Of a DNA stretch of 29,456 nucleotides, positions 1 to 29,456 are shown in pieces. Below the pieces are notes generated by a model that made no database searches, had not been told where the DNA came from, and worked only from the letters and a program-made list of their open reading frames with translations. How positions within the stretch are numbered: the first letter of the stretch is position 1; each line of letters opens with the position of its first letter. Both the position numbers and the translations under genes were made by a program. The DNA is from a virus: positions 1 to 29,456 of the IMG/VR virus record IMGVR_UViG_3300047297_000121; one strand, written 5' to 3'.

Positions 1-425
1 ATATTGAACTTTCTACATTCATTAGTCCAATCAATTTTAATTGCATCCTTTGGACTAAAAATAACTAAATCAAATCCATTATCCACATAATGTTTTAATA
101 TTGAACAAGTCCATAATGTTTTACCAGAACCAACACCAGCGTGTAGTAAAAAAACATTATTAAATTTAATTTCCTCATAGAATTTTTTACTGGCTTCTAT
201 TTGCCATTGCCTTGGTGTAAATTGAAACATTTTATTAGATTTTTTTAAGTTACAAGCTGGACATAATGCCTGGGCATTACTTAAAGCAGTTATTCCTCCT
301 TTGCTAAATGGTATAACATGGTCAGCGTGCCAATACCTTGGAAGGTCGCATTTACACAACTGACATTTGCCTTTAGCAAGTCTGTATAATAATGATTTTT
401 CAGAATTAGAATAACTCCTTTTCAT
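1..425 (-). CDS. HNH nuclease-SF2 helicase fusion protein (3' end outside window)
   Basis: Leftward gene, start ATG at 425-423, open to the left edge; 141 residues are visible. Residues 21-59 form an HNH-type zinc/nuclease motif: C21-x2-C24, then HADH at 33-36, N50, and C55-x2-C58-N59. After a short linker comes FTPRQWQ (69-75), which resembles the Q-motif region of superfamily 2 helicases, then Walker A AGVGSGKT at 96-103 and an IFSP segment like motif Ia near 122-125. It is therefore probably a DNA helicase or translocase with a nuclease domain at its N terminus, acting in phage replication or recombination. The terminator-like hairpin at 434-468 lies immediately upstream. Helicase motifs II-VI would lie outside the window, so the family beyond SF2-like is inference. 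Confidence 0.75.
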   Translation of the reverse strand, partial: MKRSYSNSEKSLLYRLAKGKCQLCKCDLPRYWHADHVIPFSKGGITALSNAQALCPACNLKKSNKMFQFTPRQWQIEASKKFYEEIKFNNVFLLHAGVGSGKTLWTCSILKHYVDNGFDLVIFSPKDAIKIDWTNECRKFN

Positions 426-433
426 AAGGACAT

Positions 434-468
434 AAAAAAAGCCAAGCAGGTGATAGACTACTTGGCTT
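434..468 (-). terminator. Intrinsic terminator, leftward
   Basis: The stem 461-468/439-446 (AAGCCAAG with CTTGGCTT on the minus strand) is followed at once by T7 at 440-434. It would end leftward transcripts before the HNH-helicase start at 425. With the promoter at 533-565 upstream, it may act as an attenuator or as the 3' end of a small RNA. Confidence 0.6.
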
Positions 469-528
469 AGGGTGAAACAAAGATTTGTTTCATGTTCCTT
501 TGGATAGCTATCACTCCGTCCAAAGGAT
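434..528 (-). ncRNA. Candidate structured small RNA or attenuator leader
   Basis: A non-coding gap on the minus strand holds a promoter-like sequence, three consecutive hairpins and a terminator-like U-run. Hairpins in RNA order: C (519-526 with 497-504, 8 bp, 14-nt loop), B (485-492 with 473-480, 8 bp), and A (461-468 with 439-446, 8 bp, 14-nt loop), followed by T7 at 440-434. The loops of C and A contain the complementary heptamers GTGATAG and CTATCAC, which could form a kissing interaction. A nine-codon mini-ORF, MKQIFVSP, lies at 493-467. It could be a free RNA of about 95 nt or the leader of the helicase gene. I do not recognise a known RNA family, and the start point near 525-528 is inferred. 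Confidence 0.45.
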
Positions 529-532
529 AGAA

Positions 533-565
533 CAAAGATAAACTATTTTTAATTCTTTTCACCAA
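533..565 (-). promoter_or_regulatory. Bacteroidota-type promoter ahead of the candidate RNA
   Basis: On the minus strand, TATCTTTG at 540-533 matches the Bacteroidota -7 consensus TAnnTTTG exactly. A TTG at 565-563 lies 22 bases upstream, near the upper end of the usual spacing. The promoter overlaps the 3' end of the leftward gene ending at 549 and would start transcription just before hairpin C. Confidence 0.45.
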
Positions 566-788
566 TACTTTTAATATTTTCCATCCTCCCCTCTTCTATA
601 AATCCACTGCCCTGGCTTCCTCCGACTATCTTTAAATACTGATTCTCCACAGAGGCAGAGTTAATAATAGTCTGGGCAACATTGGCAATGACCTTTGCTT
701 TTTCAAGGTCGTAGTGGGAGTCGGGGTCGCTTAGTTCTTCAAGAACAACGAAGAGGTGGTTGCGGAGGTCGCTGATTTTGTTTTTCAT
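549..788 (-). CDS. Small phage protein of unknown function
   Basis: Encodes 79 residues. The first half, KISDLRNHLFVVLEEL, then LEKAKVIANVAQTIINSA, looks alpha-helical and resembles a small conserved phage protein often found among early genes of tailed phages; I know of no assigned function. The C-terminal 25 residues are Gly/Ser-rich and probably disordered. The start codon overlaps the stop of the upstream leftward gene by four bases (ATGA at 788-785), which suggests translational coupling. It lies between the homing-type HNH gene region and the helicase fusion, so an early role is likely by position only. Confidence 0.7.
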   Translation of the reverse strand: MKNKISDLRNHLFVVLEELSDPDSHYDLEKAKVIANVAQTIINSASVENQYLKIVGGSQGSGFIEEGRMENIKSIGEKN

Positions 789-1087
789 TTTGTTTTTATC
801 TTGATTTGGTTTAAAAATTTATGGTAAAGTTTTGGCATTGAATGTTCATATAAATTATCTAAATTCATCCAATTGCCAGTTGTGTAATTTAATTTCCATT
901 CATTGTGAATCAGCCATTTAGAAAAATCATCTATGACATCAAGTTGTTTTAATTCAGCTATATCAAATACAAATGGATGCCATGAGTCATTTTTATTAAT
1001 TTGTTTTAAATATTCAAGGGCTGTTTCATGTCTCGTTATTGGAGTGCTATCAATAACTTTTTCTGTGTCAATTTTAATGTTTTTCAT
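785..1087 (-). CDS. Hypothetical protein, possible paralogue of 2298-2573
   Basis: Encodes 100 residues, acidic and aromatic-rich, with no membrane segment or known motif. Its C-terminal half (a DDFSKWL segment, then a TGNW turn, then LYEHSMPKLYHKFL) resembles by eye the DEFGKFI / NNCW / LYKYFL pattern of the 91-residue protein at 2298-2573, so the two may be diverged copies of one small family. The start overlaps the stop of the HNH gene as ATGA at 1087-1084, and its own stop overlaps the next gene in the same way. That chain of four-base overlaps supports translation as one leftward operon. Function unknown. Confidence 0.65.
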   Translation of the reverse strand: MKNIKIDTEKVIDSTPITRHETALEYLKQINKNDSWHPFVFDIAELKQLDVIDDFSKWLIHNEWKLNYTTGNWMNLDNLYEHSMPKLYHKFLNQIKIKTK

Positions 1088-1728
1088 TTTATTTTGTCTT
1101 TAATCTGGTTAACCAATATTTGCACTTCTTTTAATTCCTGTGGCAATTTAGCATGGTTACGATTCAACACAGCCAAGTCCTTCCTGGAGACAAGGCAGAG
1201 GTTATTGATGTCATCATTTAATTTATCACCATCTATTTTAAATACTACCATGCCTTTGGGCACTGGCCCATGCACTTGTTCCCAGTTGTAACGGGAAACA
1301 GCCATCCATTTGTGATTAGTGTATTTAATCTCATTGTATCCATAATTGCATCTCAATGTACCTATTGGCTTTTGATTGTGAGGCTTATTACCTTTTACAA
1401 ATGTGCCTACCAATTTTGCTCTGTGTTCGGGAGACAATTTTATTCCTTTGTTCCATGGATTATGCCCTTTATAAAAGCAGGTGCGCCTTGCTCTTTCGCT
1501 TGTCTCTACATTCTGCCATTGTTCCAAGGCTATTTTTGAGCAATTCATTTTAATATACTTTTTATCTTTCTTTAATCCCATTTTATAGGCTTTGGCGGAG
1601 ATGGAAGTAGCAGAGTGTGGCATCCATGTAGCAATGACTTTGTTGGGAGTGTTTGGATATAGCTTTCTAATTATCTCTAACTCTTCCTCTGTAAACCTCT
1701 TTACTTTTTTCTTACTTCCTTTTACCAT
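1084..1728 (-). CDS. Homing-type HNH endonuclease
   Basis: 214 residues from the ATG at 1728-1726 (MVKGSKKK). An in-frame ATG at 1737 would add three residues, and the longer reading back to 1800 lies deep inside the methyltransferase gene and is unlikely. Residues about 12-52 (FTEEELEIIRKLYPN, then SISAKAYKMGL) look like a helix-turn-helix of the kind seen at the N terminus of phage HNH enzymes. The C-terminal core runs HKWMAVSRYNWE, HGPVPKGMVV, DGDKLNDDINNLCLVSR, the pattern of the HNH_3 family of free-standing homing endonucleases. The gene overlaps the upstream methyltransferase by 17 bases. It is probably a selfish element within the early operon; the target site is unknown. Confidence 0.8.
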   Translation of the reverse strand: MVKGSKKKVKRFTEEELEIIRKLYPNTPNKVIATWMPHSATSISAKAYKMGLKKDKKYIKMNCSKIALEQWQNVETSERARRTCFYKGHNPWNKGIKLSPEHRAKLVGTFVKGNKPHNQKPIGTLRCNYGYNEIKYTNHKWMAVSRYNWEQVHGPVPKGMVVFKIDGDKLNDDINNLCLVSRKDLAVLNRNHAKLPQELKEVQILVNQIKDKIK

Positions 1729-2305
1729 GATTATCATTTTTAACAAATAACAATCCCCAGGAACATACATCGGTAGCATCTTGTAAATAGTCAAAGCCAT
1801 GCTTTTTAAACAATGCTATCCAACCGTCTTTTTGCTTAATGTTAATGTGTCCCCATTCAATGTCCCATTGTGGGATAGTAGAGGTAAAAGGAGTAGATGT
1901 AAAATAAAAATATTTGTTACAGGCTTTGTAAAGGATAGGCATAACTTTATTTAACTCTGCATCTGTCATATGTTCAAAGACTTCAGTAGAATAAATAGCA
2001 TCATATTTGCCAGATAATTTAAACTTATCTTTTGCTAAAGTATATTTTGATGGCTCAATTCCTTTACTTATAGCAAAGTCTCTTTCATAGGGATTAATAT
2101 CATAGCCAACATGATTATATAAACCTATCCTTTGACAGGCAGATAAAAAGAAACCTAATCCACTACCAAACTCAAACACAGATGTACAGCCCATTATCTG
2201 CAATGTCCTTGCACCGTTGGTATGCAAGTTAACAAGTGATTCATAGTCACGCGTTGTAAAACCAAGTTCTACTGATTTGTCAAAAAAGAATTTGTTATCA
2301 ATCAT
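1712..2305 (-). CDS. Class I SAM-dependent methyltransferase
   Basis: Encodes 197 residues of Rossmann methyltransferase type. Visible motifs: VFEFGSGLGFFL near residues 43-54 (motif I, SAM-binding loop), VGYDIN near 67-72 (acidic residue after beta-2), and YDAIYSTEVFEHM near 100-112 (motif IV region typical of the Methyltransf_11/23 group). There is no DPPY or cytosine-type Pro-Cys motif, so it need not act on DNA; small molecules, sugars or proteins are possible. The start overlaps the upstream 91-residue gene by eight bases, and its end overlaps the HNH gene. It belongs to the leftward early operon. The substrate cannot be told from the sequence. Confidence 0.8.
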   Translation of the reverse strand: MIDNKFFFDKSVELGFTTRDYESLVNLHTNGARTLQIMGCTSVFEFGSGLGFFLSACQRIGLYNHVGYDINPYERDFAISKGIEPSKYTLAKDKFKLSGKYDAIYSTEVFEHMTDAELNKVMPILYKACNKYFYFTSTPFTSTIPQWDIEWGHINIKQKDGWIALFKKHGFDYLQDATDVCSWGLLFVKNDNHGKRK

Positions 2306-2573
2306 TGTATTTGTTTCTTTCTCTTAAAAAATATTTATATAAACCGCTTAGTGTATTATATTTCCAATTATGACATACACTTTCCCAGCAATTATTTTCA
2401 TTATTAAAAATAAATTTTTTGTCGTAAATAAATTTACCAAATTCATCCATAATATCAAATTCAAACTGTTTAGCTTTATTAAAAGTATTTTCTACGCTTT
2501 GATCCCAATCATAGCATTCTTTAAAATCCATTTCAAGCCATTCAACAGGTGTCAATTTTGTTATCTTAATCAT
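2298..2573 (-). CDS. Hypothetical protein, possible paralogue of 785-1087
   Basis: Encodes 91 residues, rich in aromatic and charged residues (two Cys, six Trp/Tyr in the C-terminal half) with no membrane segment. The segment FDIMDEFGKFIYDKKF, then NNENNCWES, then LSGLYKYFL parallels that in the 100-residue protein at 785-1087. It starts one base after the stop codon of the glucosaminidase gene and overlaps the methyltransferase start by eight bases, so it is firmly placed in the leftward operon. Function unknown; the similarity between the two is by eye and not from an alignment score. Confidence 0.65.
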   Translation of the reverse strand: MIKITKLTPVEWLEMDFKECYDWDQSVENTFNKAKQFEFDIMDEFGKFIYDKKFIFNNENNCWESVCHNWKYNTLSGLYKYFLRERNKYND

Positions 2574-2574
2574 T

Positions 2575-3375
2575 TTAATATTCCATTTCGGGAAAACTGG
2601 CTTTAACTGTCCAGTATTCTGTTGATAAATTAGACCTTACTTTCCAAAGATTACTTGTGTGATAGCCAGACTTATAAAAACATTTACAAGTAGCATCTAC
2701 TATTTCCTTTGGACTCATGCCTCTGTTGTACTTACTAAACACAAATCTCTTGCAATTCTTATATCTCGGTAAGTTTAAAACATCTGCCCATCCTTCCACC
2801 ATGGCATTGTATGAGGAGAAAGCTTGGAAGGCGCAAGGTATCTTCTTACCATTCTTATAGCAATCATCCATTGCGTTAATCTTCTTACCTGTGCCTCTGT
2901 ATTTTATTCCACCAGGATTAAGTGCCTTTGCCATTAACTTACTTTCTATGCCGGCATTGGTAGCCTCAATGATAAAGAAGGCATAGATAACAGAGATAGG
3001 AAGATCTGTTTTCTTGTGCATCGTGTAAAAAAAATCTTCATACATAAATCCTAACCATATACGTCTTAACTCCACCAGACTTTTATTTTGTAATCTTCTA
3101 AAGCCTTGTTCCTGTAAAAATAATCTTAACTCCTCTGTATCCATATTCTTTATCTGCTTACCTGGTAGATTATTCATATCTATTGTTTGCCAATTATCTT
3201 GCGGATATTCCTTTGCAGGGTTTGGAGCTGATACCTTGGTAGCTTTGTAGCCTTGTCCAACAAGGGATATGAAAACGGAGGAAACAATCATAAATAAAAA
3301 CAGATAGCCTTTAATTTTTGTTTTGGTTGGTGTGATAGGAGTTATTATTTCCCATTCAAAAGTGTTTTTTTTCAT
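2575..3375 (-). CDS. Membrane-anchored glucosaminidase-like peptidoglycan hydrolase
   Basis: 266 residues from ATG at 3375-3373; the open frame continues upstream only by overlapping the SSB gene. Residues 22-39 are a single hydrophobic segment after a Lys-rich stretch, which fits a signal anchor. The rest would then be periplasmic. The catalytic domain lies at about 120-205: VIYAFFIIEATNAGIES with probable catalytic E137, followed by KALNPGGIKYRG, the usual substrate-loop pattern of Glucosaminidase (GH73-like) domains, and AFQAFSSYNAMVEGW. C172 and C181 could form a disulphide. It would cut the glycan strand of peptidoglycan. It lies directly after SSB in the early operon, away from the holin/amidase genes, so its role may be entry, exclusion or lysis support. 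Confidence 0.75.
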   Translation of the reverse strand: MKKNTFEWEIITPITPTKTKIKGYLFLFMIVSSVFISLVGQGYKATKVSAPNPAKEYPQDNWQTIDMNNLPGKQIKNMDTEELRLFLQEQGFRRLQNKSLVELRRIWLGFMYEDFFYTMHKKTDLPISVIYAFFIIEATNAGIESKLMAKALNPGGIKYRGTGKKINAMDDCYKNGKKIPCAFQAFSSYNAMVEGWADVLNLPRYKNCKRFVFSKYNRGMSPKEIVDATCKCFYKSGYHTSNLWKVRSNLSTEYWTVKASFPEMEY

Positions 3376-3394
3376 ACTGATTTGTTTAAAATTA

Positions 3395-3781
3395 TTAAAA
3401 TGGTAAATCACCATCCATGTCAACCTTGCCAACTGGAGGCATGGTGGTAAGTGGTGTAGGTTCTGCGGTAGGCTTTCCACCAAACTCAAGGGAAGTCACT
3501 CGGCAATTAATAACAGCAGCTGGCTCTCCATTCTTTTGTAAATAAGCATTTACTCCACCACTACCTTCAACTACTATGTAAGTGCCTTTGGTAATGAATG
3601 GCTTTAGTTTTTCTCCTCTTTCTCCCCAAATATTACAACCTACCCAGATTGTTTTCTCTGATGGATTAGGGCCGTAAACTTTCTCAGTGTGAGCAACACT
3701 AAATGAACATACAGTAGTGTCACCAACGCTTTTTAATTCTGCGTCTTGTCCTACTCTTCCCGAAACGATTAATTTTATCAT
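3395..3781 (-). CDS. ssb: Single-stranded DNA-binding protein
   Basis: Encodes 128 residues. The OB fold spans about 1-105 (MIKLIVSGRVGQDAEL, then VCSFSVAHTE, then WVGCNIWGERGEKLKPFITKGTYIVVEG), the typical bacterial/phage SSB pattern. A Pro/Thr-rich linker leads to the acidic tip ending DMDGDLPF, which matches the conserved C-terminal peptide that recruits replication and repair proteins. It would coat single-stranded DNA in phage replication. As the first gene of the leftward early operon, its ATG lies about 10-17 bases after the predicted start of transcription from the divergent promoter, so its leader is very short. Confidence 0.93.
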   Translation of the reverse strand: MIKLIVSGRVGQDAELKSVGDTTVCSFSVAHTEKVYGPNPSEKTIWVGCNIWGERGEKLKPFITKGTYIVVEGSGGVNAYLQKNGEPAAVINCRVTSLEFGGKPTAEPTPLTTMPPVGKVDMDGDLPF

Positions 3782-3793
3782 AAAAATTTATTT

Positions 3794-3824
3794 TTTGCAA
3801 AGTTATATATTTATTATATATTTG
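3794..3824 (+). promoter_or_regulatory. Rightward promoter for the regulator/glycosyltransferase/packaging block
   Basis: TTTG at 3794-3797 and TATATTTG at 3817-3824 are separated by 19 bases, an excellent match to the Bacteroidota consensus. Transcription would start near 3829-3831, about 15 bases before the small gene at 3845. Both promoters overlap on the same inverted repeat, so a protein bound there would affect both directions. Confidence 0.75.
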
Positions 3825-3827
3825 CAA
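3798..3827 (-). promoter_or_regulatory. Leftward promoter for the ssb operon
   Basis: On the minus strand, TTG at 3827-3825 and TAACTTTG at 3805-3798 are separated by 19 bases, matching the Bacteroidota promoter consensus (TTTG or TTG, about 19 bases, TAnnTTTG). The ssb start codon is at 3781-3779. It shares its bases with the rightward promoter through the inverted repeat TTGCAAA/TTTGCAA (3795-3801 and 3821-3827). Confidence 0.75.
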
Positions 3828-3844
3828 CATAAAAAATAATAAAT

Positions 3845-4003
3845 ATGGAAAAAATTATGTTGGCTAAAAAGAAAGGTGTTTTACTTAGTGATGATATTCA
3901 CGAAAAGCTACTAAAGATTCAAATTGATATTTCTTACAAAACAAGGAAAAGAGTATCACTTGAAAAAACGATTGAACACGTTTTAGACAGCTACAAGAAA
4001 TGA
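3845..4003 (+). CDS. Small ribbon-helix-helix-like protein, possible regulator
   Basis: 52 residues, first gene of the rightward block. The sequence has a basic N terminus (MEKIMLAKKKG), a short extended segment (GVLLSDDIHEKLLKIQIDI), then a helix (RVSLEKTIEHVLDSYKK). The order strand-helix-helix and the length resemble ribbon-helix-helix DNA-binding proteins, though similarity is only by pattern. Its stop overlaps the glycosyltransferase start as ATGA at 4000-4003, supporting coupled translation. It sits directly after a divergent promoter with an inverted repeat, the usual place for an autoregulator. It could instead be a small unrelated protein; confidence in the ORF is higher than in its function. 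Confidence 0.65.
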   Translation: MEKIMLAKKKGVLLSDDIHEKLLKIQIDISYKTRKRVSLEKTIEHVLDSYKK

Positions 4004-4989
4004 AGTTAACTACATTCACATCATCTAAAAGTCAAGCTACTGATTATTATCGTTCCCTTGGCCCATTTACAAGGTTAGCACTTCAAAAGAAATTTGAACA
4101 TGTTATTTGTCAACAGGAAAGAGCGCAGTGGCATGACATTTACAATACTGACATTGTATTAATCCAAAGGCCTAATTCAACAGCATCATTGGGAATAATG
4201 GCAGATGCGAAAAGGATGGGAAAGAAGGTTATTATTGATTTTGACGATCATTTATTGGAGGTACCAGAGGATAATCCGGCTAATCATTACTTTGCTAATC
4301 CACAGGTACAGAAACAAATACAAGATACTTTTCTTTTTGCTGATGCTGTCATAGTATCTACAAAAAAGCTATATGACTTGTATTATCCGATGTGTCAGGG
4401 AAAGATACCTATGTTTGTCATACCTAATGGCTGGAATCCTACTGACTTACCAATGTTTGAAGTAAAAGAACAGCATAAGCCTACAAGGTTTGTATGGCGT
4501 GGAGGATCAACACATTTTGCAGATTTACACACGATAAAGCCAGAAATAAATCAGATGATAGAAATGGAAACGGAAGTTACTTTCTTTGGCCTAAATAAGT
4601 TTATGATGTATGATTTAAGCAAGAAGGCTATTAATGTTGATTGGTCTTCTATGTTTGTGTATTTTACATTTATGCAGCGTATAGAAGGTGACTTTGGATT
4701 CTATCCATTAGTGCGCAATGATTTTAACTTATCTAAAAGTAATATATTTGCTATAGAGTGTATTGCTAATGGTATGCCAGTATTAGCTGATAGATACTTT
4801 CCAGAGTTTGATATACCTGGTGTTATAGCTTATAATAATCCTACACAGTTTTTAGAATTAGTTACTGATATAATTAATGGCAACATTGAGAAGGCAGCAT
4901 ACGTTAAGGCAGGAAGAAACTATGTTAAGGAGGTGTTACACATAGACTTACTAAACAAGAAGCGATGGGAGATATTAAAAGGGATATAG
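4000..4989 (+). CDS. Glycosyltransferase-like protein, copy 1
   Basis: Encodes 329 residues. The layout fits a GT-B glycosyltransferase: an N-terminal domain with KRMGKKVIIDFDDHL (about 71-85, acidic cluster D80, D82, D83), a linker with VIPNGWNP near 142-149, then a C-terminal nucleotide-sugar domain starting RFVWRGGSTHFADL and ending NDFNLSKSNIFAIECIANGMPVLA. It is clearly paralogous to the protein at 15522-16493 over its full length. The substrate is unknown: virion protein, host surface sugar, or DNA base are all possible. It is translationally coupled to the small upstream gene and abuts the HNH gene, with the stop TAG directly followed by the next ATG. Confidence 0.75.
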   Translation: MKLTTFTSSKSQATDYYRSLGPFTRLALQKKFEHVICQQERAQWHDIYNTDIVLIQRPNSTASLGIMADAKRMGKKVIIDFDDHLLEVPEDNPANHYFANPQVQKQIQDTFLFADAVIVSTKKLYDLYYPMCQGKIPMFVIPNGWNPTDLPMFEVKEQHKPTRFVWRGGSTHFADLHTIKPEINQMIEMETEVTFFGLNKFMMYDLSKKAINVDWSSMFVYFTFMQRIEGDFGFYPLVRNDFNLSKSNIFAIECIANGMPVLADRYFPEFDIPGVIAYNNPTQFLELVTDIINGNIEKAAYVKAGRNYVKEVLHIDLLNKKRWEILKGI

Positions 4990-5448
4990 ATGCCATACAT
5001 AAGCAAAGGAATAGGGAGTACCATATACAAAGCTAAGATGCAGCGCACACCAAGCGGTGAACAAGGCAGTTATAACAACGCATGGCATAAGATGAGTAAG
5101 GCTTATCGTCGTGCTAATCCTTTATGTGAATGCTGTATAGTGTTAGGTATTATGACTGACATAACAACAGGAGATTACAAGGGATGCGTAGATCACATGA
5201 TACCTATCACGCGCAATGGTTCAATGTATAATCTAAACAATCTATTAGCACTGTGTAAGTCTTGTCATGATACGAAGTCAATCAATGAGAAGACAAGCAT
5301 AGCACCAGTTACCTTGCACATAGACGCAGATGGCAAGTATGTACCTGCCAACAAGGCACAGGTAGTGGCATGGTTAGCGGACAAGGTGAGGAAGAGGGTC
5401 GAGGTCGAGGGAGGAGGCGAAAGAGACGGGGGAGGAGCGAAAACATAG
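4990..5448 (+). CDS. HNH endonuclease of the packaging module
   Basis: Encodes 152 residues. Zinc/HNH motif: C46-x2-C49, VDHMIPI with D68-H69, N82-x2-N84 region, and C89-x2-C92-H93. This is the form of HNH protein found just upstream of terminase genes in many cos-type, HK97-like phages, where it is known to work with the large terminase in DNA end cutting. The spacing fits: TerS follows after 89 bases. The C-terminal 25 residues are Glu/Gly/Arg-rich and low complexity. The start directly follows the glycosyltransferase stop. Confidence 0.88.
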   Translation: MPYISKGIGSTIYKAKMQRTPSGEQGSYNNAWHKMSKAYRRANPLCECCIVLGIMTDITTGDYKGCVDHMIPITRNGSMYNLNNLLALCKSCHDTKSINEKTSIAPVTLHIDADGKYVPANKAQVVAWLADKVRKRVEVEGGGERDGGGAKT

Positions 5449-5537
5449 GCAAATGCAGAATAATCGTTGCGTCAAACTTATCTCGCACTAACGCAGGCTC
5501 AAAAGGGGGGTTAATAAAAAATTTTATAAAGTATAAC

Positions 5538-5987
5538 ATGGCACAAAAAAGCATAAAAACAAAACTACTCCAAGGCACCCTGGAGAAATCCAGAGTTAAG
5601 ACATTTACTCCCGGTGAAATCGGTGAGCCTATGTTTAACCTTGACGCAGGTGAGCAAAGAATCTACAACAGAATCCGTGAACACCTTCACCTTCACAAGG
5701 CTGGAAAGCAAGTTGATGAGATTTACCTTTCAATAGCAGCACGAGCAATAGGTCATTTATTGCATAATGCCGAGATATTGAGCAAAGATGGTGCAGTTAT
5801 GGTTCATCCTAACGGTGCAAGGCAGGTAAGTGCCGAATGGACTGCATTTAAGCAAGGATTTGAACTATTTCTTGAATTAAGCAAGACTTTAGGCTTAGAT
5901 CCGAAGTCACGGTTAACTTTAGAGTATTTCCAGGATGGTAGTGGAGATGAAGAGGATGAAATTGCTAAACTTCTTAAAATGAACTAA
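5538..5987 (+). CDS. terS: Terminase small subunit, P27 family
   Basis: 149 residues from the ATG at 5538 (MAQKSIKTKLLQGTLEK). The frame is open upstream to 5370, but that part overlaps the HNH gene and encodes only Arg/Gly-rich junk. The family signature is seen as LLQGTLEKSR near the N terminus, the helical middle DEIYLSIAARAIGHLLHNAEIL, and HPNGARQVSAEWTAFKQGFELFLELSKTLGLDPKSRLTL, which matches the C-terminal region of P27-type small terminases (Terminase_4). It recognises the packaging site and delivers DNA to TerL. The tail is acidic (GDEEDEI). Confidence 0.88.
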   Translation: MAQKSIKTKLLQGTLEKSRVKTFTPGEIGEPMFNLDAGEQRIYNRIREHLHLHKAGKQVDEIYLSIAARAIGHLLHNAEILSKDGAVMVHPNGARQVSAEWTAFKQGFELFLELSKTLGLDPKSRLTLEYFQDGSGDEEDEIAKLLKMN

Positions 5988-5989
5988 AA

Positions 5990-6205
5990 ATGGAAGAAAT
6001 TAAAGACATTGCCATCTCCATCCTTGCCTCTGCCGTTGCCCTGGCACTTATCTCCGTGCCGGTGTACTTCATGTGGAATTGGCTGATACCAAATATTTTT
6101 AATTTACCATACATTGACTATGTCGAGGCATGGGGCTTGATGGCATTTGCCGTTTTACTAAACAGTATTTTTGGCTTAACGGTAAAAAGTAAAAAAGATA
6201 AATGA
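5990..6205 (+). CDS. Small membrane protein between terminase genes
   Basis: Encodes 71 residues with two predicted membrane segments: about 8-33 (ISILASAVALALISVPVYFMW) and 46-65 (AWGLMAFAVLLNSIFGL), joined by a short loop WNWLIPNIFNLPYI, and a Lys-rich C terminus. Function unknown. It sits two bases after terS and overlaps the methyltransferase start by four bases, so it is part of the packaging operon. It has the shape of a small holin-like or accessory membrane protein, but the typical holin is at 26124. Confidence 0.7.
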   Translation: MEEIKDIAISILASAVALALISVPVYFMWNWLIPNIFNLPYIDYVEAWGLMAFAVLLNSIFGLTVKSKKDK

Positions 6206-6867
6206 ATAAATTCATAAGCGAGGTTACAAACGAGGATTGCATGGAAGGCATGGCGCGTTATCCTGACAAATACTTTGATTTGGCGATTGTTGACCCTCCT
6301 TATGGGATTGGTTATTCAGATGTAGTTGGAAAAAAGAAAAAAGAACATGGATGGAAAGAAAGAAAATCAAGTGAATGGGATTTATATACACCTCCTTTTG
6401 AATATTTTATAGAGTTGTTTAGGGTGTCAAAAAATCAAATTATCTGGGGAGGTAATTATTTTGATTTAAAACCAACAAGATGTTTTTTAATATGGGATAA
6501 AGTACAAAGAATAAACCAGGCTGATTGTGAATTAGCTTGGACATCCTTTTCTTTAAGCGCAAGAATATTTCAATATGCAAGGGGAAATGAAAGTGGATTT
6601 GCTCCTAAATTAAAAGAAATCGAAAAATCATTTGCAAACATTCACCCTACACAAAAGCCCATTGCCCTTTACAAATGGCTTTTAAGCAACTACGCAAAGC
6701 AAGGCGATAAAATACTTGATACGCATTTGGGGAGTGGAAGCAGTCGTATTGCAGCCTATGAAATGGGATTTGATTTTACGGCTTTTGAATTGGATACCGA
6801 ATATTTCGAGGCACAGGAAAAACGATACAAGGCACACATTGCACAACTTAAATTAGAACTTATATAA
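6202..6867 (+). CDS. DNA methyltransferase, beta-class amino type (N6-adenine or N4-cytosine)
   Basis: Encodes 221 residues. Motif IV DPPY is at 31-34 near the N terminus, and the SAM-binding motif (ILDTHLGSGSSRIAA, about 171-185) is near the C terminus after HPTQKP at 148-153. That order, IV then I, marks a beta-class exocyclic-amino DNA methyltransferase. It would methylate adenine or cytosine in phage or host DNA. No cognate restriction enzyme is visible nearby, so it is probably a solitary protective or packaging-linked enzyme. It lies between terS and terL, and its stop overlaps the terL start (TAATG at 6865-6869). Confidence 0.9.
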   Translation: MNKFISEVTNEDCMEGMARYPDKYFDLAIVDPPYGIGYSDVVGKKKKEHGWKERKSSEWDLYTPPFEYFIELFRVSKNQIIWGGNYFDLKPTRCFLIWDKVQRINQADCELAWTSFSLSARIFQYARGNESGFAPKLKEIEKSFANIHPTQKPIALYKWLLSNYAKQGDKILDTHLGSGSSRIAAYEMGFDFTAFELDTEYFEAQEKRYKAHIAQLKLELI

Positions 6868-8534
6868 TGAAATTTATTGAGGATGTTGTTAGTGGGAAGT
6901 TATTATTAGGCAACTATGCAAGGTTGGCAGTTGAACGACATTTGAATGATTTAAAGAATAAGAAATGGGAATACATTTATTCCGAAGCTCACGCCAACAG
7001 GGCTTTTGGCTTTATCTCTGCTTTAAGGCATACAAAGGGCGAATTTGCTGGTCAAAGGTTTAACATCCAGCCTTTCCAGGAGTTTTTTATAAAGGTACTG
7101 TTTGGGTGGCAGAGAAAAGAAGGTGGTAGAAGATTTAGAAAGGCATACCTTGAAATAGCAAGAAAAAACGGCAAGACAGAATTAGCTGCTGCGATTGCTG
7201 TATATTGTTTTTTATGCGATGCTGAAACTGGAGCGGAGGTCTACACAGCTGCAACTACTCGTGATCAGGCAAGGATAGCATTTGATACGGCAAAGGTGAT
7301 GCTTAAATCACTAAAGGCAGATTCAAGGACATTTAATAAGTTAGTCAATGTATTAAAGTATAATTGCAATGTACCATCTACTAATTCTAAATTTGAGGCA
7401 GTTGCATCAGAGGCAGATACACTGGATGGCTTGAATCCACATTATGCAGGTATCGACGAATACCATTCGCATAAAACAAGTGATGTATTAGAGGTAATGG
7501 AGACAGGTATGGGTTCGAGATCACAGCCTTTACTTCTTATTACCACTACGGCTGGGTTTAACCGTGAATCACCTTGTTACCAATTTCGCAAGGTAATGGT
7601 TGACATATTAGAAAATAGGAAAGTAGATAATAGCGTTTTTCCTTTGCTATTTTGCCTTGATGAAGGTGATGACTGGCAGGATAAAAAGAATTGGACTAAA
7701 AGCAATCCTAACCTGGGAGTTACTCCGTATATTAGTTACATGGATGATCAGTATCAAAAGGCATTGAACGAAGGAGCAGCTAAGCAGATACAATTTATGA
7801 CAAAGAATCTAAATGTATGGACAACTACTTCCAGTGTTTGGATATCTAACAGTTATATTGAGCAAACAAGGTTAAAAGTAGATGATGATATTCTGTATAA
7901 CAAAAAATGCTTTGCAGGGTTAGACCTTGCCTCCACTCGTGACATTGCGGCCTTAGTGCTTTGTTTTCCTGTGCAACAAGGACTTGATAAGCCACATATC
8001 AAATCCTATTTCTTTTGCCCAGAGGATAACGTAAGGGAGAGATCGCTATCTGATGGAGTGCCTTATGTACAATGGGCGCAAGATGAAGATATAATAATGA
8101 CAGAAGGTAATGTTACAGATTACGACTTTATAAAAGCTAAAGTAATTGAGTTAACAGTAAAGTATAAAATAGAATGTATAGCCTTTGATAGATGGAATGC
8201 ATCACAGTTGGTTATACAGCTCACAAATGATGGTGCAAATATGAAACCATTTGGGCAAGGTTTTATTTCAATGTCTGCTCCAACAAAAGAGATAGAGAAG
8301 ATGTTTTTATCAAATGAGATTACTCATGATGGTAATCCAGTAATGGAATGGATGATGACAAACGTGATGTTGAGGTTTGATCCGGCTGGAAATATAAAGA
8401 TAGATAAAGCTAAGTCAACAGAGAAGGTAGATGGGCCGGTAGCAATGGTAATGGCTTATGCACAAATCATGGTTGAAGATAGACCAACCATCTACACATC
8501 CGGAGAAAGAGAGCAAGGATTATTAATGTTGTAA
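6867..8534 (+). CDS. terL: Terminase large subunit
   Basis: Encodes 555 residues, the usual length for Terminase_1-type proteins. ATPase: a deviant Walker A ARKNGKTE at 98-105, Walker B ending GIDEYH at 195-200 (D197, E198), and ITTTAGFN near 225-232 as coupling motif. Nuclease: FAGLDLASTRDIAAL with D353 and D359, and AFDRWNASQ with D441, which fit the RNase H-like metal site. It drives ATP-dependent DNA translocation into the prohead and cuts genome ends. The upstream HNH and P27 TerS fit a cos-type packaging system. Confidence 0.95.
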   Translation: MKFIEDVVSGKLLLGNYARLAVERHLNDLKNKKWEYIYSEAHANRAFGFISALRHTKGEFAGQRFNIQPFQEFFIKVLFGWQRKEGGRRFRKAYLEIARKNGKTELAAAIAVYCFLCDAETGAEVYTAATTRDQARIAFDTAKVMLKSLKADSRTFNKLVNVLKYNCNVPSTNSKFEAVASEADTLDGLNPHYAGIDEYHSHKTSDVLEVMETGMGSRSQPLLLITTTAGFNRESPCYQFRKVMVDILENRKVDNSVFPLLFCLDEGDDWQDKKNWTKSNPNLGVTPYISYMDDQYQKALNEGAAKQIQFMTKNLNVWTTTSSVWISNSYIEQTRLKVDDDILYNKKCFAGLDLASTRDIAALVLCFPVQQGLDKPHIKSYFFCPEDNVRERSLSDGVPYVQWAQDEDIIMTEGNVTDYDFIKAKVIELTVKYKIECIAFDRWNASQLVIQLTNDGANMKPFGQGFISMSAPTKEIEKMFLSNEITHDGNPVMEWMMTNVMLRFDPAGNIKIDKAKSTEKVDGPVAMVMAYAQIMVEDRPTIYTSGEREQGLLML

Positions 8535-8797
8535 TGTACCTAATTGAAAAGCTAAAAATGTCAATTATGGAGATATTAATGAAAAAAAATGAGTATGCCG
8601 AGCAAGTCAGGCAAATTAATTGTACAAGTGGCTATTTTCATAGATTTTACGAACTTGTGAGCGATTATCCCAGGCATGAGGATGCTTGGCAGAAACTTGA
8701 GGAGGAAAGAGGTGAGTTAGGTCTTGATGAGAAATATAGCAGCTATAATTCTTTTCGAAAGGCAAAGAAAACATATATGGACATTAGGTTTGTTTAA
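8534..8797 (+). CDS. Hypothetical protein between terL and portal
   Basis: Encodes 87 residues. The start overlaps the terL stop (TAATG), though internal ATGs at 8558 and 8579 are also possible. The sequence looks helical and charged (a YPRHEDAWQKLEEERGELGL segment, then SSYNSFRKAKKTYM). No known domain is recognised. Position between terL and portal is a common site for small accessory genes in phages of this type. Confidence 0.6.
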   Translation: MYLIEKLKMSIMEILMKKNEYAEQVRQINCTSGYFHRFYELVSDYPRHEDAWQKLEEERGELGLDEKYSSYNSFRKAKKTYMDIRFV

Positions 8798-8843
8798 CGT
8801 GTTACTGTAAGTTGTTGATTTCATACTGATTTTGTTTATTTTT

Positions 8844-8882
8844 ACCGCATGGCAATACTTGATACCATGCGGTCTTTTTTTT
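8844..8882 (+). terminator. Terminator-like hairpin across the portal start codon
   Basis: ACCGCATGG at 8844-8852 pairs perfectly with CCATGCGGT at 8865-8873 around a 12-base loop, followed by C and T8 at 8875-8882. It has all parts of an intrinsic terminator, but the portal ATG (8849-8851) lies inside its left arm and an in-frame second ATG (8867) in its right arm. It could attenuate transcription into the head genes or hide the start codon. It may instead be fortuitous coding sequence. Confidence 0.55.
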
Positions 8883-10126
8883 CTACGAAGCGAGGTTCGA
8901 TAGAAAATCCATCTACACCTATAAACGGTGACACTTTAGGTGCATTGTTTCAGCGTGGCAGTGCTGCTGGTGTGGCAGTAGATGAATATGCAATCATAGG
9001 TCTTCCTGCTTTTTACCGTGCTACACAAATACTTGGTGGTGTAGTAGCTTCTATTCCTTTTGATATTATTGAGAAACAAGAGAACGGAGGAATAAGAATT
9101 GCGAAGGATCATCCTAACTATAAAGTAGTATCAAGAGAGCCATCTGACTTATATACTTCCCACACTTTTTATAAGACAATGGTTTTGCATTACCTGGCGC
9201 ATGGTGCATTTTACGCAGCCATTAACAGGAATAGCATAACTACAAGAATAAACAGCCTGACTATTCTTAATCCTACTAAAATGGAGATAGGATATAATAG
9301 CCGGAATGAACTTGTTTTTAAAAACAAAGAGAATAATAAGACATATAAAGGTGAGAATATCATCTATATACCTAATCTTGCATGGGATGGCGTTAAGGCG
9401 TTGTTAGTGCCAGACGTTCACCGTGACAATTTTGGGTTAGCTTTAGCAAACAGAAACTACGGTGCTAATTTTTATAAAAATGGTGCGCATCTCAATGGTG
9501 TGCTAAAGCATCCAGGAAGATTAACTAATGAGGCATACGACAGATTAAAAGGTAGCTTTAACCGTGCTTTTGGTGGAAGTCAAAATGCAGGAGGTACTGC
9601 TATTTTAGAGGAAGGTATGGATTTCCAAAAAGTAGGTCTTAATCCATCCGATGCAGCATTTAATGAAACAAAGAAAGCTACTATATCAGATATAGCAAGA
9701 ATAACAGGTGTTCCTGGTGTTCTTTTAGAAGATATGGACAAAGCTACTTTTGGCAATATGGAACAATTAAGCCAAATGTTTGTCAATTATACTATCATGC
9801 CTTTGTGCGAAACCATAGAGGCAGAATTTAATAAGAAGATATTTTTTGAGGCAGAAAAGGACAAGTATACTACTCGTTTTAATCTTGATGGATTACTTCG
9901 TGGCGATATAGCAGCAAGGTCTTCCTACTACACTACGATGCGTAATGTACTGGCAATGTCACCTAATGAGATTAGGATAAAAGAAAACATGAATCCCTAT
10001 GAAGGTGGTGATAGCTATGAGTTACCATTAGCATCTAATATTAAAATAGAGCCATCCTCTGAAGGTATTGCACATGAGCAAGAAGAGGATGAGTTAGATA
10101 TAAACGAAGATAATGGCGCACAGTGA
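8849..10126 (+). CDS. Portal protein, HK97 family
   Basis: Encodes 425 residues. Recognised from the family pattern: IGLPAFYRATQILGGVVASIPFDI near 45-70, YKTMVLHYLAHGAFYAAINRN, FYKNGAHLNGVL, and ARITGVPGVLLEDMDKATFGNMEQLSQMFVNYTIMPLCETIEAEFNKKIF in the C-terminal half, all typical of Phage_portal. It forms the dodecameric ring at the capsid vertex for DNA entry and tail attachment. Start chosen at 8849; the second in-frame ATG at 8867 (MRSFFSTKRG) is possible, as it lies just past the hairpin. The last 40 residues are acidic and probably disordered. The next gene overlaps by 14 bases in another frame. Confidence 0.93.
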   Translation: MAILDTMRSFFSTKRGSIENPSTPINGDTLGALFQRGSAAGVAVDEYAIIGLPAFYRATQILGGVVASIPFDIIEKQENGGIRIAKDHPNYKVVSREPSDLYTSHTFYKTMVLHYLAHGAFYAAINRNSITTRINSLTILNPTKMEIGYNSRNELVFKNKENNKTYKGENIIYIPNLAWDGVKALLVPDVHRDNFGLALANRNYGANFYKNGAHLNGVLKHPGRLTNEAYDRLKGSFNRAFGGSQNAGGTAILEEGMDFQKVGLNPSDAAFNETKKATISDIARITGVPGVLLEDMDKATFGNMEQLSQMFVNYTIMPLCETIEAEFNKKIFFEAEKDKYTTRFNLDGLLRGDIAARSSYYTTMRNVLAMSPNEIRIKENMNPYEGGDSYELPLASNIKIEPSSEGIAHEQEEDELDINEDNGAQ

Positions 10127-11045
10127 TTATCCCCAGGCAGCGACTAACGCTGCAAAGAAAGCAAGGAAACACAAGGAAGACAATGGTTCTTCTTGTGGTA
10201 CATCTGTTGGCTGGACAAGAGCAAGGCAGTTAGCTAACAGAGAGGCATTAAGTGACGATGAGGTTATTAGAACATATAGTTTTTTAAGCAGAGCCAAAGT
10301 ATATGACCAAGGCAAATATTTTGACGAGAACGAGAATGAGATATGTGGAAGCATTATGTACGATGCCTGGGGAGGAAGTAGTATGTTACCTTGGGCAGAA
10401 AGTAGAGCAAAGAAAATAATGGACGAAAGGTCTAAAGAAAATAATATGGAAAAAAGAAGTATAAATTTCGAATTAAGAGCTAAACCGGAAAGCCGTACCA
10501 TCTTTGGCACTGCCACAGTGTTTAATTCTGCCTATGACATGGGTTGGTACGATGAGGAGATGGCACCAGAGTCATTAAATGAAGCTGACATGAAAGATGT
10601 TGTTGCTTTATTTAACCATGACCAAAACATGGTACTTGCCAGGACATCATCTGGCACCTTAAAATTAAATGTTACTGGTAATTCAATGGAGTACGAATTT
10701 GAGGCACCAAACACAACATTAGGTAATGATCTCTTGGAGATGGTTAAACGTGGTGATGTGTATCAAAGTAGTTTTGCTTTTACTGTTGAAAAAGAAGACT
10801 GGCAAGAGAGATCGGGCATGAAACCTAAAAGAGTTATACGGTCAATAAAGAAAGTGTATGATGTTTCTCCTGTAACCTATCCAGCTAATCCAGATACAAT
10901 GGTAGCTAAAAGAAGTTATGAGGCTACTAAGGAGATAGATGAAGATTTACAAAAGGTGATTGATATATCTGTTAGGTCAGAAATTAATATACAGAACGAG
11001 CTACGCAGGAATGCCCTGCATTTATTAAATTTAAAAACAAAATAA
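10113..11045 (+). CDS. HK97-type prohead protease with N-terminal accessory domain
   Basis: Encodes 310 residues. Residues 1 to about 103 (SDYPQAATNAAKKARKH, GWTRARQLANREALS, RTYSFLSRAKVYD, DAWGGSSMLPWAESR) match a small domain often found fused to head proteases or other phage morphogenesis proteins. The protease follows from about 112: MEKRSINFELRAKPESRTIFGTATVFN, ALFNHD with probable catalytic H169, and VYQSSFAF with S219/S220 as nucleophile region, as in Peptidase_S78/U35. It matures the capsid by removing the delta domain of the major capsid protein. An internal ATG at 10446, after an A-rich leader, could yield the protease alone. Confidence 0.92.
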   Translation: MAHSDYPQAATNAAKKARKHKEDNGSSCGTSVGWTRARQLANREALSDDEVIRTYSFLSRAKVYDQGKYFDENENEICGSIMYDAWGGSSMLPWAESRAKKIMDERSKENNMEKRSINFELRAKPESRTIFGTATVFNSAYDMGWYDEEMAPESLNEADMKDVVALFNHDQNMVLARTSSGTLKLNVTGNSMEYEFEAPNTTLGNDLLEMVKRGDVYQSSFAFTVEKEDWQERSGMKPKRVIRSIKKVYDVSPVTYPANPDTMVAKRSYEATKEIDEDLQKVIDISVRSEINIQNELRRNALHLLNLKTK

Positions 11046-12271
11046 TGAACTCTAAGTTGTTAAGAGAAAAGCGGGCTTCCGATTATGCTATAATGGAAGA
11101 CTTGCAGAAGAGAGCAGCTAACGAAGGTCGTCTAATGAATGCCGAGGAATTGGCACAATGGGATGCCGCAGATGCTAACTTTAAAAATTATACAGAGCAG
11201 ATTTCTCGTCTTGAAAGATGGAGTGAAATTAACTCTGAGGAAAGAGGTATTAATCCAGTAGAGCAGACTATTGCTGCAATGCCAAGAGATGCCAGGGAGA
11301 TTGTAAAATCACCAGAGTATCACACAGCATTCATGAAAGCACTTGCAAAGCGTGACTTGACAAGCAACGAGCAATCAATGCTTAGAGAGATGCGTGGCAC
11401 TGCTACGATTACAACTGCGGAAACTGGTCTTGCAGGTGGTTATGTGATTCCTTACCAATTCTCTAATGAATTAGAGAAAACAATGGCATACTACGGCCCG
11501 ATGCTTAATGTTAGCCGTATAATCACTACTCCACAGGCAGGTACTTTGTACTGGCCAAAGGTTAATGATACAGCTACTGCTGGAACATGGCACACTGAAG
11601 GCGGAGCCGTGACTGTTCAGGATATGTCATTTACAAGAGAGACTTTTTCTGCTCACGTTTTAAACACACTTGTAAAAGTATCTGTTGAATGGGCAAATGA
11701 TGAGTTTGGTCTATTGAACACAGAATTACCAATTATGTTAGGTGAGCGTTTAGGTCGTGGCTTGAACACTGCATTTACTACTGGTGATGGTTCTGGAAAG
11801 CCAACTGGATTTAAAGATGCTGCACCTTCTGGTGTTGAATCTGCATCTACCGGTGCCTTTACCGCTGCTAACTTAGTTGAGCTTGTTCACTCTGTTGACA
11901 TTGCTTACCGTAACTCACCATCTGCTGCATTCATGATGCACGATCAGATTTTGAGCGCAGTTAGAAAGTTGAACTTGGACACTAATAATACTACTTTGTT
12001 CCAGCCATCTCTTAGAGAAGGAACACCAGATAGATTGTTAGGTTACCAATTTTTTGTAAACAATGATCTACCATCAACACAGGCTGCTGATGCAAAGATT
12101 ATTTATTTTGGAGATTGGTCTAAGTACATAATCCGCCAGGTGGCAAACAATGTGCTTGTGCCATTGCGTGAGCGTTTTATGGATGAGATGGAGTTAGGCT
12201 TTTTAATGTATGCAAGATTTGATGGCAAGTTGATACAGACTGCTGCAATAAAGCACTTAAAGAATCTGTAA
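11045..12271 (+). CDS. Major capsid protein, HK97 fold
   Basis: Encodes 408 residues. Residues 1 to about 115 are helical and charged and correspond to the scaffolding delta domain; cleavage probably falls close to EMRGTATITT (115-124). The capsid fold follows: GGYVIPYQFSNELEKTM, the E-loop region near WPKVND-TATAGTWHTEGG, VSVEWANDEFGLLNTELP, LGRGLNTAFTTGDGSGKPTG, and the P-domain end with FGDWSKYIIRQVANNV and RFDGKL. This is the typical Phage_capsid (PF05065) pattern. The start overlaps the protease stop by one base (TAATG). It is the only gene of the head module with clearly more codon use of the GCT/GGT type, as expected for a highly made protein. Confidence 0.95.
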   Translation: MNSKLLREKRASDYAIMEDLQKRAANEGRLMNAEELAQWDAADANFKNYTEQISRLERWSEINSEERGINPVEQTIAAMPRDAREIVKSPEYHTAFMKALAKRDLTSNEQSMLREMRGTATITTAETGLAGGYVIPYQFSNELEKTMAYYGPMLNVSRIITTPQAGTLYWPKVNDTATAGTWHTEGGAVTVQDMSFTRETFSAHVLNTLVKVSVEWANDEFGLLNTELPIMLGERLGRGLNTAFTTGDGSGKPTGFKDAAPSGVESASTGAFTAANLVELVHSVDIAYRNSPSAAFMMHDQILSAVRKLNLDTNNTTLFQPSLREGTPDRLLGYQFFVNNDLPSTQAADAKIIYFGDWSKYIIRQVANNVLVPLRERFMDEMELGFLMYARFDGKLIQTAAIKHLKNL

Positions 12272-12288
12272 ATAATAGGGGATAGTAC

Positions 12289-12314
12289 AGGGATGGGTAG
12301 CAATATCCATCCCT
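12289..12314 (+). other. Stem-loop after the capsid gene
   Basis: AGGGATGG at 12289-12296 pairs with CCATCCCT at 12307-12314 (8 bp, 10-base loop). No T-run follows, so it is not a convincing terminator. It may stabilise the 3' end of the capsid message. Confidence 0.5.
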
Positions 12315-12330
12315 TATTAAAAATATAGAC

Positions 12331-12891
12331 ATGGCTTGGAAAGTAACAACGGCACCTGCAACAGAAATATTTACGCTACAAGAAGTAAAAGATTATCTTA
12401 AAGTTGATGATTCAACAGAAGATACTCTTATATCTACATTGCTTCAAAGTGCAAGGCAAGCAGCTGAAAGTTATCTTAATCAAGCATTAATTACTCAGAC
12501 TATTACAGAAAAGTTAGACAAGCTTTCTGATCCTACGATTTATTTATCTGTATCTCCTGTTATTGCTGTTTCATCATTTCAATATAAGGATAATGATAAT
12601 ACTACACAAACATTTGCAGCTGCTAATTATGTGGTAGATAATTTTATAAAGCCTGCAAGATTAGCATTAGCATACGGATCAACATGGCCGACATTGTACG
12701 GTAATATAAATGATGTTACCATTACCTATACAGCAGGTTATGGCACAGAGCCAAGCGGTGTACCTGCACAAATAAGACAAGCCATTTTATTAATGGTTAC
12801 AGATGCGTACGATAACAGACAAGATTATGTCAAAAGATTACCAACAGCATCTGAATATTTATTAGACCAATATCGCGTTCAAGTATTATAA
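12331..12891 (+). CDS. Head-tail connector protein (gp6-like)
   Basis: Encodes 186 residues. The N-terminal helices LTLQ-type start (FTLQEVKDYLKVDDSTEDTLISTLLQSARQAAESYLNQAL) and the later VTITYTAGYGTEPSGVPAQIRQAILLMVTDAYDNRQDY match the Phage_connect_1/gp6-like head-tail connector family, which docks under the portal as a ring. The family is often about 100 residues; here a beta-rich insertion between them brings it to 186, as in many related phages. The stop overlaps the next start by one base. Confidence 0.88.
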   Translation: MAWKVTTAPATEIFTLQEVKDYLKVDDSTEDTLISTLLQSARQAAESYLNQALITQTITEKLDKLSDPTIYLSVSPVIAVSSFQYKDNDNTTQTFAAANYVVDNFIKPARLALAYGSTWPTLYGNINDVTITYTAGYGTEPSGVPAQIRQAILLMVTDAYDNRQDYVKRLPTASEYLLDQYRVQVL

Positions 12892-15104
12892 TGAAGTATA
12901 ACAAAAATGAAGTTACTGGAAAAATGCGAGATAGGATTATCTTGCAGAATGTTAACCGGTCACGGAGTTTAACTGGTTTTGCTTCTGAATCTTGGGCAGA
13001 TACGGCTACTATCTGGGCATTTGCAGAAAGCAAGTTACCAGGATCAAACGAGACTATTATAGATGGTAAAAACACGGCAAAGAATGTCTGTGATTTTACC
13101 ATACGTTATATATCCACCATTACCGAGGAATCTCGCGTAGTATGGGGAGATAAGTTATATCAAGTTAAAAATATAAAGGTTAGTCACGATAGAAGGTTTA
13201 TTTCCTTCCAGGGTGTGTTCTACGATTCCTACATCCTTACCGGTGTAAACGTTGCTGCCTCTGTTACAGGCATTGGTACGACATCTGCTAACCTTAAACT
13301 AATAATGTCTGTCATTGGACAGGCAAATGCCATTGCCTCTGCCATCGGTGAAATTGTAACAGCACAACAAGGACTTGTCGAAGTGGCTTCCTCTGTTGTA
13401 GCCAATGGCACATCTACGGCAAATGTTACAAAAGTTATATCTATTGATAGTAGCATTGCAGCAAGTGCTAATGTTAGCGGAGCAGCTACTATAACACAAA
13501 ATATTGCATCAAGCGTACAGGCTGCGGCTACAAGCACAGCAGATGTCCAACTTACTAAAGTATTAGCATCAAGCGTTACTGCTAATGCTACGGCTACAAG
13601 TTCCATTGATGTTATACAACAAGGTCTTGTAACATTTGAGGCAAGTGTTACGGCAACAGGCACAGCTACGGCAGATGTACTAAGAATTGCTACATTAGCA
13701 AGTAGCCCTTCTACGGCTGCCGACACATCTGCCATTGCAACACTTACGCGCGTACTTGAGGCTTCGGCTACGGCTACGGCTCAGACATCTTCCGATGCTC
13801 AATTAACATTGGCAGTAAATGCTTCAGCAACGGCAACGGCTAACACATCGGCTGATGCTCAACTAAGTTACACGGTTAACGCTGCGGCTGATGCTACGGC
13901 TCAAACAAGTGCAGATGCCTTTATCACAAGGATAATAAGTGCAAATGCAACCGCAACGGCAAACAGTAGTGCGGAGGCTGGCATCGGTGTTACCTTTGTC
14001 GCAGCTGCGGTGGCAACGGCTACAAGTAGCGATGCAACATTGTCAAGAACGGCAACTATTGAGGCAAGTGTAACTGGTCAGGCAAATGTCACGGGCGCAA
14101 CGCTTACTACGGTCAATAATGTTGCGGCAAGTGTAAGCGCAGCGGCAACGGTGAGTGCGACGTTGACAAGTGCGGCACCTACTGTAACAGTTGATTACCT
14201 TGTAGTTGCTGGTGGTGGAGGAGGTACTGGTAATTTTGGTGGCGGTGGTGGTGCTGGAGGTTATCGAACATCCGTTGGTACAACTGGTGGCGGAGGTAGT
14301 GAATCAACTTTATATTTAAGTAAAAATATAGCTTATTCAGTAATAGTTGGTGCTGGTGGAAATGGTAGTAATTTATCTGGAATAAGAGGTGATAATGGTA
14401 TTGATTCAAAATTAGATAATATAATATCTAAAGGCGGTGGTGGTGGAGGTGTTCCAACTATTAGTGTTAATAGTTCTGGAGCAACTGGTGGTTCTGGTGG
14501 TGGTGGTGGTGGTGGAAATGATGGTTCTACATCAGCTGCAGGAGGCGCAAAAACATCATCTCCGTTACAAGGTAATAATGGCGGTGATGGCAGTACACCA
14601 CCAAGTACATTATTAGCTGGTGGCGGTGGAGGTGCATCGTCTGCTGGAATAAAAGGTAATACAATATCTGGATATGCTGGAAATGGAGGTAATGGTTTAA
14701 CATCAACAATTGATTCAGTTGCAAGAGGTGGTGGTGGTGGTGGTGGTGCGCATAGTTTAAAAACTGGTGCAGGTTCAGGATTTGATGGAGGTGGAAATGG
14801 TGCTATATCAGGAAATGGTTCATCTGGTACAGATAATTCTGGTGGCGGTGGAGGTGGTGGAAGTAATACTGGTAATGGTGGAAATGGAGGTTCTGGCGTT
14901 GTTATTGTTAGGTATCCAAACACTTATCCTGATTTAACTTTAAGTATTGGTATTCAGTATGCTACACCTGGAAGTAGTGGGGCAACAAATACTAATATAA
15001 CATCAGCTGGAGTTTACGCACCAAGTTATACACCAACAGAGTATAAAGTATATGAATTTAGAGGTACAGGAGGTGTACCACTTAATATTAGTTGGCAAGA
15101 TTAA
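12891..15104 (+). CDS. Head-closure protein fused to repeat stalk and glycine-rich adhesin-like domain (candidate neck fibre)
   Basis: Encodes 737 residues in three parts. Residues 1-115 match the head-tail adaptor/closure family (Phage_HTA): MRDRIILQNVNR, ESWADTATIWAFAESKLPGSNE, FTIRYISTITEESRVVWGDKLYQV, FISFQGVFY. Those proteins normally end here at about 110 residues. Residues about 118-428 are some fifteen repeats of roughly 20 residues, rich in Ala, Ser and Thr. Residues about 433-680 are glycine-rich (YLVVAGGGGG, IVGAGGNGS, GGSGVVIVRYPNT), like phage tip adhesins with packed polyglycine helices. A C-terminal 55-residue piece follows. No stop or frameshift separates the parts. I infer fibres projecting from the neck ring; this needs structural proof. 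Confidence 0.88.
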   Translation: MKYNKNEVTGKMRDRIILQNVNRSRSLTGFASESWADTATIWAFAESKLPGSNETIIDGKNTAKNVCDFTIRYISTITEESRVVWGDKLYQVKNIKVSHDRRFISFQGVFYDSYILTGVNVAASVTGIGTTSANLKLIMSVIGQANAIASAIGEIVTAQQGLVEVASSVVANGTSTANVTKVISIDSSIAASANVSGAATITQNIASSVQAAATSTADVQLTKVLASSVTANATATSSIDVIQQGLVTFEASVTATGTATADVLRIATLASSPSTAADTSAIATLTRVLEASATATAQTSSDAQLTLAVNASATATANTSADAQLSYTVNAAADATAQTSADAFITRIISANATATANSSAEAGIGVTFVAAAVATATSSDATLSRTATIEASVTGQANVTGATLTTVNNVAASVSAAATVSATLTSAAPTVTVDYLVVAGGGGGTGNFGGGGGAGGYRTSVGTTGGGGSESTLYLSKNIAYSVIVGAGGNGSNLSGIRGDNGIDSKLDNIISKGGGGGGVPTISVNSSGATGGSGGGGGGGNDGSTSAAGGAKTSSPLQGNNGGDGSTPPSTLLAGGGGGASSAGIKGNTISGYAGNGGNGLTSTIDSVARGGGGGGGAHSLKTGAGSGFDGGGNGAISGNGSSGTDNSGGGGGGGSNTGNGGNGGSGVVIVRYPNTYPDLTLSIGIQYATPGSSGATNTNITSAGVYAPSYTPTEYKVYEFRGTGGVPLNISWQD
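13242..14174 (+). repeat. About fifteen degenerate 20-residue Ala/Ser/Thr repeats in the head-closure fusion
   Basis: In-frame tandem repeats of about 60 bases. The clearest units are at residues near 285-365, such as VNASATATANTSADAQL followed by VNAAADATAQTSADAFI and ISANATATANSSAEAGI. Each has a hydrophobic start, an alternating Ala/Thr/Ser middle, and an acidic DA/EA turn, which would suit a beta-solenoid or a beta-rich stalk. Codons GCTACGGCT and GCAACGGCA recur, giving a repetitive DNA texture. Confidence 0.75.
14496..14747 (+). repeat. Polyglycine triplet tracts
   Basis: Within the glycine-rich domain, (GGT)n runs occur at 14496-14515 and 14727-14747 (seven units), with shorter runs at 14230-14255 and 14436-14448. 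They are in frame, so slippage would change domain length and not break the gene. Confidence 0.7.
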
Positions 15105-15114
15105 TAAATTTATT

Positions 15115-15525
15115 ATGGCACATTATGTAACGTTAGATGAAAATAATATTGTAATTTCTGGTGGACCAGGAATAGATGAAGATATTTTATTGGAAGGTCT
15201 TGAACCTGAATTATTTTATGGAAATGTTGTTGGCAAAGTTGTTAAAAGAACGTCATATAACACAAGAGGTGGCATCCATTATCAATTGGACAATAACACT
15301 CCTTCCATTGACCAAAGCAAGGCTTTTAGAAAAAACTATGCAGGAATTGGCTATTATTATGATAGCATTCGCGACGCATTCATTCCCCCTAAGCCTTTTT
15401 CCTCGTGGACATTGAACGAGGAGTCATGCCTATGGGATAGCCCTGTGCCTTATCCCAATGATGGTAAAAGGTACACATGGAATGAAGATATTATAAATTG
15501 GATTGAATTAAACCTAACACAATGA
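15115..15525 (+). CDS. Putative virion-associated protein, environmental-phage family
   Basis: 136 residues from the ATG at 15115 (MAHYVTLDENN), ten bases after the fusion gene; an upstream ATG at 15052 lies inside it and is unlikely. The sequence RTSYNTRGGIHYQ, AFRKNYAGIGYYYDSIRDAFIPPKPFSSWTLNEESCLWDSPVPYPNDGKRYTWNEDI resembles a family I recall from marine and freshwater cyanophages and related viruses, where it is usually near structural genes. Its role is not established. It overlaps the following glycosyltransferase by four bases (ATGA at 15522-15525), suggesting coupled translation. Confidence 0.8.
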   Translation: MAHYVTLDENNIVISGGPGIDEDILLEGLEPELFYGNVVGKVVKRTSYNTRGGIHYQLDNNTPSIDQSKAFRKNYAGIGYYYDSIRDAFIPPKPFSSWTLNEESCLWDSPVPYPNDGKRYTWNEDIINWIELNLTQ

Positions 15526-16493
15526 AACTTGGCATTTTTACAAACATTGAGGCTCCTGCTACCGACTTCTATCGGACAGTTGGCACATATAGTTACCTTG
15601 AACACGAGATAAAGTACCTTGACATACAGAATACAAAGTGGTATGATATATTTAGTTGCGATGTCATTATAGCTAAATCACCAAACGGGCAGTTATACCT
15701 TGATATGCTCCGTGACTGTAAGCGCATGGGCAAGAAGATAATTATTGACCATGACGATAACTTGCACAGAACAGAGCGAGTTAATCCATCACACAAGGCA
15801 TTGTCCACAGATGCATCGAAAAAGACAGTAGAGGAATGTTTATCACTGGCTAACTTTGTAAGCTATTCTACTCCTGCCTTACAGGACTATTACAAAGGCT
15901 TTCACGAATGCCCAAGCCTTGTTGTTCCTAATGCGTGGAATCCAATATTACAGCCTTTCATGCCAGTGCCAAAGATAGAGGATAAGGTCAGAGTTATATG
16001 GAGGGGAAGTATGCATCACCTGGATGACATTGCAACGATAAAGGATGAGATAAACACGATGGCAGCATCAGATGATTTTGATGTAGCTATGCTTGGAATA
16101 CAGGACTTTTTAATGGGACATTTATTCCCAAAGGTTTATGTGAAGGAATGGACAAATAATTTATTTAGCTACTTTGAATTATTAAATAACAGTCAATGTC
16201 ACTACGGTGTATTTCCGTTACTCAAGAATGACTTTAACTTAGCTAAAAGCAATATATTTGCTATTGAGATGTTAGCCGCAGGAGGAGTAGTGTTAGCTCC
16301 TATTGGCATACCAGAGTACAATATACCTGGTGTATTGAAATACGATAAATTTAATGATGTGTTACGCATCATGAAAGATAACACATTTGACAGAGAAAAC
16401 ATTGTCAAAGAGGGAAGGCAATACCTTAACGATGTTTTGCGCATTGACAAGGTAAACCAATTAAGGCAACAAATTTTAAACAATTTAAACTGA
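15522..16493 (+). CDS. Glycosyltransferase-like protein, copy 2, in the neck region
   Basis: Encodes 323 residues, paralogous to the protein at 4000-4989 over its whole length. Shared features: the ATDFYR start segment, KRMGKKIIIDHDDNL acidic cluster near 68-82, VVPNAWNP, RVIWRGSMHHLDD, NDFNLAKSNIFAIEMLAAGG, and the terminal GRQYLNDVLRID. The fold is probably GT-B. It is translationally coupled to the small virion-type gene before it and sits in the middle of the head-tail genes, which suggests action on a virion component. The adjacent Ser/Thr-rich repeat protein is a natural candidate, but that is inference. Confidence 0.75.
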   Translation: MKLGIFTNIEAPATDFYRTVGTYSYLEHEIKYLDIQNTKWYDIFSCDVIIAKSPNGQLYLDMLRDCKRMGKKIIIDHDDNLHRTERVNPSHKALSTDASKKTVEECLSLANFVSYSTPALQDYYKGFHECPSLVVPNAWNPILQPFMPVPKIEDKVRVIWRGSMHHLDDIATIKDEINTMAASDDFDVAMLGIQDFLMGHLFPKVYVKEWTNNLFSYFELLNNSQCHYGVFPLLKNDFNLAKSNIFAIEMLAAGGVVLAPIGIPEYNIPGVLKYDKFNDVLRIMKDNTFDRENIVKEGRQYLNDVLRIDKVNQLRQQILNNLN

Positions 16494-16499
16494 TAAATT

Positions 16500-16898
16500 A
16501 TGGCAGCTTTTAGTGATTATTTAGAAGACCAAATAACTGGATGGATAGCAGGAACAACATTTGCTGGTGCTCCATCTGCAACATTTGTACAGTTATTTAA
16601 TGGCGATCCTACGGATGGCGCATCTGGTGGCACTGCAATTTTTTCAAGAGTAAGTGTAGCAAGTGGTGCAGGTTCATGGACAAGGGGAACAGGTGGAGCT
16701 GGTACAATAACCAATGCTTCAGCAATTACCATTACTTCATCTGCAACAGCTACGGCTTCTGCAACGCACTTTGCTGTATTTACATCATCAACAGGTGGTG
16801 ATAAATTATTCTATGGTGCATTGACTACTGCTAAAACTATTGCAAGTGGTGATGAAGTTAAATTTAATGCAAGTTCATTGACTTTAACTATTGCTTAA
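16500..16898 (+). CDS. Putative small virion protein
   Basis: Encodes 132 residues, Gly/Ala/Thr/Ser-rich and beta-prone, with no Cys. Its pattern (FSDYLEDQITGWIAG, then FVQLFNGDPTDGASGG, then ITNASAITITSSATA, THFAVFTSSTGGDKLFYGALTTAKTIASGDEVKF) resembles a short protein family seen in many environmental tailed phages and often labelled fibre or structural protein without proof. It lies seven bases after the glycosyltransferase and before the tail-completion gene. A decoration or fibre component is plausible. Confidence 0.7.
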   Translation: MAAFSDYLEDQITGWIAGTTFAGAPSATFVQLFNGDPTDGASGGTAIFSRVSVASGAGSWTRGTGGAGTITNASAITITSSATATASATHFAVFTSSTGGDKLFYGALTTAKTIASGDEVKFNASSLTLTIA

Positions 16899-16905
16899 AA
16901 AACAT

Positions 16906-16929
16906 TCCTGCCTTGAAATATAGGCAGGA
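16906..16929 (+). other. Stem-loop between small virion gene and tail completion gene
   Basis: TCCTGCCT at 16906-16913 pairs with AGGCAGGA at 16922-16929 (8 bp, 8-base loop). Only a short T-run follows on the plus strand; on the minus strand it is followed by T6. It could be a weak terminator or a processing/stability element. Confidence 0.45.
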
Positions 16930-16947
16930 GTTTAAAACAAATGTATC

Positions 16948-17505
16948 ATGTTTATATCACAGGCAAAGTTAAATAGGCTAAAAAGATTGGAAGGCAAGAC
17001 TAATAAAAAAGGTCAGCCTTTAGCTATTTCTAATTTTGCAGAATCTGTTATTGAACTTGATAACATTATGCAGCAGATTACAATTACAAAGAGAAAAGAA
17101 ATAGTAAAACAAGCAGAGCCTATTGCCCTTGCTGCTTATAAAAATCTTGTTCCTAAATCAAATAAGCCGCATAAATTTTATGTAAAAGGTAAAGGTTTAA
17201 GGTATAATATTATGCCAGGTAACTTGCAGCGATCTATACAAATAGTTAGCGATGTTAAAAACTTTAAATACCTTACCTCTGCTATCGGCCCAGTTTACAA
17301 AGACGCAGGAAAAGGAGTTACATTAGGTAGTGATTCTAAATCAGATGGCTTTTACGCTCACATGGTTTACGGTAACACTAAAGCATGGGTAAAGAGAGTT
17401 AAAAATGCAGCTGAAAGAGCAAGTCAAATGGCAGTAGTAAATAAAATGTCTGGTGAGGCTCTTAAAATGGCTAAACAATATCCTCGTAAATTCTGGGAGT
17501 TATGA
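16948..17505 (+). CDS. Tail completion protein, HK97 gp10-like
   Basis: Encodes 185 residues. The pattern matches the HK97-gp10 family: a helical N-terminal half (VIELDNIMQQITITKRKEIVKQAEPIALAAYKNLVP), then GNLQRSIQIV, IGPVYKDAG and YAHMVYGNTKAWVKRVKNAA, which in the family form the core of the head-tail joining protein. It would complete the tail end that docks to the head. It overlaps the next gene by four bases (ATGA). Assignment rests on pattern and on gene order before the DUF3168 gene. Confidence 0.75.
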   Translation: MFISQAKLNRLKRLEGKTNKKGQPLAISNFAESVIELDNIMQQITITKRKEIVKQAEPIALAAYKNLVPKSNKPHKFYVKGKGLRYNIMPGNLQRSIQIVSDVKNFKYLTSAIGPVYKDAGKGVTLGSDSKSDGFYAHMVYGNTKAWVKRVKNAAERASQMAVVNKMSGEALKMAKQYPRKFWEL

Positions 17506-17891
17506 TAGGTAAATTAATTTATAATAGATTAGCAACTGAAGGAAGTATAACGGCTTATATTGGTACAAAGATATATCCTGACATAACTCCGCAGAATGTG
17601 CAATATCCTTTTGTTGTTTACACTATTACAAATAGTTTACCAGTTGATTTTAAAGATGGACAAAGTAATCTGGAAGAAATTACACTACAAATAGATATAT
17701 ATACTCAAAGTTACGATGATACACAAGACTTAGCTAATCTTATCAGGAATAGATTAGACAGATTTACAGGCATTGTAGAAGGTGTTGAAGTGCAAACTAT
17801 CAAATATATGTCAAGTGATTCACAAGTTTTTAACGCAGAATTATCAGTATATTGGATGAGTATTGATTTTATGGCAAAAATGAAAAGATGA
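17502..17891 (+). CDS. Tail terminator protein (DUF3168 family)
   Basis: Encodes 129 residues. Typical features are an N-terminal helix (LIYNRLATEGSITAYIG), the IYPDITPQNVQYPFVVYTI segment, then EEITLQIDIYTQSYDDTQDLANLIRNRLD and a final beta hairpin (FNAELSVYWMSIDFMA), as in DUF3168 proteins, which cap the tail tube. It overlaps the preceding and the following gene by four bases each, so translation is probably coupled. Confidence 0.88.
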   Translation: MIGKLIYNRLATEGSITAYIGTKIYPDITPQNVQYPFVVYTITNSLPVDFKDGQSNLEEITLQIDIYTQSYDDTQDLANLIRNRLDRFTGIVEGVEVQTIKYMSSDSQVFNAELSVYWMSIDFMAKMKR

Positions 17892-18139
17892 AACTAAGAC
17901 TTTTGAAAGAATGGAATGGTAAGTCACCAGGTAAAGTAGGTGTATTTCTATCGGAATATGGTGAGCAAATGATAAAGGATGGAATTGCAGAACTACTTGA
18001 TGAATCTTTTGTCGTTGAAGAAATGCCGCAAAAGCAGGAAGTTGAGCCAGCTCCAATGTACATTCCTATTCCAGTGCCTAACTCATATTTTAATGAAGAG
18101 GCAGATGAAGAGAAAATTAATAAACCAAAAAATAAATAA
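17888..18139 (+). CDS. Small accessory protein with SH3-like start
   Basis: Encodes 83 residues. MKLRLLKEWNGKSPGKVGVF, then GEQMIKDGIAELLDE resembles short phage proteins with an SH3-like or KOW-like turn (K-x-W-N-G followed by a G-IAE end) found among head or tail genes. The second half is acidic/Pro-rich and probably disordered (EMPQKQEVEPAP). Its stop is two bases before the tube protein start. Function unknown. Confidence 0.65.
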   Translation: MKLRLLKEWNGKSPGKVGVFLSEYGEQMIKDGIAELLDESFVVEEMPQKQEVEPAPMYIPIPVPNSYFNEEADEEKINKPKNK

Positions 18140-18141
18140 AC

Positions 18142-18567
18142 ATGACTACTGGCATAATTAATGGTACGTTGATGCGCTTATACAAAGATAGCACTGCTAT
18201 CGGTTACGCAACTTCTTGCCAAATGAACATCTCCGCAGCTATGCGTGAAATCTTGACAAAGGATTCAGCAGCTGGAGGATGGAGGGAAGTAAAGAAAGGT
18301 CAATTATCCGGCACACTGTCTACCGAGGCATTGTACGCAGGGCCTGGCGATTCTTCTACCAACTACCTATTTGATGATCTCTTTACCGATTTAATATCTG
18401 GTACTGCATTGACTATCAAGTTTACCACAGATGTGCAAGGTGACAATGTCTTTACAATGAGTGCTATTTGTACATCATTAGACTTGAACGCAGGTGTGGA
18501 AGAAAATACAAGCTATTCAGCATCCTTTGAGGTGACTGGTGCAATTACAAAGACAGTTAAAGCATAA
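18142..18567 (+). CDS. Major tail tube protein
   Basis: Encodes 141 residues. The pattern (MRLYKDSTAIGYATSCQMNISAAMREILTKDSAAGGWREVKKGQLSGTLSTEALY, then LTIKFTTDVQGDNVFTMSAICTSLDLNAGVEENTSYSASFEVTGAI) matches the TP901-1/Phage_tail_2 type of tube protein, which stacks as hexamers around the tape measure. Gene order, tail terminator before it and frameshifted chaperones after it, supports this. Codon use is of the GGT/GCT/ACT type as in the capsid gene. Confidence 0.9.
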   Translation: MTTGIINGTLMRLYKDSTAIGYATSCQMNISAAMREILTKDSAAGGWREVKKGQLSGTLSTEALYAGPGDSSTNYLFDDLFTDLISGTALTIKFTTDVQGDNVFTMSAICTSLDLNAGVEENTSYSASFEVTGAITKTVKA

Positions 18568-18583
18568 TTTTAAATCCTAACAC

Positions 18584-18952
18584 ATGAAAACAATAACAAT
18601 AGCCAACACTTCCATACCGATTAAATTTGGTATGTATGTGTTAGGTACATTTCTAAGGGAGAGGAAACTTAAATTAAGTGACCTTTCCCTTTTAGGAGAA
18701 GATCTCTTACTTGCCCTTGAACTTGCCTTTACCGGTGTTGAACATGGTTACAAAGCAAAAGGGGAGAAATGCCCTTACACTTTGCAATCTTTCTGCGACC
18801 TTGTAGACACAGACATGGGTGGTATAACGCGGATCATGGAGATGATTTCAAATGAGATTTCACCACCAGAAGATGAGAGCCAAAAAAACGTAGTGGCGAA
18901 GGGGGAGAACTCACTCTTGAATACATCGAACGCTTTTGTTTCGGAGTTTTAA
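18584..18952 (+). CDS. Tail assembly chaperone, short form
   Basis: Encodes 122 residues when read without frameshift. The N-terminal part (TIANTSIPIKFGMYVLGTFLRERKLKLSDL) and the helical middle (LLLALELAFTGVEHGYKA) fit the gpG-like chaperone family that coats the tape measure during tail assembly. A slippery site occurs in frame at 18883-18889, at residues 100-102. Reading past it without a shift gives 20 further residues and stops at 18952; with a -1 shift the protein continues into the next frame. Confidence 0.85.
   Translation: MKTITIANTSIPIKFGMYVLGTFLRERKLKLSDLSLLGEDLLLALELAFTGVEHGYKAKGEKCPYTLQSFCDLVDTDMGGITRIMEMISNEISPPEDESQKNVVAKGENSLLNTSNAFVSEF
18883..18889 (+). other. -1 programmed frameshift site A AAA AAC
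   Basis: The zero frame reads CAA AAA AAC at 18881-18889, so the heptamer A AAA AAC is in the right phase for a -1 shift. After the shift, reading resumes at 18889 (CGT AGT GGC) and stays open to the stop at 19228-19230. I see no convincing downstream hairpin, only a four-base pairing (AGTG/CACT). Confidence 0.85.
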
Positions 18953-18978
18953 GATTTCCTCCTTCGCAATACTATGAA

Positions 18979-19230
18979 ATGAGTTTTAGAGAAGTTGTTA
19001 TAGCTATGCAAGGTTATAACAATCACTTTGAACAACAGGAGCAAACAGAGTGGGAACGAATGAGATGGCAAACAACTTTACTTTTAAATGTTCACACAGC
19101 AAAAGGTAAGAGTTTAAAGCCAAAAGATTTGATTGAGTTTCCCTGGGAGAATCCGATAAAAAAAGAAACTAACAGAAGTTTGACAAATAATGACAAGTCA
19201 ATATTTGACAAATGGGATAAAGAAGCATAA
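18979..19230 (+). CDS. Tail assembly chaperone, frameshift extension (T part)
   Basis: The listed range begins at the first ATG, but the open frame runs back without stops to the slippery site at 18889. The extension reads GELTLEYIERFCFGVLRF, then PPSQYYEMSFREVVIAMQGY, which is the usual start of the T domain in GT-type chaperones, so the natural product is a fusion of about 215 residues (102 from the first frame, 113 from this one). An 83-residue product from the internal ATG alone is less likely. Stop overlaps the tape measure start (TAATG). Confidence 0.85.
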   Translation: MSFREVVIAMQGYNNHFEQQEQTEWERMRWQTTLLLNVHTAKGKSLKPKDLIEFPWENPIKKETNRSLTNNDKSIFDKWDKEA

Positions 19231-21284
19231 TGGCAATAGGTAAACTACTTTTAAAACTTGGCATTGATACTACTAACCTTGACAAGGAGTTAGGTAAAGT
19301 AGAAAAGTCTATGACAAAGTTTGGACAAAATATGTCCAATCTTGGCTCTACCTTAACTCAGTCATTGACATTACCTATCATTGGTGTTGGTGCTGCTGCT
19401 CTGAAATCCTTTGCTGATATGGAAAAGTTGCAGAATGGATTAATGGCAATTATGGGAAGTAGCGAGGATGCGGCTGTTGAAATGGAAAAGCTCCGCAAAG
19501 TTGCCGAGAATCCAGGCCTTGCCCTTCCCGAAGTTGTTAAAGCCTCTGCCTCATTACAAAGTGTAGGAATGAATGCCGATGCTGCAAGGGAAACTATTAC
19601 ACAGTTTGGTAATGCCGTAGCAAGGGCAGGAGGTGGTGCAGAACAATTTGATGGAGTAGTATTAGCACTGTCACAGATAAGCGCAGTTGGCAAGGTTACA
19701 CAGGAAGATCTTAATCAAATAAAAGAAAGACTGCCAGAGTTTGCCAGAGTAATGAAAGAGGAGTTTGGTGTAGTGACTGCCGAAGGAATTAGAGAGTTAG
19801 GAATAAGTAGTGAAGAATTTATACAAAGGTCTGTTGGTGCTTTAGGTAATTTGGAAAGAGCCAATGGAGGCTTAGCTAATACGTTTGATAATTTAAAAGA
19901 TAACGTAGGCGCATCATTAGCAGAATTAGGCAAAGCAATAAATGAAACATTAAATTTAGAGGCAGTTGCCGCAGCATTAAGCGCAGGATTGCAAAGATTA
20001 GTAGATGGTTTTAAGTCACTTAATCCGGAGACACAAGGATTTATTGTAAAGGCTGGTTTACTTGTTGCAGCTTTAGGGCCTGCAATCTTTATAGTAGGTA
20101 AATTGATTACTACTTTTGGAGCATTGATTGGTACTACTCGTCTAATAATGGATACTGTTAAAAAATTATCTACGGTAATAACTGGTGCCTTCGCAAAAAT
20201 ACTTGCTAACCCTGCTATACTTGGTGTTACTTTAGCCATTGCTGCGGTGGGTGCTATTGCCTTATATGTTTATGATAACTGGCAAGCATTTAGTGATAGA
20301 TTTAAAAATATTTGGATAAATATAAAGAACTCCGTAATGCAAGGAGTAACCTTTGTTTTAGGTAAATTAGATAATTTACAAAAAGCATTAGGATTAGATT
20401 TGTTTGATTTGTCAGGCATGACAAAATATCAAGAAGAACAGAGAGTAGTTGCAGCGGAGTTTAAAACAATAGGAGAAACAGTTGATAGCCTTAAAGGTAA
20501 ATTTAAAAGTCTATTCATGGCTGCACCTGGCAAAGGTGGAGGAGGTGGTGCAACAGAAGGTACAGGTGAATTAGTATTTGGTGATGGTGGCGCACCAACA
20601 GGAGGAGGAACTGGAGGAGGTGCAGGAGTTAAAGGTGCATTAGCTACTCCAATAGATACTGTAAATTTATTACCTACATTAGATTTGCTACCAGATAAAT
20701 TAGAAAGTATATCAGCTGCTAACGAAAGATTAAAACAAACAAATGAAGATGTAGCTAATTCATTTAATAAAATTACACCTGCTGTAAAATCTGCCGCAGA
20801 TATGTTAACTCCTATGCAAGCTATATTAGTAGAAGGTATAAATACTTTTGCTGATTTAGCGGCTGGTGGTTTTGAAAGCATGAAAGAACTTGCACAAGCA
20901 GTTAAAAAAAGTGTTGCTGAAATAATAGGTAATCTTATTAGAATGTTTGTAGCTAAAGCATTAGCAGGTCTTCCTCCTACACCTTTTATGTTAGCCATTG
21001 CACCAGCAATAGCAGCATTAGCAGGTAATTTAGGTAAAAGTTTAATAATGAAGATTGGCGCTCCTAAATTAGCCGAAGGAGGTCTTGCCTATGGCCCAAC
21101 CATGGCAACGGTGGGAGACAACAGAAATGCCCGTGTTGATCCAGAAGTTATTGCACCTTTATCAAAGTTAAAATCAATGATGGGAGACATGGGAATAGGT
21201 GGTACATTGGAAACAAGGATAAGCGGAAATGATTTGATTATATTGTTAAATAGGTCACAGAAGGGACTAAATAGAATACAATAA
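19230..21284 (+). CDS. Tape measure protein
   Basis: Encodes 684 residues. The N terminus (LLLKLGIDTTNLDKELGKVEKSMTKFGQNMSNLGSTLT) and the following AFADMEKLQNGLMAIMG, VASLQSVGMNADAARETITQFGNAVARAGGG and LNQIKERLPEFARVM segments are the classic tape-measure N-terminal domain. Three hydrophobic stretches follow (about 273-305, 325-350, 570-600), as expected. A Gly-rich linker lies near 430-465. At roughly 0.15 nm per residue it would set a tail of about 100 nm, which supports a siphovirus. Confidence 0.93.
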   Translation: MAIGKLLLKLGIDTTNLDKELGKVEKSMTKFGQNMSNLGSTLTQSLTLPIIGVGAAALKSFADMEKLQNGLMAIMGSSEDAAVEMEKLRKVAENPGLALPEVVKASASLQSVGMNADAARETITQFGNAVARAGGGAEQFDGVVLALSQISAVGKVTQEDLNQIKERLPEFARVMKEEFGVVTAEGIRELGISSEEFIQRSVGALGNLERANGGLANTFDNLKDNVGASLAELGKAINETLNLEAVAAALSAGLQRLVDGFKSLNPETQGFIVKAGLLVAALGPAIFIVGKLITTFGALIGTTRLIMDTVKKLSTVITGAFAKILANPAILGVTLAIAAVGAIALYVYDNWQAFSDRFKNIWINIKNSVMQGVTFVLGKLDNLQKALGLDLFDLSGMTKYQEEQRVVAAEFKTIGETVDSLKGKFKSLFMAAPGKGGGGGATEGTGELVFGDGGAPTGGGTGGGAGVKGALATPIDTVNLLPTLDLLPDKLESISAANERLKQTNEDVANSFNKITPAVKSAADMLTPMQAILVEGINTFADLAAGGFESMKELAQAVKKSVAEIIGNLIRMFVAKALAGLPPTPFMLAIAPAIAALAGNLGKSLIMKIGAPKLAEGGLAYGPTMATVGDNRNARVDPEVIAPLSKLKSMMGDMGIGGTLETRISGNDLIILLNRSQKGLNRIQ

Positions 21285-23506
21285 TGGCAATAAGGTTTTC
21301 GACAACAGTATATAATGAAAAGAGTAGAAAGATTACTGTATCTATAAAAGATAGTGCTTTCTCCGGTACTGTGAAAACATTTGATACCATTGGTTTGCAG
21401 TTGCAATACGACAGTGAAAGTCAGCAAGGACAAGAAAGATTTACACCTATCATTGGCTCTCGTTGTTCATTGTCTTTACTTATAAATAATAATGATCTTC
21501 AGACCTTACTGCTTGACATTGGCTTGGCAGTTGAGGGAAGATTTACAATGGAGCTGACAGCGTATGAGGATGATAATACTACTGTATCATTTAAATGGTA
21601 TGGTTATATAGTTACAGACTTAGTAGAGTTTGAAGATATACCATTGTCAATAGGTTACCAGGCACAAATATCTGCAATAGATGGATTAGGTTGGTTAAAG
21701 ACATTAGATTATAAAAGTGCGGTTGGGCCTTATAACGGGCAGGACACAGTTGTGCAACATATTTTAAACTGTCTTAATCAGCTGGATTTTGTACAAGAAA
21801 ACTTGGTGGCAAATAGTTTGCCAGTGTTACATACTATATTTAACTGGCATGAAAATACCACAGCATATAGTGCAAATAGTGACTATTCATTATTGACAGT
21901 AATTCAACATAGAGCATTTTATCACAAAGACACAAAGAATAATTATATATATCAAAGTTGCTATGATGTATTAAAAAAGATATGTCAGACATTTGGAGCA
22001 AGATTATTATTTAGTGGCAACCAATATTGGTTTGTACAAGTAAACGAATATTCAAGAACACCTGGAACAAAAAGGTATTTTAAATATAGTGCATTAGGTG
22101 TTCAATCGGCTGGCACATTTACCACAGATTTAACGCTTTCTAATATTCAAACAAATCTACATGGAAGTGATTTAATGAGATTAAGCGGTGGTAAATGGAC
22201 TTATTATCCTGCTTTGAAAAATGTAGTTATACGGTACAATCATTTTGCTAAACAAAACTTATTAGCAGGTGTAGAATTTAATTATGCTACAAACAGCACA
22301 CCTATAACTACAATTACTCCGACATTGGATGCGTCTAATGCTGATGCTCGTTTGTCATATACAGGAATACTTGGCTTTTATGCACAGGCTTTAAATCCTG
22401 CTAACTTTGAACCGTTTCAATTTGTATTTGCAGTTAAGGTAGCATCTATAATTAATAGCTTTCCATTGCAAGGTTTTGAATCAGCTAACTGGACATTAGG
22501 CAGCGGATGGTTAATTGATAACAAAATACTTGAAGGTACTTTAATAGCATCAGAAGCATATTATACGACATTTACAGTTACCTCTGGTAGAAAGTATTAT
22601 GTTAAAATTAAAGTTGAAATTGATAACGCTGGTAGTTTAAGGTTAAGATTAGGAGGAGTAACTAAAACGATAACAGAAAGTGGCGATTACGATTATGTAA
22701 TTACATCTACTAATACGGATACATTAAAATTAGATAGTGTATCATCACCAGGCTTTACCGGTAAAATAAAGTCTTTACAAGTAAAACAAGAAAACAAGTA
22801 TTTAAAAAGAGGTGTAACCTATACTAATGGTTTTAACTTTCAGTTAGAGCCTGCAACGTGGGAAAATAGCTTTTATGAATACGAATTTAACACAGAAACA
22901 ATAACGGCAGATGCTGCTTTTGTTGCCTATAAAACTATCACATTTGATACCTTAGATATTCCAGAAAGTGCAGAATATGTTTGGGAGATGAGATTGAAAT
23001 CAATGCGCAATGAGGCAGGCACAAGTATAATATCAAACTTTACTATATCTTATTTATTAAGCAGTAATTACCTTGAATTTCTACCTACTGGTGCAGTCTC
23101 TGGACAAAGTGATATTCTTGAATACGGTTCTGACAATGACGATAAATCCTCCACAGTATTTAGCCTTGATACTTACCTTGGTGATGGGCCAAGCAAAACA
23201 ACAGATGGAGGATTAAAAGTATTGGAATCTGGTAGTTATGAAAATAGTAGCAGTTGGGATGTTAGTAGTGGATCTGGCTTTAATAATGTTACACAGTTAT
23301 TAGTAAATGAGGTTATACGCGGTCAACTTACTCCAAAGCTCCGCATGGTAGATATGCCATTCCAAAATCTATCAGTTGACAATCCATACCTTCCTCATAA
23401 GGTCATAGAATATTCATCCGGATATTACGTTTTTGAAAGAGGATCATTTGATTTAAAAACAGAGATTTGGCAAGGTGATTACTTTAAAATAGAATTAGAT
23501 GCCTAA
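21284..23506 (+). CDS. Putative distal tail/tail-tip protein with inserted beta-sandwich
   Basis: Encodes 740 residues. First protein after the tape measure, where distal tail or tip proteins are found. The N-terminal third (IRFSTTVYNEKSRKITVSI, then FTPIIGSRCSLSLLIN, FKWYGYIVTDLVEFEDIPLSIGYQAQISAIDGL, YDVLKKICQTFGARLLF) looks like a tip protein common in Bacteroidota phages. Residues about 400-510 (ANWTLGSGWLIDN, then YYTTFTVTSGRKYYVKI, SLRLRLGGVTKTI, GFTGKIKSLQVK) have the layout of a carbohydrate-binding jelly roll. No catalytic motif seen. The assignment is by position and by domain texture. Confidence 0.65.
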   Translation: MAIRFSTTVYNEKSRKITVSIKDSAFSGTVKTFDTIGLQLQYDSESQQGQERFTPIIGSRCSLSLLINNNDLQTLLLDIGLAVEGRFTMELTAYEDDNTTVSFKWYGYIVTDLVEFEDIPLSIGYQAQISAIDGLGWLKTLDYKSAVGPYNGQDTVVQHILNCLNQLDFVQENLVANSLPVLHTIFNWHENTTAYSANSDYSLLTVIQHRAFYHKDTKNNYIYQSCYDVLKKICQTFGARLLFSGNQYWFVQVNEYSRTPGTKRYFKYSALGVQSAGTFTTDLTLSNIQTNLHGSDLMRLSGGKWTYYPALKNVVIRYNHFAKQNLLAGVEFNYATNSTPITTITPTLDASNADARLSYTGILGFYAQALNPANFEPFQFVFAVKVASIINSFPLQGFESANWTLGSGWLIDNKILEGTLIASEAYYTTFTVTSGRKYYVKIKVEIDNAGSLRLRLGGVTKTITESGDYDYVITSTNTDTLKLDSVSSPGFTGKIKSLQVKQENKYLKRGVTYTNGFNFQLEPATWENSFYEYEFNTETITADAAFVAYKTITFDTLDIPESAEYVWEMRLKSMRNEAGTSIISNFTISYLLSSNYLEFLPTGAVSGQSDILEYGSDNDDKSSTVFSLDTYLGDGPSKTTDGGLKVLESGSYENSSSWDVSSGSGFNNVTQLLVNEVIRGQLTPKLRMVDMPFQNLSVDNPYLPHKVIEYSSGYYVFERGSFDLKTEIWQGDYFKIELDA

Positions 23507-23870
23507 CTATACAGAACGCACAGTATTATCGAAACCTCGTGACTTTAACCAGGTGGCAAACAATGCCGGTAGTGGTGGAGTGGTAAATAATAATGTCACG
23601 GAGACTATAAACAATGTGACAGTTACAGGTTCTGCCATATCAATATTTAATCAAGAATTTCTTGCTACTTCCTCCAATGTTTTAACCTGGACACAGAACA
23701 ATGGCACTCTGCCAGTGACTAATTTAAATGCCTCTGTTCATGTATATCAGAACGGGCAGAAATTAATAGAAAGTCAATATGTAATAACGGCACCTGCAAC
23801 TATTACAATTGATTCTAACACACATTACGATGGCAGTAATTATATTGTCTTTGCAATAAACATAAACTAA
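23499..23870 (+). CDS. Small tail protein, unknown
   Basis: Encodes 123 residues; starts inside the last eight bases of the tip gene. The middle is beta-rich (VNNNVTETINNVTVTGSAISIFNQEF, then ASVHVYQNGQKLIESQYVITAPATITID). The Asn/Val/Thr-rich texture fits a fibre or tip accessory protein. The stop overlaps the following fibre gene start (TAATG). Function unknown. Confidence 0.65.
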   Translation: MPNYTERTVLSKPRDFNQVANNAGSGGVVNNNVTETINNVTVTGSAISIFNQEFLATSSNVLTWTQNNGTLPVTNLNASVHVYQNGQKLIESQYVITAPATITIDSNTHYDGSNYIVFAININ

Positions 23871-26122
23871 TGGAAGAAATAAAGCCAAAGAAAGAAAGAA
23901 AGTTTTTAAAAGCAATAGGAGACATTGCCCTTGTCTTGTTCCGTGAGCTTGTTCTTGGCATCGGGAAAAAGGTCATAAACAAAGTAGGCAACAAACGACA
24001 AAGCCTTGCTATTGCCTTTGTATTAGTAGCAGGTATTTCCTATGCTGCCATTGATTCTATTCCTTATCCTATTACAGGCAATAAGCAAAGGTTAGGATGG
24101 CAGACAACGGGCAACGGATTAGTTTACCGTGGCACTGCCGCAGACACAGTCACAAAGCCAAGCAATTACACAAACAAAGATATTAAGGCTTATTTGTTGG
24201 TTGATACTGTAAACAATGTTATGTATAGTTATATAGCATCAAAAGGTGGTTGGCAGTTTAATAACACTGATACAGTCATTATTCAAGGTGCGACTATGCC
24301 ATTTGATTCCATTACCTTTAACACGGCAAAAGATGGCACTGTGGGAGTAGGAGAAATGGAATATAACGATACACAAGGCTCTCTTATACAAGGATTGAAG
24401 GGAGGGAATGTTACTAATGTAATAGGTCAGCAATTACACCAACGTGTAAATAATCGCACTGGAGCAACACTTAATAAAGGTGATGTTGTTTATTTATCTG
24501 GTAGCCAGGGCAACAGGATAACAGTTGCAAAAGCACTTGCCACAAGTGATCCGACATCGGCTAATACTTTTGGTATTGTTGCTGAGAGTATAGCGGACAA
24601 TCAAAGTGGCTATGTTATTACAGAAGGTTTAATTACTGGTTTAAACACATCATCTTTAACGCAAGATAGTGCTGTTTATTTATCCGGTACAACGGCAGGC
24701 GCATTGACATCTACCAAGCCACAGGCACCTATTCATGGTGTTTATATTGGTGTGTGTGTTAAAACAAATGCAGGAAGCGGAGAGGTGTTTGTTAAAATAA
24801 GAAATGGTTTGGAACTCGACGAGCTTCACGATGTGCAAATTTCTTCACCAGTTGACAAGGCTTCTTTATATTATAAAAGTGATGAGGGACTTTGGCGAGA
24901 TACAACTCCTGCACTTTTAGTAAGTGATACGGCTTCGATGCTTACAAATTATTTGCGTAGTGGTGTAGCCGCTTCGACTTATCAGGCAAAATTAAACGGC
25001 ACAGGCTTTGTAAAAGCATCAGGAACAACAATAACTTATGATAATTCAACCTATTTAACATCATCAACTGGAGTTACAACCTTTTCTGCTGGCACAACTG
25101 GTTTTACACCTTCAACTACAACATCTGGAGCAATAACATTAGCAGGCACATTGGCTATTGCGAACGGTGGTACCGGTGCAACAACAGCTGCAAACGCAAG
25201 AACAAACCTTGGCGCAACAGTAAGAGGTGCAAATACTTTTCTATTGACAGATATTGGTGCTATTTCATTCCTTCGCTACAATGCTGATAACACGGTAAGC
25301 CAAAGAGCAGCTGATGGAATGAGGAGTGATTTAGGAGGCACAACTATTGGACAGTCAATGTTTACTTTAACTAATCCTTCTGCCGTTACATTTCCACGAT
25401 TCAACGCTGATAATACAGTAAGCTCATTAAATGCTACTGATTTTAGAACGGCTATTGGAGCAGGTACAGGTAATGGAAATGGAACGGTTACAAATGTAAC
25501 AGGAACATTGCCTATATCAGTTGCCAATGGAACTACCACACCATCTATTACTATAGCCAATGCTTCGACAACTGCCAGCGGTGTAGTGACAACTGGAACG
25601 CAAAGTATGGCAGGCAATAAAACATTTACCGGTGATCTTGCAACAAGTCAAGCATTTAGCGCAACAGGATTTAGCACATTAACAGGAGGAGCAAGTATTG
25701 GAACAATGGCAACTACATCAAGTTTAACCCATGTACTTGGTGTAAATAGTAGTAATGCGATTGGTGAGGTTGCATTGGGAAATTTGTCTATAAGTTCCGG
25801 AACATTAAATGTAAATGTTTCGGATGGAATTAAAACATCAAGCGGAACTGTTGCACTTGATGTGTTTAGGACAATTACTGTTGGTACTGATTTCCCAAAC
25901 ACAAGTGCTCAATCATCAAGTGATATTACAGCTACAGTTACAGGTGCAGTAGCAGGTCAACCTGTATGGTTAGGAGTTCCAAATTCTGCAGTATCTGCAA
26001 ATACATCATATTCTGCCTGGGTTAGTGCATCAAATACAGTAACCATTAGATTTAATAATTATTCCTCTGCTTCGGTAAATCCAAGTAGTGGAAGTTTTTA
26101 TGTTGTAGTAATTAATTTGTAA
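23870..26122 (+). CDS. Tail fibre protein with N-terminal membrane/signal segment
   Basis: Encodes 750 residues. After a basic N-terminal region (1-44) comes one hydrophobic segment, SLAIAFVLVAGISYA at about 45-59, which looks like a signal peptide or anchor. It is followed by RLGWQTTGNGLVYRG near 74-88. IANGGTGATTAANARTNLG near 430-448 is a phage tail-fibre repeat motif, and two copies of a 41-residue repeat (each ending NADNTVS plus a variable stretch) follow at about 444-525. The C-terminal 80 residues form a beta-rich tip (WLGVPNSAVSANTSYSAW). It is the likely host-recognition fibre. The N-terminal hydrophobic segment is odd for a virion protein. Confidence 0.8.
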   Translation: MEEIKPKKERKFLKAIGDIALVLFRELVLGIGKKVINKVGNKRQSLAIAFVLVAGISYAAIDSIPYPITGNKQRLGWQTTGNGLVYRGTAADTVTKPSNYTNKDIKAYLLVDTVNNVMYSYIASKGGWQFNNTDTVIIQGATMPFDSITFNTAKDGTVGVGEMEYNDTQGSLIQGLKGGNVTNVIGQQLHQRVNNRTGATLNKGDVVYLSGSQGNRITVAKALATSDPTSANTFGIVAESIADNQSGYVITEGLITGLNTSSLTQDSAVYLSGTTAGALTSTKPQAPIHGVYIGVCVKTNAGSGEVFVKIRNGLELDELHDVQISSPVDKASLYYKSDEGLWRDTTPALLVSDTASMLTNYLRSGVAASTYQAKLNGTGFVKASGTTITYDNSTYLTSSTGVTTFSAGTTGFTPSTTTSGAITLAGTLAIANGGTGATTAANARTNLGATVRGANTFLLTDIGAISFLRYNADNTVSQRAADGMRSDLGGTTIGQSMFTLTNPSAVTFPRFNADNTVSSLNATDFRTAIGAGTGNGNGTVTNVTGTLPISVANGTTTPSITIANASTTASGVVTTGTQSMAGNKTFTGDLATSQAFSATGFSTLTGGASIGTMATTSSLTHVLGVNSSNAIGEVALGNLSISSGTLNVNVSDGIKTSSGTVALDVFRTITVGTDFPNTSAQSSSDITATVTGAVAGQPVWLGVPNSAVSANTSYSAWVSASNTVTIRFNNYSSASVNPSSGSFYVVVINL

Positions 26123-26123
26123 T

Positions 26124-26528
26124 ATGAAAACAATCATCCTCAACTTACTAAAACAAGGCTATGATTTCTTTGCCGTGGCATTGACAACTGGCTTTATCTT
26201 TTCCTTTTTCTTTCCGATTAAACATTTTTTGCTATTTACAATCGCAGTTGTCATAGCTGACACAATCACGGGAATAAAGGCAGCAAGGAAGGAAGGCAAG
26301 GCTATCACAAGCAAAGGACTATATAGGACAACGGAAAAGATAGTCGTATATTTTACATCTATCCTTATTTTTCACGGTGCGCAGTTGACCTTTGCTATAC
26401 CTATACCTATTGTATATATGGTAAGTTCTATAATTGCAGGTACTGAATTATTTAGTATTGCTGAGAATGTTAAACGTATAACAGGAGTAAATCTTGGAAC
26501 AATAATAATTAGATTTTTTCGTCGTTAA
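26124..26528 (+). CDS. Holin, phage_holin_4 type
   Basis: Encodes 134 residues with three or four hydrophobic segments (about 13-29, 33-46, 72-87, 91-106), a charged loop TITGIKAARKEGKAITSKGLYRTTEKI, and a basic C terminus (RFFRR). The ADTITGIKAA pattern is typical of the phage_holin_4_1/toxin-secretion holin family. It would permeabilise the inner membrane at lysis and release or activate the amidase two genes downstream. It begins two bases after the fibre stop. Confidence 0.9.
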   Translation: MKTIILNLLKQGYDFFAVALTTGFIFSFFFPIKHFLLFTIAVVIADTITGIKAARKEGKAITSKGLYRTTEKIVVYFTSILIFHGAQLTFAIPIPIVYMVSSIIAGTELFSIAENVKRITGVNLGTIIIRFFRR

Positions 26529-26539
26529 AACAAATAATC

Positions 26540-26833
26540 ATGGAAACAAATTTCAAAGAGGTTTTAAAATCAGCCAACACAGAAAAATCACCATTGGGTG
26601 ACATTAGTTGTTATGCATTTAATTTTGCTGAATTAGCACAGGAGGTAAATGTACTTTTAACTGATAACAAGGTTAAATTTACATGGCGAGAATACATTAA
26701 ACTTGCTCAAATTATTTGGAACAAAATTAAAGAAACAAGCCGTGAGTGTGCTGGCAAAGAAATAGAAGTAAATTTACCTCCTAAATTTTCTTTGATCTCC
26801 GCAGCTTTTGCCCTTATCGGATTTAAGTTATAG
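26540..26833 (+). CDS. Hypothetical protein between holin and amidase
   Basis: Encodes 97 residues: METNFKEVLKSANTEKSPLG, a helical middle (NFAELAQEVNVLLTDNKVKFTWREYIKLAQIIWNKIKETSREC), and a mildly hydrophobic C terminus (KFSLISAAFALIGFKL). No known domain. A single C-terminal hydrophobic stretch of about 14 residues could be a weak membrane contact, so a lysis accessory role is possible by position only. Confidence 0.6.
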   Translation: METNFKEVLKSANTEKSPLGDISCYAFNFAELAQEVNVLLTDNKVKFTWREYIKLAQIIWNKIKETSRECAGKEIEVNLPPKFSLISAAFALIGFKL

Positions 26834-26862
26834 GCGCAGCAGGAATCGCTACCTTAGTGCCG

Positions 26863-26890
26863 AGGGGAGTAGATTGATTTCTATTCCCCT
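26863..26890 (+). other. Stem-loop before the amidase gene
   Basis: AGGGGAGTAG at 26863-26872 pairs with CTATTCCCCT at 26881-26890 (10 bp including one G-U, 8-base loop), followed by TTAAAA. The T-run is too short for a firm terminator; it may set expression of the amidase or stabilise RNA. Confidence 0.5.
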
Positions 26891-26905
26891 TTAAAATATA
26901 AAAAT

Positions 26906-27565
26906 ATGAAAGCTAATGAATTTGTAGTATGTGTAGATGCTGGGCATGGTGGATTAAGAAAAGGAATAGGGCCTGATAAATATGTCACCTATCCTTCCAA
27001 ATGCTTCCAGCACAATCACGGTAAATTTCACGCTTATGGATGGTTCTTTGAAGGAGTATTTAATCGCTCCGTTGCCAATTTCCTTGAGCAATTCCTCCTT
27101 GACTATGGCTTCCAGGTAAAGCCAGTTTATGAGCCTATTAATGACACATCATTAAACAAACGATGTCAGCTCGTAAATAGCTATGCAACACTTGGCAAAT
27201 CTACTATCCTTGTATCCATTCACGGCAATGCCGCAGCGTCAACAACTGCCAGAGGATGGGAAGTGTTTACCTCACCAGGTAATACAAAGTCGGATCTCCT
27301 TGCCACATTAATAGGCGAAGAAATAAGAAATGCTACACCAGGCTGGATACATCGGCATGATTACTCTGATGGTGACCTTGACAGAGAGGCAAGATTCCAA
27401 ATGCTTACTGCAACCAAGGTGCCAGCTGTGTTAACAGAGAATGGCTTCTTTACTAATTACAACGATGCAGTGTTGATGATAGATAGGGAATGGCAAGAGG
27501 CAGTGGCTAAGGCTCACGCAAAAGGTATCCTTGAATATGCCATAAAGGAAGGTGTGGAATGGTAA
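26906..27565 (+). CDS. N-acetylmuramoyl-L-alanine amidase (endolysin)
   Basis: Encodes 219 residues, Amidase_3 family. Zinc ligands are seen as DAGHGG (H14), FFEGVFN (E49) and VSIHGNA (H106), and catalytic E178 in VLTENGFF. It cuts the bond between N-acetylmuramic acid and L-alanine in peptidoglycan. It has no signal peptide, so export would depend on the holin at 26124. Last gene of the rightward late operon. Confidence 0.95.
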   Translation: MKANEFVVCVDAGHGGLRKGIGPDKYVTYPSKCFQHNHGKFHAYGWFFEGVFNRSVANFLEQFLLDYGFQVKPVYEPINDTSLNKRCQLVNSYATLGKSTILVSIHGNAAASTTARGWEVFTSPGNTKSDLLATLIGEEIRNATPGWIHRHDYSDGDLDREARFQMLTATKVPAVLTENGFFTNYNDAVLMIDREWQEAVAKAHAKGILEYAIKEGVEW

Positions 27566-27566
27566 T

Positions 27567-27596
27567 AAAAAAGCCGCAGGATAATACACCTGCGGC
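27567..27596 (-). terminator. Intrinsic terminator, leftward
   Basis: GCCGCAGG (27573-27580) pairs with CCTGCGGC (27589-27596) around an 8-base loop. Read on the minus strand the stem is followed by T6 at 27572-27567. It ends the leftward block and may also slow transcripts arriving from the amidase side. Confidence 0.85.
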
Positions 27597-27625
27597 CAAA
27601 CAAAACACTATTACTCACCACTAAC

Positions 27626-27904
27626 CTATTCCTTTAATATTCCCTTAAACATTGTAGATGCTTTTGCTTTTACTTCATCTTTTTCACTTGAATTATTTAT
27701 AATCATAAACAATATCGCTAACATCCTTTCCGGATTCATATACTCTATAAATTTCCTTCCTGCTCCATCGTTACCAGAGTAAAATTGTAACAAAGCACTA
27801 TTTGTATTTACAATGTTATTTTTGTTTATTGGCTTTGGATATTTTTCAACCAATAATTGACCTTGTTTTATCTCATTTGATTTTAAAAAATTAGTTATTC
27901 CCAT
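27626..27904 (-). CDS. Hypothetical protein
   Basis: Encodes 92 residues, basic, with no known motif. The middle (YMNPERMLAILFMIINNSS) is hydrophobic but short, and the C terminus (SEKDEVKAKASTMFKGILKE) is helical. It is the last gene of the leftward right-hand block, directly before the terminator at 27567-27596. Function unknown. Confidence 0.65.
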   Translation of the reverse strand: MGITNFLKSNEIKQGQLLVEKYPKPINKNNIVNTNSALLQFYSGNDGAGRKFIEYMNPERMLAILFMIINNSSEKDEVKAKASTMFKGILKE

Positions 27905-27998
27905 GACTGTTTATTTTTAAAAGTGTTAGTTTAGTTTCTTCCTGTCTTATCCTGGTGGCTAAATAATCAACGTAAAAATAATTAATTTTTCGTCTCAT
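27891..27998 (-). CDS. Possible 35-residue basic protein
   Basis: An open frame MRRKINYFYVDYLATRIRQ... ends at 27891, filling the gap between the resolvase and the next leftward gene and overlapping both. The product would be basic and helical. It has no recognised relatives, and may be chance; it is listed because the gap would otherwise be empty. Confidence 0.3.
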   Translation of the reverse strand: MRRKINYFYVDYLATRIRQEETKLTLLKINSHGNN

Positions 27999-28521
27999 TG
28001 TCTCCTCCATGTATGCCAGGTTCAACCGGTGTAGTTTCTTTTTTATAACCTGCTCTTGCATCATTTTCGTAATAGGTTTTAGAAATTAACGCTATTTGGA
28101 AAGCGTCTATTTCATCTTGTGATAGTTTTTTATTTCCATGCACTTCCATCTTCATTGCCTTAATAACTGACATACAATAATCAATAGTCCATTTGCTCCC
28201 TTTATGCTGCGGTGAAATACCTTTTACTTTATGGCCATTTAATTCTAATAAGTCAATGATAGTCCTGGATGCTCCTTGATTCATGCCGACATTTCGGCTA
28301 ATCTTGTTACTTGCTTTTACATTAGCGTGTTTGCGAAAGGTAATATTTTGGAGGGAAGAATCTTCTACACAGATTGCACAATCGTTCTGCCAGGTTAAGC
28401 TATCCATTATCCAAGTAGCTAAATTCTTGTACCTTCCAAAATATACTTTTTTATCATCAATAACACACACTGCCAAGCCGTTTAGCCGCATTGCTGGATC
28501 TATGCCTACATATTTCATCAT
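27982..28521 (-). CDS. RuvC-like Holliday junction resolvase/nuclease
   Basis: Encodes 179 residues with an RNase H-like metal site: YVGIDPAMRLNG (D8), AICVEDSS (E53, D54), SPQHKGSKW near 103-111, and SQDEIDAFQIAL (D139 region). This pattern is seen in phage RuvC-like resolvases. It would cleave branched DNA before packaging or in recombination. The start cannot be moved much downstream without losing the first Asp motif, so the 65-base overlap with the preceding membrane-protein gene appears real. Confidence 0.85.
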   Translation of the reverse strand: MMKYVGIDPAMRLNGLAVCVIDDKKVYFGRYKNLATWIMDSLTWQNDCAICVEDSSLQNITFRKHANVKASNKISRNVGMNQGASRTIIDLLELNGHKVKGISPQHKGSKWTIDYCMSVIKAMKMEVHGNKKLSQDEIDAFQIALISKTYYENDARAGYKKETTPVEPGIHGGDNETKN

Positions 28522-29401
28522 AATTTATCCTTTTATTTAAAAAGTTACGTTTAACGTATTTACTTACAAATTTAAGTAAATCATGATACTCATAATATTT
28601 ATTACCATGTCTCCAAATGCCCATCAATGGCAAATATTCTAAATTCAATGTTCCAAAAGTCAAAAATAAACAGTTATCAGATGTAGTGTTTGAATAACCA
28701 TCCCACAAATTTATTCCGGATAGCATATCATAAGTTATAGTATCAACAGTATAACTTCCATCTGCTACACTATAATAACTTCTTTCTAACAATTTATTTC
28801 CTATCTTTTCAAAGCCAACAGTATTATATGCCATAAAGTGATTATTCTGTCCATTTACGGTAGTTACTGCAAGCACTAACATGATAGCTAATGATAATTG
28901 AACGCTGCGCACTGTTGTATTCATCTGTACTGGCTCTTTATCCCTCTTTTGTAAATTACGCTTCCTTGGTGTTTTACTGCCAATACCATACGCTTCTATG
29001 CCCTTCTCAATGAATTGTATTTCCAAAAAGTATCCAAAACAGATAATTGTGCCAATAAAAAAGAACATAGCGTAAAACTCTGCACCAGTTGACTGTCCTT
29101 GAATAGAAAAATACAATTCCAATAATGCTACTACTGTGGCACCTGCAGCAACCTTGGCAGGATAAGGTGATCTCTTTTCACTTGGATTTAAGAAGTCAAT
29201 AAATACAATGGCAAATCTGCCAAACTGCAACATGAGAGAGGCAGGGATAGATAGTAAAAGAGGAAGGGGAAGAAAATACACATTTAGTGCTGCTGTGATA
29301 AGGTATGTTAAAATTATACCTACAAAAATAATCTTTGGCATTGTTGATTTTATATCATCAAATAGCCATTCAAATGTCTGATTGTTAAAATTCTTTTTCA
29401 T
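28457..29401 (-). CDS. Membrane protein fused to a signal-peptide-like exported domain
   Basis: Encodes 314 residues. Four hydrophobic segments lie at about 23-43, 46-70, 84-100 and 108-130. After a basic linker (TPRKRNLQKRDKEP), residues 160-186 have the shape of a cleavable signal peptide (MNTTVRSVQLSLAIMLVLAVTTVNGQ), and residues to 314 are polar and aromatic-rich (LFLTFGTLNLEYLPLMGIWRHGNKYYEYHDLL). An internal ATG at 28924-28922 could begin this part on its own. It is first in the leftward block, after the promoter at 29440-29447. Function unknown; superinfection control is only a guess. Confidence 0.7.
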   Translation of the reverse strand: MKKNFNNQTFEWLFDDIKSTMPKIIFVGIILTYLITAALNVYFLPLPLLLSIPASLMLQFGRFAIVFIDFLNPSEKRSPYPAKVAAGATVVALLELYFSIQGQSTGAEFYAMFFFIGTIICFGYFLEIQFIEKGIEAYGIGSKTPRKRNLQKRDKEPVQMNTTVRSVQLSLAIMLVLAVTTVNGQNNHFMAYNTVGFEKIGNKLLERSYYSVADGSYTVDTITYDMLSGINLWDGYSNTTSDNCLFLTFGTLNLEYLPLMGIWRHGNKYYEYHDLLKFVSKYVKRNFLNKRINYDEICRHRSSNAAKRLGSVCY

Positions 29402-29439
29402 TTTGTTGTGGTGTTTAGTGATTTGTCATAATGACTTTA

Positions 29440-29447
29440 CAAAAGTA
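29440..29447 (-). promoter_or_regulatory. Probable leftward promoter (-7 element only)
   Basis: On the minus strand TACTTTTG at 29447-29440 matches TAnnTTTG. The partner element would lie past the right edge of the window. It is 39 bases upstream of the membrane-protein start. Confidence 0.5.
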
Positions 29448-29456
29448 ATATAAAAT

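Follow-up and report, generated by a model that had tools for sequence, protein, structure and literature searches.

Between two leftward genes of a virus record (IMGVR_UViG_3300047297_000121, positions 1 to 29,456; these 29,456 nucleotides are hereafter the window) lies an element that is probably a portable cis-acting 5' leader, namely a transcription attenuator in which a kissing contact between the loop of its first hairpin and the loop of an intrinsic terminator would set or gate termination. Across at least 59 versions in related phages the pairing is kept while the letters change, which suggests an RNA switch not described before. Considering the promoter type and the Polaribacter phages described below, the window phage and its class I relatives probably infect Bacteroidota.

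Architecture of the predicted leader in the window

The promoter box, the hairpins and the terminator that the initial annotation had placed between the two genes are indeed found there, on the minus strand, and its estimate of about 95 nt holds (434..528). As for its succession of three hairpins and then a terminator stem, the hairpins are real but three in total, the third being the terminator itself. The complementarity between the loop of the first hairpin (H1) and the terminator loop, which is the defining feature of the element, had been missed, and the earlier interpretation is supported in part. The features are as follows:

549..788, minus strand: upstream co-directional gene, 79 aa (ORF list; phrog_2044, E 3e-14)
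540-533, minus strand: -7 box TATCTTTG, of the Bacteroidota sigma-A type, TAnnTTTG (sequence)
434..528, minus strand: predicted leader RNA of about 95 nt, beginning at +1 and including the whole T-tract (covariance model and fold)
496..527, minus strand: H1, TCCTTTGGA-CGGAGTGATAGCTA-TCCAAAGGA, 9-bp stem and 14-nt loop, starting at about +1 (covariation)
508..514, minus strand: kissing strand A, GTGATAG, in the H1 loop (covariation)
473..492, minus strand: H2, TGAAACAA-ATCT-TTGTTTCA (covariation)
439..468, minus strand: H3, the terminator hairpin, AAGCCAAGTAG-TCTATCAC-CTGCTTGGCTT, 11-bp stem and 8-nt loop (covariation and terminator scan)
450..456, minus strand: kissing strand B, CTATCAC, in the terminator loop, perfectly complementary to strand A (exact complement)
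434..440, minus strand: T-tract of seven T directly 3' of the terminator stem, overlapping its last two pairs (sequence)
3..425, minus strand: downstream gene, HNH endonuclease and ResIII/DEAD helicase (PF01844, 8e-12; PF04851, 7e-6)

The downstream gene, earlier called an HNH-helicase, is confirmed as such by its HNH and ResIII domains; its ATG stands at 425-423, 8 nt 3' of the terminator and T7 (468-434), and the gene is truncated by the left end of the record. In several relatives a second leader is found 3' of the helicase gene, the window record being a fragment. On the other side, the stop codon of the 79-aa gene ends 8 nt 5' of the -7 box. The family matched by this gene, phrog_2044, carries the label 'RNA polymerase beta subunit', which looks like a mis-annotation for a 79-aa phage protein. 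Besides the HNH-helicase, the window has two more HNH endonuclease genes, at 1084-1800 (minus strand) and 4990-5448 (plus strand), that is three altogether.

The RNA strand from 426 to 548 folds at -38.0 kcal/mol against -20.3 (sd 3.0) for shuffled sequences (z = -5.8; none of 200 shuffles equal), and the covariance model matches the window at 433-529 with 87.6 bits (E 5e-14). Because the TAnnTTTG box occurs 54 times in the window, it is weak evidence by itself, and the terminator scan found 3 terminators in 4.2 kb where 2.3 were expected; neither the promoter box nor the terminator is significant on its own. Judged by its conservation, the element as a whole stands far above chance, considering the model E-value of 5e-14 and full covariation over 40 distinct sequences.

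In Flavobacterium, the -7 box occupies positions -12 to -5 (PMC9723704, PMC6847099), hence a predicted +1 at about 528 in the window. In the relatives the box begins 12-13 nt 5' of H1 and, given the box position in Flavobacterium, H1 would therefore start at +1 or +2. No conserved copy of the -33 TTTG was found upstream of the box in the window or the relatives, this region being A-rich instead. While some of the copies were collected by a pattern including the box, those retrieved through protein baits have it too.

Relatives and covariation of the kissing helix

The exact 32-nt H1 is present in nine viral contigs, and more relatives were obtained using the helicase gene, a ParB-methyltransferase gene and the 79-aa gene as baits; extra copies came from a DNA pattern limited to the promoter and the 5' arm of H1, as well as from searches of whole records. 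Altogether, 59 distinct RNA copies were gathered, all of them in uncultured phages (class I). The loop pairs of the first comparison, GTGATAG/CTATCAC, GTAGCAG/CTGCTAC, GCACTAC/GTAGTGC and GTTGAGG/CCTCAAC, already differ in letters and agree in pairing. In the first alignment (32 sequences), all seven pairs of the kissing helix had double changes and 96.9% of cells were paired, but these sequences had been chosen partly by loop complementarity itself, and for this reason the covariance model was made without the kissing pairs.

Among the 59 distinct RNAs, 56 could be parsed by script, i.e. 26 from the training set and 30 outside it. At least seven contiguous Watson-Crick pairs join the two loops in all 30 parsed copies outside the training set, compared with about 2% for swapped loops. 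For the three unparsed copies the complementarity was read by eye, namely AGTGCAG/CTGCACT (L248), CTAGACA/TGTCTAG (L021) and GTGATAG/CTATCAC (L264).

Covariation across related phages had been proposed as a check by the initial annotation, and in the model-fitted alignment (40 distinct rows) all four helices covary, with 96.9% of cells paired and double changes in 29 of the 32 pairs; none of 500 shuffles scored as high, and slid registers reached 39-51%. Helix by helix, double compensatory changes are found in 6/8 modelled pairs of H1 (98.1% of cells paired), 6/7 modelled pairs of H2 (97.8%) and 10/10 pairs of the H3 terminator (97.8%). In the kissing helix, compensatory double changes affect 7/7 pairs with 93.2% paired, and the covariation score is 0.719 against 0.216 (sd 0.025) for shuffled sequences; taken alone, this helix has a percentage paired and a covariation score that none of 500 shuffles attain, the count of further pair types being not distinctive against the same 500 shuffles. 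Class I comprises about 19 different kissing sequences, and the difference between copies amounts to 51% at the kissing positions vs. 31% in the rest of the RNA.

Such a whole unit from promoter to terminator, with a very stable fold and a 5' end that would be paired at +1, could also be expected of a free-standing small RNA, as the initial annotation had put forward, here taken to act in trans. The product would then be the 95-nt RNA itself, the kiss would serve compactness and nuclease resistance, and the downstream gene would be expressed by leaky read-through. Yet the fast variation of the loops (51% vs. 31% elsewhere) argues against a conserved target-binding seed, and nowhere else in the window is the H1 loop matched exactly, but only with two mismatches. 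Together with the coupling of every copy to a downstream gene, detailed below, this makes such a small RNA quite unlikely.

Self-dimerisation through the palindrome GATAGCTATC in the H1 loop of the window was considered and rejected, the palindrome being not conserved among the loops of the relatives. A search with the pattern TTCAAAGGAANNTGGAACAA returned seven contigs, with class I copies in only one record (G069).

Coupling to the downstream gene and portability

In 59/59 distinct copies, a co-directional ORF lies directly 3' of the leader. The distance from the start of the T-tract to the ATG is 11-32 nt with a mode of 14-15 (30/59 copies at 14 or 15), no copy out of 59 has a TAnnTTTG box between T-tract and ATG, and such a box is found inside the RNA in two of the 59. 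In most copies, an upstream co-directional ORF ends no more than 45 nt before the box. The ORF spacing, the absence of a promoter and these upstream ORF ends indicate that the leader is nested in operons, with a downstream gene dependent on read-through. This tight coupling weighs against the free-standing small RNA, and the second option of the initial annotation, that is an attenuator for the HNH-helicase, appears the better supported of the two.

The third hairpin has the features of a terminator throughout, with stems averaging -15.5 kcal/mol in the relatives and a longest T run of 6-10 in 52 of 56. A leader acting on translation or mRNA stability would instead suppose that this hairpin is no terminator in practice and that read-through is constitutive, the kiss protecting the 5' end or shaping a ribosome landing site about 14 nt before the AUG. 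A leader pseudoknot reportedly controls translation of IncI repZ, so that translation control of this kind is possible and has a precedent. The strongly peaked distance from T-tract start to ATG also fits such a role, as does an H1 at +1, which would shield the 5' end. In flavobacteria, moreover, structure near the start codon matters for translation initiation (PMC6847099). Against it, the T-tract abuts the stem in a fixed manner while anything from 11 to 32 nt separates its start from the ATG, as expected for a terminator and not for a ribosome site, and this explanation is considered unlikely.

The genes found downstream belong to several families: ParB/MT-A70 and N6_N4 methyltransferases, Dam methyltransferase, the HNH-ResIII helicase, AP2-HNH nuclease, MUG113 (GIY-YIG-like) protein and HTH_36 proteins, the last of which look like replication initiators. 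Many are DNA-modifying enzymes, but as about half of the set comes from a single ParB-methyltransferase bait, the proportions of these families are biased. The same or nearly the same RNAs have unrelated neighbours upstream as well as downstream; unrelated downstream genes combined with a fixed ORF coupling argue for a portable cis leader and not for a free-standing small RNA.

This portability is also apparent from genes devoid of the element. Some ParB-methyltransferase genes are kept without any leader, a finding that the initial annotation would have held against the RNA; the absence of the leader beside a kept gene shows transferability between genes and does not show the RNA to be non-functional elsewhere. 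Since other relatives of the same gene have none, the leader is optional as well as portable. Conversely, two leaders can coexist in one phage, in about nine distinct combinations, mostly 1.4-2.5 kb apart and always with different kisses; in seven cases (L259, L260, L262, L193, L097, L184 and L181), two leaders with different kisses flank one gene module. About nine combinations are too few to establish orthogonality against chance.

Proposed mechanism

In the attenuator reading, transcription from the promoter would start at the base of H1, so that the 5' end would be paired at once, and H1 would display a purine-rich 7-nt segment in its loop. About 50 nt further on, an intrinsic terminator would present, in its 8-nt loop, the exact complement of this segment, and the two hairpins would form an intramolecular kissing complex as the terminator hairpin exits the RNA polymerase. 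As the loop would emerge at about the time the polymerase reaches the T-tract, H1 could engage the terminator at the very moment of decision. The next gene begins 11-32 nt after the start of the T-tract and would, for that reason, be expressed only upon polymerase read-through.

A conserved partner for the 5' arm of the terminator, such as an antiterminator helix would need, was not found, this arm being free in 22 of 56 truncated folds, and the kiss leaves the terminator stem intact. Because no conserved alternative pairing disrupts the terminator, the leader would not be a classical two-state attenuator. A TAnnTTTG box on the opposite strand, as an antisense promoter would have, is present in only 2/59 copies.

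Positions 496-470 of the window (minus strand) hold AAAGGA-AC-ATG and a short ORF (MKQIFVSP*) with an in-frame stop just 5' of the terminator, which is not kept in the relatives. Such an arrangement would suit a leader-peptide attenuator, in which AAAGGA in H1 would recruit ribosomes to a short ORF in H2 and their stalling would decide termination. Among the 56 relatives, however, the start codon is absent in 17, a stop within the leader is absent in 22, and start and stop occur together in only 17; besides, SD sequences are naturally missing in members of this phylum (PMC6847099). With the short ORF not conserved, the leader peptide was rejected and is regarded as exceedingly improbable.

Thus none of the three usual switches of an attenuator, antiterminator helix, leader peptide or antisense promoter, is evident from these comparisons, and what is conserved is the loop-loop contact. 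Beyond attenuation, the released RNA might act in trans, or its structure might serve translation or mRNA protection. More tentatively, these leaders might form a widespread class of phage switches in which the RNA's own 5' hairpin reads the terminator loop by a hypervariable kissing code diversified against cross-talk, a doubtful but conceivable extension. Such a code, avoiding cross-talk within one phage or between competing phages, can be likened to the loops of plasmid incompatibility.

Divergent leaders and cultured phages

Outside the model, ParB-methyltransferase relatives often keep a box at 100-140 nt 5' of the ATG together with a hairpin beside the ATG that resembles a terminator and whose apical region complements the leader's first 35 nt. 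The kisses of these divergent leaders are GACTTCAC, ACGGACA, TGTGCATA, GCTTCAAC, GCAACCAC, GTTGCAT, GACCCGA, AGGTCGAAGC and ATTGAGGC. Individual p-values range from 0.0005 to 0.06 and combine to about 1e-13, with a few members mutually related; when tested against the whole downstream leader instead of the apical region, most are individually not significant, and in some of these relatives a match of 6-7 nt is the only sign of the kiss. The members of a marine subclass (L290-L328) share GCGTTAGTA-loop-CGAAAGCG, and those with a promoter mostly have the kisses GTGCAT, GGTAGGA or TGTGCATA. The conserved flanks GCGTTAGTA and CGAAAGCG surround the variable loop inside the terminator hairpin of this subclass and might be a protein-binding motif. 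A descriptor requiring the box, the loop complement, the terminator and the ORF retrieved 74 distinct leaders with the reverse complement, vs. 0 (reverse), 3 (complement) and 0 (same-sequence) in the controls.

In cultured phages, a leader of the same plan is found in Polaribacter phage Danklef_1 (NC_062745), 5' of gp42, with its box at 28556-28563, a predicted +1 at about 28568, its T-tract at about 28651-28657 and the kiss GGTGGAA/TTCCACC. Freya_1 to Freya_10, from a different Polaribacter host, have the Danklef leader; the Freya_1 copy matches it without a difference as far as the end of the T-tract, beyond which identity is lost and another gene follows. In Danklef, a gene with a GIY-YIG domain occupies precisely the interval from the leader to the following gene, and Freya lacks it (L287, 28678-29043; L329, 1641 onward), hence homing-type nuclease genes may be inserted where the leader ends. 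Danklef and Freya possess an integrase, and the paper on these phages (PMC8776804) uses none of the terms small RNA, non-coding and terminator.

This insertion, along with the same or nearly the same leaders between unrelated genes, could suggest a DNA-level recombination or homing site at module boundaries, the hairpins serving DNA recognition. Nevertheless, interleaved loop-loop covariation and the polarity from promoter to T-tract would be a signature of RNA and of no use to double-stranded DNA, which renders a DNA element very improbable.

Among four named phages submitted to the descriptor, only Danklef_1 was positive, with Croceibacter P2559S, Flavobacterium 11b and bajarodcaudo virus 4 negative, and no similar DNA was found in cultured phages for class I. 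In Bacteroidota chromosomes, neither the class I model nor the class II pattern was found (0/395 genomes each), which is weak evidence of absence, the searches having used fast filters without positive control.

Comparison with known systems

In line with the statement of the initial annotation that no known family is recognised, none of the Rfam families (Qrr, PyrR, ctRNA_pT181 and 4224 others) exceeds the gathering cut-off in the window or in eight relatives, and relaxed thresholds gave likewise nothing; the best sub-threshold match is Qrr, with 26.6 bits vs. 50 needed. In the literature, considering open-licence papers, no description of such an element was found.

The leader of IncI-alpha/IncB repZ (repA) bears a resemblance, since the loop of its first stem-loop is said to pair with a distant segment just before the controlled gene. 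In repZ, however, the loop pairs at the ribosome site, in competition with an antisense RNA, and the controlled gene is invariably the replication initiator. In the present leader the loop of an intrinsic terminator takes the place of that partner, no antisense promoter is conserved (opposite-strand box in 2/59 copies) and the genes vary. In the countertranscript attenuator reported for pT181 repC, hairpin loops and an intrinsic terminator likewise decide the expression of the next gene, but an antisense transcript is required, none being indicated here (2/59 opposite-strand boxes). In purine riboswitches, the L2-L3 contact organises an aptamer, whereas the present contact would involve the loop of the terminator itself, and no conserved ligand pocket was seen. 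What they have in common with the present leader, as read here, is an intramolecular loop-loop contact in a leader RNA controlling expression (PMC5480868). Coliphage HK022 put differs in targeting remote terminators and in having no terminator of its own. Much as the present element would be, it is a phage-encoded nascent RNA structure that controls termination, in its case in early phage transcription (PMC9378689). Another difference is its direct action on RNA polymerase, through which this nascent RNA suppresses termination (PMC9378689). Each of these nearest comparators, i.e. repZ, countertranscript attenuators, put and loop-loop riboswitches, lacks at least one feature that defines the present leader.

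Biological significance

If this reading is true, phages would control methylation, nuclease, helicase and HTH genes inside operons by a compact RNA module that was transferred between unrelated genes. The coupling of a terminator to the 5' end of its own RNA by a programmable 7-bp contact would represent a new way of tuning intrinsic termination, and the diversity of kisses would be a natural source of orthogonal terminator parts. With a version of the leader present in cultured Polaribacter phages, these proposals would be directly testable.

Follow-up and report, generated by a model that had tools for sequence, protein, structure and literature searches.

A head-closure protein fused to a repeat stalk and an exchangeable tip: a candidate neck-fibre base in siphophage-like viruses

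The window, as we call the whole stretch of 29,456 bases analysed here, comes from an IMG/VR virus record, and all the loci compared with it are metagenomic assemblies as well. Its genes run from terminase, portal, protease (the prohead protease, at 10113-11045), capsid and adaptor through an Hc1 fusion, a partner gene, a glycosyltransferase-like gene and a Gp80-like gene to a 185-aa gene, the tail terminator, the major tail protein, the tape measure, the tail-tip genes, a holin and an amidase. This head-to-tail order around the fusion is normal. The fusion itself, at 12891-15104 on the plus strand (as are all the features that follow), is a frame open over 737 codons. It is composed of an Hc1/stopper domain (residues 1-115, 12891-13235), which would be the fibre anchor, a stalk of about fifteen Ala/Ser/Thr-rich 20-residue repeats recognized by autocorrelation and length steps (residues 116-431, 13236-14183), and a Gly-rich tip domain, an exchangeable putative adhesin (residues 432-737 plus the stop codon, 14184-15104). 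Upstream lies a head-tail adaptor of the gp6/Ad1 type (12331-12891; PF05135, 5e-11; PHROG_442, 7e-35), the predicted ring above Hc1. The gene immediately downstream, at 15115-15525 (PHROG_7759, 1e-32), encodes a tip-specific partner, putatively a tip chaperone or cofactor; its reading frame is open from 15052, and translation probably begins at the ATG at 15115 ('MAHY..'). Then come a glycosyltransferase-like gene (15522-16493; PHROG_7162, 5e-21), which is optional, being found in some fused loci only and also in the L160-type lineage, the Gp80-like gene (16500-16898), whose product is a probable fibre bead, the gene of the 185-aa gp10-like protein (16948-17505), assigned to neck or tail completion from its position, and the tail terminator (17502-17891; PF11367, 2e-13; PHROG_347, 3e-19), the predicted ring below Hc1.

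Residues 10-103 match the Pfam family PF05521 (Phage_HCP) at 5e-14, over profile positions 4-98 of 106, and PHROG_25, 'head closure Hc1', at 1e-13. A Foldseek search with the AlphaFold model of the N-terminal domain returns 2kz4, the SPP1 gp16 stopper (7z4w), the GTA stopper (6tba) and other phage neck proteins, with TM-scores of about 0.6 for the stoppers when normalized by target length. By its profile, its stopper fold, its place between adaptor and terminator and its single occurrence in the record (the records are linear and possibly fragments), the domain is thus a member of the Hc1 group. The earlier note had read residues 1-115 as a complete closure protein, and indeed the homologues that stand alone end at residue 114. 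It had also described an unbroken run into about fifteen repeats and a Gly-rich domain, which agrees with the open frame, the 20-residue period and the match of residues 424-675 to PF21722 (Gly_rich_2, 6e-16). Residues 100-704 match PHROG_2295, a family of unknown function, at 2e-38. The tip, modelled with a pLDDT mostly of 80-93, finds the Bxb1 tail tip (9d93_Q, 6e-4) and viral Gly-rich proteins (down to 9e-23) with Foldseek; both profile and fold place it among the Gly-rich receptor-binding tips, and a dedicated partner gene lies downstream.

The stalk, taken as 309 aa in this analysis, gives sharp autocorrelation at 20, 40 and 60 residues, corresponding to about fifteen repeats (BLOSUM autocorrelation of 0.96, 0.78 and 0.79, respectively, and at most 0.42 elsewhere), and Ala, Ser and Thr make up 55% of it. 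Among relatives its length is 107, 131, 151, 170, 294-300 or 311-323 aa, in steps of roughly 20, and it remains collinear with the stalk of a far relative, L166 (42% identical in the alignment). In the monomer model the stalk is disordered (pLDDT about 30), as expected of a chain that needs partners. The model favours a rope or an oligomeric shaft over a rod that folds on its own, and a flexible tether is conceivable too. A whisker of the T4 fibritin type is not what is found: there is no helix in residues 116-431 and no match to a fibritin family, and the stalk is fused to Hc1. Searched alone or as a profile, the stalk has no match in the PDB, where the GP4 rope was sought by sequence, and stalk plus tip have none at E 1e-3 in 50,697 phage records, a search in which the BLAST low-complexity filter masks much of the stalk.

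The fusion recurs. A scan of IMG/VR with residues 1-116 yielded 43 loci at 90-100% identity, and all Hc1 relatives of at least 89% identity that are not cut by a contig end, with the exception of one decayed locus (L043), run in frame into a stalk and a tip, for total lengths of 478-722 aa. A second fused lineage shows 74-76% Hc1 identity; a third, L166, only 39%, and this clearly different phage has the same order of Hc1-stalk-tip, partner, Gp80-like gene, gp10-like gene and terminator. The stop codon or frameshift between residues 110 and 125, named by the earlier note as fatal to its reading, is absent from every fused relative that covers the junction. It could be argued that an assembly or mosaic artefact has brought together an Hc1 gene and a fibre gene unrelated to it, since the sequences are metagenomic and the repetitive stalk and the Gly-rich DNA are prone to misassembly. 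Many independent metagenomes, however, have yielded the same junction, in more than 30 distinct proteins altogether. This recurrence already refutes an artefact, to which we give next to no credence, and a chimera, a misassembly or a lost stop codon was rejected on the same ground. The pattern of substitutions also speaks against it: dN/dS, estimated by a simple counting method on a handful of pairs, is 0.01-0.08 for Hc1, 0.21-0.29 for the stalk and 0.41-0.72 for the tip, and the stalk is under in-frame purifying selection. The architecture of closure domain, stalk and adhesin-like tip is therefore real, recurrent and under selection.

PF05521 was found once in each of 14 Hc1-fusion records (several of 33-38 kb), always in the long frame (open over 529-726 aa), and once in each of four bare-neck records of about 37-38 kb, there in an open frame of 122 residues. 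Since each fused record has a single match, the fused protein is the closure protein of these phages, and the sole one found, the records being possibly incomplete; an extra Hc1 paralogue was rejected for the same reason. In bacterial genomes the Hc1 profile search finds nothing, and a search with the portal only 29% matches, in two Spirochaetae MAGs. The decayed locus is instructive: its Hc1 is intact, stops occur from residue 160 on in what remains of the stalk, and it has lost the tip and almost the entire partner gene, with Gp80 retained. This pattern indicates that the fibre is dispensable and the closure domain is not.

Scans with adaptor and portal uncovered related phages with a bare neck, in which a full-length Hc1, 36-41% identical to that of the window, ends at residue 114 and is directly followed by the gp10-like gene and the tail terminator. 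A separate stalk gene in these sisters was looked for and rejected, none being present between Hc1 and terminator. One of them, L103, is nearly identical to the window in its head genes (terminase 97%, portal 98%, protease 99%, capsid 99%). At the neck, its adaptor is 80% and its 114-aa bare Hc1 41% identical, and it has no partner, glycosyltransferase-like or Gp80-like gene. Identity then resumes in the tail (gp10-like 94%, terminator 72%, major tail protein 100%, tape measure 92%). The swap between fused and bare sisters is thus confined to the neck cassette. In seven comparisons with the window, the adaptor is 84-98% identical in three fused phages against 77-81% in four bare-neck phages, and the terminator 83-93% against 71-74%; for the gp10-like and tail-tip genes, identity is unrelated to the type of neck. 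The 185-aa gene accompanies both types, its alternatives elsewhere being of 205 and 193 aa, and its identity is independent of whether Hc1 is fused or bare. In known necks it is the adaptor and terminator rings that are in contact with Hc1, and that they should change together with the fusion suggests that the extension acts at the neck; among the genomic data we regard this co-variation as the best evidence to that effect.

The product of the Gp80-like gene matches PF23140, 'Podophage GP4 fiber I protein gp80', over its full length (positions 1-128 of 128, 1e-23), and it matches chain a of PDB entry 8jou by sequence (2e-12), so that both profile and structure database assign it to the gp80 fibre I proteins. 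Every one of the 20 fused loci that extend at least 2.3 kb downstream carries the gene, as do 10 more fused loci; it is missing from all 48 bare-neck loci, of which 44 are complete up to the terminator (co-occurrence was assessed by a Fisher test). In GP4, an elongated rope protein reportedly holds gp80 dimers together. The homology and the strict co-occurrence led us to propose that the Ala/Ser/Thr repeats form a rope of this kind, held in place by the fusion and probably coated or ordered by the Gp80-like protein in the manner of beads. The gp80 protein of GP4 is described as a dimer that forms a fibril connecting an adhesin to the tail collar (as cited in PMC13243795). The putative fibre probably comprises several proteins, given that both the Gp80-like and the tip-specific partner genes travel with the fusion.

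A nearly constant Hc1 and stalk carry tips of four unrelated classes: Gly-rich, LamG (PF13385, up to 2e-21), GH54-like (PF09206, up to 2e-10) and 'IGDGLT', which corresponds to PHROG_17104. The GH54-like match spans only about 75 of 315 positions, at the start of the GH54 catalytic fold, which argues for a tip that is probably a lectin-like sandwich rather than an enzyme. The Gly-rich domain first described thus holds for the window but not for all of its relatives, in which the tip is an exchangeable module; between the window and one of them (L006), Hc1 is 100% and the stalk 87% identical and the tips are unrelated. Three of the classes have their own gene behind them: a PHROG_7759-type gene follows 18 of 20 Gly-rich tips and no tip of another class, a 'MQSINGYKYT'-type gene all five GH54-like tips and a 'MIGYKLT'-type gene all three IGDGLT tips. 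LamG tips have no downstream partner of their own. With tip and partner classes assigned by simple sequence patterns made for this analysis, the class of tip agrees with the next gene in 28 of 30 loci, a figure reached in none of 200,000 shuffles. Elsewhere in IMG/VR, 57 of the 66 PHROG_7759-type genes examined come immediately after a Gly-rich ORF. Several such ORFs are further Hc1 fusions, and most others have different N-termini, some of the tail-fibre type. The partner protein is variable in its N-terminal half and conserved in its C-terminal half, and its model (pLDDT 83) has neither a sequence match nor a confident fold match among solved structures. The same division into a variable N-terminal and a conserved C-terminal half is seen in the phage Pam3 chaperone gp25, which folds the Gly-rich tip of gp24 (PMC9608196). 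By linkage and by this analogy, the partner is a putative chaperone or cofactor of the tip.

Hc1 is not the only anchor on which this module occurs. In other phages (e.g., L262 and L288), a related stalk, tips, partners and Gp80 are found with another N-terminal domain, some 170 residues in length ('MNIREISDVFKD..'); the stalks are 37% identical over 313 aa (E 8e-36 in a search without low-complexity filtering). PF05521 was not found in the phages with this anchor, and the domain has no informative match in Pfam, PHROG or the PDB. The gene encoding it precedes the major tail genes, in a neck-like position. That the stalk and tip do not strictly need Hc1 is one of three observations compatible with processing, in which a protease or an internal translation start would free them, leaving Hc1 to work alone and the fibre to be mounted elsewhere or released as a decoy; the others are the prohead protease encoded in the window and the flexible junction that the monomer model shows after residue 115. 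Such processing appears improbable to us, since relatives with as little as 39% Hc1 identity retain the junction in frame and the adaptor and terminator co-vary with the fusion, as expected if the extension alters the surface of the ring. Moreover, the only start candidates near the junction are a GTG at residue 109, inside Hc1, and an ATG at residue 139. Neither has a clear ribosome-binding site in the 20 bases upstream, and Met 139 is missing from the L160 and L166 lineages. An internal start was thus rejected, no candidate being convincing and none conserved.

We consider it quite probable, instead, that the protein encoded at 12891-15104 is at once the only Hc1 found in its phage and the base of a neck fibre, a rope decorated with Gp80 and carrying an exchangeable adhesin at its end. 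From homology, gene order and the co-variation of the neighbouring rings, the N-terminal domain is expected to join the Hc1 hexamer between the adaptor and terminator rings, and the C-terminus would run on as an extended rope, about fifteen repeats long, projecting laterally from the neck. Co-inherited Gp80-like beads may coat, order or stiffen this rope, as their homology to GP4 fibre I and their strict co-occurrence suggest. It would end in an exchangeable receptor-binding domain, Gly-rich in the window, whose folding or function, to judge from the linkage, would need the dedicated downstream partner. Hc1/stopper rings are hexameric in lambda, 80alpha, R4C and 812 (PMC10721106, PMC11661146, PMC10276861, PMC12886913), so six subunits would carry fibres; twelve fibres were rejected in favour of six, the family being hexameric in published structures. 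In phage 812, the termini of the stopper touch decoration proteins on the outer surface of the neck (PMC12886913). The neck could then contribute as many as six adhesins, or two if they are trimeric, besides the tail tip, and give the phage a lateral grip on its host.

Adhesion at the neck is not a given, though: the neck fibre of the Anabaena myophage A-1(L) has a carbohydrate-binding, lectin-like tip that failed to bind the host (PMC10966104). The extension might accordingly be a true neck fibre that is not a host adhesin and that, like T4 fibritin, holds back the tail fibres, senses conditions or aids assembly. Neither the T4 nor the A-1(L) neck fibres are considered primary receptor binders (PMC10966104), and the loss of the fibre in the decayed locus, together with the many sister phages without one, shows that it is not essential. 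The swapping of Gly-rich, LamG and GH54-like lectin-type tips and their dN/dS of up to 0.4-0.7 are, however, typical of receptor binding, and host recognition has been assigned to the Gly-rich domain of Pam3 gp24 (PMC9608196), which makes a non-adhesive role rather unlikely in our estimation. Returning to the adhesive neck fibre, a broader proposal, which we hold with only slightly more belief than doubt, is that in these siphophage-like viruses the Hc1 ring serves as the base of fibres in which a fused, Gp80-beaded rope bears an interchangeable adhesin with its matching partner, that swaps of this single cassette would add, remove or retarget a neck adhesin and leave the tail unchanged, and that the module is also carried by an unrelated protein in neck position.

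Neck whiskers and collars are known, but their anchoring and role are poorly understood, and in the cases described they are borne by separate collar proteins. In the present fusion the sequence leaves no doubt about the anchor, which is covalent. Sister phages that are nearly identical but differ in having or lacking the fibre constitute a natural experiment, which maps the change to the neck cassette, and the tip swaps on a nearly constant stalk offer a direct way to test host binding by neck fibres. The findings also give a likely role to PHROG_2295, PHROG_7759 and PHROG_240/Gp80, and suggest that some adhesins of metagenomic phages hide in 'head closure' genes, where host-range annotation overlooks them. 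No published closure-fibre fusion was found in the openly readable literature or in the 50,697 phage records, which bears out the earlier note in knowing of none.

Compared with Hc1 proteins and stoppers such as HK97 gp7, SPP1 gp16, lambda gpFII and the GTA stopper, the fused protein is alike in profile, fold, position between adaptor and terminator, and single copy. The known members checked, however, are standalone proteins of 109-114 aa (109-113 aa for cultured examples), whereas here more than 600 residues of stalk and tip are added. T4 fibritin is a neck appendage, as the present fibre is predicted to be; it is a separate protein, an alpha-helical coiled-coil trimer, whereas here no stalk helix is predicted and the base is the stopper itself. 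The stopper of Staphylococcus phage 812 has an outward-facing elaboration too, and its termini contact neck decoration proteins near the whisker density, but the addition is one extra beta-sandwich domain with no repeat stalk or exchangeable adhesin, and the whiskers are separate proteins (PMC12886913). Podophage GP4 is comparable in that a homologue of its fibre I protein gp80 (PDB 8jou), whose dimers form the fibril between an adhesin and the tail collar (as described in PMC13243795), is co-inherited with the putative neck fibre. In GP4, though, separate proteins make up the collar that holds the fibril, whereas the putative rope of the window is continuous with the stopper. The myophage A-1(L), likened here by description only, has long flexible neck fibres, as predicted for the fused phages; they are chains of beads made of several proteins with a lectin-like tip (PMC10966104). 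Its fibres differ in consisting of non-covalent gp82 trimers on a 15-mer collar, encoded far from the other structural genes (PMC10966104). The Gly-rich receptor-binding tips of Pam3 gp24/gp25, with its dedicated chaperone (PMC9608196), and of the Bxb1 tail tip (9d93) resemble that of the window, but are mounted on the baseplate or tail tip and not on the neck. Fibrils of Gp80, fibres at the neck and Gly-rich tips that come with a chaperone were thus already known separately; what appears new, in the literature and phage records searched, is their covalent mounting on the head-closure protein.

The stalk-tip module also occurs on an N-terminal domain, MNIREISDVFKD.., that is unrelated to the head-closure domain Hc1 (PF05521). 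In the IMG/VR phage records L262 (5022-6764), L288 (4309-6570) and L275 (5082-6758), and at about a dozen further loci, this domain bears the same stalk and tips, accompanied by the partner genes and the Gp80-like gene. No PF05521 match was found in the phages with this arrangement, and searches of Pfam, PHROG and PDB with the anchor domain returned no informative match. In the large phage L185, a PHROG_7759-type partner gene (4001) lies 3' of a gene from the other partner class (MAFINGYKYT..); the adjacency of the two classes suggests two tip-partner modules in tandem.

L043 is a natural case of fibre loss: at 7128-7900 Hc1 is intact and the stalk has decayed with stop codons, deletion has removed the tip together with nearly the whole partner gene, and the Gp80-like gene is retained.

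Within the fibre cassette of the window, a glycosyltransferase-like gene (15522-16493), present in only some fused phages irrespective of tip class, encodes a product that might modify the Ser/Thr-rich stalk.

The window's large tail-tip proteins (21284-23506 and 23870-26122) have no PHROG match, one of them giving a sub-threshold match to BppL_N; they vary strongly among sister phages, independently of neck type. In L146 (10588-10970), an apparent frameshift, probably a sequencing error, divides the major tail protein into two overlapping ORFs. Between the major tail protein and the tape measure of the window lie two small genes (18584-18952 and 18979-19230), in the same gene position as the gpG/gpGT chaperone pair of lambda.
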